A stretch of DNA of 52,257 nt from Acidimicrobiia bacterium (GTDB taxonomy: Bacteria > Actinomycetota > Acidimicrobiia > Spongiisociales > Spongiisociaceae): contig WTGI01000017.1 in assembly GCA_011523635.1 (NCBI GenBank), positions 1-52,257 of the forward strand, given 5' to 3'. Shown here in pieces: positions 1 to 52,257 of this stretch. The notes below the pieces were generated by a model that was given only the letters and a program-made list of their open reading frames with translations, was not told the origin of the DNA and searched no databases. Within the stretch, counting starts at the first letter, position 1, and the number at the start of each line of letters is the position of its first letter. Position numbers and translations under genes: made by a program.

Positions 1-599
1 CGATCAGAGCGGTACCGTCCACGAGTGTTGCCAGGGCGCAGGCTGCCGCGCTGCCGTCCTCGTAGGCGACCATGGCCGACCTGTGGGTACCGGTCAGAGC
101 CTGCACCCGCCTGAGGACTCGATCGACCAGCGGCCTCGTCTCGCTCTCCGGGCCCAGCGACGAGGCCACCACGCCACAGAAGTCGAGCATGCCGGTGGGG
201 TTCTCGACCGGTCGCACCTCCACCCCGTCTGGAGGTGCCGTAAGGGGAGGCATCGCCGTAGTGACCATCGCCGATAGCTCAGTAGCCATCGCCTTCCCGT
301 TCCGCTCGGCCTCGGCCCAGAGCCCACGGTCGTCCGAACGCGCCAGGAGCGTGTAGCCATGCTTACGGGCGCCGAAGAAGCGAGCCGTGATGCCTAGCAC
401 CTCGCGGGGCGACATCACCCGGGAAGTCCGCATCACACCGTTGGCGTGGGCGGGTGAGGCCTGCGGGAGCGGACTCGCCCACGACACCGCGCCGTTCGCC
501 TCCCAGATCTCCCCACCGCAGCTGCGGACGGTCTCCCGGTAGGCCTCGGCCAGCGCCGAGTCGAACCGGTCCAGCATGTTGCGGTCCGTCACGTCCATC
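1..599 (-). CDS. GNAT-family N-acetyltransferase, partial (C-terminus beyond window)
   Basis: The frame reads leftward from an ATG at 599 and is still open at base 1, so about 199 N-terminal residues are visible. The last visible part (MVAYEDGSAAACALATLVDGTALI) resembles the central strands of a GNAT acetyl-CoA-binding domain, where a substrate-side segment leads into the strand before the CoA-binding loop. The long N-terminal part has no motif I recognise. GNAT enzymes transfer an acyl group from acyl-CoA to an amine; the substrate cannot be told here. A TAG stop lies two codons upstream of the chosen ATG, which rules out an earlier start, and there is no clear Shine-Dalgarno. The diagnostic R/Q-x-x-G-x-G/A motif would lie outside the window, so the family call is tentative. 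Confidence 0.55.
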
Positions 600-713
600 G
601 ACTATTTCGCGCCAGCTCGGCCATCCGCTCGATGGTATCGGGGTCCGTGGTGTGCGGCCGGTTGGGGTCCGGGATGGCCGAAGCGCGCGAACCTGGCCGG
701 AGAGTGGCCACTG

Positions 714-1865
714 TCAGAAGACGTTTTTCCAGCTGTCCCGCTTCGCAAGCACCGCCAACGGCGTGATCGCCAGCACCGCGGCCGCCCCGCAGAACAGGAC
801 GGTAGGACCGGCCGCGGCGTATATGGGAGGCCCGACGAGCGCCCCGAAGGAAGCCAGCACCAGACCGCAGGACTCTATGAGGCCCTGGGCCTCGGCGGCC
901 TGACCCCGGGGAGCCACCTTGGCCACGGCCGCCTGGCCGGGCGGCGTCACGAAGGACCAGGAACTCGAGTGCAGGGCACCCACCAGCAGCAATGTGGGTA
1001 TTCCCGTCACGAACCCGAAGGCGACAATGAGCGGGAGCTCGACCGCGGCGCCTATGAGGGCCAACCGGATCGGGTTGATGCGGTCCGATAGCCGGCCGCT
1101 GACAGGGGTGACGAAGACGCTCGGCAGCGCCACCGCCAGGAACCCGAGCCCGATCGCCACCGGCCCGGCGCCCAGATCGGTCATGTAACGGGCCCACAGG
1201 GCGTCGAGCATGCCGATCATCAGCCAGGGCGAGGCGGCCAGTAACAGGCCGGGGGCGAGGCCCGGGATCACGGCCAGCCGCCGACGATTCAGCCGCACGG
1301 AGGAGCGCCCGTACTCGCCGGGCCTGACCGTCACCAGGAGCGGGAGCAGCAGCACCTCCACCAACGCCGGGAAGAGGAAGGGAAGACCCCGGTGCAGCTC
1401 GTGGAGGAAGCCGGCCAAGGGAGGACCGAGGAGAAACCCGATCGTCAGCGTCATGGTCAGCGAAGCGAGCGCCTTGCCCTGCCGGTCCGGATCCCAACTC
1501 AGCATCAACCGGCGACCCGCCACCACGCAGACCCCCTCGGCGAAACCGAGCAACGCCCGGGCGGCCACCCAGTGCCAGAGGGCCGAGGCGAACACCATCC
1601 ACAGCAGGGCGAGAGCGGCCAGGATGCCCCCCACGGTGATCATCCGGCGTTCCCAGCCACGGTCGGCGAAGGACGCCAGCCACAGATGGGCGACAAGCGT
1701 GGACATGAAGGATGTGCCGGCGATCATCCCCAGAGACCAGGTGGGAAACCCGAACCTGTCCTGTATCTCGGCCAGCAGGGAGATGATCACCCCGATCCCC
1801 ATAGCCTGGGCGCCGATGAAGACGAGCAGCACCAGCCTCGGCAGCCGGTGGGGATCGGGGCGCAT
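714..1865 (-). CDS. MFS transporter
   Basis: A 383-residue, very hydrophobic protein with about 12 predicted membrane segments, the usual length for a major facilitator. After the second segment comes the loop SFADRGWERRMITVGG, which matches the cytoplasmic MFS motif A (G-x-x-x-D-R-x-x-R-R) between helices 2 and 3. A central cytoplasmic stretch rich in arginine (EYGRSSVRLNRRR) separates the two six-helix halves. It probably exports or imports a small solute by proton-coupled antiport or symport; the substrate is unknown. It is transcribed toward the GNAT fragment, 114 bp upstream of it, and is divergent from the PhyH-type dioxygenase. The ATG at 1865 starts just before the first membrane helix. 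Confidence 0.85.
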   Translation of the reverse strand: MRPDPHRLPRLVLLVFIGAQAMGIGVIISLLAEIQDRFGFPTWSLGMIAGTSFMSTLVAHLWLASFADRGWERRMITVGGILAALALLWMVFASALWHWVAARALLGFAEGVCVVAGRRLMLSWDPDRQGKALASLTMTLTIGFLLGPPLAGFLHELHRGLPFLFPALVEVLLLPLLVTVRPGEYGRSSVRLNRRRLAVIPGLAPGLLLAASPWLMIGMLDALWARYMTDLGAGPVAIGLGFLAVALPSVFVTPVSGRLSDRINPIRLALIGAAVELPLIVAFGFVTGIPTLLLVGALHSSSWSFVTPPGQAAVAKVAPRGQAAEAQGLIESCGLVLASFGALVGPPIYAAAGPTVLFCGAAAVLAITPLAVLAKRDSWKNVF

Positions 1866-2013
1866 CGGGCCAGGCTAGACGGGCGGCCTCGATGGGGACC
1901 TGCCGAGGCACGCGCACCCCGCACCCTGATCACCAACCGTGAGCGGCGTGGACGTACCGTCGAGTGCCCGTTGATAGAGTTGCGAACGGCAGGCGAGGAG
2001 GAACTCGAGGAGC

Positions 2014-2814
2014 ATGAAAGCACTAACCGTGGAGCAGATCGGCGCTTGGGAGCGCAACGGGTTCCTGAAGGTCGAGAACTTCGTAGACGCCGACGAACTC
2101 GCAAACATCCGGAGGATCATGGAGGGCCTCGTCGAACAGGACCCGCCCCACGAGAACACCCTCGTCGACATCGACCCCGTGCTAGCCGACCGGACCGACA
2201 TTCCCAGGACGGAGAAGTTCCGCGCCCTGATGCATGCCGCCCACGCCAGCCGCGAGCTCCTCGACACCTACACCCTGCGACCCAGGACGCTCGACGTGGT
2301 GGAGGACCTGATCGGCCCGGACATCGTCTACTACACCGACCAGACCTTCCTCAAGCCTCCCGGCGGGAGCGGCGCCCCTGCCCACCAGGACAACGGCTAC
2401 TGGGATGTCTTCTGGTCCGGGAAGGGCAAGCTCTCGGTGTGGCTAGCCCTCGACGACTCCACCCTGGAGCGGGGTTGCACCGAGTTCGTTCCCGGCAGCC
2501 ACCGCGAAGTCCTGCAACACGACCGAGACTTCAGCAAGGACGCCCTGTTCGGCGGGGCGGTCCCGGATCTGGACCCCGACCAACTCGACTTCGAGCCGGT
2601 GGAGCTGAAGGCCGGTGACGCCTGCATCCACCACTGCGAGATCATCCACAGGAGCGGACCGAACGTGTCGGACCACTCGCGGCGCGGGCTGGTCACGATC
2701 TACTTCAGCGGGCGTTGCACCTACACCGACCAGGACTCCGTGTGGTTCCCCCACCGGATGGTCCCGGCGCGCGGCCACGTGTACCCCGGATGCGTGGGCT
2801 GGTACGAGAGTTAG
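2014..2814 (+). CDS. phytanoyl-CoA dioxygenase (PhyH) family protein
   Basis: A 266-residue member of the Fe(II)/2-oxoglutarate-dependent PhyH family, which hydroxylates an unactivated carbon and releases succinate and CO2. The likely iron ligands are H124 and D126 in PAHQDNGYW and H212 in IIHRSGPN. R224 after the last histidine fits the 2-oxoglutarate carboxylate anchor. The start has a good ribosome-binding site (GAGGAG just before the ATG). It is convergent with the aspartate dehydrogenase gene, with a short hairpin between them. The ectoine hydroxylase EctD belongs to this superfamily, but the EctD signature around the iron site is absent here, so I do not name it ectD. The substrate is unknown; adjacent amino-acid genes suggest an amino acid or small acid, which is inference. 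Confidence 0.85.
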   Translation: MKALTVEQIGAWERNGFLKVENFVDADELANIRRIMEGLVEQDPPHENTLVDIDPVLADRTDIPRTEKFRALMHAAHASRELLDTYTLRPRTLDVVEDLIGPDIVYYTDQTFLKPPGGSGAPAHQDNGYWDVFWSGKGKLSVWLALDDSTLERGCTEFVPGSHREVLQHDRDFSKDALFGGAVPDLDPDQLDFEPVELKAGDACIHHCEIIHRSGPNVSDHSRRGLVTIYFSGRCTYTDQDSVWFPHRMVPARGHVYPGCVGWYES

Positions 2815-2821
2815 TTGTTAA

Positions 2822-2836
2822 CTGACCGCCGGTCAG
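2822..2836. terminator. short hairpin between convergent genes, possible bidirectional terminator
   Basis: CTGACC-GCC-GGTCAG is a perfect 6-bp inverted repeat with a 3-nt loop. It lies between the 3' ends of the PhyH gene and the leftward aspartate dehydrogenase gene and overlaps the latter's stop codon. There is no strong T-tract on either side, so intrinsic termination is only plausible. Confidence 0.3.
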
Positions 2837-3633
2837 CAGATCTGTAGACCTGCTCCCGGGCTCTTGGCTCGTACCACGCTGCCCAGGGCGGATATCAGGG
2901 TGAAGATCCCGCTCACCCCCTTCATGGGGCTGACCCGCCTGATCGTCAGATCGGCGGCCTCGCCCCGGGCGGTGATCTCGATATCGGACGTGCCGGAGTC
3001 CGTCACCGCGATCAGCACCGACCGGGTGCGGTCGAACCCGATCCCTCCCAGGGCCAGCGCGGCGTGGGCGTTGACGTTGCGGGGAAACAGCGGGCAGATG
3101 CCCCTGGTGGGACCGTCGTAGATCACGGTGTCCTCCGTGATTTCCTCACCGGTCAGGGTCGGATGCTCGCTGAAGTCGATGCTGGACGGGCTCTTGCGCA
3201 TCACCATGGTCACTTCGTCCCACTGGTCCCGACCCTCCGCGAGGGCCTCCAGTCCCACCACCGCACCGTGGGGTATGTAGAGCCGGGTGCCGTGGGTCCC
3301 GGCGGTCTCCAGGAGCGTGCCCTCCAGCTCGGCGTCGGCGAGGGCGGTGAGCGACAGGGGCATGTAGTCGGTCTGGCGGAGGAACGCGGCGCCGTGGGCC
3401 CTCGTGACCGATGCGTGGGCCAACTCGACCACCAGGTCGGGCTCGTGCTGTGCGAACTCCCCGAGATCCTCCAGTACCAGTTCCGAGGGCAGGTGGGCCA
3501 CCTTCTCCGGGCTGCGGTTATGCACGAAGGCCACCCCGAGCCCCAGCTCGGGTCGCGTACTGATCTGCTCGTACACGTAGGAGCCGATCAGGCCGTACCC
3601 GACGATGCCGATGCGGGGCCGCGACTGGCTCAT
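2833..3633 (-). CDS. aspartate dehydrogenase-like protein (NadX/DUF108 type)
   Basis: A 266-residue NAD(P)-dependent oxidoreductase. The N-terminal Rossmann fold has the GYGLIG dinucleotide-binding loop at residues 12-17. The C-terminal half has the aspartate-dehydrogenase domain features NVNAHAALALGGIGFDRT and IPHGAVVGLEAL. Family members interconvert L-aspartate and iminosuccinate, either supplying iminosuccinate for NAD synthesis or acting in aspartate catabolism or synthesis. The ATG at 3633 follows a GGGAGG site. It is the last gene of a leftward group behind a PLP-dependent dehydratase (22-bp gap) and a class III aminotransferase. No nadA, nadB or nadC is nearby, so a role in amino-acid metabolism is more likely than NAD biosynthesis; this is inference from context. 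Confidence 0.8.
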   Translation of the reverse strand: MSQSRPRIGIVGYGLIGSYVYEQISTRPELGLGVAFVHNRSPEKVAHLPSELVLEDLGEFAQHEPDLVVELAHASVTRAHGAAFLRQTDYMPLSLTALADAELEGTLLETAGTHGTRLYIPHGAVVGLEALAEGRDQWDEVTMVMRKSPSSIDFSEHPTLTGEEITEDTVIYDGPTRGICPLFPRNVNAHAALALGGIGFDRTRSVLIAVTDSGTSDIEITARGEAADLTIRRVSPMKGVSGIFTLISALGSVVRAKSPGAGLQIC

Positions 3634-3655
3634 ACCTGACCTCCCGGTGCCGGGC

Positions 3656-4630
3656 TCAGCCGCCGGCGGTCCCGGCCAGGATCATGTCGAGGACCGAGGG
3701 TTGGATGTTGCCGCCCGACGCGATCGCCACGGTGACCCGGCCGTTGTCGACCTGTCCGTCGAGGAAGGCCGCCGCGGCGGTGGCCCCGCCGGGCTCGGCC
3801 AGGGTCTTGGTGCGGAACAGGATCGTCCTCACCGACTCGGCGATGGCCTCCTCGCTCACCAGCAGGATGTCGTCGAGGTACCTCTGGAGGTAGCGGAACG
3901 GAAGCTCTCCCGGCCGCCTGCCCGACAGGGCGTCGGCCATCGAGTGCCAGTTCTCGATGGTCCGCACCTCCCCCGCCTGCCAGGACACGTAGGCGGCGTT
4001 GCCGCCCTCCGGCTGGACACCGAGCACCTCCACGTCCGGGCGGTTCTCCTTGATCGCCACCGCGATGCCGGCGGCCAGCCCTCCACTCGATATGGGAATC
4101 AGGACCGTCTCGACATCGGGAACCTGTTCGAGGATTTCCAGGCCGATCCCGGAGTGGCCGATCGGCACTTCCGGATGCTCGAACGAGTGCAGAGCGAGCA
4201 TCCCCTGCTCCTCCGCCACGCGCTCCACCGTGGGGTCGCGGTCGGCGAACGTGGGGCAGATGACCACCTGAGCCCCGTAATCCCTGGTGGACTGCACCTT
4301 CACGTCGGCCGTGTAGCCGGGCATGACGATGGCCACCGGCGATCCGACCACCGGTCCGGCGTAGGCGAAGGCCTGTGCGAAGTTCCCGGACGAGGACATG
4401 ACGATCCCCCTCCGGCGGCCCTCGTCGTCGAACGAGCGGAGGATGTGGAAGGCGGCGCGGGCCTTGTACGACCCGGTGACCTGCAGGTGCTCGGCCTTCA
4501 GGAAGAGACGTTCCCGGCCCACTTCGGCGGAGGATCGGGCCACGGGGAGTATGGGCGTGACCCGCACAGGCGGCGCCATCCGCTCGTAGGCGTCGACGAC
4601 CTTGTCAAGGGTGACCTCACCACCGGACAT
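3656..4630 (-). CDS. threonine/serine dehydratase-like PLP enzyme (fold type II)
   Basis: A 324-residue beta-family PLP enzyme without a C-terminal ACT domain, the size of catabolic threonine dehydratases, serine racemases and hydroxyaspartate dehydratases. K56 in GSYKARAA is the Schiff-base lysine. SSGNFAQ (from about residue 80) binds substrate and PLP. The phosphate loop reads SSGGL at 181-185 instead of the usual GGGGL. A C-terminal SGGN motif is present. The expected reaction is loss of water from a beta-hydroxy amino acid to give an imine or keto acid. Its start overlaps the end of the upstream aminotransferase by 14 bp, and aspartate dehydrogenase follows, so the three are probably co-transcribed. 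Candidate substrates are threonine, serine, 3-hydroxyaspartate or a hydroxy-diamino acid; sequence alone does not decide. Confidence 0.8.
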   Translation of the reverse strand: MSGGEVTLDKVVDAYERMAPPVRVTPILPVARSSAEVGRERLFLKAEHLQVTGSYKARAAFHILRSFDDEGRRRGIVMSSSGNFAQAFAYAGPVVGSPVAIVMPGYTADVKVQSTRDYGAQVVICPTFADRDPTVERVAEEQGMLALHSFEHPEVPIGHSGIGLEILEQVPDVETVLIPISSGGLAAGIAVAIKENRPDVEVLGVQPEGGNAAYVSWQAGEVRTIENWHSMADALSGRRPGELPFRYLQRYLDDILLVSEEAIAESVRTILFRTKTLAEPGGATAAAAFLDGQVDNGRVTVAIASGGNIQPSVLDMILAGTAGG

Positions 4631-5963
4631 GCTGTTCCTCCAGAACCTGGCGAAGCACCGAGACCCCCTGCTCCAAGTCGGACTCGCCGATAGTCAGCGC
4701 CGGGAAGAAGACGGTGCAGTCCCCCACCAGGGCGCTCTGCGAGCCGAGCGTGTTTAGCACCACCCCGCGCTCGTACATGGCGGCTGTCACGGATCCGGCC
4801 ACCTCCGACTCGGGAGGGAACTTCTCACGGCTGTCGCGCGACCGCACGTACTCGACCATCTGCATGAGGCCGATGCCGCGGATCTCACCCACGAACGGAA
4901 GGTCGCCCAACTCGTCCGCGAGCAGGGTACGGAGGAAGTCTCCCCGCTTGGCGGCCTGCTCCACCAGACCTTCCCGCACGATGGCATCGAGCACCGCCAC
5001 ACCCACCGCACAGGAGATGGGAGCACCGCTGAAGGTGTGGACCTCGGCCATCCGCCGGCTGTTGACCGCTATCTCCTCGACGATCTCGTCCCGGACGAGG
5101 GTCGCTCCGAGGGGCACGTAACCACCGCTCAGTCCCTTCGCCAGGTTGCAGAGATCGGCCACCACCCCGAAGTGGTCCATGGCCAAGAACTCGCCGGTGC
5201 GACCGGCGCCGGTCACGATCTCATCCGTGATGAGCAGGATCCCGTGACGATCGCAGATCTCGCGCACTCTCGGCCAGTACGAGGCCGGTGGCACGGCCAT
5301 GCCGGCCGAGGGCGACACCGGCTCGACCATGACCGCCGACACGGTGTGCGGTCCGGTCGCCTCGATGGCGGCGTGCACCGCCGCCGCCGCACGATCCGCC
5401 AGGGCCTCACCCTCCAACCCTGCGAAGGGTCCCCGGAAGTTGACCGGTGCGGTCACCTTGACGGTGTGCATGAGGTGCGGGTCGTACGCCCGGTTCACAT
5501 CCCAGCGGCCCGTCATCGACAGGGCCCCGACCGTGGCCCCGTGGTAGCTGGGTGAGAGGGCGATGATCTTGGTCCGCTCCCAGTCCCCGCGCGCCAGGTG
5601 GTACTGGCGAGCTATGCGGATGGACAGTTCATTGGCCTCCGATCCGCCGGAGGTGAACATGACCTTGCCCACCCCTTCCGGAGCCAGATCGGTGAGACGG
5701 GTGGCCAGCAGTTCCTGCTGGTCGTTGGTGACCCGGGAGTTGTGGACGAAGGACAGGGTGCGCGCCTGGGCCGCCATCGCCTCGGCGATCTCCGGCCGGC
5801 CCTGACCTATCCCCGCGGTCGCCGAGATGCCGCTGGACAGGTCCAGGTACTGCTTGCCGGAGGAGTCCCACAGCTGGAACCCGGAGGCGCGGACCATCGT
5901 GGGGTAATCGTCGTCAGGAACGCGGTAGAAGACCGCCGACTCGCGGGGATGTGATGTCACCAC
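4617..5963 (-). CDS. class III aminotransferase
   Basis: A 448-residue fold-type I PLP enzyme. Motifs are in canonical order: TSGGSEAN (from about 104, phosphate binding), SYHGATVGALSMTG (139-152), D247 in ITDEIVTG (PLP pyridine-nitrogen contact) and K276 in NLAKGLSGGY (Schiff base). Class III enzymes transfer distal or alpha amino groups from omega-amino acids, diamines, taurine or diaminobutyrate to pyruvate or 2-oxoglutarate; the donor here is unknown. It heads a leftward operon with the dehydratase and aspartate dehydrogenase and is divergent from a gamma-glutamyl-ligase-like gene. The start is one of two adjacent GTG codons. A TATAGT lies 5 nt upstream with no ribosome-binding site, which suggests leaderless translation. 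Confidence 0.87.
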   Translation of the reverse strand: MVTSHPRESAVFYRVPDDDYPTMVRASGFQLWDSSGKQYLDLSSGISATAGIGQGRPEIAEAMAAQARTLSFVHNSRVTNDQQELLATRLTDLAPEGVGKVMFTSGGSEANELSIRIARQYHLARGDWERTKIIALSPSYHGATVGALSMTGRWDVNRAYDPHLMHTVKVTAPVNFRGPFAGLEGEALADRAAAAVHAAIEATGPHTVSAVMVEPVSPSAGMAVPPASYWPRVREICDRHGILLITDEIVTGAGRTGEFLAMDHFGVVADLCNLAKGLSGGYVPLGATLVRDEIVEEIAVNSRRMAEVHTFSGAPISCAVGVAVLDAIVREGLVEQAAKRGDFLRTLLADELGDLPFVGEIRGIGLMQMVEYVRSRDSREKFPPESEVAGSVTAAMYERGVVLNTLGSQSALVGDCTVFFPALTIGESDLEQGVSVLRQVLEEQHVRW

Positions 5964-5968
5964 GGGCG

Positions 5969-5974
5969 ACTATA
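5969..5974 (-). promoter_or_regulatory. -10 element placing transcription start at the aminotransferase start codon
   Basis: On the minus strand TATAGT is followed after 5 nt by GTG GTG, the start of the aminotransferase. That spacing would put the transcript 5' end at or within a base or two of the start codon, typical of leaderless actinobacterial mRNAs. No purine-rich ribosome-binding site and no good -35 hexamer is visible. Confidence 0.35.
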
Positions 5975-6016
5975 CCCGCTCGCACTGTGCGCGGGCCATG
6001 GCCGCGGGTGGGACCG

Positions 6017-6046
6017 GTGACCGGCCGAAGCCCGGCCACTTATAAT
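6017..6046 (+). promoter_or_regulatory. sigma70-type promoter for the glutamine-synthetase-like gene
   Basis: GTGACC (6017-6022, 4 of 6 matches to TTGACA), an 18-bp spacer, then a perfect TATAAT (6041-6046). It lies about 65 bp upstream of the GTG start at 6112, leaving room for a leader with the GAGGAGG ribosome-binding site. The assignment rests on sequence match only. Confidence 0.5.
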
Positions 6047-6111
6047 CGGCGGCGCACGACGAAAGGCCTCCGCCGTACCTTGAGCGAGGGCCGGCCGAGG
6101 AGGTTCGGAAG

Positions 6112-7476
6112 GTGTCCGGGTTCGACCAAATCTTCGACGACTGGGAGTCACAGGGAATCAAGCGGGTGCGGTTCGAGCTACCCGACCTGCACGGGACTTC
6201 CCGCACCAAGATCGTCCCCCTCAAGGCCGCCCGCAGCTTCGCGCTCAAGGGCCTCAACATGTACGGGGGTACCGCGGTGCTCGACACCCGCTCCGATGTC
6301 GTGCCCGGCAGCCTGTACAACGAAGAGGTGGGCTACGGGGACCAACTCCTGTTCCCCGACCCGTCCACAGCCGCCATAGTTCCCTGGGCCTCCGACACGG
6401 CCCGGCTGATCTGCGATGCGCAGTGGTACGACGGCCAGACCCTGGAGGCCACTCCGCGGGCCGTCTACAGGCGGGTGCTCGAGAAGGCCGCAGGCATGGG
6501 ATTCGAACCGATGACCGGATGCGAGTTCGAGTTCTACCTCCTCGACGGTGAGACCCACGAGCGCCTGTTCGAGGGCTACCACATCTTCAACGTGGTCCGC
6601 AACGAGTGGGTGCCGACCATCAACAGGATCGTGGACCTGATGCCCGGCGTGGGTATCGACATCATCACCTCCAACTGCGAGTACGCCGGTTCGCAATGGG
6701 AGATCAACTTCACCCCGGGCCGCGGCATCAACGGTCCCGACCGGGCGTTCACGTTCAAGAACGGCGTCAAGCAGATCGCCTACCAGGACGGGTACCTGGC
6801 CACCTTCATGACCAAGCCGTGGGCCGGGCACTCGGGAAACGGATGCCATATCCACATGTCGCTGGTGGACAAGGACACCGGGCAGAACGTCATGGCCGAC
6901 GAGTCCCATCCCCAGGGTCTGAGCGAGGTGGGTCTTCAGTTCACGGCCGGGCTGATCGCCCACGCCAACGCCATCGACGCCCTCCTAGCCCCCACGATCA
7001 ACTGCCGTCGCCGGCGCCGCACCCACACCTTCAGCCCCACCAACATCTCTTGGGGACTGGAGGATCGGTCGGCCCTGCTGCGCGTGAAGGCGGCCGGTCC
7101 CGACGCGACGCGGGTCGAGACCCGCTCCCCCAGCGCCTTGATGAACCCCTACCTGGCCAGCGCCGCCATTCTGGCCGCCGGCCTGGACGGGATCGAGAAG
7201 GGATTGGAGCCCCCGGCGCCTTCCCGCCAGGGTGTACCGGCGGAAGAGGACGAGTCGCTCGAGAAGCTCCCCGCCACCCTCGCCGAGGCACTGGATCACT
7301 TCGAGGCCAGCGATGCCACCACCGAGTTCTTCGGCCAGGAGTTCAAGGACGCGTTCCTGGCGGTTCGCCGCTACGAACTGGGCCGGTACGCCGCTGAAGA
7401 GAACGAGGACCCGGACTCGCAGCGCACGGACGAGATCAGCGCCTGGGAGTCCAACGAGTACCTGGAGTTGTATTAG
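6112..7476 (+). CDS. glutamine synthetase family protein (gamma-glutamyl amide ligase type)
   Basis: A 454-residue GS-fold ATP-dependent ligase. Metal and ATP-site motifs are recognisable: CEFEFYL (first glutamates), QWEINF, FMTKPW and the histidine-rich loop GHSGNGCHIHMSL. The C-terminal catalytic region has NTIC-like NCRRRRRTHTFSP and RVETRSPS. Compared with true GlnA-I, the loops are altered as in the GlnA-like enzymes that join glutamate to an amine (gamma-glutamylpolyamine, -ethanolamide or -methylamide synthetases). I therefore infer a role in amine assimilation rather than core ammonia fixation. The GTG start at 6112 is preceded by GAGGAGG; there is a good promoter upstream. It is divergent from the aminotransferase operon, consistent with shared amine or amino-acid metabolism. 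Confidence 0.82.
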   Translation: MSGFDQIFDDWESQGIKRVRFELPDLHGTSRTKIVPLKAARSFALKGLNMYGGTAVLDTRSDVVPGSLYNEEVGYGDQLLFPDPSTAAIVPWASDTARLICDAQWYDGQTLEATPRAVYRRVLEKAAGMGFEPMTGCEFEFYLLDGETHERLFEGYHIFNVVRNEWVPTINRIVDLMPGVGIDIITSNCEYAGSQWEINFTPGRGINGPDRAFTFKNGVKQIAYQDGYLATFMTKPWAGHSGNGCHIHMSLVDKDTGQNVMADESHPQGLSEVGLQFTAGLIAHANAIDALLAPTINCRRRRRTHTFSPTNISWGLEDRSALLRVKAAGPDATRVETRSPSALMNPYLASAAILAAGLDGIEKGLEPPAPSRQGVPAEEDESLEKLPATLAEALDHFEASDATTEFFGQEFKDAFLAVRRYELGRYAAEENEDPDSQRTDEISAWESNEYLELY

Positions 7477-7478
7477 TC

Positions 7479-7493
7479 GGTCGCCTAGCGACC
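7479..7493. terminator. hairpin between convergent genes, possible bidirectional terminator
   Basis: GGTCGC-CTA-GCGACC is a perfect 6-bp inverted repeat with a 3-nt loop, immediately after the stop of the GS-like gene and before the end of the leftward SRPBCC gene. It is followed by a small heptanucleotide duplication (CCACTGA twice). There is no T-tract, so intrinsic termination is uncertain. Confidence 0.3.
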
Positions 7494-7505
7494 ACTGACC
7501 ACTGA

Positions 7506-7940
7506 CTAGCGGTCTTCGAGGATGGCCTTCAGGCGTTGAAGGTCGGTGCGGAGTTCGTGCTCCATCGAGGTTCGCCGGCTGGGGATGAGCAGGCCCATCA
7601 GGCCGGCTGCTTCAAACTCCAGTTCCACCTCGACCACGGTGGCGCCCTTACCGAACCTCTCCAGCGTGTAGCGGTCCCGGCCGCCCCGAACCCCCGATGT
7701 GTACTCCCTGCACAGCCGCGCTTGCGGCTCGAACTCCACCACCTCCCAGCACACTTCCACCTCCCGGCCCATGAACCTGAGGAGGCTCGTGCCGGTGGAC
7801 CCGATCCCGGCCTCAACCGGTTGGTCGGGCTCGGCACGGAGGATGCCGGCCCGCCATACCGGCTCGTTGGCAGCGGAGGCAAGGTAGCCGAACACGATGT
7901 CCGGATCGCGGTTGATGAACACCTTCCTGGTGACGCGCAA
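7506..7940 (-). CDS. SRPBCC (START/polyketide-cyclase-like) family protein
   Basis: A 144-residue protein with the SRPBCC pattern: an N-terminal strand ending in VFINRDPDIVFGYL, a central WEVVEFEPQARLCREYTSG and a strand FGKGATVVEVELEFEA, then a long C-terminal helix. The fold makes a deep hydrophobic cavity that binds lipids or aromatic compounds; many bacterial members have no known ligand. The start is TTG at 7940 with GAGGGG just upstream. The gene is divergent from the amidohydrolase at 8003 and convergent with the GS-like gene. No function can be assigned beyond ligand binding. Confidence 0.7.
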   Translation of the reverse strand: MRVTRKVFINRDPDIVFGYLASAANEPVWRAGILRAEPDQPVEAGIGSTGTSLLRFMGREVEVCWEVVEFEPQARLCREYTSGVRGGRDRYTLERFGKGATVVEVELEFEAAGLMGLLIPSRRTSMEHELRTDLQRLKAILEDR

Positions 7941-8002
7941 TCGGTGCCCCTCGTCGCAAACTCCGGGTCACCTAGCCTATCGTGCGGTCAGCGGAGGATT
8001 CT

Positions 8003-9265
8003 GTGACAACCGATTCGATACGCATTGAAGCCGATCTGCTGATCCCAGGACGGGGCGATCCCGTAACCGACGGGTGCGTGGTGATCGATGGCGACACCAT
8101 CACGTACGCAGGGGGATCAGCGGACGCGCCGGGCACCCCGGGCGGCGTCACCCATCAGGTGCCGGTCGTGATGCCGGGGATGTGGGACTGCCATTCCCAC
8201 TTCTTCGGAACTAAGGCGGCCGACCTTACGCAACTGGCCACCACACCCTTGCCGATGCTATCGGTCCGGGCGGCTCGGGATGCCCATACCCTCCTGATGG
8301 CAGGCTTCACCAGCACCCGCGAGATGGGTGGGCTCGGTGTCCACCTCGGCCGGCTGGTGGAAGAGGGGACGCTGGTCGGGCCGAACATCTACGGGGCGGG
8401 AGCGGCCCTCGGTCCCACCGCGGGACACAGCGACATCCACTGGATGCCGGAATCCTGGCGGGATGACCTGGCCGCGTCTGGCGTGGGTTGGGTGGCCGTG
8501 TGCGACGGAGTGGAGGAATGTATCAAAGCCGTCCGGCGCCAGATCCGGGTGGGCGCCAAGGTCATCAAGATCAACGCCACGGGCGGCACGATGAGCCACT
8601 TCGATCACCCCGACCACCGGCAGTTCAACGACAAGGAACTGCGGGCCATCGTCGAGGAGGCGGCCATGGCCGAGATGGCGGTCGGCGCCCATTGCCACGG
8701 GCTGGCGGGCGTGGCTGCAGCGGCCCGGGCCGGTGTGACCACCATCGAGCACTGCAGCACCCTCGACCAGGAGACCGCCGAGTTGATGCTGGAGATGGGA
8801 ACCATGGCCGTTCCCACCCGCCACGCCGTCGAGTACCTGGTGTCGCTCAAGGGCCAGATACCGGACTGGGCGTGGCAGGCGCAGGCCAAGGTCGAGCGGA
8901 CCCACGCCGCCGCCATGCGACTCGCCATCGCCTCAGGCATCCCGATCGCCACCGGCGCCGACATCATGGTGAGCGGCGGTCCGTGGGGCACCAACGGGCT
9001 GGAGCTCGCCGCGCTGGTCAAGGCGGGCATGACCCCCCTCCAAGCGATTGAAGCGGCCACCGCCAACGGCCCGGCCACGCTTGGTCCCAGAGCGCCAAAG
9101 GCCGGGGTGCTGGCCGAAGGCTACGACGCGGACATCATCGCCGTCGCCGCCAACCCTCTAGATGACATCGCGATCCTCGGCGACTCCGCCCAGATCCCGA
9201 TGGTCTGGAAGGGAGGCCGGCTCGTGAAGTCGCCCGCCGCGGCTCCCCCGCCCTATGCCGGTTAG
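8003..9265 (+). CDS. amidohydrolase (imidazolonepropionase/prolidase-like metal-dependent hydrolase)
   Basis: A 420-residue TIM-barrel amidohydrolase. It shows the metal-binding HSH motif in DCHSHFFG, a lysine in KVIKINATGG at the carbamylated-lysine position, histidines in GAHCHGL and TIEHCS, and the final aspartate in TGADIM. The C-terminal segment with LAEGYDADIIAVAANPL closes the small beta-sandwich domain. Relatives hydrolyse cyclic amides, imidazolones or Xaa-Pro dipeptides. I choose GTG 8003 because GGAGGA sits 5 nt before it; an in-frame GTG at 7982 lacks such a site. It faces the amidohydrolase and ABC operon that ends at 9294, so this part of the window carries three amidohydrolases. 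The substrate is unknown. Confidence 0.8.
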   Translation: MTTDSIRIEADLLIPGRGDPVTDGCVVIDGDTITYAGGSADAPGTPGGVTHQVPVVMPGMWDCHSHFFGTKAADLTQLATTPLPMLSVRAARDAHTLLMAGFTSTREMGGLGVHLGRLVEEGTLVGPNIYGAGAALGPTAGHSDIHWMPESWRDDLAASGVGWVAVCDGVEECIKAVRRQIRVGAKVIKINATGGTMSHFDHPDHRQFNDKELRAIVEEAAMAEMAVGAHCHGLAGVAAAARAGVTTIEHCSTLDQETAELMLEMGTMAVPTRHAVEYLVSLKGQIPDWAWQAQAKVERTHAAAMRLAIASGIPIATGADIMVSGGPWGTNGLELAALVKAGMTPLQAIEAATANGPATLGPRAPKAGVLAEGYDADIIAVAANPLDDIAILGDSAQIPMVWKGGRLVKSPAAAPPPYAG

Positions 9266-9293
9266 CGCCAGGGGACTCGCTACCAGCGGCTGA

Positions 9294-10274
9294 TCACCGA
9301 CCGAGAAGTTCCTCGGCGGTGCCGCTGAGGATGCGGCGTAGCGCGTCCTCTGTGAGGCCGGCCTGGTCGGCGGCCTCACGGGCATGGTCGGTGGGGCGGT
9401 CGAGGATCATGGGGAACGGGTAGTCGGTCCCCGCCGCGATCCGGGCCGGATCCACGGCATTCATCAACAGGGCCAGGGCCCTGGGATCGTGCAGGATGGT
9501 GTCGTAGTAGAAGCACTCCAGGATCGAGTCCGGATGATCGACCGTCCGGTCGAAGCCAGGTGCGTGACGGGACGCGTGGGCGGCCCGGCCTGCCAGCGTC
9601 GGCAGGACGCCGCCGCCATGGGCGAGCAGGACCCGCAGGTCCGGCCACCGGGTGAACGTCCGTGCGAAATACAGCCGGAAGGCGGCCAGCGTGGTCTCGA
9701 ACGGGTTGCCGCAGACGTTGTTGAGGAAGTGAGCCTCCAGCCGATCACCGCCCATCACCCGGAAGGGATGGATGAAGAGCAGGGCACCTAGGGACGCGGC
9801 CGCCTCCCACAAGGGCTCCAGGCCGGCCACGTCGAGGTCCCTGCCCCCGACCTGGGTGGGAATGGCGCCGCCGCAGAACCCGAGTTGCCCCACCGATCGG
9901 ACCAGTTCACGGGCGGCTGCCTCGCCGTCTACCACCGGCAGCGCCGCCAGAGCGCCGAACCGGGGCTCCTCCCCTATGTCCTCGGCGCAGCTGTCGTTCA
10001 TGGCCCGGCACCACGCCATCGCCGCCTCCGGAGCGAGGTCGTCGCCGGTGACGTCCATCCAAGGCGCGAGGATCTGCCTCTCGATGGCTCGCTCCTCCAT
10101 CCAGCGCAGGCGATCGGTCAGGTCGCAGAGGGGTGGGGGGACCGGACGGGAGGAGCCCGACGGGAACAGGAACGACCGGCCGTCCGGCGCCAGGCCGACC
10201 GGCCCGCTTCCGGCCGACGCGTGGCGGAGCAGCGACGGCGACAGGTAGTGGGCATGCATGTCGATCATGGACAT
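9294..10274 (-). CDS. ACMSD-type amidohydrolase (amidohydrolase-2 family)
   Basis: A 326-residue protein opening with MSMIDMHAHYLSP, which holds the HxH metal motif of the amidohydrolase-2 family (ACMSD, gamma-resorcylate decarboxylase, 5-carboxyvanillate decarboxylase). FIHPF supplies the third histidine, LLAHGGGVLP the fourth, and AAGTDYPFPM the conserved aspartate. Family members do non-oxidative decarboxylation or hydrolysis of aromatic or heterocyclic acids. It is the last gene of the leftward operon that starts with the ABC transporter, 30 bp after the amidohydrolase-3 gene, so it probably processes the imported compound after ring opening. The precise reaction is not determinable. Confidence 0.8.
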   Translation of the reverse strand: MSMIDMHAHYLSPSLLRHASAGSGPVGLAPDGRSFLFPSGSSRPVPPPLCDLTDRLRWMEERAIERQILAPWMDVTGDDLAPEAAMAWCRAMNDSCAEDIGEEPRFGALAALPVVDGEAAARELVRSVGQLGFCGGAIPTQVGGRDLDVAGLEPLWEAAASLGALLFIHPFRVMGGDRLEAHFLNNVCGNPFETTLAAFRLYFARTFTRWPDLRVLLAHGGGVLPTLAGRAAHASRHAPGFDRTVDHPDSILECFYYDTILHDPRALALLMNAVDPARIAAGTDYPFPMILDRPTDHAREAADQAGLTEDALRRILSGTAEELLGR

Positions 10275-10304
10275 AGCCGGGCGACCCCTACGCAGCCAGG
10301 CCGC

Positions 10305-11906
10305 TCAGGAGAGCGACTCGCAGCGCCACGCCACATCACCCCCCACGATGGTCATCACCGGGGCCGTCTCCGCCATCTCGTCCGGCGGGAGCCGGCGCGG
10401 GTCACGAGGAAGGACGGTGAAGTCCGCCAGGTAGCCTTCGGCGACCCTGCCCCGGTCGCCGGACTGCCCGTCCGCCTCGGCCGGCCATGCGGTCACGGTT
10501 GCCATGGCCTCGTCGAAGCTCACGCCCTCCCCGGCGCCCCATACCCGGCCGCTCGCATCGACCCGGGCGGTGGCCGTGGCGATGGCCGCCATGGGCGCGG
10601 CGTCCGGGATGACGGGCGTGTCCGAGCTGTGAACCGGCTTCAGGCCGGCATCGATCCAGGTGCGGAGCGGGTACATCGCCGCCAAGCGCTCCTCGCCCAG
10701 GGCGGCCAGGAAATCGGGGGCCCGGAAGCGCAGGAACGACAGTTGCGGCACCGGGATGATCCCGCCCTGCCGCATCGAACGGACGGCATCAGCCGACGTG
10801 AGGCAGCAGTGCTCGATCCGGTGCGAGCGGGTGCCGCCCGCCGGTGGATGGGCGGCCAGCAGACCTGCCACCGTCTCCACCGCCGCGTCGCCGATGGCAT
10901 GGATGCTCATCTGCCATCCGATCCGGGCGCCCTTGCGGATCGTCTCCTCCATCTCCCCGAGATCGATATGCATGGTGCCCGACGTGCCGGAGTCCGAATA
11001 GGGCTCCAGCATCGCCGCGGTGCGGGGACCGAATGCGCCGTCGGAGAAGACCTTGGCCCCGCCGATGCGGAAGTTGGGGCCTCCGGCGCCGGGACGGAGC
11101 CCCAGATCCCCGGCCGCATCCAGCAGTTCGGCCCTGATCATCGACGTGAACCGCAGCCGGAGGGCCCGGCGTTCGCTCATCCGGAGAAAGGCCGCCACCT
11201 CCTCACCCCGGTGGGACATGGTGAGCGGGGCGGCATTGGTCACGTAGGTGAAACCGTGGGACAGGAAGTAGTCGGTGGCGATCTCGATCGCCTGCTCGTC
11301 CTCCTCTTCGGACCAGGGTGGCACCACCGGATCCATCAGGGCGCGAGCGCCGTCCAGCAGCTCACCGGTAGGAACGCCATGCTCATCCCGGACTATCTCC
11401 CCGTCGGGGGGGTCGGGAGTGCCGGCTCCGATGCCGGCCGCGACGAGGGCGGCGTGGTTGACCACCCGGCGATGGAAGTCGAAGCTGTCCAGCACCACGC
11501 AGCGGCCTCCGGGCAGGTCCAGCTCGGAAGCCGTGGGCGCCCGCCCCTCGGACAGGCGGGCCGGGTCGTAGCCGCGGCCCTTGATCCACCGGCCGGCCGG
11601 GAGCCTCCGGTCGGCGTCCGCCACCCTTCCGGCGATGTCGCTCACCGAGGAGACATCCGACGGCCAGCACGGAACTCCCATCCGGGAGCGCCCGTAGTTG
11701 ACGGCATGGACATGGCTGTCGGCGAATCCGGGGAAGGCAACTCCTCCACCGAGATCGACGACATCCGCGGTGGCGGCCACCGTGTCCCTTACTTCGTCAA
11801 GATCACCCAACCCACGGATCCTCTGACCGCTGACGGCGACCGCCCGGATGGGACGGTCGCCGCCTGCGACAAAAGATGCGTTTGTAAGGATCCGATCAGA
11901 GGTCAA
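10305..11906 (-). CDS. amidohydrolase-3 family protein (YtcJ-like)
   Basis: A 533-residue protein of the D-aminoacylase/YtcJ branch of amidohydrolases. The metal ligands appear as FADSHVHAV (HxH), SIHAIGDAAVE and RIEHCCL (histidines) and HSSDTPV (aspartate). The N-terminal beta-sandwich strand MTSDRILTNASFVAGG and the C-terminal LPRDPRRLP are typical. Relatives cleave N-acyl or cyclic amide bonds. The start is TTG at 11906, directly abutting the TGA of the upstream binding-protein gene (TGATTG), so translation is probably coupled. Next to an ABC importer and an ACMSD-like enzyme it likely acts on the imported substrate. Many members lack a known substrate, so I do not name one. Confidence 0.8.
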   Translation of the reverse strand: MTSDRILTNASFVAGGDRPIRAVAVSGQRIRGLGDLDEVRDTVAATADVVDLGGGVAFPGFADSHVHAVNYGRSRMGVPCWPSDVSSVSDIAGRVADADRRLPAGRWIKGRGYDPARLSEGRAPTASELDLPGGRCVVLDSFDFHRRVVNHAALVAAGIGAGTPDPPDGEIVRDEHGVPTGELLDGARALMDPVVPPWSEEEDEQAIEIATDYFLSHGFTYVTNAAPLTMSHRGEEVAAFLRMSERRALRLRFTSMIRAELLDAAGDLGLRPGAGGPNFRIGGAKVFSDGAFGPRTAAMLEPYSDSGTSGTMHIDLGEMEETIRKGARIGWQMSIHAIGDAAVETVAGLLAAHPPAGGTRSHRIEHCCLTSADAVRSMRQGGIIPVPQLSFLRFRAPDFLAALGEERLAAMYPLRTWIDAGLKPVHSSDTPVIPDAAPMAAIATATARVDASGRVWGAGEGVSFDEAMATVTAWPAEADGQSGDRGRVAEGYLADFTVLPRDPRRLPPDEMAETAPVMTIVGGDVAWRCESLS

Positions 11907-12980
11907 TCAGCAGTCGGTCTCCAGCCCGTTGGCCTCGTCGACGATCGCCTGCTGGTCGAAGTCGTTGATCTGGTCGAGTAGATCGTCGATCACGTACTGG
12001 CCCATGTCGATCTGCTGGGTTATCACGCCACCCTGGATGAAGATGTTCACATAGGTGTTCCACCCGGCTGCATCCAGGAATCCGAACACGTAGTCGCCAC
12101 CCTCCTGGGGAGCCGTGGTGATCTCGATGACCGCGGCGAGGCCCGCCCGGCCTTCCGCCTCGTCGGTGAACTCTTCGGGAATGAGTTCCTTGAGCACGCA
12201 CACCGCGCCGTCCAGGTTGGCGTAAGCCACCAGCTGGCCCTTGGCAGTGGCACGGCCAAGACCGATCAGCAATTCGTCGTCGTCCTTGTAGTCCTCGGCG
12301 GCCAGAAGCCCCTCGGCAGGAAGGGTATTGAGCGAGGCTGGCGCGATCGACACGGTGTCGAGGCCGGCCGCGTTCATCGAGGCGATGTCGGACTTGGCGG
12401 ACGAGTAGGCGTCGATCCGTCCATCGTCCAGAGCCGCCTTGACGGTCGGAGCGTTGGTCCCCACCTCGATGATCTCCACATCGTTGTCCGGATCCAGGCC
12501 TGCCTCGACCAGCAGCGCCCGCACCAGCGGAACCTCACCACCGGCCAGCTCCGAGATGCCGATCTTCAGACCGGCCAGGCCGGCGATGTTGTTGACCGAC
12601 GATCCGGCAGGAACCACTACGTCGAACACCTCGCCATAGGCATACGTGAAGAACGGGTACAAGCCCGCCCCTGCCTCGATGGCAGGCAGCATCGCCCCTG
12701 GAACCCCCATTCCCGCCTCGGCGTTGTTGGCCGCCAAGATCTGGGCTACCTCGGATGATCCCCCGGTGCCCTGCAGGCTCACGTTGAGGCCCTCATCCTC
12801 GTAGTACCCGAGACCTACCGCGATCCAGTAGCCGTAGCCGAACCCGCTCGTCGTCGACAGGGCCAGGTTCACATCTCGGAGTTCCTCATCCTCCGCGCAT
12901 GCAGCCCCGATCATGGCCATCACGATCGCAAGCGCCAGTACGACCGACCAGGGTCGGCTCCAGCGGGTAGTCGGTTTCAT
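11907..12980 (-). CDS. ABC transporter substrate-binding protein (NMT1/SsuA-like), probable lipoprotein
   Basis: A 357-residue extracytoplasmic solute-binding protein of the NMT1/THI5-SsuA-TauA class. The N-terminus has charged residues (MKPTTRWSRPW), a hydrophobic stretch and a cysteine in MIGAACAED. This looks like a lipoprotein signal, although glycine at -3 is unusual for a lipobox. The mature part begins VNLALSTTSGFGYGYWIAVGLGYYEDEGLNV, the family's ligand-facing start. The ATG at 12980 is preceded by AAGGAGG; earlier in-frame ATG codons are not. The permease and ATPase genes lie upstream in the same operon and the amidohydrolase follows without a gap. Related importers carry sulfonates, nitrate, pyrimidine precursors or phthalate-like acids. 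Confidence 0.85.
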   Translation of the reverse strand: MKPTTRWSRPWSVVLALAIVMAMIGAACAEDEELRDVNLALSTTSGFGYGYWIAVGLGYYEDEGLNVSLQGTGGSSEVAQILAANNAEAGMGVPGAMLPAIEAGAGLYPFFTYAYGEVFDVVVPAGSSVNNIAGLAGLKIGISELAGGEVPLVRALLVEAGLDPDNDVEIIEVGTNAPTVKAALDDGRIDAYSSAKSDIASMNAAGLDTVSIAPASLNTLPAEGLLAAEDYKDDDELLIGLGRATAKGQLVAYANLDGAVCVLKELIPEEFTDEAEGRAGLAAVIEITTAPQEGGDYVFGFLDAAGWNTYVNIFIQGGVITQQIDMGQYVIDDLLDQINDFDQQAIVDEANGLETDC

Positions 12981-13038
12981 ATCCCTTCCTCCTTGTCCGG
13001 GCGAGCAGGTGCTCACCATGATTCTATATGTTGGCCAC

Positions 13039-13911
13039 TCAAGTGGCCTCGTCAAGATCCACATGCCAGAAGAGCAGCTTCCGCTCCAGCCATGCGGCCA
13101 CCAGGAACAGCGCGAGGCCGATCAGGGCCAGCATCAGCAGGTACGCGAACACATCGTCGCTGCGGAACTGGAAGGCCGCTGTCTCGATCAGGTGGCCGGC
13201 CCCCTCGTTGGTGGCGGTCAACTCGCCCACGATGGCCCCGATCAATGCGAAGGTAAGGGCCGCTTTGAGTCCGGCGAACACGGTCGGTACGGAACTCGGG
13301 AGCCGCAGGTGGCGGAACGTCTGCCATCGGGTGGCTCTGAGAGATCTCATGAGCAGCCCCGCGTTCTCGTCGATCACCGTCAGCCCGGTGATGGTGTTGA
13401 TCAGGACCGGGAAGAAGCAGATCGTCGCCGCCAGCGCGATCTTGGAGGCGATCCCGAAGGCGAACCAGGCGATGAACACCGGCGCCAGGGCGACCCGGGG
13501 GGTCGACTGGAACAGGATGATCACCGGGTAGAAGGCCTTTCTGAAGGTCGGTACGAGGGCTACGTAGGTACCCAGCAGGAATCCTCCGCCGGCCCCGATG
13601 ACGAACCCGATGGCGGTCTCCTGGAAGGTGACCCAGAAGTGCCACAAGACGAACCCGGTGGTTATGGCCTGGAAGAAGGCCGGGATTATCTCCGACGGTT
13701 TCGACAGCACGATCTCAGGCCAGAACGACAGACGGCTCCCGGTGATGGCCTCCCAGCTGCTGAGCAACTCCCAGATGAGGAAGATGGCGATCACCACCGA
13801 GCCGGTCAGAAGGACCTGCGTCCAGAAGCTGCGGAAGCGGGAGTCCGAGCTGGAACCCGGCAGAGACCCCATTCCGAGCGTCTCGGCGTCGGACATGCTG
13901 TCGGTAGCCAA
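13039..13911 (-). CDS. ABC transporter permease (SsuC/TauC-like)
   Basis: A 290-residue inner-membrane protein with about six hydrophobic helices. The BPD_transp_1 EAA-type coupling loop is visible around SLRATRWQTFRHLRLPSSVPTV near residues 195-215, where it contacts the ATPase. The N-terminal 28 residues are hydrophilic and serine-rich. It forms the channel of the importer with the binding protein (58 bp downstream) and the ATPase (19 bp upstream). A single permease gene implies a homodimer, as in SsuABC. Confidence 0.87.
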   Translation of the reverse strand: MATDSMSDAETLGMGSLPGSSSDSRFRSFWTQVLLTGSVVIAIFLIWELLSSWEAITGSRLSFWPEIVLSKPSEIIPAFFQAITTGFVLWHFWVTFQETAIGFVIGAGGGFLLGTYVALVPTFRKAFYPVIILFQSTPRVALAPVFIAWFAFGIASKIALAATICFFPVLINTITGLTVIDENAGLLMRSLRATRWQTFRHLRLPSSVPTVFAGLKAALTFALIGAIVGELTATNEGAGHLIETAAFQFRSDDVFAYLLMLALIGLALFLVAAWLERKLLFWHVDLDEAT

Positions 13912-13930
13912 TCGAGACTCCTTCCGCTCG

Positions 13931-14737
13931 CTAGAAGAGGCCGAGCACTTCGCGGATGTAGTTGACGGTGTCGGTGTACTCCGCCAACCGTCGTGAGCCC
14001 GGAACTCTCGGTCTGGGGAGATCGACGTCCACCAGATCGAGTATCCGGCCGGGCGTGGTCCCCATCACCGCCACCCGGTCGGAGAGGAAGACCGCCTCCC
14101 GGATGTTGTGGGTCACGAACACCGTGGTCTTGTGCTCGTGCTCGGCGATACGCGCCAGTTCCGTATTGAGGTGCTCCCTGGTGAACTCGTCCAGAGACCC
14201 GAACGGCTCGTCGAGCAGCATCAGGTCCGGATCCGAGACCAGCAGCCGGCACAGGGCCACCCGCTGCTGCATGCCGCCCGAGAGTTCCCGCGGGTAGTGC
14301 TGCTCGAATCCTTGCAACCGCACCAACTCGACGACGTCCGCGACACGTCGTTCCCCGTCCGGCTCCATAGTGCCCATGATCTCGAGGGGAAGTGAGATGT
14401 TGCGGATCACGTTGCGCCACGGGAAGAGGGTGGAGGTCTGGAACATCAGGCCGATCTCTTCACGCGGCTCCGTCACCTCGCTACCTCCGAGGTAGACGCT
14501 GCCGGCCGTCGGGCTGAGGAGTCCGGCGATGATCTTGAGGAGGGTGGACTTCCCGCATCCCGACGGCCCCACAAGGGTGAGGAACTCCCCCTGCCGAACG
14601 TTCAGCGACACGTCCTGTAGAGCCACCAGCGGCTTTCCGTCCTTCTCGAATACCTGGGTGATGCGATCCACGGCCAGTGCCGGGCTACGGCCCGCGATAT
14701 AGCGGCGGGACGAGCCGGTGGTCGGCTCAGATACCAC
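13931..14737 (-). CDS. ABC transporter ATP-binding protein (SsuB/TauB-like)
   Basis: A 268-residue ABC ATPase. Walker A is GPSGCGKST, the Q-loop is MFQTS, the signature is LSGGMQQR, Walker B is LMLLDEPF and the switch histidine is in FVTHNIREAV. The sequence belongs to the nitrate/sulfonate/taurine branch. It energises uptake by the adjacent permease and binding protein and is the first gene of the leftward operon that ends with two amidohydrolases. GTG at 14737 has AGAGGA about 8 nt upstream. It is divergent from the alcohol dehydrogenase gene, with 118 bp between them for both promoters; I see no convincing hexamers there. Confidence 0.9.
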   Translation of the reverse strand: MVSEPTTGSSRRYIAGRSPALAVDRITQVFEKDGKPLVALQDVSLNVRQGEFLTLVGPSGCGKSTLLKIIAGLLSPTAGSVYLGGSEVTEPREEIGLMFQTSTLFPWRNVIRNISLPLEIMGTMEPDGERRVADVVELVRLQGFEQHYPRELSGGMQQRVALCRLLVSDPDLMLLDEPFGSLDEFTREHLNTELARIAEHEHKTTVFVTHNIREAVFLSDRVAVMGTTPGRILDLVDVDLPRPRVPGSRRLAEYTDTVNYIREVLGLF

Positions 14738-14855
14738 GCGTCATTCCTCTCGTATCGATCGGGATAGCGTGTGACTCTACTAGCTCGGTGGGCCGGCTTC
14801 CCAAGCCAGGCCACGAGTACGCTTGCAGCTCGTGGCGGTATCCCTTCCTGCGTCG

Positions 14856-15869
14856 ATGAGGGCGGCCGAGTTCGTCGGGGATGGCGCGCTCCGGTTGGCG
14901 GAGCGCCCGGTTCCGGGAGCGCCGGACGGCTGGGCGCCGGTCCGGGTGAGGGCGGCCGGCGTATGCGGGACCGAGCTGCATTTCCTGGAGGGGCTGATCG
15001 ACCCGATGGGTATGCCTCGGGTGCTCGGGCACGAGATCGCCGGGGAGGTCGCCGGCGCTCGGGCCGGATCACCGGGCTCGCGGGCCGCGGTCTACAACGT
15101 GATGAACTGCGGATCCTGCCGCTACTGCAACACGAACCGGGACCGGCTGTGCACGCGTTCGGGAGGGATGATCGGGTTCACGGCCGACGGCGGCTTCGCC
15201 GAGTACGTGATCGTTCCGGAGAGGAATCTGGTTCCCCTGCCGGACACCGTCCCGTTCGAGGCGGGCGCGGTGCTGGCCTGCAGCGGGATGACCGCCGTCC
15301 ATGCGGTACGCCTGGCAGGAATCGGGATCGGAGACCCCGCAGTGGTCAACGGCATCGGAGGGGTCGGCCTGATGCTCACCCAGGTTGCGGCCCTGGCCGG
15401 CGCGACCGTACTGGCGGTGGCGGACGAAGCGGCCAAGCTGGAGTTGGCACGGAGCCTCGGCGCCCGGGCCGGCCTGGTGATCGACGATCCGGAAGGCTAC
15501 GAGACGCTGCCGGGGGAGGCGAGCCGGATGCTGGGACGAGCGCCTGACGTGTTCTTCGAAACCGTCGGGACTCGGGAAACGATGCGGGCCGGGTTCAGCT
15601 GCCTCGCTCCGGGCGGTTCCTTCGTCCAGATCGGCTACACGAGCCAGCCCCTCGACATCCACCCGGGTGCTCTGATCAAGAACGAACTCCGCATCCTCAC
15701 CTCCGCCGCCGGCTCCAAGAGCGACCTGGAGACAGCCATCGCACTGGCCGCACAAGGTCTGCTGAAGACCGTTGTCGCCACCCGGACCGACCTTGACGGA
15801 CTGGAGGCCGCCATCCTCAGCCTGAAGGACCGCCGCGTACTGGGCAGGAACGTGGTGACGTTCGCATGA
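14856..15869 (+). CDS. zinc-dependent alcohol dehydrogenase (MDR family)
   Basis: A 337-residue medium-chain dehydrogenase. The catalytic zinc cysteine is in AAGVCGTELH, and the histidine-glutamate pair is in LGHEIAGEV. The structural-zinc lobe is visible as MNCGSCRYCNTNRDRLC with four cysteines. The NAD(P)-binding loop is GIGGVGLMLTQ. It oxidises a secondary alcohol or polyol, or reduces the matching carbonyl; the C-terminus is of usual length. I choose the ATG at 14856 (MRAAEFVGDG) because family members begin this way; an in-frame TTG at 14823 would add 11 residues. No strong ribosome-binding site helps decide. It is convergent with the adenosylhomocysteinase-like gene. Confidence 0.85.
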   Translation: MRAAEFVGDGALRLAERPVPGAPDGWAPVRVRAAGVCGTELHFLEGLIDPMGMPRVLGHEIAGEVAGARAGSPGSRAAVYNVMNCGSCRYCNTNRDRLCTRSGGMIGFTADGGFAEYVIVPERNLVPLPDTVPFEAGAVLACSGMTAVHAVRLAGIGIGDPAVVNGIGGVGLMLTQVAALAGATVLAVADEAAKLELARSLGARAGLVIDDPEGYETLPGEASRMLGRAPDVFFETVGTRETMRAGFSCLAPGGSFVQIGYTSQPLDIHPGALIKNELRILTSAAGSKSDLETAIALAAQGLLKTVVATRTDLDGLEAAILSLKDRRVLGRNVVTFA

Positions 15870-15931
15870 TCCGTCTTCACATGCGCCGTCGTCGGTCAGC
15901 CGTCGTATCCGTGAATCAACCCGGGCGGTAG

Positions 15932-17101
15932 TCAGGCAGGGGCCTGGCCCATGGATTCGAGCATGGCGGTGGCGGTCTGCTCGTTGATCTGCGGGGGCAC
16001 CGGCTGGGGTCCAGGCCGGAAGTCGCCGGCGGAAGTGGCCAGGACAGCCAGCGACCGGGCCTGCAGGGTGAGCCCGAGATCCATGGCCTCGATCGGGTTG
16101 CCCGTGGCGCCGGCGGCGGCCAGATTGACGATGCGGCCCTCGGCCAGAAGGAACACGGTGCGTCCGCCGGGCAACTCGTGGGCGCATAGCGAGGGGGATA
16201 CCAACTCGCCGGGTGCTTCACGCTCCAGGCGGACCACGTCGATCTCGGCGTCGGTGTGGCCGGCATTGGCCAGAAGCACACCGTCGGGCATCGTCTCGAT
16301 CAGTTCATATCCCACCACCCGCTCGCGCCCGGTAGCGGTGATGACCACATCAGCGGTCCGGACCGGCCCGTCCGGACCGGCCACGTCGAAACCGTCCATG
16401 GCGGCCTCGAGCGCCTTGACCGGGTCGGGTTCCACCACGGCTACATCGGCCCCCCGGCGGCGGGCATAGAGGGCGATGCCACGGCCGCACCATCCGTAAC
16501 CGAACACCACCACCCGCTTCTTGTGCAACGACATGTTGGTGGCCCGCACGATGGCGTCCACGACGGACTCCCCCACCCCGTGCTTGTTCTCCACGATCGC
16601 TTTCAACGAGCTGTCGTTTATCACGATGACCGGGAACCCCACCGCCCCGGCCAGGGCCTCCCGCAGCCGGAAAGCCCCCGAAGTGGTCTCCTCGGTAGCC
16701 CCCCTGGGCGTCCGGCCGGCGCGTACGCACGCCTCGATCAACTCGGCGCCGTTGTCCAGCACCAGATCCGGGCCGGCCGCGGCGATCCGGCCGAGGTGAG
16801 TTCGGACCGCGCCTTTACCGTCGCCGGGACGGTCGAGAACCTCACAACCCCGATCGGCCAGCGCCTCGGCAGTGCCGAATTGGGTGGTGCCCTCGTTGCC
16901 CATGGCCACCACCCGGGCGCCGGCGGCCAGCAAACCCTCGACCAGCACCGCCGTCTTGGGCTCCAGATGGAGACGGAAACCGATCGTCAGCCCGTCGAAC
17001 ACCCCACGCCGCGCCAGTTCGGCCAGGGCATCCCCCAGCACCGGCATGCGCCTTCTGGCCCATGAGATCCGCCCCTCGGCGACCGCCCGCTCACTCGCCA
17101 C
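15932..17101 (-). CDS. adenosylhomocysteinase-like protein, divergent active site
   Basis: A 389-residue protein with the S-adenosylhomocysteine hydrolase architecture: catalytic-domain halves around an NAD-binding domain with GYGWCGRGIA at 201-210. H45 in RLHLEPKTAVL, E137-E138 in GATEETTSG and K167 in NDSSLK match the catalytic set. Several key positions differ. The residue before the conserved asparagine, Asp in SAHH, is E171. The usual STQDHAAAA segment reads NEGTTQFGTAEA. DDGGD reads DNGAE. The protein is shorter than typical SAHH (about 415-490 residues) and ends without the K-x-x-x-Y-R-Y tail. It therefore probably acts on a related thioether or nucleoside, or has changed function. GTG at 17101 has GGAGGAG upstream. 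RidA lies upstream in the same direction. Confidence 0.72.
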   Translation of the reverse strand: MASERAVAEGRISWARRRMPVLGDALAELARRGVFDGLTIGFRLHLEPKTAVLVEGLLAAGARVVAMGNEGTTQFGTAEALADRGCEVLDRPGDGKGAVRTHLGRIAAAGPDLVLDNGAELIEACVRAGRTPRGATEETTSGAFRLREALAGAVGFPVIVINDSSLKAIVENKHGVGESVVDAIVRATNMSLHKKRVVVFGYGWCGRGIALYARRRGADVAVVEPDPVKALEAAMDGFDVAGPDGPVRTADVVITATGRERVVGYELIETMPDGVLLANAGHTDAEIDVVRLEREAPGELVSPSLCAHELPGGRTVFLLAEGRIVNLAAAGATGNPIEAMDLGLTLQARSLAVLATSAGDFRPGPQPVPPQINEQTATAMLESMGQAPA

Positions 17102-17188
17102 CTATACCACTCCTCCCGCGAGCGTCCACGACTCCGATGGATCTGTGCTCGGAGCCACCAGCCTCCCTTCCTTGCTACCGGCGGGAGT

Positions 17189-17566
17189 TCAGGAAGGGAT
17201 CACCGCTACCAGATCGATCTCGACCATGATGCCGTGGAGGTCGCTGCCCACGGTGGTGCGGACCGGCTTGGGATCACCGAAGCGCCGCTCGTACACCCGG
17301 TTGAACGCTGCGAAGTCGCCGAGGTCCTGCAGATGCACCGTCGCCTTAACGGCATGGTCGAGGCTGCTACCCGCCTCCTCCAGGAGGGCGCTCAGGTTAT
17401 CGATGGTCAACTCCGTCTGCTCCTCGATCGTGTCGCCGACGATCTTTCCGGTTTCCGGATCGAGTGGTCCCATCCCTGCTGTGAACACAAGGTTGCCGAC
17501 CCGCATGCCCTGCGAGTAGGGACCCAACGGCGCTGCCGCTGCTTCGGCGCGGATTTCTTCCTTCAT
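17189..17566 (-). CDS. RidA family protein (reactive imine/enamine deaminase)
   Basis: A 125-residue YjgF/YER057c/UK114 protein. APLGPYSQGMRVGNLVFTAG at the N-terminus is the family signature, and IMVEIDLVAVIP at the C-terminus closes the domain. RidA trimers hydrolyse 2-aminoacrylate and other enamines or imines released by PLP dehydratases. The arginine that binds the substrate carboxylate in active RidA is probably the one in KPVRTTVG. The ATG at 17566 gives the standard RidA length; the frame continues upstream but without family similarity. It lies 87 bp upstream of the adenosylhomocysteinase-like gene in the same direction. A PLP dehydratase at 3.6 kb is a possible source of its substrate, but they are not linked in one operon. 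Confidence 0.88.
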   Translation of the reverse strand: MKEEIRAEAAAAPLGPYSQGMRVGNLVFTAGMGPLDPETGKIVGDTIEEQTELTIDNLSALLEEAGSSLDHAVKATVHLQDLGDFAAFNRVYERRFGDPKPVRTTVGSDLHGIMVEIDLVAVIPS

Positions 17567-17745
17567 GTCTGTACCGTCACTCCCCGCTTTCCGGTTACTG
17601 CGATCTGCTGATCTCACGCTACGGGAGTCACGGTAACAGTCCCCGGTGTCGCTGCTCCCCTCGACACGGCAAGCCTGAATCTGTAGGGGCGAGGTGACCG
17701 CCGAGACGTGGTGGTGTGCCTCTTCCATTGACCCCAGGATTACGA

Positions 17746-17751
17746 TATGAT
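17746..17751 (+). promoter_or_regulatory. -10 element for a leaderless transcript of the 119-residue gene
   Basis: TATGAT ends 6 nt before the ATG at 17758, so transcription would begin at the start codon. There is no ribosome-binding site. The only nearby TTGACC lies too close (12 bp) to be its -35. Confidence 0.35.
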
Positions 17752-17757
17752 GTCCCC

Positions 17758-18117
17758 ATGACCACTAAGAAACGGTACTACAACGTCACCGGGCGAGAAT
17801 TCCTCACCAAAGCCCACACCTATCTGGCCGAGGACGACCTGCTACAGGCCTCGGAGAAGGGCTGGGGTGCTGCTGCCCAGATGGTCAAGAGCGCCGCCGA
17901 GGCGAGAGGTTGGCCCCACAACGGCCATCACCAACTGTGGCGCGCGGTCAACTTACTTGTCGACCAGACCGGGGATCGCGACATACGGACCGCCTTTGCC
18001 GCGGCCGCAGCCCTGCACACCAACTTCTACGAAGGCTGGCTGCCCCGCGAGACCGTGGAGGACTACCTGGCCCACGTCTCGGACCTGCTGTCAAAGCTGG
18101 AGCCGCTCGCCTCCTAG
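17758..18117 (+). CDS. small helical protein, possibly PaREP1/HEPN-like
   Basis: A 119-residue soluble protein, apparently all helical. It starts with MTTKKRYYNVTGREFLTKAHTYLAEDDLLQASEKGWGAAA. The pattern of one helix with LxxAxxxLxxGDxxxAxxKxWxA, then a second with LW.AVNLL, resembles PaREP1 and HEPN-type four-helix proteins, which often act with nucleotidyltransferases or toxins. The R-x(4-6)-H of catalytic HEPN RNases is not evident. No partner gene is adjacent. The ATG at 17758 is preceded by TATGAT at leaderless spacing. It is convergent with hutH. I do not assign a function. Confidence 0.6.
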   Translation: MTTKKRYYNVTGREFLTKAHTYLAEDDLLQASEKGWGAAAQMVKSAAEARGWPHNGHHQLWRAVNLLVDQTGDRDIRTAFAAAAALHTNFYEGWLPRETVEDYLAHVSDLLSKLEPLAS

Positions 18118-18134
18118 CGGGCGGCGGCTCGGTC

Positions 18135-19661
18135 TCAGCCGAGCGGGCCTGTGACGGCTTCTACCGCCTCCACCAGAGCCTCTTCCGAGAGAAGCTCTTC
18201 GGCCTCCCGGAGCTCGGGCGACAGGATGCGATCGGGGCCCGCTCCGGACACGCGGCTTCTCAGGGGCCGGATCGCGGCCGCGGTACCGGCGGCCGGTTCG
18301 AGCGGCGCCCGCAGGTCGATGGCCCGCGCCGCCGTAACCCACTCGATGGCCAGTATCCGGCGCAGATTGCCGACCACCACGCGGAGTTTCCGGGCCGCGG
18401 ACCAGCCCATCGAGACATGGTCCTCCTGCATGGCGGAGGTCGGATAGGAGTCGACCGAGGCAGGAGCGGCTAGGCGGCGGTTCTCGGCGCACATGGCGGC
18501 CGCCGTGTACTGGCCGATCATCAGGCCGCTGTCGACGCCGGGATCGTCGGCGAGGAACGGGGGCAGGCCATGGGAGCGGTTGTGATCGAGCAGGCGGTCG
18601 AGGCGTCTCTCGGCAATGGCGCCCACCTCGGCCAAGGCGATCGCAAGGTAGTCCGCGGCCAAAGCCACCGGCGCCCCGTGGAAGTTGCCGCAGGACTCGA
18701 CACGCCCGTCGGGAAGGACCATCGGGTTGTCGATGGCCGAGGCCAGCTCGCGGTCGGCCGCTTCCTTCACGAAGGCGAGGGTGTCGCGGGCCGCGCCGTG
18801 GACCTGGGGCGTGCACCGGATCGAATAGGCGTCCTGGACCTGCAGGTCGCCGTGGCGGTGGCTGGCGACGATCGGTGACCCGGCCAGAACCGCCCTGAGG
18901 TTGGCGGCGCTGGCGGCCTGGCCCGGATGGGGCCGCAACGCCTGGAGGTCGGCCGCGTATGCGCGGTCGGTTGCCAGAAGACCCTCGACGCTGAGCGACG
19001 CAACGATGTCGGCAACGACCAGCAGGTACGAGGCATCGTGGACCGCCAGGCACAGCATTCCCAGGATCCCGTCCGTGCCGTTGGTCAGAGCGAGACCCTC
19101 TTTCTCCGCCAGTACCAACGGCTCGATCCCATGTCGAGCGAGGACCTCGGCGGCGCCGTCAACCCCCTCCCCGGTCACCACCTCGCCCTCACCGATGAGA
19201 CCGAGACCGACGTGGGCCAGGGGAGCCAGGTCCCCGCTGGCCCCCAGCGAGCCGTGCTCAGGCACCACCGGCACGACCCCGGCGTTCAGCAGGCGTACCA
19301 GCCCCTCGGCGACCACCGGCCGCGCCCCCGAATACCCGAGCGCCAGGGTCCGCGCCCGCAGGAACATCATGGCCCGGACTACTTCGGCCTCCACGGACGG
19401 TCCCATCCCCGCCGCGTGGGAACGGATCAGCGAGCGTTGCAGGTCGGCCCTCCGTCCGGTAGGGATCGTGGTGGTGGCCAGGGCGCCGAAGCCGGTGGAG
19501 ATCCCGTAGGCCGGGTCACCCTCGGCGAGTTGCTCCACTACGGAGCGGGCAGCCCTAATGCGCTCCAAAGCGCCATCCGTAAGCCGGACTCTCTCGCCCC
19601 GGCGGGCAACCCCGACCACGTCCGGGATCGTTACACCGGGACCCTCGAGCAGGACTGTCAT
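18135..19661 (-). CDS. hutH: histidine ammonia-lyase
   Basis: A 508-residue aromatic amino-acid lyase of normal HutH length. The A141-S142-G143 triad in GSLGASGDLAPL forms the MIO cofactor autocatalytically. The catalytic tyrosine is Y52 in AYGISTGFG. It removes ammonia from L-histidine to give urocanate, the first step of histidine catabolism. Its start overlaps the stop of the IclR regulator gene by 4 nt, so the two form a leftward operon. The rest of the hut genes run rightward from the shared intergenic region. The HAL family also includes ergothionase, which acts on ergothioneine. With hutU, hutF and hutI nearby histidine is the default substrate, but a methylated histidine is not excluded. 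Confidence 0.9.
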   Translation of the reverse strand: MTVLLEGPGVTIPDVVGVARRGERVRLTDGALERIRAARSVVEQLAEGDPAYGISTGFGALATTTIPTGRRADLQRSLIRSHAAGMGPSVEAEVVRAMMFLRARTLALGYSGARPVVAEGLVRLLNAGVVPVVPEHGSLGASGDLAPLAHVGLGLIGEGEVVTGEGVDGAAEVLARHGIEPLVLAEKEGLALTNGTDGILGMLCLAVHDASYLLVVADIVASLSVEGLLATDRAYAADLQALRPHPGQAASAANLRAVLAGSPIVASHRHGDLQVQDAYSIRCTPQVHGAARDTLAFVKEAADRELASAIDNPMVLPDGRVESCGNFHGAPVALAADYLAIALAEVGAIAERRLDRLLDHNRSHGLPPFLADDPGVDSGLMIGQYTAAAMCAENRRLAAPASVDSYPTSAMQEDHVSMGWSAARKLRVVVGNLRRILAIEWVTAARAIDLRAPLEPAAGTAAAIRPLRSRVSGAGPDRILSPELREAEELLSEEALVEAVEAVTGPLG

Positions 19662-20416
19662 CCCGGCACCGCCAATCGCGGAAAGAGCGCCAGCGAGGTC
19701 ACTCGGGCCGCGTCAACCACGGCCTCGGCGGTCCGGTCCAAGCGCTCCCCCACCAACCGCTCCGCCGGTCCCAGGACCGAGAAGGCTCCCACGACCCCCA
19801 CCGATCCATGGATGGGCGCCACTACCGCCGTCACATCGGGCTCGATGGCACCGGTGTTGAAGAACGGGACGGGGACCTGACCGGGATTCGGCACCTCGCT
19901 CGCCAGCGCCTCCCCTAGCGCCGTTCCTTCGACGGGTACCGACCTACCCACCCATCCGACGTGACGGATCGCTCTGCGACTTTCGACCGTCGCGATGTAG
20001 ACGGCTTCGCTTCCATCCCTGACCGCCAGGTAGGCGGACTCCTCGGTCACCTCGGCGAGACGTTGCAGGGCCGGTTGGGCCGCAGCCGTGAGCCGGGCGT
20101 ACGGCCCCGATTGGAAGGCGGCCAGGGCGACCCGCACGAAGCTCGGCCCCACCGAGTACCTGCCGAGATCGTCCCGGACCAGGTAGCCACGGGCGGTCAG
20201 GACCCGCAGGTGGCGCAGGGCCGTGCTGACCGGTATGCCGGTCGCTCCGGCCGCCTCGGTCAACCCGACCGCCCCTCCGGTTACGACCGTATCGAGCAGG
20301 CTCAGGACCCTCTCCGCCGAACGTGAGGCATGAAGCGTCGACCCGCTCCCGCCCGAGGATGGTGCCCGGGTGGCAGCCACCCGATCCGGAGACCCTGTAG
20401 ATTGTCTTAGTTTCAT
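19658..20416 (-). CDS. IclR family transcriptional regulator of the hut locus
   Basis: A 252-residue regulator. A winged helix-turn-helix occupies about residues 30-95 (SAERVLSLLDTVVTGGAVGLTEAAGATGIP then STALRHLRVLTARGYL). The C-terminal IclR effector domain follows (RLAEVTEESAYLAVRDG, then GRSVPVEGTALGEALAS). It overlaps hutH by 4 nt and is divergent from hutU. IclR proteins bind short palindromes and respond to a pathway intermediate, so I infer control of hut genes by urocanate or a related compound. The ATG at 20416 lies inside the palindrome at 20411-20425 and has no ribosome-binding site. A downstream GTG (12th codon) is an alternative start that would keep the whole DNA-binding domain. 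Confidence 0.87.
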   Translation of the reverse strand: MKLRQSTGSPDRVAATRAPSSGGSGSTLHASRSAERVLSLLDTVVTGGAVGLTEAAGATGIPVSTALRHLRVLTARGYLVRDDLGRYSVGPSFVRVALAAFQSGPYARLTAAAQPALQRLAEVTEESAYLAVRDGSEAVYIATVESRRAIRHVGWVGRSVPVEGTALGEALASEVPNPGQVPVPFFNTGAIEPDVTAVVAPIHGSVGVVGAFSVLGPAERLVGERLDRTAEAVVDAARVTSLALFPRLAVPG

Positions 20417-20425
20417 TATATGAAA
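20411..20425. promoter_or_regulatory. palindromic operator, probable IclR-family site
   Basis: TTTCAT-TAT-ATGAAA is a perfect 6-bp inverted repeat with a 3-nt centre, in an AT-rich patch of an otherwise GC-rich region. It overlaps the annotated ATG of the IclR gene and ends 15 bp before the -35 of the hutU promoter. Read leftward it also contains TATAAT. Size and symmetry fit IclR-family operators, so binding could repress the regulator gene and affect hutU. Binding is inferred. Confidence 0.5.
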
Positions 20426-20439
20426 TCGCCTTCTGGTTA

Positions 20440-20469
20440 TTGACAGGATAGACCTGGATCAGGTATTAT
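20440..20469 (+). promoter_or_regulatory. sigma70-type promoter of the hutU operon
   Basis: A perfect TTGACA (20440-20445), an 18-bp spacer and TATTAT (20464-20469). The predicted transcription start near 20476 leaves a leader of about 50 nt before the ATG of hutU at 20525. This is the best consensus promoter I found in the window. The operator candidate lies just upstream. Confidence 0.65.
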
Positions 20470-20524
20470 TCAAGGAGCAGTTCGGCCTGCGAGAACCTAT
20501 CCCTGCGGATCGGCGAGGTCTGCG

Positions 20525-22216
20525 ATGACGGCAAAGAGGAACCCCCCTTCAGGCCCGCCGGTGGGAGGTGTCCGCGCTCCTACCGGAACCGGTCTGACCT
20601 GTCGCGGCTGGCCGCAGGAAGCGGCCTTCCGCATGTTGCAGAACAACCTCGACCCCGCCGTGGCGGAACGTCCGGACGACCTGGTGGTGTACGGCGGTAC
20701 CGGACGGGCCGCCCGGTCATGGGACGCCTACCGCGCCATGATCCGGACGCTCGCCACCCTGGCCCACGACGAGACGATGCTCGTCCAGTCGGGCAAGCCG
20801 GTCGGAGTCCTCCGTACCCATGAATGGGCTCCCCGGGTGCTGATCGCCAACTCCAACCTCGTTCCCGACTGGGCCGACTGGGACGAGTTCCGCCGCCTGG
20901 AACACCTCGGGTTGACCATGTTCGGGCAGATGACGGCCGGCTCCTGGATATACATCGGGACCCAGGGCATCCTGCAGGGCACCTACGAGTGTTTCGCCGC
21001 CATCGCCCGGAAACGGTTCGGAGGCACCCTGGCGGGCACCCTGACGATTACGGCCGGTCTGGGAGGAATGGGCGGCGCCCAACCTCTGGCGATCACCATG
21101 AACGGCGGGGTGGCTCTTTGCATAGAGGTGGACCCCGACCGGGCGGAGCGCCGTCTCGAGACCCGTTACCTGGACATGGTCGCCCACGGCTACGCGGACG
21201 CCCTCCGTCACTGCGCGGAGGCGGTGGCCGCCCGCCGGCCGCTGTCGGTGGGGCTGGTCGGTAACGCGGCGGAACTGCTGCCCCGCCTGCTGGCGAGCGG
21301 GGTCGCCGCCGACATAGTGACCGATCAGACACCGGCCCACGATCCGCTGGCCTACATCCCCGACGGCCTCTCCCTGGAGGAGGCCGACGACCTCCGGGAG
21401 GCCAAACCGGACGAGTACACCGACCGGGCTCGGGCCGCCATGGCCACCCACGTCGAGGCCATGGTCGGATTCCTAGACGCCGGAGCGGAGGTGTTCGACT
21501 ACGGCAACAGCCTGCGGGCCGAAGCGGAGCTCGGCGGGTACGACCGGGCGTTCGACTACCCGGGATTCCTGCCGGCCTACATCCGCCCCCTGTTCTGCGA
21601 GGGCAAGGGGCCGTTCCGCTGGGTGGCGCTCTCCGGCGACCCGGCCGACATCGCGGCGACCGACCGGGCCGTCCTCGAGGAGTTCCCCGACGACGAGGGG
21701 CTGCGGCGCTGGATCACCCTGGCCGGAGAACGGGTCGCCTTCCAGGGGCTCCCCGCCCGGATCTGCTGGCTGGGCTATGGCGAGCGCCACCGGCTGGGAT
21801 TGCGGTTCAACGACATGGTGCGGTCGGGAGAACTGAAGGCGCCCATCGTGATCGGGCGGGATCATCTCGACTCCGGTTCGGTGGCCTCGCCCTACCGCGA
21901 GACCGAGGACATGGCGGACGGCAGCGACGCCATCGCCGACTGGCCCCTCCTGAACGCGCTGGTCAACACCGCATCCGGGGCATCCTGGGTCAGCATCCAT
22001 CACGGAGGAGGGGTCGGGATCGGCCGCTCGATCCATGCCGGCCAGGTGTGCCTGGCCGACGGCACCGATCTGGGGGCCGAGAAACTGGAGCGCGTGCTTC
22101 TCAACGATCCGGCCACCGGCGTCATCAGGCATGTGGACGCCGGCTACGGCTTGGCCGCACGAGTAGCCGCCGACCGTGGGGTGCGCGTCCCGATGGCGGA
22201 AACGGGCCTCCCGTAG
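20525..22216 (+). CDS. hutU: urocanate hydratase
   Basis: A 563-residue urocanase of canonical length. It has the N-terminal [16 protein letters not shown] and the NAD-binding glycine stretch [14 protein letters not shown]. The catalytic cysteine is in LPARICWLG, and the C-terminal block is [19 protein letters not shown]. The enzyme adds water to urocanate using NAD+ as an electrophile, giving 4-imidazolone-5-propionate. One conserved stretch near the C-terminus ([12 protein letters not shown]) differs from the usual G-x-S-Q-H-x-G, so a related substrate such as thiourocanate cannot be excluded. It is the first gene of the rightward operon under a near-consensus promoter. Its TAG shares one base with the GTG of the next gene. 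Confidence 0.92.
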
Positions 22217-23757
22217 TGGCTGCACGACGGGGGCGGGGCGGGCGCCGCGCCCGCATCGCCGATCGCGGCCCCGACAACCCCCAGGTCCAGTTCCGCCAGC
22301 CGAGGCTCCCCTGGCAGCCGGTCCGGGCCATTCCCGACGACCGGCTCGAGGCCATCCACGAGGCGTCCCTGCAGGTGCTGCGCGACGTCGGGATGGACAT
22401 GCTGCACCTCGAGGCCAGGAGGCTTCTCGGCCGGGAGGGAGCGGATGTCGATCCCGACTCGGCGCGGGTGCGTTTCGATCCCGAGATGGTCACCGAACTT
22501 GTCGGCCACGCCCCGACCGTGTTCACCCTTCACGCCCGCAACCCCGCCCACAACGTCCACCTCGGCGGGAACCATCTGGCGTTCACCGCGGTGGCCAGCC
22601 CGCCCCATGTCTCCGGTCTCGGCCGCGACCGGCGCACGGGAAACCGGGACGACTTCAGGCAACTCGTCCGCCTGAGCCAGCACCTGAACGTCCTGCACCT
22701 GCACGGCGGGTACCCGGTGGAACCCACCGACCTCCATCCCTCGGTCCGTCACCTCCACGCCACCCATGATCTGCTCACGCTCAGCGACAAGGCCTTCCAC
22801 ACCTACAGTCTCGGACGGCAGCGGACCCTCGACACGATCGAGATGGCCCGGATCGCCCGGGCGATAACCGAGGACGACCTCGAGACCCAGCCCTCGCTGT
22901 TCACGGTCGTCAACACCTCGTCCCCGCTGCGGCTCGACACCCCGATGATCGAGGGCATCCTCGAGATGTCGGCCCGGAACCAGCCGGTGGTGGTCACCCC
23001 CTTCACGCTGGCGGGAGCTATGGCGCCGGTGACGATCGCCGGGGCGCTGGTCCAGCAGAACGCGGAGGCCCTGGCCGGCATCGCCCTTACCCAGGCGGTC
23101 CGTCGGGGAGCGCCGGTCGCCTACGGCGGGTTCACCTCCAACGTGGACATGCAGTCGGGCGCTCCGGCCTTCGGGACCCCCGAATACGTCCAGGCCGCGC
23201 TGGTCGGCGGCCAGCTGGCGCGCCGCTACGGCCTTCCGTACCGGTCGTCCAACGCCAACGCCTCCAACGCCGTCGACATCCAGGCCGCCTACGAGAGCAT
23301 GTTCTCGCTGTGGGGAGCGGTGATGGGCGGCGCCAACCTGGTCATGCACGCGGCCGGGTGGCTCGAGGGCGGGCTGCGGGCCTCCTACGAGAAGATGGTG
23401 CTGGACGCCGACCTGCTGCAGATGATCTGCGCGGCGCTCGAGCCACCGGCCACCGACGCCGGTTCGTTGGCCCTCGAAGCCATCGCCGACGTGGGCCCGG
23501 GCGGTCACTTCTTCGGCACTGCTCATACCCAGGCCCGCTATCGCGACGCCTTCCACACCCCCCTCCTCTCCGACTGGAGCAACTTCGAGACCTGGGACGA
23601 GGCCGGACGGCCCGATCCCGCCCGGCGCACCGAGACCCTGGCCAGGGAGTTGCTCGACGCTTACGAGTCGCCCCCGATGGACCCCGCGGTCCGCGAGGAA
23701 CTCGACGATTTCGTCGCCCGCCGAGCCCGCGAGGGCGGCGTGGCGACCGATTATTGA
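22216..23757 (+). CDS. MttB/MtgB-like (trimethylamine methyltransferase family) protein
   Basis: A 513-residue member of the MttB superfamily without pyrrolysine. It is recognised by the N-terminal IPDDRLEAIHEASLQVLRDVGM, the TIM-barrel segments HATHDLLTLSDKAFHTYSLG and VVVTPFTLAGAMAPVTIAGA, and the C-terminal GAVMGGANLVMHAAGWLEGG. Characterised members move a methyl group from quaternary amines (glycine betaine, proline betaine, carnitine) to a corrinoid protein. No corrinoid protein or reactivase is in the window. The GTG start shares its first base with the stop of hutU, so translation is coupled. A methyltransferase within a hut operon suggests a methylated imidazole amino acid as substrate, such as hercynine. 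An in-frame upstream start would lie inside hutU and is unlikely. Confidence 0.8.
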   Translation: MAARRGRGGRRARIADRGPDNPQVQFRQPRLPWQPVRAIPDDRLEAIHEASLQVLRDVGMDMLHLEARRLLGREGADVDPDSARVRFDPEMVTELVGHAPTVFTLHARNPAHNVHLGGNHLAFTAVASPPHVSGLGRDRRTGNRDDFRQLVRLSQHLNVLHLHGGYPVEPTDLHPSVRHLHATHDLLTLSDKAFHTYSLGRQRTLDTIEMARIARAITEDDLETQPSLFTVVNTSSPLRLDTPMIEGILEMSARNQPVVVTPFTLAGAMAPVTIAGALVQQNAEALAGIALTQAVRRGAPVAYGGFTSNVDMQSGAPAFGTPEYVQAALVGGQLARRYGLPYRSSNANASNAVDIQAAYESMFSLWGAVMGGANLVMHAAGWLEGGLRASYEKMVLDADLLQMICAALEPPATDAGSLALEAIADVGPGGHFFGTAHTQARYRDAFHTPLLSDWSNFETWDEAGRPDPARRTETLARELLDAYESPPMDPAVREELDDFVARRAREGGVATDY

Positions 23758-23767
23758 AAGGAGTTGC

Positions 23768-24442
23768 GTGAAGCCTGTCCGTTACAGCCCGGCCCGCCTT
23801 CGGACCGACGAGAACCCCGCCGGCCATCCATGCGCGGACCTACTTCACTACGAGGCCGACCTGGCCGTGCTGAACCACCTCCTCCGGGACCTGCGGGTCT
23901 TGCTTCGCCGCGCCAGGGCAGGCGAACTGGTGCTCCGCCCGTACGAGGTAAGGACCTGGCAGGAGGATGAACTGCGCCGCAGGATCGTCATGTGCGACCC
24001 GGCGACCCTGTTGAAGGGTACGGACGTGCTGATCGTCGGCTTTCTCGGGAACCGGCGGTCGACCGCGGAAGCTCAGGCCATCGACGAGTTCGACATCGAC
24101 GTGATCTCCGAGTTCCGGCAATACCCGGGAATCCTCAGTTACAGCTCCATGGAGAGGACCCCGAAACAGTGGGCGAACCTGGTGGTCCACCACGAGGTCG
24201 GGGACCGTGAAGCCTGGCGTCACAGCGCGGTTCACATCGAAGCCGCCGAGGTCCTGTCCCCTGTCGTGTACCACAGCGTCCGCATCCACAACGGGCGGCT
24301 GCGCGGAGGCCCGATCAGCGACGGCAGCCTGGCGGTGGAGCTCAGCAAGTACTGGGACTACGACTCGGACCCGTTGTGGCACGCCGTCCGGACACTCCCG
24401 GGGGGAGTCACGTCTCCAGACCCCTGGCCAGGCCGGCGATGA
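23768..24442 (+). CDS. unknown protein encoded in the hut operon
   Basis: A 224-residue soluble protein I do not recognise. It starts at GTG 23768 after GGAG and ends with TGA overlapping the ATG of the deformylase homologue (ATGA), so it is translationally coupled. It has no signal peptide or membrane segment. Visible stretches are LLKGTDVLIVGFLGNRRST near residues 80-100, which could be a strand and loop, and SYSSMERTPKQWANLVVHHEVGDREAWRHSAVH near 120-155. The latter has several histidines (HH, H, H) with acidic residues that could bind metal. Its place between the methyltransferase-like and deformylase-like genes argues for a catalytic or accessory role in the same pathway. No function is assigned. 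Confidence 0.7.
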   Translation: MKPVRYSPARLRTDENPAGHPCADLLHYEADLAVLNHLLRDLRVLLRRARAGELVLRPYEVRTWQEDELRRRIVMCDPATLLKGTDVLIVGFLGNRRSTAEAQAIDEFDIDVISEFRQYPGILSYSSMERTPKQWANLVVHHEVGDREAWRHSAVHIEAAEVLSPVVYHSVRIHNGRLRGGPISDGSLAVELSKYWDYDSDPLWHAVRTLPGGVTSPDPWPGRR

Positions 24443-25008
24443 CGGTCCGGCGGATCCTCTCCATAGGTCACCCGGCGCTGCGGGTACGGGCGGGAGAAGT
24501 GACCCGCCACGACATCTCGCTACCGGCCATCCAGGAACTCATCGACGATCTCATCGACACCATGCGGCATGCCAACGGCTCGGGGATCGCCGCCACCCAG
24601 GTGGGCGAGCCCGTCCGGATCATGGTGATGGAGGTCGACAACAACCCGCGCTATCCCTACAAGCCAGCCGTCCCGCTAACGGTGGCGATAAATCCCGAGT
24701 ACGAGATCCTCGACGGCAGGACGGTGGTCATCAACGAGGGATGCCTGTCTGTTCCGCTGCGAGGTGAGCTGGAACGCCACGTAAACCTCCGCGTCCGCTA
24801 CACCGACCGGTCCGGGACCGATCATGAACGAGTCCTGTGCGGCCTCACCGCGGGGACGTGGCAGCACGAGTGCGATCACCTCGACGGCGTCCTGGTGGTC
24901 GACCGGATCGACCCCATGACCCTCAGCACATGGGAGGAATTCGACCGGCATCACCGTGACCCTTTCGTCGAGCGCATCACCCGCTTCGTGGCCGAGGTGG
25001 GCTCGTGA
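24439..25008 (+). CDS. peptide deformylase homologue in the hut operon, candidate N-formylglutamate deformylase
   Basis: A 189-residue protein with all three polypeptide-deformylase motifs. Motif I is GSGIAATQ (47-54; usual form G-h-G-h-A-A-x-Q, with a serine at the first hydrophobic position), motif II is EGCLS (100-104) and motif III is HECDH (143-147). The Cys and two His bind Fe2+ or Zn2+, and the glutamate is the general acid-base. It starts at an ATGA overlap with the gene before it, and its TGA overlaps the GTG of hutF. Housekeeping def usually sits next to fmt or priA, not inside hut. HutF makes N-formylglutamate, which needs a deformylase, and no HutG is present here. I infer that this paralogue removes that formyl group. 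It could also be an ordinary second deformylase. Confidence 0.85.
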   Translation: MTVRRILSIGHPALRVRAGEVTRHDISLPAIQELIDDLIDTMRHANGSGIAATQVGEPVRIMVMEVDNNPRYPYKPAVPLTVAINPEYEILDGRTVVINEGCLSVPLRGELERHVNLRVRYTDRSGTDHERVLCGLTAGTWQHECDHLDGVLVVDRIDPMTLSTWEEFDRHHRDPFVERITRFVAEVGS

Positions 25009-26372
25009 GCAACCACTACTGGTGCGAGCTGGCCTGGCTGGGCGGCCCGAGGGTGACCCCCGGAGTCCTGATCGAAGTGGACGGTGACCGTATCGTCGGG
25101 GTGTCCCCCGGACACGCCTCGCCTCCTGAGGACGCCATCGAACTGTCCGGCCTGACCATTCCCGCGCTGGCCAACGCCCACAGCCACGCCTTTCACCGGG
25201 CATTGCGGGGCCGGACCCACGGCGGTGAAGGAACGTTCTGGACGTGGCGCGACCTGATGTACGGGGTGGCCGCCAACCTCGATCCGCAGAACTACTACCA
25301 ACTCGCCCGGGCCACCTTCGCCGAGATGGCGCTGGCGGGAATAGGCGTGGTAGGCGAGTTCCACTACGTCCACCACCGGCCCGGAGGGGATCCTTACGAC
25401 GACCCGAACGCCTTCGGGGCGAGCCTGGTGGCCGCGGCGCGTGATGCCGGAGTCCGCCTGACCCTGCTCGACACGCTGTACCTTCACGGAGGGTTCGCCC
25501 CCTGGTCGGGATCCGGGTACGCCCCGCTGCGTCCCGAACAGGCCCGGTTCAGCGACAGGTCGGTCCACGCCTGGATAAGTCGGGTCGAGAGCCTGCGGGC
25601 GACGGTTTCCGGACCGGGCACCAGGGTCGGGGCGGCGGTTCACTCGGTCCGCGCCGTCGACCCGCCGTCGATAGGGAAGGCGGCTCGCTGGGCCAAGGAC
25701 AGGGCCCTGCCCCTCCATATGCACGTCTCCGAGCAGTCGGCAGAGAACGAGGCCTGCCGCGAGGTCCACGGTCGAACCCCGACAGCCGTGCTGTCCGGCG
25801 CAGGTGCGCTGGGCCCGGACACCACCCTGGTGCACGCCACGCACCTCTCAGGCGACGACATCGACCTGATCGGCGCCGCCGGAGCCCTCTGCTGCATCTG
25901 CCCCACCACCGAGCGCGACCTGGCCGACGGGATCGGGCCCAGCCCGGACCTGGTCCGGGCTGGGGCGACCCTCTGCACCGGATCGGACTCCCACGCGGTC
26001 ATCGACATCCTCGAGGAGGCGCGGGCCGTGGAGCTGGGCGCGAGGATCCTGACGAACCGGCGGGGAATGCACCCCACCGAGGCCCTAGCCGCCATCGCCA
26101 CCGTCAACGGTTACAGGTCTCTCGGTTGGAAGGACGGGGGCGCCATCAGGCCGGGCTATCTGGCCGACTTCACCAGCATCGGGCTGGAATCGGTCCGCCT
26201 GGCGGGGATCGACGCCCCCAACATCCTCGACGCGGTGATCTTCGCCGGTTCGAGCGCTGACGTTCACCACCTCGTCGTCGGCGGCCGGCCGGTGGTGGTC
26301 GGCGGCGCCCACGTCTCGGTCGACGTCGCGGGCGAACTCGACTCCGCCATCGCCAAGGTGGTGGCGGCGTGA
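25005..26372 (+). CDS. hutF: formimidoylglutamate deiminase
   Basis: A 455-residue amidohydrolase matching HutF. The metal motif is in [15 protein letters not shown] (59-70), followed by [23 protein letters not shown] and the diagnostic [10 protein letters not shown]. The final aspartate is in GSDSHAVID. It converts N-formimino-L-glutamate to N-formyl-L-glutamate and ammonia, which defines the five-step histidine route that ends in formate release by HutG. Here its GTG start overlaps the stop of the deformylase homologue and its own TGA overlaps the GTG of hutI, so all three should be made together. Confidence 0.9.
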
Positions 26373-27550
26373 CTCTGGTAATCGACAACATCGGCGAGTT
26401 GGTCACCAACGCCCCCGAGCTCGGGGCGGGACCGCTCGGGATCGTGGAGAAAGCCTCGGTGGTGATCGACGGGGACACCGTGGTCTCGGTCGGCCCTCCC
26501 GGCGCCGTGGCGGACGAGCGCCTGGACGCCGGAGGCCGGTGCGTGATTCCGGGGTTCGTGGACTCCCACACCCACCTGGTCTTCCAGGGCGACCGGGCGG
26601 AGGAGTTCACGCGGCGGATGGCCGGTGAGCACTATGACGGCGGCGGGATCCGGGTGACGACCGAGGCCACCCGCGCCGCGGGGCGGGGAGCCCTGCGGGC
26701 GGGCCTCTCACGGCGGCTCGAGGAAGTCCACCGGGCCGGCACCACCACCGTCGAGATCAAGTCCGGGTACGGGTTGTCGGTGGAATCCGAGGTTGCGACC
26801 ACCTCGCTCGCCGCGGAGGCCACCCCGGAGAGCACCTTCATGGGCGCGCACGTGGTGCCAACCGAGTACCTGGGCAGGACCGATGAGTACGTCAGCCTGG
26901 TGTGCGGACCGATGCTCGAGGCCGTCAGGCCACACGTCCGCTGGATCGACGCCTTCTGCGAGAACGGGGCGTTCGACGCCGACCAATCGCGGGCGGTCCT
27001 CGAGGCGGGCCGCGCCGCCGGCCTCGGTCTGCGCCTCCACGCCAACCAGCTGGATTACGGTCCCGGAGTCCGCCTCGGCGTGGAGATGGACTGCGCGTCG
27101 GTGGATCATTGCACCTACCTCTCCGACGACGACATCGAGTCCCTCGCCGCCAGCAATACCGTGGCCACCTTCCTCCCCGCGGCGGACTTCTCCACCCGCC
27201 AACCGTATCCCGACGCCCGGCGCGCCATCGACGCCGGGGTCACCGTGGCCATCGCGTCGAATTGCAACCCCGGGTCGAGCTATACCACATCCATCTCGTT
27301 CTGCATCGCGCTGGCGGTGCGCGACATGAACATGACCATCGACGAGGCGATCGCCGCCGCCACCACCGGTGGAGCGGCCGCTCTCCGGCGCAAGGACGTG
27401 GGCCGGTTGGCGCCGGGTGGCCCTGCCCACCTCACCATCATCGACGCTCCGAACCGCCATCACCTCGCCTACCGGCCCGGCGTTCCGCTGATATGGCGGA
27501 CGATCGGCGCCGGCTACGTGAACCCGAACGACAGCAAGCAAGACCAGTAG
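26369..27550 (+). CDS. hutI: imidazolonepropionase
   Basis: A 393-residue amidohydrolase with HutI hallmarks: [18 protein letters not shown] (HxH at 67-69), [30 protein letters not shown] and [12 protein letters not shown]. It opens the imidazolone ring of 4-imidazolone-5-propionate to give N-formimino-L-glutamate, the substrate of HutF. Length is normal for the family (about 400). The GTG start forms a GTGA overlap with hutF. The next gene begins 14 bp after its stop, after AGAAAGG. Confidence 0.92.
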
Positions 27551-27564
27551 AGAAAGGCCAACCC

Positions 27565-29022
27565 ATGAACGTTCCCAACCCCACCGGACACAACCAGTGG
27601 TACCCGTTCGCCAACCGCCCGCTTCCGCCCGATGTCGACGGGCAAGCGGTCAATCCGGCCGCCATCCCCGTTTTCGATGCGGTTCCCCTGCCGCGGAGTG
27701 CCCGGTTCGTGGTGGTCGGCGCCGGGGTCCACGGGCTGTCGAGCGCCTACCACCTGGCCATGTACCTCGAACGATCGGGGAAGGGCAAGGGCAGCGATGT
27801 CGTCCTGATCGACAAGCAGGGTCCCGGCGCCGGCGCCACCGGTCTGGCCTGCGGGTGCGTCCGCAACCTGTACATGACCAACTCGCTGCACCCCATCCTG
27901 CGCGCCAGCGTGGAGGTGTGGGAATCCGATCCCGTGAACTTCGGCTTCCAGCAGGTCGGCTACGTCTCGGTCGGTGAAGCGAACCAGTATGAGGACTACG
28001 TGGAGCTCCATGCATCACAGATGGCCAGCGGGTACCCCTCCGACCTCTACACCGGCCGGGACGCGCATGCGTTCCTGACCAAGCTGTGGCCCGACTTCAA
28101 GACCGAGAACTGCGACGTGGTGCTCCACGAGCGCCGGTCCGGATACGCCGGCACCCACATCGCCGTCTGGGGCCTCGACCAGAAGTGCCGCCAGTGGGGC
28201 GTGCAGCGCGTTTACGGAACTACGGTCACCGGCTACGAGCGGGACGCATCGGGATCGGTCACCGCGGTCGAGACCGACCAAGGACCCATTTCGTGCGAGC
28301 AGGTCGTCGTGGGCGCCGGTGCGTGGACGCCGCAGCAGTGGGAATGGCTGGGCGGGCCTTCGCACCTCGACGTCGTGTATCCCGACGGGCACATCGAGGA
28401 ACAGATGGACATGTGGACCTACTGGCGCCTTTTGGAAGGCGAGGTCCTCCTCCCCGAGGGCGTGGACTTCCGCACCGCCCAGCACCGGGATTCTCCCGTT
28501 CTTCACGTAGAGCTTCTGGACACGCCGGTCTACGGCGAGGACGGAACCATGATCAAGGACCACACCTACGTGTACACGCGCTACGCGGCCGAGCGGGTGG
28601 GCGCTCCCGGTCTGCAGGGCGGGACCATCCCCATCAAGATCGGCCCCCGAGCGGAGGTCGAGCCCTACGGCCACCTCAATGACCTCTACCAGGCGGAATC
28701 CTGGTTCGCCGACTACTACTGCTCGGCCCTGGGCATGTTGTTCAAGCGCCTCGAGAACCTGCGACCCTATTTCAAGGACCGCAGGAACGGTGGGATCGGC
28801 GCGTTCACGCCCGACAACGTGCCGGTGTTCGACCATCTCGCCGACAACGCCTGGGTGATCGCCGACTCCAACCATGGTTTCAAGATGATCGGGGTGGGCA
28901 AGCTCACCGCTCAGATGCTCGTGTACGGCGAGAAACCCGAGGAGTTGAAGCCGTTCACCCTGGACCGGTACCGCACCGGCGGCACATTCGGCAACCGGAA
29001 CTCGAACAGCCCCTGGGTCTGA
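27565..29022 (+). CDS. FAD-dependent oxidoreductase (DAO / sarcosine oxidase-like)
   Basis: A 485-residue flavoprotein of the D-amino-acid oxidase / glycine oxidase / sarcosine oxidase fold. The FAD-binding loop is VVGAGVHGLSSAYHLA near residues 50-65. A second FAD contact, VVVGAGAWTPQ, lies in the middle, and the C-terminal GAFTPDNVPVF and DSNHGFKMIGVGKLTAQML is the family's substrate/FAD-cap signature. Such enzymes oxidise secondary or tertiary N-methyl amines and amino acids. The N-terminal 45 residues before the FAD loop are longer than usual. It is the last gene of the hut operon, so an N-methylated amino acid is a reasonable substrate; this is inference. The ATG at 27565 follows AGAAAGG. 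Confidence 0.85.
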   Translation: MNVPNPTGHNQWYPFANRPLPPDVDGQAVNPAAIPVFDAVPLPRSARFVVVGAGVHGLSSAYHLAMYLERSGKGKGSDVVLIDKQGPGAGATGLACGCVRNLYMTNSLHPILRASVEVWESDPVNFGFQQVGYVSVGEANQYEDYVELHASQMASGYPSDLYTGRDAHAFLTKLWPDFKTENCDVVLHERRSGYAGTHIAVWGLDQKCRQWGVQRVYGTTVTGYERDASGSVTAVETDQGPISCEQVVVGAGAWTPQQWEWLGGPSHLDVVYPDGHIEEQMDMWTYWRLLEGEVLLPEGVDFRTAQHRDSPVLHVELLDTPVYGEDGTMIKDHTYVYTRYAAERVGAPGLQGGTIPIKIGPRAEVEPYGHLNDLYQAESWFADYYCSALGMLFKRLENLRPYFKDRRNGGIGAFTPDNVPVFDHLADNAWVIADSNHGFKMIGVGKLTAQMLVYGEKPEELKPFTLDRYRTGGTFGNRNSNSPWV

Positions 29023-29100
29023 TTAGTTTCTAGTTTCTAGTTGCTAGTTGCTAGTTGATAGCATCGACTAGTGACTAGCGGCTAGCAACCGGCAGCTAGG
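29023..29100. repeat. degenerate heptanucleotide repeat with phased CTAG
   Basis: Directly after the flavoprotein stop, a 7-nt unit of form NNNCTAG is repeated: TTTCTAG twice, TTGCTAG twice, TTGATAG, then spaced copies TGACTAG and CGGCTAG and a last AGCTAG. Because 7 is not a multiple of 3, the TAG triplets fall in all three forward frames. CTAG is generally rare in bacterial genomes, so the cluster stands out. It lies between the hut operon and the PhnD-like gene. Confidence 0.75.
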
Positions 29101-29108
29101 AGAGAACG

Positions 29109-29891
29109 TTGAGCACCCCGGCGGAGGAGTCTCTGAAAGCTGCGAGCTATCTGGGTGACAACACGCTGACCATCATGCGCGATCTCGCGCAATACCTGTC
29201 GGAGATGACAGGCATCGAGGTGGTGATCGACCACGAGGCGGGGAGAACAACCATCGAGGCGCTCCGTCAAGCGCCCACGCTCGACCTGGTCTGGATGTGC
29301 GGCTACCCGACCGCTTCGCTCATCTCGGCGGGCCGGATGTCCCATGCGATCGTGGGCGCGCCGGTCTTCGCCGGTCACGGAGGTCCGGTCTACCACGCGG
29401 TGATCGTCACCCATAAGTCCGGACCGCAGTCATTGGGCGCCGCGCTGGAGACCAGGCTGGCCGTGAACGAGGTCGAATCCTGGTCCGGCTATCTCGGGCT
29501 CCAGGCTCATGTCGAGCGGTCCTTCCCCGGCAGGTGGTTCGCCGACCAGGCCGTGACCGGCTCGCACCGGGCCTCGCTAGGAACTCTGGCCGACCGCACC
29601 TGCGACATCGCCTCCGTTGACGTAACCGTCTGGGAGCACGCACTGGCCGAGAGACCCGAGGAGGTGGCGGGACTGCGCGTGATCGACCGCACCGTCGACT
29701 GGCCGGCGCCGCCCTTCAGCTTGGGATCGCAACTCCACCCGCGGGTACGGGAGAAACTCACAACGGCCCTTCTCGCCGTCGGACCGTCGGACGTACCGCC
29801 CCTGGACGGTGTTGTGCCGGCCAACTCCGACGTGTACCGGGATGTGATGCCTGTCCGGTCACGTGGATTCCCGAGTTCGGTGATCCTTTAA
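29109..29891 (+). CDS. PhnD-like substrate-binding-domain protein without signal peptide
   Basis: A 260-residue protein of the phosphate/phosphonate-binding (PhnD-like) fold. It opens with a short helix and LAQYLSEMTGIEVVIDH. It continues with EALRQAPTLDLVWMCGYPTASL and the ligand-side segment FAGHGGPVYHAVIVTHKSG, as in PhnD-type periplasmic proteins. Unlike transported homologues it has no signal peptide or lipobox, so it probably works in the cytoplasm as a sensor or orphan binding domain. No permease or ATPase gene is adjacent. TTG at 29109 follows AGGAGAG. It is downstream of the hut operon but separated by the heptanucleotide repeat. Confidence 0.68.
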   Translation: MSTPAEESLKAASYLGDNTLTIMRDLAQYLSEMTGIEVVIDHEAGRTTIEALRQAPTLDLVWMCGYPTASLISAGRMSHAIVGAPVFAGHGGPVYHAVIVTHKSGPQSLGAALETRLAVNEVESWSGYLGLQAHVERSFPGRWFADQAVTGSHRASLGTLADRTCDIASVDVTVWEHALAERPEEVAGLRVIDRTVDWPAPPFSLGSQLHPRVREKLTTALLAVGPSDVPPLDGVVPANSDVYRDVMPVRSRGFPSSVIL

Positions 29892-29927
29892 GCGCGCGAC
29901 ACGGACCCGAAGTGACGGCCGATCTCG

Positions 29928-31505
29928 CTACCGGACCGTCGCCGGCTTGATGGGTGCGGAAGGGCGAGCTCTCCTGCCGTTCAGCATCGTTCCGATCGGC
30001 GTGTACCGAATGAAGAGCTGGTAGGTCAGGAGTAGCAGCACCGTCACGGCCACCGAGATCATCACGAACTTGACCTCGGCGGGCAGGCTCCAGTCGCGGA
30101 CCATGGCCTGAGCGACCACCACAACCGGAAGGTGCGCCAGATACAACCAGTACGAGGAGTCGGAGAGGTAGCGGACCGCGCGCCGCTCCTCCGCCAGCAG
30201 CACCCGGAAGAGTCCCATCAGCCCGAAGCACATGCCCCAGGCGTAGGCCACCTGCAGGACGGACGCCGCCGGCCATGAGAAGACGGCGGGTTCGAAGGTG
30301 AAGATCAGCCCGGCCGGGAGCACGACCAGGAACGAGATCGGCAGACAAAGCCACCATCGTCCCCCGATCGTGTCGACCAGCAGCTCGCTGCTCCGTCCCC
30401 GGCGCCCGTACATCAGGGCCCCGAAAGCGAAGAATGTGGCGTAGTAGGCCAGAACGTGGGGAAGCGGAATGAGGCCGTCCGACGTGTCGGGCCCGAAGAC
30501 CGGATAGGCGCCGCCCCCGCCCATGTACAGCTGCGGCACGATCGTAAGTGGGATCATCGACCACATGACCCACCGCGGCCAGGTCGCCTGCCCGGAGCCA
30601 TGGGGACCCCGGCGGTCCACCGCCCATGCCACGATCGCAAAGCCGGCCACCAGCCAGAGGAGGAACCAGAGGAACCACAGGTGGAAGAAGCGCTGGATCG
30701 TGGACAGATCAAGCCGTCCGGATGCATCATCGTCGTCCTCCGCCTCGACTGCGCCTGCTCCCCAACCCGGTATCTCCGACCATGCCACCCCTTCGGGCAG
30801 TGGATCCCCACCTCCGTGGGCAACCAGCAGGTCGGCTGCCTCCGCGTGGCCGAAGTGGAAGGCCACCCCTAGGGGGGTCTCATCCTCGGAGGCGGTTGCC
30901 ACCGGCGCCGGATCGGCGCCCCGCGAGAGCAGCAGCTCCAGCATCTCCACGTCACCGGTCAGGGCCGCGGCATGGAGGAGGGCCCATCCCCCCGGCTCGC
31001 CGCGGAGGTCAGGATCGAAGCCCCTGTCCAGCAGTTGCTCCACGCCGGAGACGTCACCGGTGAACACCTTGCCCCAGATGTCATCATCCGCCACCTGGGC
31101 TGCCGGTGCGGACTTCGCCGCCCAGTCCCCGACGAGGCTGGTCAGCGGAACGATCGTGAACATGCCGATCAGGAGCGGGAGCGCCACCCGGCGCAGCCGA
31201 TGGTTCAGCAGGGCGCCGAGGCCGCGGCGGCGCCACAGCAGGGCGGTGAAGAAGCCGCTCATGAGGAAGAACACCGGCATGCGGAACCCGTGGACCGCCC
31301 ACAGGAACTCGTCGAACAACCCTTCGAAGCCGGAGGTGCGGTCCTGGACCCACCAGGCCGCCGGGAAGAACGCCAGCGATGCGTGCAGGCCGATGCCCAG
31401 CAGCATGGCGAACCCCCGCAGAGCGTCGAGGTCGTGGAGCCGCCGCCGCGGATTCACCTCTGGATCCACCCCGATTGGTACCGGATGCCCCGGGGTGTCT
31501 GCCAT
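29928..31505 (-). CDS. acyltransferase-3 family membrane protein with inserted ankyrin repeats
   Basis: A 525-residue integral membrane protein. The acyltransferase-3 start is RLHDLDALRGFAMLLGIGLHA (22-42), and RMPVFFLMSGFF (75-86) is the next family motif. Residues about 141-232 are a soluble insert with ankyrin-repeat signatures, GWALLHAAALTGDVEMLELLLSRGADP and ETPLGVAFHFGHAEAADLLVAHGG. An acidic linker (EAEDDDD) follows, then membrane helices to the C-terminus, ending in a basic tail. Acyltransferase-3 proteins O-acylate sugars or glycans across the membrane. The insertion between membrane helices would place the ankyrin domain on one face as a protein-binding module. The gene is convergent with the PhnD-like gene. 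Confidence 0.82.
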   Translation of the reverse strand: MADTPGHPVPIGVDPEVNPRRRLHDLDALRGFAMLLGIGLHASLAFFPAAWWVQDRTSGFEGLFDEFLWAVHGFRMPVFFLMSGFFTALLWRRRGLGALLNHRLRRVALPLLIGMFTIVPLTSLVGDWAAKSAPAAQVADDDIWGKVFTGDVSGVEQLLDRGFDPDLRGEPGGWALLHAAALTGDVEMLELLLSRGADPAPVATASEDETPLGVAFHFGHAEAADLLVAHGGGDPLPEGVAWSEIPGWGAGAVEAEDDDDASGRLDLSTIQRFFHLWFLWFLLWLVAGFAIVAWAVDRRGPHGSGQATWPRWVMWSMIPLTIVPQLYMGGGGAYPVFGPDTSDGLIPLPHVLAYYATFFAFGALMYGRRGRSSELLVDTIGGRWWLCLPISFLVVLPAGLIFTFEPAVFSWPAASVLQVAYAWGMCFGLMGLFRVLLAEERRAVRYLSDSSYWLYLAHLPVVVVAQAMVRDWSLPAEVKFVMISVAVTVLLLLTYQLFIRYTPIGTMLNGRRARPSAPIKPATVR

Positions 31506-31612
31506 CGTCCAATGCTATCGGCGCGGTCCGCCGGACTGGCAGGGTTGCCACGGATCGAACGGTCCGGTGGCCAGGGAGTTCGCTAAAAACGGAGACGCTA
31601 CGTGGAGGAGAC

Positions 31613-31642
31613 TTGACTCACTGTGTTGTTATGCTGTATATA
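31613..31642 (+). promoter_or_regulatory. sigma70-type promoter for the 69-residue membrane protein
   Basis: TTGACT (31613-31618), an 18-bp spacer and TATATA (31637-31642) in an AT-rich patch, about 30 bp before the ATG at 31674. The leader then has GAGAAAGGG as ribosome-binding site. Confidence 0.5.
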
Positions 31643-31673
31643 CCAGTAATTTGTTATTGATGAGAAAGGGCAG

Positions 31674-31883
31674 ATGAGAATGACTGCTGTGGACACCGCA
31701 CCGGTCACCGAGCCCCTTGTCGACGCCGAGGACGAGGCAAGACAGGCAGAAGTACGGACCGACATCGCGCAAGCCCTGCTGACCATTCACAAAGAGACCA
31801 CTGCGCTGGTGTGGCGGGCCACAGCGGTGATCATCGCCGCCTTCGGGATAGCCGTCACGATCATCCTCAACGTTCCCCGGTGA
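31674..31883 (+). CDS. small single-span membrane protein
   Basis: A 69-residue protein. Residues about 1-45 are acidic and predicted helical (EDEARQAEVRTDIAQALLTIHKETT), and about 47-66 form one membrane segment (VWRATAVIIAAFGIAVTIIL) before a short NVPR tail. I know no family for it. A good promoter and ribosome-binding site support it as real; longer frames on the opposite strand here lack such signals. It is divergent from the acyltransferase gene and convergent with the rec operon. Confidence 0.6.
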   Translation: MRMTAVDTAPVTEPLVDAEDEARQAEVRTDIAQALLTIHKETTALVWRATAVIIAAFGIAVTIILNVPR

Positions 31884-31960
31884 CATCGATCATCCGAGAG
31901 GGTTGAACCCGGGTTCAGCCTCAAGAGGCCAAACGGGGAGTAACCGGAGCCCCCTGCGGA

Positions 31961-32092
31961 TCACCAGCGTTCGTTCAACGCTCTCCGCTGCGCCTCAAGC
32001 AACTCTTCGTCAATCTCCGAGGGCTCGTCGGAGTACACGGCGTCAAGGCGGGCCGTCACGTCGTCGGAGTCCTCCTGAGTCGGCACTTTCAT
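31961..32092 (-). CDS. 43-residue protein at the end of the rec operon
   Basis: A small acidic ORF that begins at an ATG overlapping the recD stop (ATGA, 32089-32092) and runs to 31961. The product starts MKVPTQEDSDDVTARLDAVY and ends EAQRRALNERW. The C-terminal helix ending in a basic patch and a Trp resembles tails of small antitoxin-type proteins, but the ORF is too short to hold a complete ribbon-helix-helix, so I claim no function. Four-base overlap with recD, as seen between recC, recB and recD, is the main reason to believe it. Confidence 0.55.
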   Translation of the reverse strand: MKVPTQEDSDDVTARLDAVYSDEPSEIDEELLEAQRRALNERW

Positions 32093-33936
32093 CCCCATAG
32101 CCTTGACCTTAGGCCCGAGGCGCGCTGGACGGAGCGTTCGATGCCCAGGCGGATAGCGGACTCGGGCCCGACGATCGTCACCCTCTTGGACGCCCGGGTC
32201 ACCGCGGTGTAGAGGAGCTCGCGGGTTAGCAACCGCGAGGACTCCTGCGGGAGCGAGACGACCACCTCGTCGAACTGGGAGCCCTGGCTCTTGTGGATGG
32301 TCAGGGCGTGGACCGTGCTGTGCTCGCCCAGGTAGCCGGGCGGGAACGAGCGGACGCCACCCCGGTCGAACAGGACGCTCGTGTCCTGGCCGGCCCGGAC
32401 CACCACGCCGATGTCCCCGTTGTAGAGGCCCAGGTTGTAGTCGTTCTTGGTGATCATCAGCGGCCGCCCGGGGTACCACTCGCCCCGGTACCGGAGGCCG
32501 GGGAACCTCTCGTCGAGAGCGTCCTCGATGTCGCGCCTCCACTGCTCCACGCTGCCGGGACCCTCGCGATTGGCGCACAGCACCGCCATCCCGTCCAGGC
32601 GGGCCAGCGCCTCCTCCTCGCTGCCGGGCGCCGATGCCGCCTCCACCAACCGGCCGCGGTGCTCGGTGACCCGGCCTCGGAGCTTCCGGAAGCCGGCCTC
32701 GGTCCGGTCCTTCACCCAGTGAAGGCCATCGACTTCCCGGTCGAGCAGTTCCAGCGCCCGGTCGGGATCACCGTCCCGGACCGCGTCGGCGAAATCGGCG
32801 ATCGGACCCTGCTCCTCGAATCGGTGCACCCGCTCCAACACCACCACGCAGCCGGCGATCGCGGGCATGCCGGACACGAGACTCCGCTGTTCCGCATCCG
32901 GCAACCGGGCCGCCGGACCCACTATGTCGGCCAGGACCGTCCCGGCCTCGATCGACTCCAGCTGGTACGGATCCCCGACCAGCACCAGGGTGGCGTCGGC
33001 CCGCACCGCGGCCATGAGCTTGGCAGCTAGGGGCAAAGAGACCATCGACATCTCGTCAACGACCACGATGTCGTGGGGAAGCCGGTTCCGCTCGTGGTGG
33101 GCGAACCGGCCCCGTCCCCACGCCCACCCGAGGAGCCGGTGGATGGTGCCCGTCTGCAGCGTCCCCAGCCGCTCCCGGACGATCGGGTGCTCCGCCCTGG
33201 CGGCGAGCTCGTCGATGACCTCGCCCAGCCGGGCCGCCGCCTTCCCCGTGGGAGCGCACAGCGCCACTCGGGGGAAGTCCGTGGAGGTCTCGGCCAGAGC
33301 GGCCAGCATCCTCGCCACCGTGTACGTCTTGCCGGTGCCGGGACCGCCCGCAACCACGGTCAGCCTCCCGGTCAGAGCATTGACGGCGGCAGCGTACTGC
33401 AGGTTCGGCCTGCCGTCGAGGACGGGAGGAAACAGCCGGTCCAGGACCGTCCGGGTCTCCGACGCGAGGTCAGCCCGGGGTGCGGCGGCGCGCGTGCCGA
33501 TCAGGTTGACCACGCGCTCCTCGTGCCGGTAGTAACGCTCGAGGTAGAGGCGATCACCGTCCAGCACGAGAGGCTCCTCTCCCCTGCCGTCGCCGACCAT
33601 CGCGCTACGCGACACCGCCGCCACCCAATCCTCCGGATCCGGCCAGGGAAGCGCCTCCACCACCTCCGGAGGCCGGCCCTCGATCACCATCGCGTCCCGC
33701 TGCGTGTCGAGGCGGATGCATACGTGCCCGAAGCGGGTGCCCCGAACGGCCAGGGCGGCTGCCAGCATCACCGCCTGGTCGGACTCGTCCCACAACCGGC
33801 TGATGACCGTGGCGGAGTGGACCTCCAGGGGCGAGAGCGCACCCCCGTCGTTGAAGGCCGCCAGCAAGCCGGACGCGCCGGCCACAGCCTGCGGTCCGGC
33901 GATGGCCGCTTCGAGCCGTCCGGAGGCGACCATCAT
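32089..33936 (-). CDS. recD: exodeoxyribonuclease V alpha subunit
   Basis: A 615-residue SF1B 5'-3' helicase subunit of RecBCD. Walker A is VVAGGPGTGKTYTV (197-204 for the core), motif Ia is ALCAPTGKAAARL, and Walker B with motif II is IVVVDEMSMVS. Motif III is LVGDPYQLESIEAGTVLADI, and the C-terminal motif VI region is HKSQGSQFDEVVVSLP with LLYTAVTRASKRV. An N-terminal domain of about 180 residues that contacts RecC precedes it. The ATG at 33936 overlaps the recB stop. RecBCD resects double-strand breaks and loads RecA at Chi. The Gabija island begins about 4 kb beyond the operon's far end. Confidence 0.93.
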   Translation of the reverse strand: MMVASGRLEAAIAGPQAVAGASGLLAAFNDGGALSPLEVHSATVISRLWDESDQAVMLAAALAVRGTRFGHVCIRLDTQRDAMVIEGRPPEVVEALPWPDPEDWVAAVSRSAMVGDGRGEEPLVLDGDRLYLERYYRHEERVVNLIGTRAAAPRADLASETRTVLDRLFPPVLDGRPNLQYAAAVNALTGRLTVVAGGPGTGKTYTVARMLAALAETSTDFPRVALCAPTGKAAARLGEVIDELAARAEHPIVRERLGTLQTGTIHRLLGWAWGRGRFAHHERNRLPHDIVVVDEMSMVSLPLAAKLMAAVRADATLVLVGDPYQLESIEAGTVLADIVGPAARLPDAEQRSLVSGMPAIAGCVVVLERVHRFEEQGPIADFADAVRDGDPDRALELLDREVDGLHWVKDRTEAGFRKLRGRVTEHRGRLVEAASAPGSEEEALARLDGMAVLCANREGPGSVEQWRRDIEDALDERFPGLRYRGEWYPGRPLMITKNDYNLGLYNGDIGVVVRAGQDTSVLFDRGGVRSFPPGYLGEHSTVHALTIHKSQGSQFDEVVVSLPQESSRLLTRELLYTAVTRASKRVTIVGPESAIRLGIERSVQRASGLRSRLWG

Positions 33937-36900
33937 CGACGCCCTGCGAAGAGATCGCTCACAGCCACCACTGCCTGCGGCGGCGGGAACCAGCGCGCCA
34001 CACCGCACCGCTCCCCGTCCATGACCGGGGTGTCGGGACCGATCATGCCCCTAACGAACAGGTACATGGAGCCGCCGAGGTGGACGGACGGCCGGTAGCC
34101 GGGAAGGCGCCATTCGAGGTACCGGTGGAGAGCCACCTGGTACAGCAACGCCTGGAGCACGTAGTTGCCGTGGTGCATGGAGGCAACCAGCGGGCCCGGC
34201 CCGTAGTCGGTCGCGGTGGGCAGCTCTCCTTCGGCCGGAAGCGTGTTGGACTTGAAGTCCATCACCACGTAACGGTCCCCGCGGCCGCCCGGAAGCACGG
34301 TGACGAGGTCGATCTCCCCGGTCAGGAAACCGCGGAACCGATGGGGCTCCAGGTCCACCAGCCGCGAGAAGTAGCCGCGGTGCGGATCATCGCCTTCCAG
34401 GCGTTCGAGCACGACGGCCGCGATCTCACGCAGGGAGGTGGTCGATGCGGAAGTACGCAGCGGCAGCTCGAAGCCCACCTCCTTGAGGGTCCGCCCCGGG
34501 TCGAGATGGCTCAGGGACGGGGCGTCGTCTCCGGGTCCAAGGGGTGTTCGCATCGCCGCAGCCATCCCTCGGACGAAGGCATCCGTCTCGAAGTCCCAGG
34601 AGGCGTGCCGGGTGAACTGGGCCAGTTCGGAGCGGATCGCCGCGGAGAGATCCGGAGAGTCGAAGGGCACGTTCTGGAAGACCCGGTGCACCAGCGACCC
34701 GAACCGGGGACCCCGAGGAAGGTCGTCCATCAACAGCCCGCCGCCCGCTCCGCCCGGCTCGCCGACGTCGGCCGGTTCATCGACCCGGTCGGGCTCGTCC
34801 ATGGTGTCCGCCTCCCCGCCCAGGGGCCGGTCCGGCGACAGGGACGTGAAGGAGACCCGCCGCCAGAAGTAGTCGAGGGAACGATCGAGGCGGGCCCGTT
34901 CGAGCCGGCCGGGAACCCGCCGCACCCCCGTGTACGGCACCACCGGCTGGGGCGCGGTCAGGATGGTCTGGCTGATGGTCCCCCCGGAGACATCGATCAG
35001 CCGCTCGACCGCGCGATCGGGGTCACCCCCGCGGCTGAGGAGTTGGTAAAGCTTGGTCTCGCCCGAGTCCCTGGTGTTCTCGATCCACCACACCACCAAG
35101 CGGTGCTTGGCCCTGGTGAGCGCCACGTACAGCAACCGGCCCTCCTCGGCAGTGTCCTCGGCCATGGCCGACTTCTTATGGGACTCGAAGCCGGGAGAGG
35201 TGGGACCGCCTACGTCGACCACACGTCGACGGGGTTCACCCTCGGGAGCCGGCTCGGGATCGTGGAAGACGGGAACCTTGGGCTTGATCCGGGGGATATC
35301 CCACAGGTACGGCGCCAGCACCACGGGGTATTCCAGACCCTTGGCAGCGTGGATCGTCAGGACCTGGACCGCCGCCGCATCGGTGTCGAGGCGGCGCTGG
35401 CGGGACTCGGCGTCTTCTACGTTCGCCTTGGCGTTGCGGGCCGCCTCGTCCATGGCGGCCTCGACCCACACCACCAGCGACCCGACCCGGCCCCTCCGCC
35501 AGGCGGCATGCATCTCCTCGGCGATGTGGTTGAGGTCGGTCAGCTCCCTCTCACCCTCAAACTGGGAAAGCACCCGCGCGGTGAGGCCTGTGGCCCGGTC
35601 GATGTCGGCGAACATCGCCGGCACCCCGCGGTCGTGGAGCAGGCCCTGCCAACGCAGGAAGCGTTGCTGGAGGTCAAGGATGGCGTCGCCCTCCAGGTCT
35701 ACCACCTCGCGGAGGTTCATACCTACGAGCGGCGTACTGGCCGCCAAGCGCAGGTAGTCCGCCCGGCTGGGCCGTTCGACCGCGAGGAGGAACCGACGCC
35801 AGTGCTCGGCCGCCGGAGTGGCGAACACATTCCCGGTTCGGGCCACCACCGACGGCACGCTGGCGGCCCCGAGGGCCTCCCGGATCATCCCGACTTGGAT
35901 CCCGGTGCGGCACAGCACCGCGATGTCCCCCGGGGCCACCCGCCGCTCTGCACCGTCGCCAGCCGTCAGGAAGACCTCGTTCTCGAGGAGCCGGACCACC
36001 TCAACGGCCACATCCGAGGCGACCGCCTTCCGTGCGTCCGCCACGTAGAAGAACGCCTTGCGTTGCGTGCGGCGCAACGGGAAGTCATGCGAGAAACGGC
36101 GGATCTCCAGGGCTTCATCGACCCCTCGGATCCGGGCAGTCCGGTTCCGGTCGGCCGCCCGCACCCGCCGGTAGCCGATCCGTACGTCGCCGAAGGTGGC
36201 GCCCGCCAGTAACGCGTCGAGCGCGTCTATCAGCGGTCCGTCGCTGCGCCAGTTGGTGGCCAGGGTATGGTGGCCGCCGGGGTCCTCGACCGCCGAGAGG
36301 TACGACTCGATGTCGGCGCCCCGGAAGGCGTAGATCGACTGCTTCGGATCGCCGATCACGACCAGCCGGGATTCGTCGAACACCGCCCTGAGGATCTGCC
36401 ACTGGATAGGGTCCGTATCCTGGGCCTCGTCAACCAGGGCGATCGAGTAGCGCCTTCCCAGCAGATCGCGGGCGCCGGCGCCGACCCGCTCCTCGTTCAG
36501 CGCGTCGCGGGCCTCCACGAGCGTGTCGTCGAAGGTGACCATGCCTTCCGCCCAGAGCCGCCGGGACAGTACCGACTTCATCTCCCGGGCCATCTCCGCC
36601 CGAACCCTCGCCAGTCCGTCCACGGAGGCCGGCACAGGAGTGATCCGGGCATCCGGGATCGTGACGACGACCTTGCCGATCTGGGCCAGGTGCTCCTGGG
36701 TGACCTGCTCGAAGTTGTCGTCCGGCCGGGGAACGGCGAAGCGATCCACCACCAAGTCGCTGGCCGCCCGACGGAGCAGCAGTTCGTCTATCTCACGGGG
36801 CTCCATGTCGCCGGAGAGCCGTGACCGGAACCCGAGCTTCTCCAGCAACCGGAGCGCAAAACCGTGGATGGTGAAGATCTGGGCGCGGTCGAAGTGGGCC

Positions 36901-37235
36901 AGCGCCTCCTCGAGCCGTTCCGAGTACTCACCCTGCCGGGCGGGGTCGGCGTCGAGCAGGACGCAGACATGGTCATCAACCGGCTCTGCATGCGAACCGC
37001 GGAGAGCACTGAGGGTGGTGACGATCCGGCGCCTGATCCGGTCTTTGAGCTCGGCGGTGGCGGCCCGTGTGAAGGTGACCACGAGTATGCGCTCGAGCGG
37101 AAGGCCTTCCTCGGCCACCAGGCGGGTAATCACGGCCGCGATCGTGAAGGTCTTCCCGGTACCGGCGCTCGCCTCGATGACCGTGCGGCCGTCGGCGATT
37201 GGTGCGTGGGGGTCATAAGGACCGATCTCGGTCAC
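33933..37235 (-). CDS. recB: exodeoxyribonuclease V beta subunit
   Basis: An 1100-residue UvrD-like 3'-5' helicase with a C-terminal RecB nuclease. Walker A is EASAGTGKTF (21-30), motif Ia is VVTFTRAATAELKDRIR, and motif II is LVDEAQDTDPIQW. Motif III is VIGDPKQSIYAFRGAD, and motif VI is LYVALTRAKHRLVVW. The nuclease core is in RYVVMDFKSNTLP (D-x-K). I start at GTG 37235, which forms a GTGA overlap with the recC stop; the open frame extends upstream but into recC. Length is normal (about 1,080-1,180). RecB is the motor and only nuclease of the complex. Confidence 0.92.
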   Translation of the reverse strand: MTEIGPYDPHAPIADGRTVIEASAGTGKTFTIAAVITRLVAEEGLPLERILVVTFTRAATAELKDRIRRRIVTTLSALRGSHAEPVDDHVCVLLDADPARQGEYSERLEEALAHFDRAQIFTIHGFALRLLEKLGFRSRLSGDMEPREIDELLLRRAASDLVVDRFAVPRPDDNFEQVTQEHLAQIGKVVVTIPDARITPVPASVDGLARVRAEMAREMKSVLSRRLWAEGMVTFDDTLVEARDALNEERVGAGARDLLGRRYSIALVDEAQDTDPIQWQILRAVFDESRLVVIGDPKQSIYAFRGADIESYLSAVEDPGGHHTLATNWRSDGPLIDALDALLAGATFGDVRIGYRRVRAADRNRTARIRGVDEALEIRRFSHDFPLRRTQRKAFFYVADARKAVASDVAVEVVRLLENEVFLTAGDGAERRVAPGDIAVLCRTGIQVGMIREALGAASVPSVVARTGNVFATPAAEHWRRFLLAVERPSRADYLRLAASTPLVGMNLREVVDLEGDAILDLQQRFLRWQGLLHDRGVPAMFADIDRATGLTARVLSQFEGERELTDLNHIAEEMHAAWRRGRVGSLVVWVEAAMDEAARNAKANVEDAESRQRRLDTDAAAVQVLTIHAAKGLEYPVVLAPYLWDIPRIKPKVPVFHDPEPAPEGEPRRRVVDVGGPTSPGFESHKKSAMAEDTAEEGRLLYVALTRAKHRLVVWWIENTRDSGETKLYQLLSRGGDPDRAVERLIDVSGGTISQTILTAPQPVVPYTGVRRVPGRLERARLDRSLDYFWRRVSFTSLSPDRPLGGEADTMDEPDRVDEPADVGEPGGAGGGLLMDDLPRGPRFGSLVHRVFQNVPFDSPDLSAAIRSELAQFTRHASWDFETDAFVRGMAAAMRTPLGPGDDAPSLSHLDPGRTLKEVGFELPLRTSASTTSLREIAAVVLERLEGDDPHRGYFSRLVDLEPHRFRGFLTGEIDLVTVLPGGRGDRYVVMDFKSNTLPAEGELPTATDYGPGPLVASMHHGNYVLQALLYQVALHRYLEWRLPGYRPSVHLGGSMYLFVRGMIGPDTPVMDGERCGVARWFPPPQAVVAVSDLFAGRR

Positions 37236-40200
37236 ACCGGCTTCTCCACCATCAGGGGTAGGATCGGCCCCCACAGCCTCCCGGCGTACTGCGGGAAGGA
37301 ACTCCGTTCCAGGGCCGACATCGTCGCCAGGTCTGGGAACAGGAACTCGTTGGCCGGATCCTCCGCCTCCCTCGGCAGCGGAGAGTACGGGTCCGGTTCC
37401 CACGTCTGCCCCGCGACCCTCCGGGCGACATCGCGGCGGCTACCCATCTTCCGCTGCCAGCCATAGGAGGTCTCGCAGGGCAAAGGGATGGGGGTGGTGA
37501 GGCCTTCTACGTACAGTTCGACGAGGTCCGACAGCAATCCCTCCGCCTGGTATCGGCGACGCTCCGCGTCGCCGCGGATCGGTCCGATCCTCACGCTCCG
37601 GAGCTTGTCGCCCCGAAGGTGGCGTCCGAGCAGCAACCCTTGCCAGGAGCGATGCGGGTCCAGCGCCGACAGGAAAACCACCTGGACGAAGGCTCTCAGG
37701 CGTTGCTTACCCTTGAGCCTCGAAGGGGTAACCATGTCGACTCGGGAGGCGCCCGGATCGGCCGTTATCACGCCCTCGACCGTGCGGCCGCCCACCTGCA
37801 CCGCTCCGGTGAACTGCTCGTGCCGCTCCGGGTCGTATCCCACCTCCCTGGCCGCCTCCCACAGTTCGACCGCCCGCTGCCGGGCCCGGTCGAGGCCTGC
37901 CCGCCCGAGGTTGCCGGGCGGCAGGCTGTCGCCGGCTCGTTCGTGAACTTCGAGAGAGTTGATCGGATGACCGGACAACAATCCCGTGAGGAAGCGGTTG
38001 GTGACCTGCCACTCCTCCAAGTGGCCGAGCTTGGTGGGCACGGTGTCGTCGGGGATCTCTCCCTGGCGCGGGATCGTGAAGCCGAGGCGGGAGCGGATGA
38101 ACTCGCGGGCGGGATGTTCGAGAAAGCGGCTCAGGTCGGCGAGCCGGATCACCGAGAAGAGATCACCCTCGGGAACCGGCAGCGACAACCGTGTTTCTTC
38201 GCGACCGTTACGACGTTGGACAGCCACCGATCCCTGGAACTGCATGGGGTCGAACCCCCACGGTCCGGACACGCCAAGACCCCCGGAGACGAAGTTGACC
38301 TCGCTGAACGGCTGGAGGGGATGGTGGGTCCGGATGCTCTCGAGACCCACCTCCCCTGCGATGCCCGCCAGGACGTCCGCCAACTCGGAGATGGGAACCG
38401 CCGGCGGGTACTCGGCGTTGGTCAGAGGGTCACGCCCCGAGTACGTGACGATCAGGTGGTCCCCTGCCGCCATGACCGCGTCGAGCAGGAGCTGGCGGTC
38501 CTCCGCGCCGCGGTCGGAGTCGCCGACGATCTCGTTGTCGACCAGCAGGTCGTCGCCGTCGGCCCGGCTGCTTCTGGGGAAGCGCTGGTCGTCCATCCCG
38601 AGCAGGCACGCCACCCGGTAGGGCACCGAACGCATCGGAACCAGTGTGCAGACCGTGATGTCCCCGGTCCTGAAGTGCAGGGGGCTCGGCACGTCCTGCG
38701 ACCAGTAGTCCACCACCAACCGGGCCTCGGCAGGATCGAGCAGCGGATCGTCACCGCCTGCCTCCACCCCGGGGAAGCTCTCCTCGAGCAGGCGCTCCAG
38801 CTGGCCCCACTGCCACTGGTCGTCCCAGGCCGGCGCCGCCAACAGGCGAACGGCCGCGGCGATGGCCGGTCCCCACTCGGAAAACGGCCGAGGCTCGCCG
38901 AGAAGCTCCCGGACCGTGACGATTCTGTCGATGATCTGGGCCAGCAGGCCGATCGGCAATGCCTCCTGTCCCTCAGCCCCGTCGAGGGGGGCGATGGTGC
39001 CGACCACCCGGACGCTGCTGTCCGCGTAGAAGACTCCGGAGAGAGCCCGGTCGAGCCCGCGCCGCCAGGTGTGGTCCCCCACCCGGCCCGCGTTCCACCG
39101 GGCGCGGTGGTCGGCATCGAGACCCCAGCGCACGTTGGTGTCCTCGATCACCGCGGCGATCGCATCAGCCGTCTCCTCGTCGAAGCCGAACAACCGCCGC
39201 ACGACCGGCATCGCCACCAGCTCGCGGACCGTGCCCGCTTCGAGGCGGTCGGAGGCCAGGTCGAGGACGGTGGCGGCGAACCGGACCAGCGGGTTGGTGG
39301 CGGCGGGCGCCCGGTCGGCGATCCGGAGGCGCAGGTCGGGCAGGGCATCCCCGCCGGTCCGTTCTCCAAGCGCCCCGGCGCCGGATTCCGGTTCGCCGCC
39401 AGCGGCATCACCGAGGAACACCGCTTCCAAGAGGGGGGCGAAGGTGGCGAGGTCAGGCGTCATGATGACGACATCCCGGGGTTCCAGCGTGCTGTCCGCC
39501 GCCAGGACGTGGAGGATGGCGTCGCGCAGGACCTCCACCTGCCGCCGGGCGCCGTAACAGACGTGGATCTGGATCGACCGGTCCCAGCCTGCGGCATCCA
39601 CCGGAGCGGCTCCCTCGGCAGGAAGGGTGTTGGAGCGGATGTCCTGCTGGAGTCGCCCGAGCAGGGTCGTGGCTGCGGGTCCCGATGCTCCTGCGGATGG
39701 TTCGGTCGTATGGTTCCGGCTCGCCAGGACCAGCTGGAGTTCGCGGCTCTCCTGTGCCCAGGAGCGCAGCAGCGGATGCCTAGGCAGACGCGCGGTGGGA
39801 TCGGACGCTCTTCCGGGACCGGTCGGGATCCCATCGCTCTCGACAAGGACCGCAGTGTCCCGCCACAGGGCGGGCGAAGGATGCAACAGGTGCAGGTGCA
39901 CATCCCGCGCGGCGGCCAGCGCCTCGAACACCTCGATATCCATCGGGTCCGCCGATGTGAGCCCGTACACGAAGATCCGCTCCGGCAGAGCCACATCGAG
40001 CGTACCGCTCCGGATCGGATCCAGGGCCGAGGGGATCAGTTCCGCCAGGCTGGGCGTCCCGATCCGTGCCCGGACCAGCCGCCACAGGCGCGCCTGCCAG
40101 GCGTCCGCCTCGGCTAGGGCCGCCCCGTCCGGCCCGATGTCGTCCTCCTCCGTCCAGGCCCGCACCATCCCGGGCCGGCGCCGGGCGTAGCGGGTGAACA

Positions 40201-40636
40201 GTCCGGCGATCTTGCGGGCCGCCCGCAGGCGCTGGCTGTTGCCGAGCGTATCGACCGCATTCGGGGCGTCGATGAAGCGGGCCAACAGCCACATCCACGG
40301 CTCATCGAGGTGATCGTCCACCACCGATACGACGGTGCGGGTCAGAGCGGGTCCCTCCCAGGCATCCAGCGCCGAAGCCAGCTCGGGAACCGCCCGTAGC
40401 ACTTCCCGGACAAGGCGATACGGGGAAGGGAACCCTACGTTGGCGCATATGCCGTCGCCGGACGTCCGGTCGGCCAATTCCGAGGCGATCCGCTGGGTGA
40501 GCCAGCGCTCGATACCGCGCGTCGGCACGGCCACCACTTCCGGCGCGAAGGGATCCGCCGGAGGTGACGCCAGCATCTCGCACAACCCACCAACCAACTC
40601 GTCGGGATGCGACCCGACGTGGATCAGCAACGCCAC
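37232..40636 (-). CDS. recC: exodeoxyribonuclease V gamma subunit
   Basis: An 1134-residue RecC-type protein, an inactivated helicase that recognises Chi. It begins MALLIHVGSHPDELVGGLCEML, continues with AVPTRGIERWLTQRIA (the family's N-terminal signature V-P-x-x-G-x-x-x-W-L), RDVVIMTPDLATFAPLLEAVF and VCTLVPMRSVPYRVACLLGMDD (usual T-F-C-x-L-x-P-M-R-x-I-P). It lacks a Walker A lysine loop, as expected. The GTG start at 40636 has no strong ribosome-binding site. It leads the recC-recB-recD operon. Confidence 0.9.
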   Translation of the reverse strand: MALLIHVGSHPDELVGGLCEMLASPPADPFAPEVVAVPTRGIERWLTQRIASELADRTSGDGICANVGFPSPYRLVREVLRAVPELASALDAWEGPALTRTVVSVVDDHLDEPWMWLLARFIDAPNAVDTLGNSQRLRAARKIAGLFTRYARRRPGMVRAWTEEDDIGPDGAALAEADAWQARLWRLVRARIGTPSLAELIPSALDPIRSGTLDVALPERIFVYGLTSADPMDIEVFEALAAARDVHLHLLHPSPALWRDTAVLVESDGIPTGPGRASDPTARLPRHPLLRSWAQESRELQLVLASRNHTTEPSAGASGPAATTLLGRLQQDIRSNTLPAEGAAPVDAAGWDRSIQIHVCYGARRQVEVLRDAILHVLAADSTLEPRDVVIMTPDLATFAPLLEAVFLGDAAGGEPESGAGALGERTGGDALPDLRLRIADRAPAATNPLVRFAATVLDLASDRLEAGTVRELVAMPVVRRLFGFDEETADAIAAVIEDTNVRWGLDADHRARWNAGRVGDHTWRRGLDRALSGVFYADSSVRVVGTIAPLDGAEGQEALPIGLLAQIIDRIVTVRELLGEPRPFSEWGPAIAAAVRLLAAPAWDDQWQWGQLERLLEESFPGVEAGGDDPLLDPAEARLVVDYWSQDVPSPLHFRTGDITVCTLVPMRSVPYRVACLLGMDDQRFPRSSRADGDDLLVDNEIVGDSDRGAEDRQLLLDAVMAAGDHLIVTYSGRDPLTNAEYPPAVPISELADVLAGIAGEVGLESIRTHHPLQPFSEVNFVSGGLGVSGPWGFDPMQFQGSVAVQRRNGREETRLSLPVPEGDLFSVIRLADLSRFLEHPAREFIRSRLGFTIPRQGEIPDDTVPTKLGHLEEWQVTNRFLTGLLSGHPINSLEVHERAGDSLPPGNLGRAGLDRARQRAVELWEAAREVGYDPERHEQFTGAVQVGGRTVEGVITADPGASRVDMVTPSRLKGKQRLRAFVQVVFLSALDPHRSWQGLLLGRHLRGDKLRSVRIGPIRGDAERRRYQAEGLLSDLVELYVEGLTTPIPLPCETSYGWQRKMGSRRDVARRVAGQTWEPDPYSPLPREAEDPANEFLFPDLATMSALERSSFPQYAGRLWGPILPLMVEKPV

Positions 40637-40793
40637 GGTCTGTTGCCCGATCGGTTCGGAGCGTGTGTCCGGTGCAGGTCCTCCACAGAGGCGAACTTAT
40701 CACCCGGCACCGACACAATCGCATTCACCGACCGTCGAGGCGAGGAGGTAGTGATCCGGATCGGCGGCGGACTCCACCTTGGTCGCAGTCCGG

Positions 40794-42254
40794 CTAGCTG
40801 CTGTGGGGCACCACCCGTACCTTGGCGGGCATCCGGTCCAGCGAGCGCTCGACCACAGCATCGGCCAGGCCGGCGAATATGCGCTTGTGGACGGGCCACA
40901 ACGCGTACCAGTAGAGGAGGCCCAGGGCACCCGCCGGGTGGAAGTGAGCGGCGGTGACGATGCGGGAGCCGTCTGACTCGGGTAGCACCTCGAACTCGAG
41001 AATTGCGGTTCCGGGGAGGCGCATCTCCGCCAGGAGGGTCAGGCGGCGACCCGGCTCGATAGCCACCACCCGCCAGAAGTCGACCGCGTCGCCCACTCGC
41101 AACCGGGTCGGATGGCGACGGCCCCGGCGCCTGCCGACTCCCCCGACCATGCGATCCAGGATGCCCCGCAGGTTCCACAACGGGTTGGCGTAGTACCAGC
41201 CGTTCGTCCCCCCGATCGACGACACGACCTCCCAGACCGTCTCCGGGTCCGCCTCGCAGGCGCGCTCCACCCGCTCGCCGCGGCTGTAGAAGGACACGTC
41301 CGACCGATAGTCCCGCATCGCGAACGAGCCCTCCGTCCAGCGCGCCGGCATCTCGGCGTCGTGCTCGGCCTCGAGGGCCGCCCGCACTGCCTCCTCGTAG
41401 GTGTGGAGAGGGAGAGGAATAGACCGCGCCAGGTCGGCGCCGGGATCGATGACGAGGTCGTGCCTGAGACCGTCAATCAGCGGCCTGGCAACGGCCGTCG
41501 GTACGGCGGTGACCAGGTTCAGCCAGTAGGAGGAGAGGCGAGGGGTGAGGACCGGTACCGGCACGATCAGGAGCCGCTTGCCGATCACCCGGGCGAATCC
41601 GGTGAGCATCTCCCGGTAGCGCAAGGTTTCGGGGCCTCCGACATCGTGGATCGGGCTTCTGGACTCTTCCGTCTCCGCAAGCCGGAGCAGGTACTCGATC
41701 AGGTCGTCCAGGGCGATCGGCTGCGTCTTGGAGTCGACCCACCTGGGCGTCACCATCATGGGCAGGTGGTAGACGAGGTCGCGGATGACCTCGAAGGCTG
41801 CCGAGCCCGGCCCCACCACTATCCCGGCTCGGATCTCGATCACCGGGACGGAACCCGATCGCAGCACCTCACCTGTCTCCCGCCGGGAGTCGAGATGCGC
41901 CGAGGCCGCTTCCGGGGGCTGCAAGCCGCCCAGATAGATGATGCGGCCCACCCCGGCGTTCGCGGCAGCATCCCGAACATGAGTCGCCGCCCGGCGGTCC
42001 AGTTCCGGAAAGTCCTTCCCCGATGCCATCGAGTGGATCAGGTAGTAGACGAGTTCGATCCCCTCGAACGCCTGAGCCAGCGACTCGGGATCGAGAGCGT
42101 CAGCGCGAGCCGTCTCGACGCCCTCCCACCCGCGGGCGTCCAGCGCCTCCGGCCGGCGCCCGGCAGCCCGGACCTCGTGCCCCTGCTCCACCAACCGCGG
42201 GATCAGATGGCTCCCCACATACCCGGAGGCCCCTAATACCAGCACCCTCGCCAC
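40794..42254 (-). CDS. NAD(P)-binding epimerase-type protein fused to SRPBCC/DUF2867 domain
   Basis: A 486-residue two-domain protein. The first about 290 residues form an atypical SDR/NmrA Rossmann fold: MARVLVLGASGYVGSHLIPRL, then YYLIHSM and a helix ending in RIIYLGGLQPP. From about residue 320 the DUF2867 SRPBCC domain starts (YRSDVSFYSRGERVERACEADPETVW, then NGWYYANPLWNLRGILDRMVGG and the final FHPAGALGLLYWYALWPVHKRIFAGLAD). Such fusions are common in actinobacteria and proteobacteria; substrates are unknown and the C-terminal part may bind a hydrophobic ligand. GTG at 42254 has GAGGAGG 5 nt upstream, which decides the start against longer frames. Confidence 0.85.
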   Translation of the reverse strand: MARVLVLGASGYVGSHLIPRLVEQGHEVRAAGRRPEALDARGWEGVETARADALDPESLAQAFEGIELVYYLIHSMASGKDFPELDRRAATHVRDAAANAGVGRIIYLGGLQPPEAASAHLDSRRETGEVLRSGSVPVIEIRAGIVVGPGSAAFEVIRDLVYHLPMMVTPRWVDSKTQPIALDDLIEYLLRLAETEESRSPIHDVGGPETLRYREMLTGFARVIGKRLLIVPVPVLTPRLSSYWLNLVTAVPTAVARPLIDGLRHDLVIDPGADLARSIPLPLHTYEEAVRAALEAEHDAEMPARWTEGSFAMRDYRSDVSFYSRGERVERACEADPETVWEVVSSIGGTNGWYYANPLWNLRGILDRMVGGVGRRRGRRHPTRLRVGDAVDFWRVVAIEPGRRLTLLAEMRLPGTAILEFEVLPESDGSRIVTAAHFHPAGALGLLYWYALWPVHKRIFAGLADAVVERSLDRMPAKVRVVPHSS

Positions 42255-42334
42255 TGGATCCTCCTCACGGCGGTCACGCCAGACACCGCCGTTCATTGTG
42301 CTCCCAGCAAAGTCTATGGCGGCAGCGCCCCTAG

Positions 42335-42940
42335 CTAGGCACCGACTCCACGCTTCACCGGCCGGGTAGATCTCCATGAGCTGCTCACTGACCCATCGAG
42401 GAGCGACACGTCCTCGTAGACAGGATCCGACCAACCCCGGAAGGCGTCCACGTCCTCGGTTCGCTCCGTCGAGCCGTCTCCACGGACGTGGGCGACCTCG
42501 ACACCTCGATCGTGCAACACCCGCGTGACGAGCAGGAAGCGATGGCAGCCAGCGGGGTTCTCCTCGCTGCACATGACGACTACGCGGGAGCGCTCCGCCC
42601 GCTCGACCAGCCGGGCCAGACCGGCTTCGAATCTCGGGCTCTCCGCCATCCGTCCGTAGAGCACATGCCCCTCCGGATCGTAGAACCGGTCCCCGTCGGG
42701 CCTCCCGCCGAGTTCTTGACCCAGGAACAGGTACCGGAGACCGGATGCGTGCAGGTCGCGCTCCAGAGACTGCCGGTTGAACTGCGGGTTGAAGCGCGAG
42801 AACGGCGTGGTGCGGACATCGGCCACCGACTCGACCCCGTGCCCTCGGAGGAGCGCCACGAAGACCTCGATCGGATGGGTCGAGTGACCGATGGACAAGA
42901 GAGCCGGCTTACCCGCGCCAGCCGGCTCAGCCTTCTTCAT
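42335..42940 (-). CDS. DUF488 family protein
   Basis: A 201-residue protein with the DUF488 signatures LLSIGHSTHPIEVFVALL, VADVRTTPFSRFNPQFN, LGQELGGRP and the C-terminal VVMCSEENPAGCHRFLL. The conserved cysteines (C in MCSEE and CH in GCHR) and the arginine of DVRT are seen in the family, which has no agreed function. It is 80 bp upstream of the epimerase-SRPBCC gene and 46 bp downstream of the nucleoside hydrolase gene, same direction. The start is the ATG at 42940. Confidence 0.85.
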   Translation of the reverse strand: MKKAEPAGAGKPALLSIGHSTHPIEVFVALLRGHGVESVADVRTTPFSRFNPQFNRQSLERDLHASGLRYLFLGQELGGRPDGDRFYDPEGHVLYGRMAESPRFEAGLARLVERAERSRVVVMCSEENPAGCHRFLLVTRVLHDRGVEVAHVRGDGSTERTEDVDAFRGWSDPVYEDVSLLDGSVSSSWRSTRPVKRGVGA

Positions 42941-42985
42941 ACCGCGCCAAAAAGTGACATACCCATCTGGCGGGATCAGGTCGGC

Positions 42986-44119
42986 CTAGCAGCACTCAGT
43001 TGCCGACGGTACCGGACCGACCCCGTGAGGAAGCTTGTCCACCGCCTTGCTGTGCTGGTCTAGTTTCCGGAAGAAGTCGCGATAGACCGCGTCCCTGTCG
43101 ACGTCGGTGGCCTCGCTCATCAGCGGCCGGCTGGGAAGATGCCTCCACTTGAGATCCCCGTCCAAGGTGGGAGTCGGCACGAAGGCGGTGGGCACCCACG
43201 TGGGATCGATCAGCCATGCGAAGTTGATGAAATCCCAGCACACCCAGGACTGCCCCGGGAAGGGCTCCACGAGCCGTTGTGCCCGGAGGCGGTTGTTGGT
43301 GTACAGGTAGTGGAGGTAGCTGCCTATCTCTCCCCGACCGTTGACCCACCGCTCCGACTCAGGCAAAGACATCACGAGTTGCTCGCCGATGTAGTAGCCC
43401 GGCAGGTACAGGAGCGGAACGCCGGAGTCGAAGAGCAACCGGGAGGCGTGCTGGTCCTGCACCAGGTTCATCGAGGGTGAGTTGCTGAACCTCACGAACG
43501 TCGGGTAGCCGGACGTCCACGACACCACCATCCGGGTGATGATCTCCGGCTCCATCAGCAGAGCCGCGGCGATGTTGGTGACCGCCCCGATCGCCACGAC
43601 ATGGAGCAGCCGGTCGTCGTCCGCCATGGCGGCTTCGATGATCCGCCGGGCGCCTTCGCTGTCCACGATGTCGTCGGGTGACTCCATGAACCGGTCAGCC
43701 CCGCGAAAGGCCACCCCATCCGATGACATGCCAAGCCAGCCCATGAGGGTGCCGATCTCGGCGAACGACATCTCCATACCTTCAGCCGTCGTCTCGAACT
43801 CGACATCCTCGGGGTCGACCCCTGCGGCCCTCAGCCGGTGCAACCAGGCCGCGATGTCGTCAACCTCGCCGGCGGTCGAATGATCGACGTTCGCCCGGGC
43901 CGCCGCCAGCAGGGGCTCCCTGAAGTAGGCCCGCGAGAACGGAGCGGACACGATGGCCTCGATGTCGACACGCTCGGGCGACAGCAGCCCCCAGGTGATG
44001 GCGAACTGGTCATCGACCTCGTTCGCCGCATCGGTGTCGATCACGACCCGAACCCTGCCCGGCTGCGGTGCCAGCATCTCCATGCGCCGCTCGTCGCTGA
44101 TGTGCGGAAACATTGTCAT
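42986..44119 (-). CDS. nucleoside hydrolase-like protein (inosine-uridine hydrolase fold)
   Basis: A 377-residue protein. The N-terminal metal-binding motif is VIDTDAANEVDDQFAI, the variant in which N-E-V-D-D replaces the usual P-G-x-D-D, with the final Asp ligand expected in SPSMNLVQDQHAS. Central strands LLHVVAIGAVTNIAAAL match the N-glycosidase core. The enzyme hydrolyses the N-glycosidic bond of ribonucleosides using a calcium ion. The substrate of this divergent subgroup is unknown. The ATG at 44119 has GGGAG upstream. It marks the left border of the defence region. Confidence 0.8.
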   Translation of the reverse strand: MTMFPHISDERRMEMLAPQPGRVRVVIDTDAANEVDDQFAITWGLLSPERVDIEAIVSAPFSRAYFREPLLAAARANVDHSTAGEVDDIAAWLHRLRAAGVDPEDVEFETTAEGMEMSFAEIGTLMGWLGMSSDGVAFRGADRFMESPDDIVDSEGARRIIEAAMADDDRLLHVVAIGAVTNIAAALLMEPEIITRMVVSWTSGYPTFVRFSNSPSMNLVQDQHASRLLFDSGVPLLYLPGYYIGEQLVMSLPESERWVNGRGEIGSYLHYLYTNNRLRAQRLVEPFPGQSWVCWDFINFAWLIDPTWVPTAFVPTPTLDGDLKWRHLPSRPLMSEATDVDRDAVYRDFFRKLDQHSKAVDKLPHGVGPVPSATECC

Positions 44120-44656
44120 CGCACTCCCGACCTTATCGAATCGGGCTGGTCTCCGGAAGCTCAGCGGACGCAGTCGGAGACAGCGGTACCGAGTCGTTAT
44201 GTAGTAGGACACCGTGGACCACCAACCCAAGAGAATCCCGTCTAACCCCGCCAAGAGGTCCGAGTACTGGTAGGACATCATCTCCTATCAGCCACTTGAG
44301 GTCACAGACCCAATCAATCGCTGTGTCCGCGTCCAAGTCGCAGGACCGCGCCGAGGCGCGAAGAGAGGGAGTCGCCTCGCCAACCTCAGGAGCCCTACCA
44401 CCTGCCGGAACGACAGCTACCGATACACGCCTCCCCTCGCGCGCCATACCCGCGGCTCCGGAGCACCGCCGGGCCAGAAGACCTAACACGCCGACGCAAC
44501 GTGCAAAGGGCGGTATCATCTCCTTGGGGGAAGAGGATGCTCGGCTAGCCTGTATAGTGGCGCTCCCGAAGCAATGTCACTGTACCTTTTTCTGTTCTAT
44601 CGGAATCTTCGACAAGGTTTGCTTCGTATGGACTACATTAAGCGTGGTAGCTAAAG
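44120..44656. other. 537-bp intergenic region at the border of the defence island
   Basis: No convincing gene is seen: the frames in it have arginine-, serine- and proline-rich compositions typical of out-of-frame GC-rich DNA, and one that reaches past 44656 overlaps gajA. Base composition falls toward the right end, from GC-rich to near balanced. No tRNA, direct repeat or attachment site is obvious. A weak gajA promoter candidate lies at 44609-44639. Confidence 0.6.
44609..44639 (+). promoter_or_regulatory. possible gajA promoter
   Basis: TCGACA (44609-44614) and TACATT (44634-44639) are separated by 19 bp. Both match consensus only partly, but the spacing and position about 18 bp before the gajA GTG fit. 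Confidence 0.25.
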
Positions 44657-46264
44657 GTGAAGTTACGGCAAATAACCTGGCAGAACTACCGGCGTCTTCC
44701 GGACGGCCAGATAGATGTACGGAATCACCTCGTTCTAGTCGGACCGAACGACTCAGGGAAGTCGAGTGTCCTGCGAGCAATTGACCTTTGCCTCGGAGTC
44801 TCAGGTGCCCGGCTAACCACTCTCGTTACGGATCGAGACTTCACCGAACTTTCCGTGCCACTAGTACTTCAGGTGGTCTTGGATGGGATTGAGGACGCTG
44901 ACCGTGCTGCGTTCCCCGACGAGATCTCGACTGTGGCTGGAGAGACCCTCACGGTTGCAATTGAAGCTGTGATCGAAGACGGAGACACCGAACAGAAGCA
45001 AGTCCGTCGTTGGTTTCCGGATGCTGGGCACGGGCGATCCCCCACCCGAGTCCAGTTGAGACAGTTTGGCTGGGCCTACGTACCCCCGACACGGTCTCTA
45101 TTCCGGGAACTGGGATCTGGGTCAACGGGCGCAATACGGACACTCCTGTCTTCTGTCGACCTCACCGATGACCAGACTGCCTTCGACGAGGCAGCCGACA
45201 CGTTTCAGAGCGCGTTGCTCGGATCCGCAGCGCTAACGACCTTTCGGACGGAGTTGGCCGGAGCTTTGTCAGGTGCGTTGCCGAGGACGATTTCACCCGA
45301 TGATCTGAAACTCGCAGCGGAGTCCGAACTGCTTGACGACCCGTTGGCGTCCGTCACCGTCGCCCTAACAGATGGAGACTACTCTGCTCCGATCTTGGAG
45401 CAGAGCGATGGGATCCGAGCTCTGACAGTGTTGTCTCTACTTGCCTTGTCGCATCGGACAGCGTCGATCGTTGGTGTAGATGAGCCCGAGCTTCATCTTC
45501 ATTACACAGCACAGCGAGTGATCGCCTCGAAGTTACGAGAAGGGCATGGCCAGCGTGTACTGGTTACTCATTCGCCCGCAATTGTTGGCGAAATGGACCC
45601 ACTTGACATCGTTACGATGAGAGATGATCGCCGACCTCGTCAACTGGGGACGGGAGCGGACATTGCTGAACTCGAGGCCTACACGCGCCATTGGTCGCAC
45701 AACCTCATCGAGCCTCTAACAGCCCGGAGAGTCTTGCTTGTGGAGGGTCCATCGGACCGAATCATCTGCGAACGGGTCGGACAGCTGATTGGTATCGATC
45801 TCAACCGCAAGGGTGTAGCCATCTTCGAGCTAAGCGGATCCGGTCTGTTTGCCCGCGCGTACAGGCTATTCGGGCCGGACGGCTTCGACCTTCCGGTATT
45901 TGGCCTTCTTGACACGGACGCTCGCGACGAGTGGGCGAGGGCTCTAGGTTGCCGACCTGACGAGATTTCCGATAGCGGTCGATTCGAGGTGTGTGACCGT
46001 GACCTTGAGGCTATGTACGTCGATCTCCTCGGCGTTGACCGAACCCTTCAACTCCTCGTCGCTTCCCCGGCTATAAGCCTCTCGGCGATCAGGAGAGCGT
46101 GTGGAGTCGATCTCGCTGATTTGACCGCGGAAGTTCTAGCCGAGTATTGCGGGCACAAGAAAAGGAAGATAAGAGCTTCCCTAGCGATAGCGGCCGGGCT
46201 AGATAGAACAGAGGCCGCGGCCTTGGGCGCGGTGACGAGGATCGTGCGCGCTGTGGGAACATGA
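44657..46264 (+). CDS. gajA: Gabija system endonuclease GajA (OLD-family ATPase-TOPRIM)
   Basis: A 535-residue protein with an ABC-type ATPase and a C-terminal TOPRIM domain. Walker A is GPNDSGKSS (29-37), a degenerate signature is SDGIRAL (250-256), Walker B is VDEPELHLH (274-282) and the H-loop is THSP (304-307). The TOPRIM glutamate is E363 in LLVEGPSD, the acidic pair is D419 and D421 in LLDTDARD, and a basic KKRK (501-504) follows. In characterised GajA the nuclease is inhibited by ATP and becomes active when nucleotides fall during phage infection, then nicks DNA. The GTG start has a weak site. It overlaps gajB by 4 nt (ATGA). An OLD-type nuclease coupled to a UvrD-like helicase is the Gabija definition. 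Confidence 0.88.
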   Translation: MKLRQITWQNYRRLPDGQIDVRNHLVLVGPNDSGKSSVLRAIDLCLGVSGARLTTLVTDRDFTELSVPLVLQVVLDGIEDADRAAFPDEISTVAGETLTVAIEAVIEDGDTEQKQVRRWFPDAGHGRSPTRVQLRQFGWAYVPPTRSLFRELGSGSTGAIRTLLSSVDLTDDQTAFDEAADTFQSALLGSAALTTFRTELAGALSGALPRTISPDDLKLAAESELLDDPLASVTVALTDGDYSAPILEQSDGIRALTVLSLLALSHRTASIVGVDEPELHLHYTAQRVIASKLREGHGQRVLVTHSPAIVGEMDPLDIVTMRDDRRPRQLGTGADIAELEAYTRHWSHNLIEPLTARRVLLVEGPSDRIICERVGQLIGIDLNRKGVAIFELSGSGLFARAYRLFGPDGFDLPVFGLLDTDARDEWARALGCRPDEISDSGRFEVCDRDLEAMYVDLLGVDRTLQLLVASPAISLSAIRRACGVDLADLTAEVLAEYCGHKKRKIRASLAIAAGLDRTEAAALGAVTRIVRAVGT

Positions 46265-47880
46265 CAGTTCCGGCCCCGGATGGCTCGCAGCAGGCGTTCG
46301 CTGAACTACCTCTCGTCAACGTACTTCTGATCGCCCCGGCGGGATGCGGGAAGACCGAGGCATTGGCCTACCGTGCTCGATCGCTCGTAGACAGAGGGTA
46401 TGTAGAGGCTCCGAGGAAGATCCTCGCGCTTTCTTACTCCAACAAGGCAAAAGAGAATCTATCCGGCAGAATGCGCTTGCATTTTGGGCCAAGATGGCGC
46501 GAGCGTGTAACCGTCACGAACTTTCATGGTCTGGCCACAAGGGTTATCCAGAACCATGGTGTCACGATTGGGATCCCGAGAGATGTTGTCCTTCCGAATA
46601 AGGCGTGGCGTGCTCAAAGGCTTCGCGAACTCAACATTGGATACGGAGAAGCACCTTTGTTTGAAGGTGTTCTACGAGCTGCTAAAGCTGATGATGCCGA
46701 CGATGAGGAAGTTCTCAGCAGGATCTACAAGAGCGGTCTGGAGACCGCGATTGAATATGAGGAAGGGCTGCGTCGTGAGAACCGTATTGACTACGACGAC
46801 CAAATACGGCACGCTCAGCGAGTGTTAGCTAACGACGATGTGGCTAGGCTATATATTGCACACTTCTCTTCCGTGATGGTGGACGAGGTTCAGGATCTGT
46901 CGTTGCAACAACTTCGTCTCGTTCACGCTATAGGCAATGACTGTGTCACATATGTGGGAGATCCTGCTCAAGGTATCTACTCATTTGCCGGCGCTGCACC
47001 TGTTGAAGTATTCAAACGTATCCGGACCCGGTCCCCGATCGAGATAGGACTAGACTATTCGTACCGTTCGGCGCCTGCGGTACTCTTCGCGGTAAATGGT
47101 CTGGCTCGCCAAATGGGAACACAAGAGGTACAGTGCGGGCAACCCGATAGATGGTCGGATAACGGGCACGTGGTTCTTCTCCGGAGCTTGGACACTGAAC
47201 AGGAAGCTCTGAAGCTCCTTGACTTCATCGACCACACAGATCTCAATCAAACTATGTCATTCGGTGTCGTCGCGCGAAGGTCAACAAGGCTCAACGACTT
47301 TCGGGCAATCGCTGAACAGCAAGGCCGTGAGTTTACAGACTGGGGAGAGCCTACCCACATTCCTCGCGTCGTTGAGTTGCTACATCATCACCTCCGAGCC
47401 GCCGAGGCGATGGAAGGGAACACGTTGAGATCGTTGGAAGGACTGTGCCACGCGGCCATCGACCCAGCAGATGCCGAGACTCACGATGAGATTGCATCTG
47501 CGTGCGCAGCTCTGCAGGACCTCGTCAACTCCGGCGCCAGCGTCGCGGAGGCCGTAGCAAAGTGTCGAGTAACCCCAACTCACCTAGACCGACCGGTTCC
47601 GCCGGGTGTACACCTCCTAACAGGGCACCTCGGCAAAGGCCAAGAGTTCGACTGGATTGTGGTTGTCGGCCTTGAACAAGGTCACGTACCCGACTTCAGA
47701 AACACGGCCGGACCTGAGTTAGAAGAAGAACTGCGAGTTCTTCATGTGATGGTCTCAAGAGCTCGTCACGGGGTAGTGCTGACATCAGCCGAGAGGACAT
47801 GGACTCGCTTCGGATGGCGCAGTACCAGAGAGTCACAGTGGCTCGGCCTCTTAGCCCCGGCCGTTACGGAGGAGCTATAA
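46261..47880 (+). CDS. gajB: Gabija system helicase-like GajB (UvrD/Rep fold)
   Basis: A 539-residue SF1 helicase-type protein. Walker A is IAPAGCGKT (24-32), motif Ia is ALSYSNKAKENL, Walker B is VDEVQDL (207-213) and motif III is VGDPAQGIYSFAGA. The C-terminal half has HLGKGQEFDWIVVVGL and VMVSRARHGVVLTSAE (motifs V and VI). It is slightly longer than GajB of known systems (about 490-500). GajB is an ATP-hydrolysing partner that is recruited to GajA. Its ATG overlaps the gajA stop. Codon use and base composition are less GC-rich than upstream, which fits acquisition by transfer. Confidence 0.87.
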   Translation: MTVPAPDGSQQAFAELPLVNVLLIAPAGCGKTEALAYRARSLVDRGYVEAPRKILALSYSNKAKENLSGRMRLHFGPRWRERVTVTNFHGLATRVIQNHGVTIGIPRDVVLPNKAWRAQRLRELNIGYGEAPLFEGVLRAAKADDADDEEVLSRIYKSGLETAIEYEEGLRRENRIDYDDQIRHAQRVLANDDVARLYIAHFSSVMVDEVQDLSLQQLRLVHAIGNDCVTYVGDPAQGIYSFAGAAPVEVFKRIRTRSPIEIGLDYSYRSAPAVLFAVNGLARQMGTQEVQCGQPDRWSDNGHVVLLRSLDTEQEALKLLDFIDHTDLNQTMSFGVVARRSTRLNDFRAIAEQQGREFTDWGEPTHIPRVVELLHHHLRAAEAMEGNTLRSLEGLCHAAIDPADAETHDEIASACAALQDLVNSGASVAEAVAKCRVTPTHLDRPVPPGVHLLTGHLGKGQEFDWIVVVGLEQGHVPDFRNTAGPELEEELRVLHVMVSRARHGVVLTSAERTWTRFGWRSTRESQWLGLLAPAVTEEL

Positions 47881-48053
47881 CTGGACGGTGTCGTCCTAGT
47901 GACCTCACACCAACCGAGCCGCCCGCCCCCGAACGCACGTAAGACACTACGTTGTCCCATATTTCATTGTTTTCCGCCTTAGCAGATTCCTCAACAGCAC
48001 CCTCATGTATAACCAAGTCGTAGATCATAACATTCATGACGCACATGTTGCTT

Positions 48054-48485
48054 TCAGATATCGCCATGACTCTCATAGTATCTGGCTCTCTCGACCGCTT
48101 CCGAAATTGCCCTGAAAGCAACTGTATCGAAATCGACAGTAGTAGCACCCGCCCGCAACCCTTCTAGATCAATTGCTGCCACCTCACGCAGTGCGTCTCC
48201 AAGGTACTGAGGGTAGGTCACCACCAATCCTGGATGCTGGACCTGTACTTGCTCCATTTCTTGCCGGTACTGACCTAAAGCAATGTATGCACCTTCCAAA
48301 ATCGGCTTAGCATCCTGAATAACATGGTCAGATCGTTCCAGCACTGTGAACATAATCACATTTCCCACCGACGATGACTCAAAGAGCGCGCCAGAAAGAT
48401 TACTCTCAAGGCGGCGAAGGCTCTTGGCGGCATCCTTGAATACCATCTCGCACAATCTTAATCGATTTACTTCTGAGTTAGTCAT
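48054..48485 (-). CDS. unknown 143-residue protein in the defence island
   Basis: A soluble, mostly helical protein I do not recognise; it begins MTNSEVNRLRLCEMVFKDAA. ATG at 48485 is preceded by AGGAG. It points toward gajB (convergent), in the most AT-rich part of the window. Nothing in it suggests a nuclease, a Walker motif or a membrane segment. Its position between Gabija and the restriction genes makes a defence or accessory role possible, but that is only context. Confidence 0.55.
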   Translation of the reverse strand: MTNSEVNRLRLCEMVFKDAAKSLRRLESNLSGALFESSSVGNVIMFTVLERSDHVIQDAKPILEGAYIALGQYRQEMEQVQVQHPGLVVTYPQYLGDALREVAAIDLEGLRAGATTVDFDTVAFRAISEAVERARYYESHGDI

Positions 48486-48589
48486 ATTGACTCCTGTATG
48501 TTAATCGTTGCACGATGTACACATCTATATTTGAGCGTGAACTACCTAGCACAGATCCTCCCGCGCCGGATCGTGCACCTCCGGAATTG

Positions 48590-49333
48590 CTACATGATTG
48601 AGCCGAGCCAGACATGCTTGCCTGCGGCGGCGAGGGCGGTCCTGTGCGTCTCGTAGGCGGGCATTAGGCGGTCGACTATGGACCAGAACTTGGGGGTGTG
48701 GTTGAGTTCGCGGAGGTGGGCTAGTTCGTGGACTAGGACGTAGTCGATGAGGGTTGGGGGGAGCTGGAGGGTGGCCCAGTGGATGTTGATGTGTTGGGGG
48801 CCGTCGGTGGGGCGGGCTGAGCCCCAACGGAAACCAAGATCGCGGACCTCTACGGTCACGGATTCTTCTCCGAGGCGGGCGGCCCAGGGGCGTATTCGCT
48901 TGCGGAGCCACTTGGTGCCGACTTCGGTGTACCAGCGTTGCATGGCCTCGGCGCCGTGAGCGATCTGGTCCGACGGGAGGTGGAAGCGGCCTCGGTCGAG
49001 GCGGACGCCGGTTCCGTCTGGGGTGATGGCGAGTCGGTAGCTGCGGCCTAGGTGGGAGAAGCCCTCCCCCGCAACGAACCGCTTGAGGACTGGGGGGCCG
49101 GACAGGGCGTCCTTTTCGATCAGCTTGCGGTAGACCCATTGGCGCTTGGCTTTGACGAAATCGGTAGCTCGTTCGATCGTCACGGCGGGCGGGGCCTTGA
49201 GCACTAGGGAGGCGTCGCGTTCGACCACGATCTCGATCGTCGTTCGTTCGCGGGGTGGGGCCACTTTGAAGAGGAGGTCGCCGACGACCAGTTCGGGGAG
49301 GTCGTGGAGTGCCGCTACAGCCGCGACTGTCAT
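48590..49333 (-). CDS. YgjP-like M48-type metallopeptidase (DUF45) linked to type I restriction
   Basis: A 247-residue protein. The zinc motif HELAHLRELNH (HExxH plus the downstream histidine) is followed by TPKFWSIVDRLMP, the YgjP/DUF45 signature. Upstream are KAKRQWVYRKLI and FRWGSARPTDGPQHINIHWATLQLP. Such genes are often next to hsdR in type I restriction-modification operons, but their role there is unclear. Its ATG overlaps the hsdR stop by 4 nt, so it is co-translated with it. Confidence 0.87.
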   Translation of the reverse strand: MTVAAVAALHDLPELVVGDLLFKVAPPRERTTIEIVVERDASLVLKAPPAVTIERATDFVKAKRQWVYRKLIEKDALSGPPVLKRFVAGEGFSHLGRSYRLAITPDGTGVRLDRGRFHLPSDQIAHGAEAMQRWYTEVGTKWLRKRIRPWAARLGEESVTVEVRDLGFRWGSARPTDGPQHINIHWATLQLPPTLIDYVLVHELAHLRELNHTPKFWSIVDRLMPAYETHRTALAAAGKHVWLGSIM

Positions 49334-52257
49334 GTCAGCCGGTGCTGGTTGGCTTTGGCTAGGGCAACGAGTTCGGCTGACGACTCGTCCAGGCTGTCGA
49401 AGTCGAAGAGGTCGCTGCTGTCGAGTGTCCGCTTGATGGCCTTTCGGAGCTCGTCTTGCTTGTGGGCGTTGTCCCAGAACCCCACCACACGGATGATCTG
49501 GCTGATCCGATCAACCAGGTGCCTGGTCAGGTCGATCAAGCGTGTGCCGGCATCGGACTCGGATGTCGCTAGTTTCTCGGCCATCTGGTTGTGGAACGGG
49601 AGCTCGGTCGACGGATCGAGGCCTGTGTCATCTTCGTCAGTGCGGCCGGCGTTGATCTCGTCGATCAGTTCTCCGAACTCGAATGCGATCTGGTCCCAAC
49701 GCTCTTCGAGCCGATCGAGAATCTCGTCGATCCTCTCTGACAACCTCGCGTAGTACACGGGGTCTTCGTCAACGTGGGTACGTATGTAGTGGCGCGCTGC
49801 ATGTTCCATTTCTGAAGCCTGGGCCCGGTCTGAGCCCATCGCTTTGACATGAGCATGGAAGGCGGGATCGGTGATCCTCAGCGGTTGGATCTTCTGGCTG
49901 AGGTCCAGAACGGTGACGTGAGCGTCGATGAGCCGGCGGACCTTCTCCTTGTACTTGTAGGGATCGAAGTCACCGTCGGGCGTGTCGCGGTATCGGCGCC
50001 GGGTCCAGATCTGGATCTCGCCGAACAGGTTCACATCGTCCACGAAAGGAAGCGCTTCCGGTCTCGGCAAAACCGTGTCGAAGGTGGTGAGGAAGGTCCT
50101 TAGAGCGACGTCGAACTCGGCTCGAAGGCGCTCGTCGGCCAACAACTGGACACAGGCCTCGATCGCCTCGACGGTCGGGACGGGATCGATCCCGCGTTGT
50201 ACAAAGATCTGCCGCACGCGTTCGCGCTGCGGTTCGAGCTTTTCGATCTCGGTGGTGAGCGGACGGAGGGCTCCGTCCACATCGGGATCGAGGATCTTCC
50301 CATCAGCGTTCGCGTAGGCGGTCAGAGCTTGGGTGAGTTGTGCTGAGACTCCGTAGTAGTCGACGACCAAGCCATTGTCCTTTTTCGGTGCGGTCCGGTT
50401 GACCCGGGCGATGGCCTGGAGGAGTTCCGCCTCCTGGATCAACCTATCTAGGTACAGGGCCTGTGCCTGTGGAGCGTCGAATCCGGTGAGGAGCATCGAT
50501 TTCACGATCAGCAACGCCACCGGGCTCCGCTTCTCGTCAGTGGGACCGAGAGGAAGCTTGAAGCTGTCGATGTGTCGCTGTTGACGTTGCTTGTCGGTCC
50601 ACCGCTTGTAATCCGGTGGGTCGTTGGTGTCCTCTGAGACGACCGGGACGAAGTCGAGAGCGCGGAGCAGATCGATCTCTCGGGCCGCGTTCCGCAGGAA
50701 TGACTCTTCGGAATCGGCGGCCAGGCCATATCCGTTCGTAGGGTGTAACTGTCTCTGTTCGATCTCTCGGATGAGATCATCGCGCGCCTTGTTGAAGGCT
50801 GCGCGGTATCGCACGCAGGCCTTCCGACTGGTGGCGACGACCATGCCCTTGAGACCCTCTGGCATCACCGTGCTGACGTAGTGACGCAGGATGTCCCTGG
50901 CCTTCGCTTCGATCAACTCGGGAGCTTCAAGCACCTTCCCGACCGTGGCGTACTTCCTCTGTAAGGTCTCTCGTTGGCTCTCGGTGAGATCAGCGAACCA
51001 TCGGAAGAAGACCTCATCCATCCTCGTAGCGCCCTTGACGGCCGCGTCGGTGGTGCGACCCTCGTAGAGGATCGGTACGGTCGACCCGTCCGCCTCAGAG
51101 TCGGCGAGGGTGTAGCGGTCGAGATAGCCCCCGAAAATTTCCCGGGTCTTCTTCCGCTTGCCCATGATGATCGGGGTACCCGTGAACCCGATCCGGGCCG
51201 CATTGGGTAGAGCATTCATGAGATTGGCGTGCAGTACCGACGCGTGAGAGCGGTGCGCCTCGTCAACCATGACCAGGATCGACTCCGACTCGTTGAGGAT
51301 CGGGAAGGTCTCCCCCTCCTCGACTCTGTCACCACCTGAGCCCTTCTTGTCGCGCACCTTCTGGATCATCACCATGACCACAGCAGGCCCCGGCTGCCGC
51401 AACAGGTCTCGAGCCTCAGGACCATTCCGAGCCACCTTGATGGTCTCGCCTACGAGCGCTGCCGTGTCGCCGAGTTGGAGTTCGAGATCGGTCCGGTCGG
51501 TGACCAAGACAATCTTGAATCTACGGAGTTCGGGATGGCTTCGCATCGCCCTGATAAGGAACGCCATCGTCAGACTCTTCCCCGATCCCTGCGTATGCCA
51601 GATGATCCCGCCTCGGCGGTCGATCTCCCCGTTGCTTGTCTTGGTCTCCCCGGTCAGCAACCGCTGGATCGCCTTGTGAACTCCCCGGTACTGCTGGTAC
51701 CGACTGACGATCTTGGCAGTGCGACCAGCACCAACCTCCATGAACAGAGTGAAGTGCCGGACGATGTCGAGCAAGCGCTCGGGTGCCAGCATCCCTGCCG
51801 TGAGGAGTTCCTGCTGCGTGACCGCGCCTGGGTCTTTGCCCAACGACTCAGCCACCTCCTCACGTGTGGAGGGGAACGGGTCCTTCCAGGCCATGTAGTG
51901 CTCAGGCAGGGCCGTGAACGTCGCCGCTTCTGCCCGCTCGCCGGTTGTGGCAACCGTGAACTGATTGGTCCAGAACAGCTGCTCCGCACCTTCCGGAGTT
52001 GCTGTACCACGCTGGTTGGCGTAGCGGCGGAGCTGATCGATCGCGTCAACGATGCCGCTCTCGGAACCGGGAGGCTTAGCCTCGATGACTACCAACGGGA
52101 TCCCGTTGACGAACAGAGTGACGTCGGGACGGATGTTCGGAGCCTTCCCGGGCGTAGCAACTGGGAACTGCGACACAGCGAGGAAGTCGTTCGCTGACCA
52201 GTCTTCCCAATCGATGTAGTTGATCGTACGATCCCGACCCCCATCCCACCCCTCAAC
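49330..52257 (-). CDS. hsdR: type I restriction endonuclease subunit R, partial (N-terminus beyond window)
   Basis: An open frame of about 975 residues that continues past the right edge, so the start codon and a short N-terminal part are missing. The nuclease core is RPDVTLFVNGIPLVVIEAKPP (PD..ExK type). The helicase has Walker A in HTQGSGKSLTM, motif II VDEAHRSH, motif III FTGTPI and a later LTGFDAPQAQALYLD with RVNR. Upstream of the first in-frame GTG (52176) the frame reads NYIDWEDWSANDFLAVSQF, the usual HsdR N-terminal block, so the gene starts further right. HsdR translocates DNA and cleaves when the HsdS site is unmethylated. hsdM and hsdS are not in the window. Confidence 0.92.
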   Translation of the reverse strand, partial: VEGWDGGRDRTINYIDWEDWSANDFLAVSQFPVATPGKAPNIRPDVTLFVNGIPLVVIEAKPPGSESGIVDAIDQLRRYANQRGTATPEGAEQLFWTNQFTVATTGERAEAATFTALPEHYMAWKDPFPSTREEVAESLGKDPGAVTQQELLTAGMLAPERLLDIVRHFTLFMEVGAGRTAKIVSRYQQYRGVHKAIQRLLTGETKTSNGEIDRRGGIIWHTQGSGKSLTMAFLIRAMRSHPELRRFKIVLVTDRTDLELQLGDTAALVGETIKVARNGPEARDLLRQPGPAVVMVMIQKVRDKKGSGGDRVEEGETFPILNESESILVMVDEAHRSHASVLHANLMNALPNAARIGFTGTPIIMGKRKKTREIFGGYLDRYTLADSEADGSTVPILYEGRTTDAAVKGATRMDEVFFRWFADLTESQRETLQRKYATVGKVLEAPELIEAKARDILRHYVSTVMPEGLKGMVVATSRKACVRYRAAFNKARDDLIREIEQRQLHPTNGYGLAADSEESFLRNAAREIDLLRALDFVPVVSEDTNDPPDYKRWTDKQRQQRHIDSFKLPLGPTDEKRSPVALLIVKSMLLTGFDAPQAQALYLDRLIQEAELLQAIARVNRTAPKKDNGLVVDYYGVSAQLTQALTAYANADGKILDPDVDGALRPLTTEIEKLEPQRERVRQIFVQRGIDPVPTVEAIEACVQLLADERLRAEFDVALRTFLTTFDTVLPRPEALPFVDDVNLFGEIQIWTRRRYRDTPDGDFDPYKYKEKVRRLIDAHVTVLDLSQKIQPLRITDPAFHAHVKAMGSDRAQASEMEHAARHYIRTHVDEDPVYYARLSERIDEILDRLEERWDQIAFEFGELIDEINAGRTDEDDTGLDPSTELPFHNQMAEKLATSESDAGTRLIDLTRHLVDRISQIIRVVGFWDNAHKQDELRKAIKRTLDSSDLFDFDSLDESSAELVALAKANQHRLT

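Follow-up and report, generated by a model that had tools for sequence, protein, structure and literature searches.

Gabija of Bacillus cereus VD045 combines an ATPase-TOPRIM nuclease, GajA, with a UvrD-like helicase, GajB, whose gene follows that of the nuclease. The active-site region of this GajA is reported to hold E379, E383, D432, D434, D511, D513 and K541 (PMC10822852), and the substitutions E379A, D511A and K541A each abolish its cleavage activity (PMC8136825). Two triggers have been put forward, namely nucleotide depletion (PMC8136825) and, in a report that argues against nucleotide depletion, DNA without RecBCD (PMC12407980). For type I restriction, EcoKI is reported to be limited by ClpXP (PMC12255303), and the RptR-RMS-DarTG-M48 island presented in the same report is the nearest precedent we found for the locus analysed here, whose parts are of known kinds and whose arrangement alone is of interest.

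The window, that is the whole stretch of 52,257 nucleotides analysed, is one complete contig (C31 of genome G000, which comprises 3,146,511 bases in 91 contigs with a contamination of 3.73%), and its right edge is the contig end, which lies inside hsdR. The preliminary description of positions 44,657 to 52,257 had proposed a Gabija system, a type I restriction operon and a defence island, and all three were upheld, by profile matches, by the genes of a second contig (C44) and by comparison of the site among relatives. The features are as follows:

32089..40636, minus strand: recC-recB-recD, neighbour of the island and outside it (TIGR01450 and TIGR01447 above their cut-offs; TIGR00609 E 1.6e-176, below its cut-off)
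42986..44119, minus strand: nucleoside hydrolase gene (NH), conserved and bordering the variable site on its left (PF01156, E 1.2e-12; 85-92% DNA identity, ten relatives)
44207..44467, no strand assigned: 5' part of a decayed isocitrate/isopropylmalate-dehydrogenase-like gene (70% identity to C30:27860-28133; 69% to the 5' end of the PF00180 gene of relative G013)
44657..46264, plus strand: gajA, ATPase and TOPRIM nuclease of the OLD family (PDLC00075, E 3.7e-140; PF20469; model compared with solved GajA and OLD structures)
46261..47880, plus strand: gajB, UvrD-like SF1 helicase (PDLC00121, E 4.4e-145; PF00580, E 1.4e-31)
48054..48485, minus strand: orphan gene, 143 aa (upstream AGGAG, codon-position bias, ORF length)
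48590..49333, minus strand: ygjP-like metallopeptidase gene (PF01863, E 4.4e-48)
49330..52257, minus strand: hsdR, 975 of about 1083 aa, N-terminus on contig C44 (TIGR00348, E 4.8e-123; last 20 bases identical to the start of C44, reading frame continuous)

The described 4-nt overlap of gajA, which starts from GTG at 44657, with gajB, which starts at 46261, was borne out, as was the order in which the unknown gene is followed by a metallopeptidase gene coupled to hsdR, the latter two also overlapping by 4 nt. Since the 143-aa gene, ygjP and hsdR run opposite to gajAB, the five genes do not form one operon. The gene-free border of 537 bp noted on the left has that length (44120-44656) if NH starts at the Met at 44119, the start used by its relatives, but it holds the decayed dehydrogenase remnant; an intact PF00180 gene lies beside NH at the same place in G013. 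No repeat was seen to flank the gajAB cassette, nor was a tRNA seen or, within the set of genes examined, an integrase. An Rfam search with the part of the window and the hotspot loci submitted to it gave no match.

GajA (535 aa) was covered by the PADLOC model PDLC00075 over positions 1-532 of 536, and its ATPase and OLD TOPRIM domains scored above the Pfam cut-offs (PF13175 and PF20469), while no NCBIfam model rose above its cut-off for gajA or gajB. The UvrD-like gajB (539 aa) adjoins gajA through their overlap, which is the pairing of Gabija. All published active-site positions are occupied in the TOPRIM domain (E363, D367, D419, D421, D449, E451 and K504); across 28 aligned homologues six of these are invariant, and D421 occurs in 14, the window GajA among them. 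Profile alignment equates E379/E383 of B. cereus with E363/D367, and D511/513 with D449/E451, the latter segment scoring only 2.3 bits, whereas the equivalents of D432, D434 and K541 were set by order and motif outside that alignment. At position 513 the aligned PDB sequence of B. cereus GajA has E, as against the D513 given in PMC10822852. Of the full catalytic motifs claimed beforehand for gajA and gajB, those of GajA were tested by alignment, on which no loss of TOPRIM residues came to light, and those of GajB, like the motifs of YgjP and HsdR, were judged by eye on the translated sequences.

The GajA model (mean pLDDT 85.7) matched GajA structures across residues 1-535, namely 8sm3 (Z 21.7, rmsd 6.1, 462 aligned) and 8j4t (Z 21.7, rmsd 3.5, 392 aligned). 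The Thermus OLD structure 6p74 outscored both slightly by Z (Z 24.0, rmsd 4.4, 441 aligned), so that the fold indicates the OLD family, not GajA specifically, and it is the profile matches and the adjacent gajB, not the fold, that support the assignment to Gabija.

With GajA alone as query no relatives were found in genome contigs, and alignment A1 was used next. Even the closest GajA relatives are only 54% identical, in an Anaerolinea MAG, and 46%, in Streptomyces montanisoli; the remaining 33 of 35 strong loci lie at 30-39%. GajB shows 53% and 45% identity in the same two genomes, parallel to GajA, indicating that gajAB travel as a pair. After gajA, gajB was found in 28 of the 35 strong loci, with a broken frame in two of these (L063 and L078), and two of the seven loci lacking it (L076 and L086) end at a contig edge. 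Five loci (L083, L085, L089, L090 and L091), four of them from Bifidobacteriaceae, carry GajA-like genes with no downstream gajB match by tblastn and are possible solo OLD nucleases.

For the type I operon, the last 20 bases of the window equal the first 20 of C44, across which hsdR reads on without a frame change and reaches about 1083 aa, as long as its counterpart in relative G005; from this overlap and the open frame we infer the join of the two contigs and the joined hsdR. Extension to the right, suggested as the way to find hsdM and hsdS, yielded both on C44, where hsdR is followed by hsdS, hsdM and then ATP-synthase genes (atpD and atpC, recognised in the sequence by eye). HsdS matches PF01420 (Methylase_S) with two target-recognition stretches, and HsdM matches PF02384 (N6_Mtase, E 1.1e-102) plus HsdM_N, which across the putative join gives the hsdR, hsdM and hsdS of a type I restriction-modification (RM) system. 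At E <= 1e-35 YgjP was found in none of the others of the 396 sampled genomes of the phylum. A literature search on YgjP, COG1451 or M48 together with restriction turned up nothing useful; our guess, by analogy with ClpXP and EcoKI, is that YgjP might limit HsdR.

Comparison at this locus with related genomes, proposed in the preliminary description, located the site between atpC of the ATP-synthase operon and NH, and its variability is a direct observation, as are the anatomy and the intact frames of the island. Among ten relatives the site is empty in two, holds RM genes with other cargo in four and other cargo without RM in three, and is cut by a contig end in one. In G004, one of the empty cases, 56 bases separate the atpC stop from the NH start, and G007 is colinear and also empty. 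RM genes and ygjP lie beside NH in G002, G005, G006 (split inside ygjP across two contigs) and G013, whose contigs end before atpC on the stretches read; other cargo lies between atpC and NH in G001, G003 and G008. G010 has other genes beside NH, where its contig ends, and a ygjP-like piece on a different contig, and G009 carries the RM operon (72%) on a contig other than that of its recC. The cargo includes PD-T4-5-like genes (G001 and G002), a NucC-like nuclease (G005), PDC-S28 and a Schlafen-type protein (G013), an HKD/Snf2 helicase and a type IIG enzyme (G003), and methylase and PDC-S06 genes (G008); both G006 proteins tested were without a PADLOC match. With at least two defence systems together in the window and cargo that differs at the same place among ten relatives, the atpC-NH site is, judged by sequence comparison, a defence-gene hotspot of the genus. 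At E <= 1e-20 gajA was not found in 390 of 395 genomes of the class, including all 14 genus and family members, and occurs in four of the other 394 class genomes at 35-38% identity.

Degraded extra copies occur among the cargo (loci L036, L034, L031, L024, L025 and L027), namely of the atpC 3' end (G000, G003, G005 and G008), the NH 5' end (G006) and ygjP (G008 and G013), and insertions at the hotspot seem to duplicate the end of the adjoining gene. We also observed, allowing up to 3 mismatches, nine copies of a hairpin sequence of 43 bases in 6 of 59 genomes (L036:4310-4352, L030:5770-5812, L029:1987-2029, L146:8776-8818 and five more); eight of the nine copies lie at the hotspot. Three copies stand where a PD-T4-5-like gene begins that has an RNxxxH motif, which we take to be HEPN-like, and six are without such a neighbour by tblastn. 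The hairpin is not in Rfam and in four copies folds no better than shuffles; it could be a leader or an RNA antitoxin of an AbiF-type system (compare PMC12373285).

The lower GC noted for the left part of the island was evident both in 1-kb windows (0.63-0.72 left of 44 kb, 0.53-0.59 at 44.0-49.0 kb and 0.60-0.63 over ygjP and hsdR) and in GC3, which is 0.60 for gajA, 0.55 for gajB and 0.48 for the 143-aa gene, compared with 0.80 for ygjP and 0.76 for hsdR. To the left of the island, 25 reference ORFs range from 0.76 to 0.90 in GC3; they were picked by a GC3 filter of >0.75, which sets this floor. Thus gajA, gajB and the 143-aa gene look foreign in composition and ygjP and hsdR nearly native, a contrast that divides the island into an older layer of RM genes and a more recent Gabija layer. 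The RM layer is common to G002, G005, G006 and G013 at 78-91% DNA identity, and the Gabija layer is not in them. The same genes at the same place in all relatives with native composition, a finding that was to speak against the island, did not appear, as gajAB is missing there and its composition is foreign.

The 143-aa gene is grouped with Gabija by composition only. Its ORF length was reached in 35 of 2000 simulations, and it is probably a coding, AT-rich orphan. Searches of PADLOC, Pfam, NCBIfam and PHROGs placed the protein in no family, plasmids, phages and viral contigs gave no match, and the PDB gave one at E 1.1; in 395 class genomes the gene gave, besides itself, seven chance-level matches (E 0.003-0.009), and no tblastn match at E <= 0.01 placed it beside gajAB elsewhere in the loci searched, including 80 GajA-related ones. 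Its single-sequence model (mean pLDDT 38.8) was left unused.

We consider it very likely that an intact Gabija pair was recently inserted downstream of an older hsdM-hsdS-hsdR-ygjP operon at the genus hotspot and that the two systems act as separate layers. The pair, a putative class 2 OLD nuclease and SF1 helicase, would have come in with or beside the orphan gene. By homology, the type I system would cut incoming unmethylated DNA, and GajAB, as a predicted 4:4 complex, would attack phage DNA unprotected by RecBCD or act when nucleotides fall. The recCBD operon beside the site fits a RecBCD-type trigger, yet in 10 of 11 relatives, none of which yielded a gajA match, the distance between recC and the site is about 3-9 kb, so that nearness to recBCD belongs to the site, not to Gabija; the hotspot lies between the ATP-synthase operon and recCBD. 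A general attraction of Gabija to recBCD was rejected. In a control of phylum genomes compared by eye (OLD-TOPRIM matches in 61 of 341 and recC matches in 91 of 341, 41 of these above cut-off), without the window no OLD-TOPRIM match lay within 20 kb of a recC match above 100 bits on the same contig, in assemblies many of which are fragmented, so that pairs may be missed; one genome (G549) has an OLD-TOPRIM match 16 kb from a 19-bit recC match. In one of the 35 strong loci (Terrabacter, L061) recC lies 1.3 kb from gajA.

We hold it to be improbable that Gabija and the type I system are instead coupled in function, Gabija being a backup triggered when a phage blocks RecBCD or, in the manner of Ocr, the type I enzyme, which would select for linkage. 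Gabija is indeed reported to sense the anti-restriction protein Ocr (PMC12255303) and to act on DNA without RecBCD (PMC12407980). The flank holds hsdR and ygjP in 3 of 80 GajA-related loci (L081, L084 and L100), and hsdR-ygjP-gajA-gajB run in one direction in two of the 35 strong loci, one from Arthrobacter (L081, 2187-9266; ygjP-gajA gap 3 nt) and one from Microbacterium (L084, 2150-9300; gap 58 nt). Moreover, a second, broken Gabija-like pair of the same genome (C38; L037:1188-5587) sits 0.9 kb before an hsdR-hsdS-hsdM operon that is intact. This pair is flanked on either side by copies of the hsdR 5' end, of which the final one is the intact hsdR itself; its gajA keeps about the first 40 codons and the TOPRIM part, most of the ATPase domain being lost, and its gajB matches PDLC00132 (E 4.3e-81). 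The third locus, L100 from Paceibacterota, was dropped as Gabija, since the ATPase downstream of its hsdR-ygjP fits AriA and PtuA best. Against coupling, Gabija and RM in the window are opposed in direction and unlike in composition, defence genes cluster anyway, and 33 of the 35 strong loci are without hsdR-ygjP in the flanks searched (up to 6 kb, with few query proteins; an hsdM-like match in L068 is weak). An extension in which RM, ygjP and Gabija are parts of one composite defence that recurs, with Gabija guarding against phages that disable RecBCD or the restriction enzyme and with a docking place for backups at the 3' end of hsdMSR-ygjP, has a similarly small chance of being correct. The two actinobacterial loci and the second pair make coupling between Gabija and type I RM thinkable, not demonstrated, and testable.

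It seems to us very improbable that the role of the OLD nuclease and the helicase is in DNA repair instead of defence: OLD and UvrD proteins are repair-like and recBCD lies 4 kb from gajA, but the patchy distribution, foreign composition, defence-gene setting and best matches to Gabija models point the other way, as does the presence of recC near the site in relatives where gajA was not found. Hardly more credible is a decaying, inactive island; dehydrogenase and atpC remnants surround it and the other Gabija-like locus has lost part of gajA, but the frames of gajA, gajB, ygjP, hsdS and hsdM are open over their full length and encode conserved domains, and neither contig interrupts the frame of hsdR. 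With the RM operon in several relatives, the newer Gabija cassette in one genome and an empty site in two, the preferred reading of separately acquired systems would offer a clean case of a defence hotspot filled layer by layer, in an actinobacterial lineage that has been little studied.

Compared with Gabija of B. cereus VD045, the pair described here has the same gene order, active-site positions and fold, at 13-20% identity in structural alignments; its GajA is shorter (535 versus 578 aa) and belongs to a mostly actinobacterial subfamily, unlike B. cereus GajA, and its GajB is longer (539 versus 494 aa). The TOPRIM domain also aligns with class 2 OLD nucleases of Xanthomonas and Burkholderia (6njv, Z 17.1, rmsd 2.7, 174 aligned), whose entries cover the C-terminal half only. 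The enteropathogenic E. coli island (PMC12255303) likewise unites type I RM with a metallopeptidase, there predicted as M48, and with a further defence system, but there DarTG lies between hsdS and hsdR under a repressor, whereas in the window Gabija lies beyond ygjP and runs in the opposite direction.
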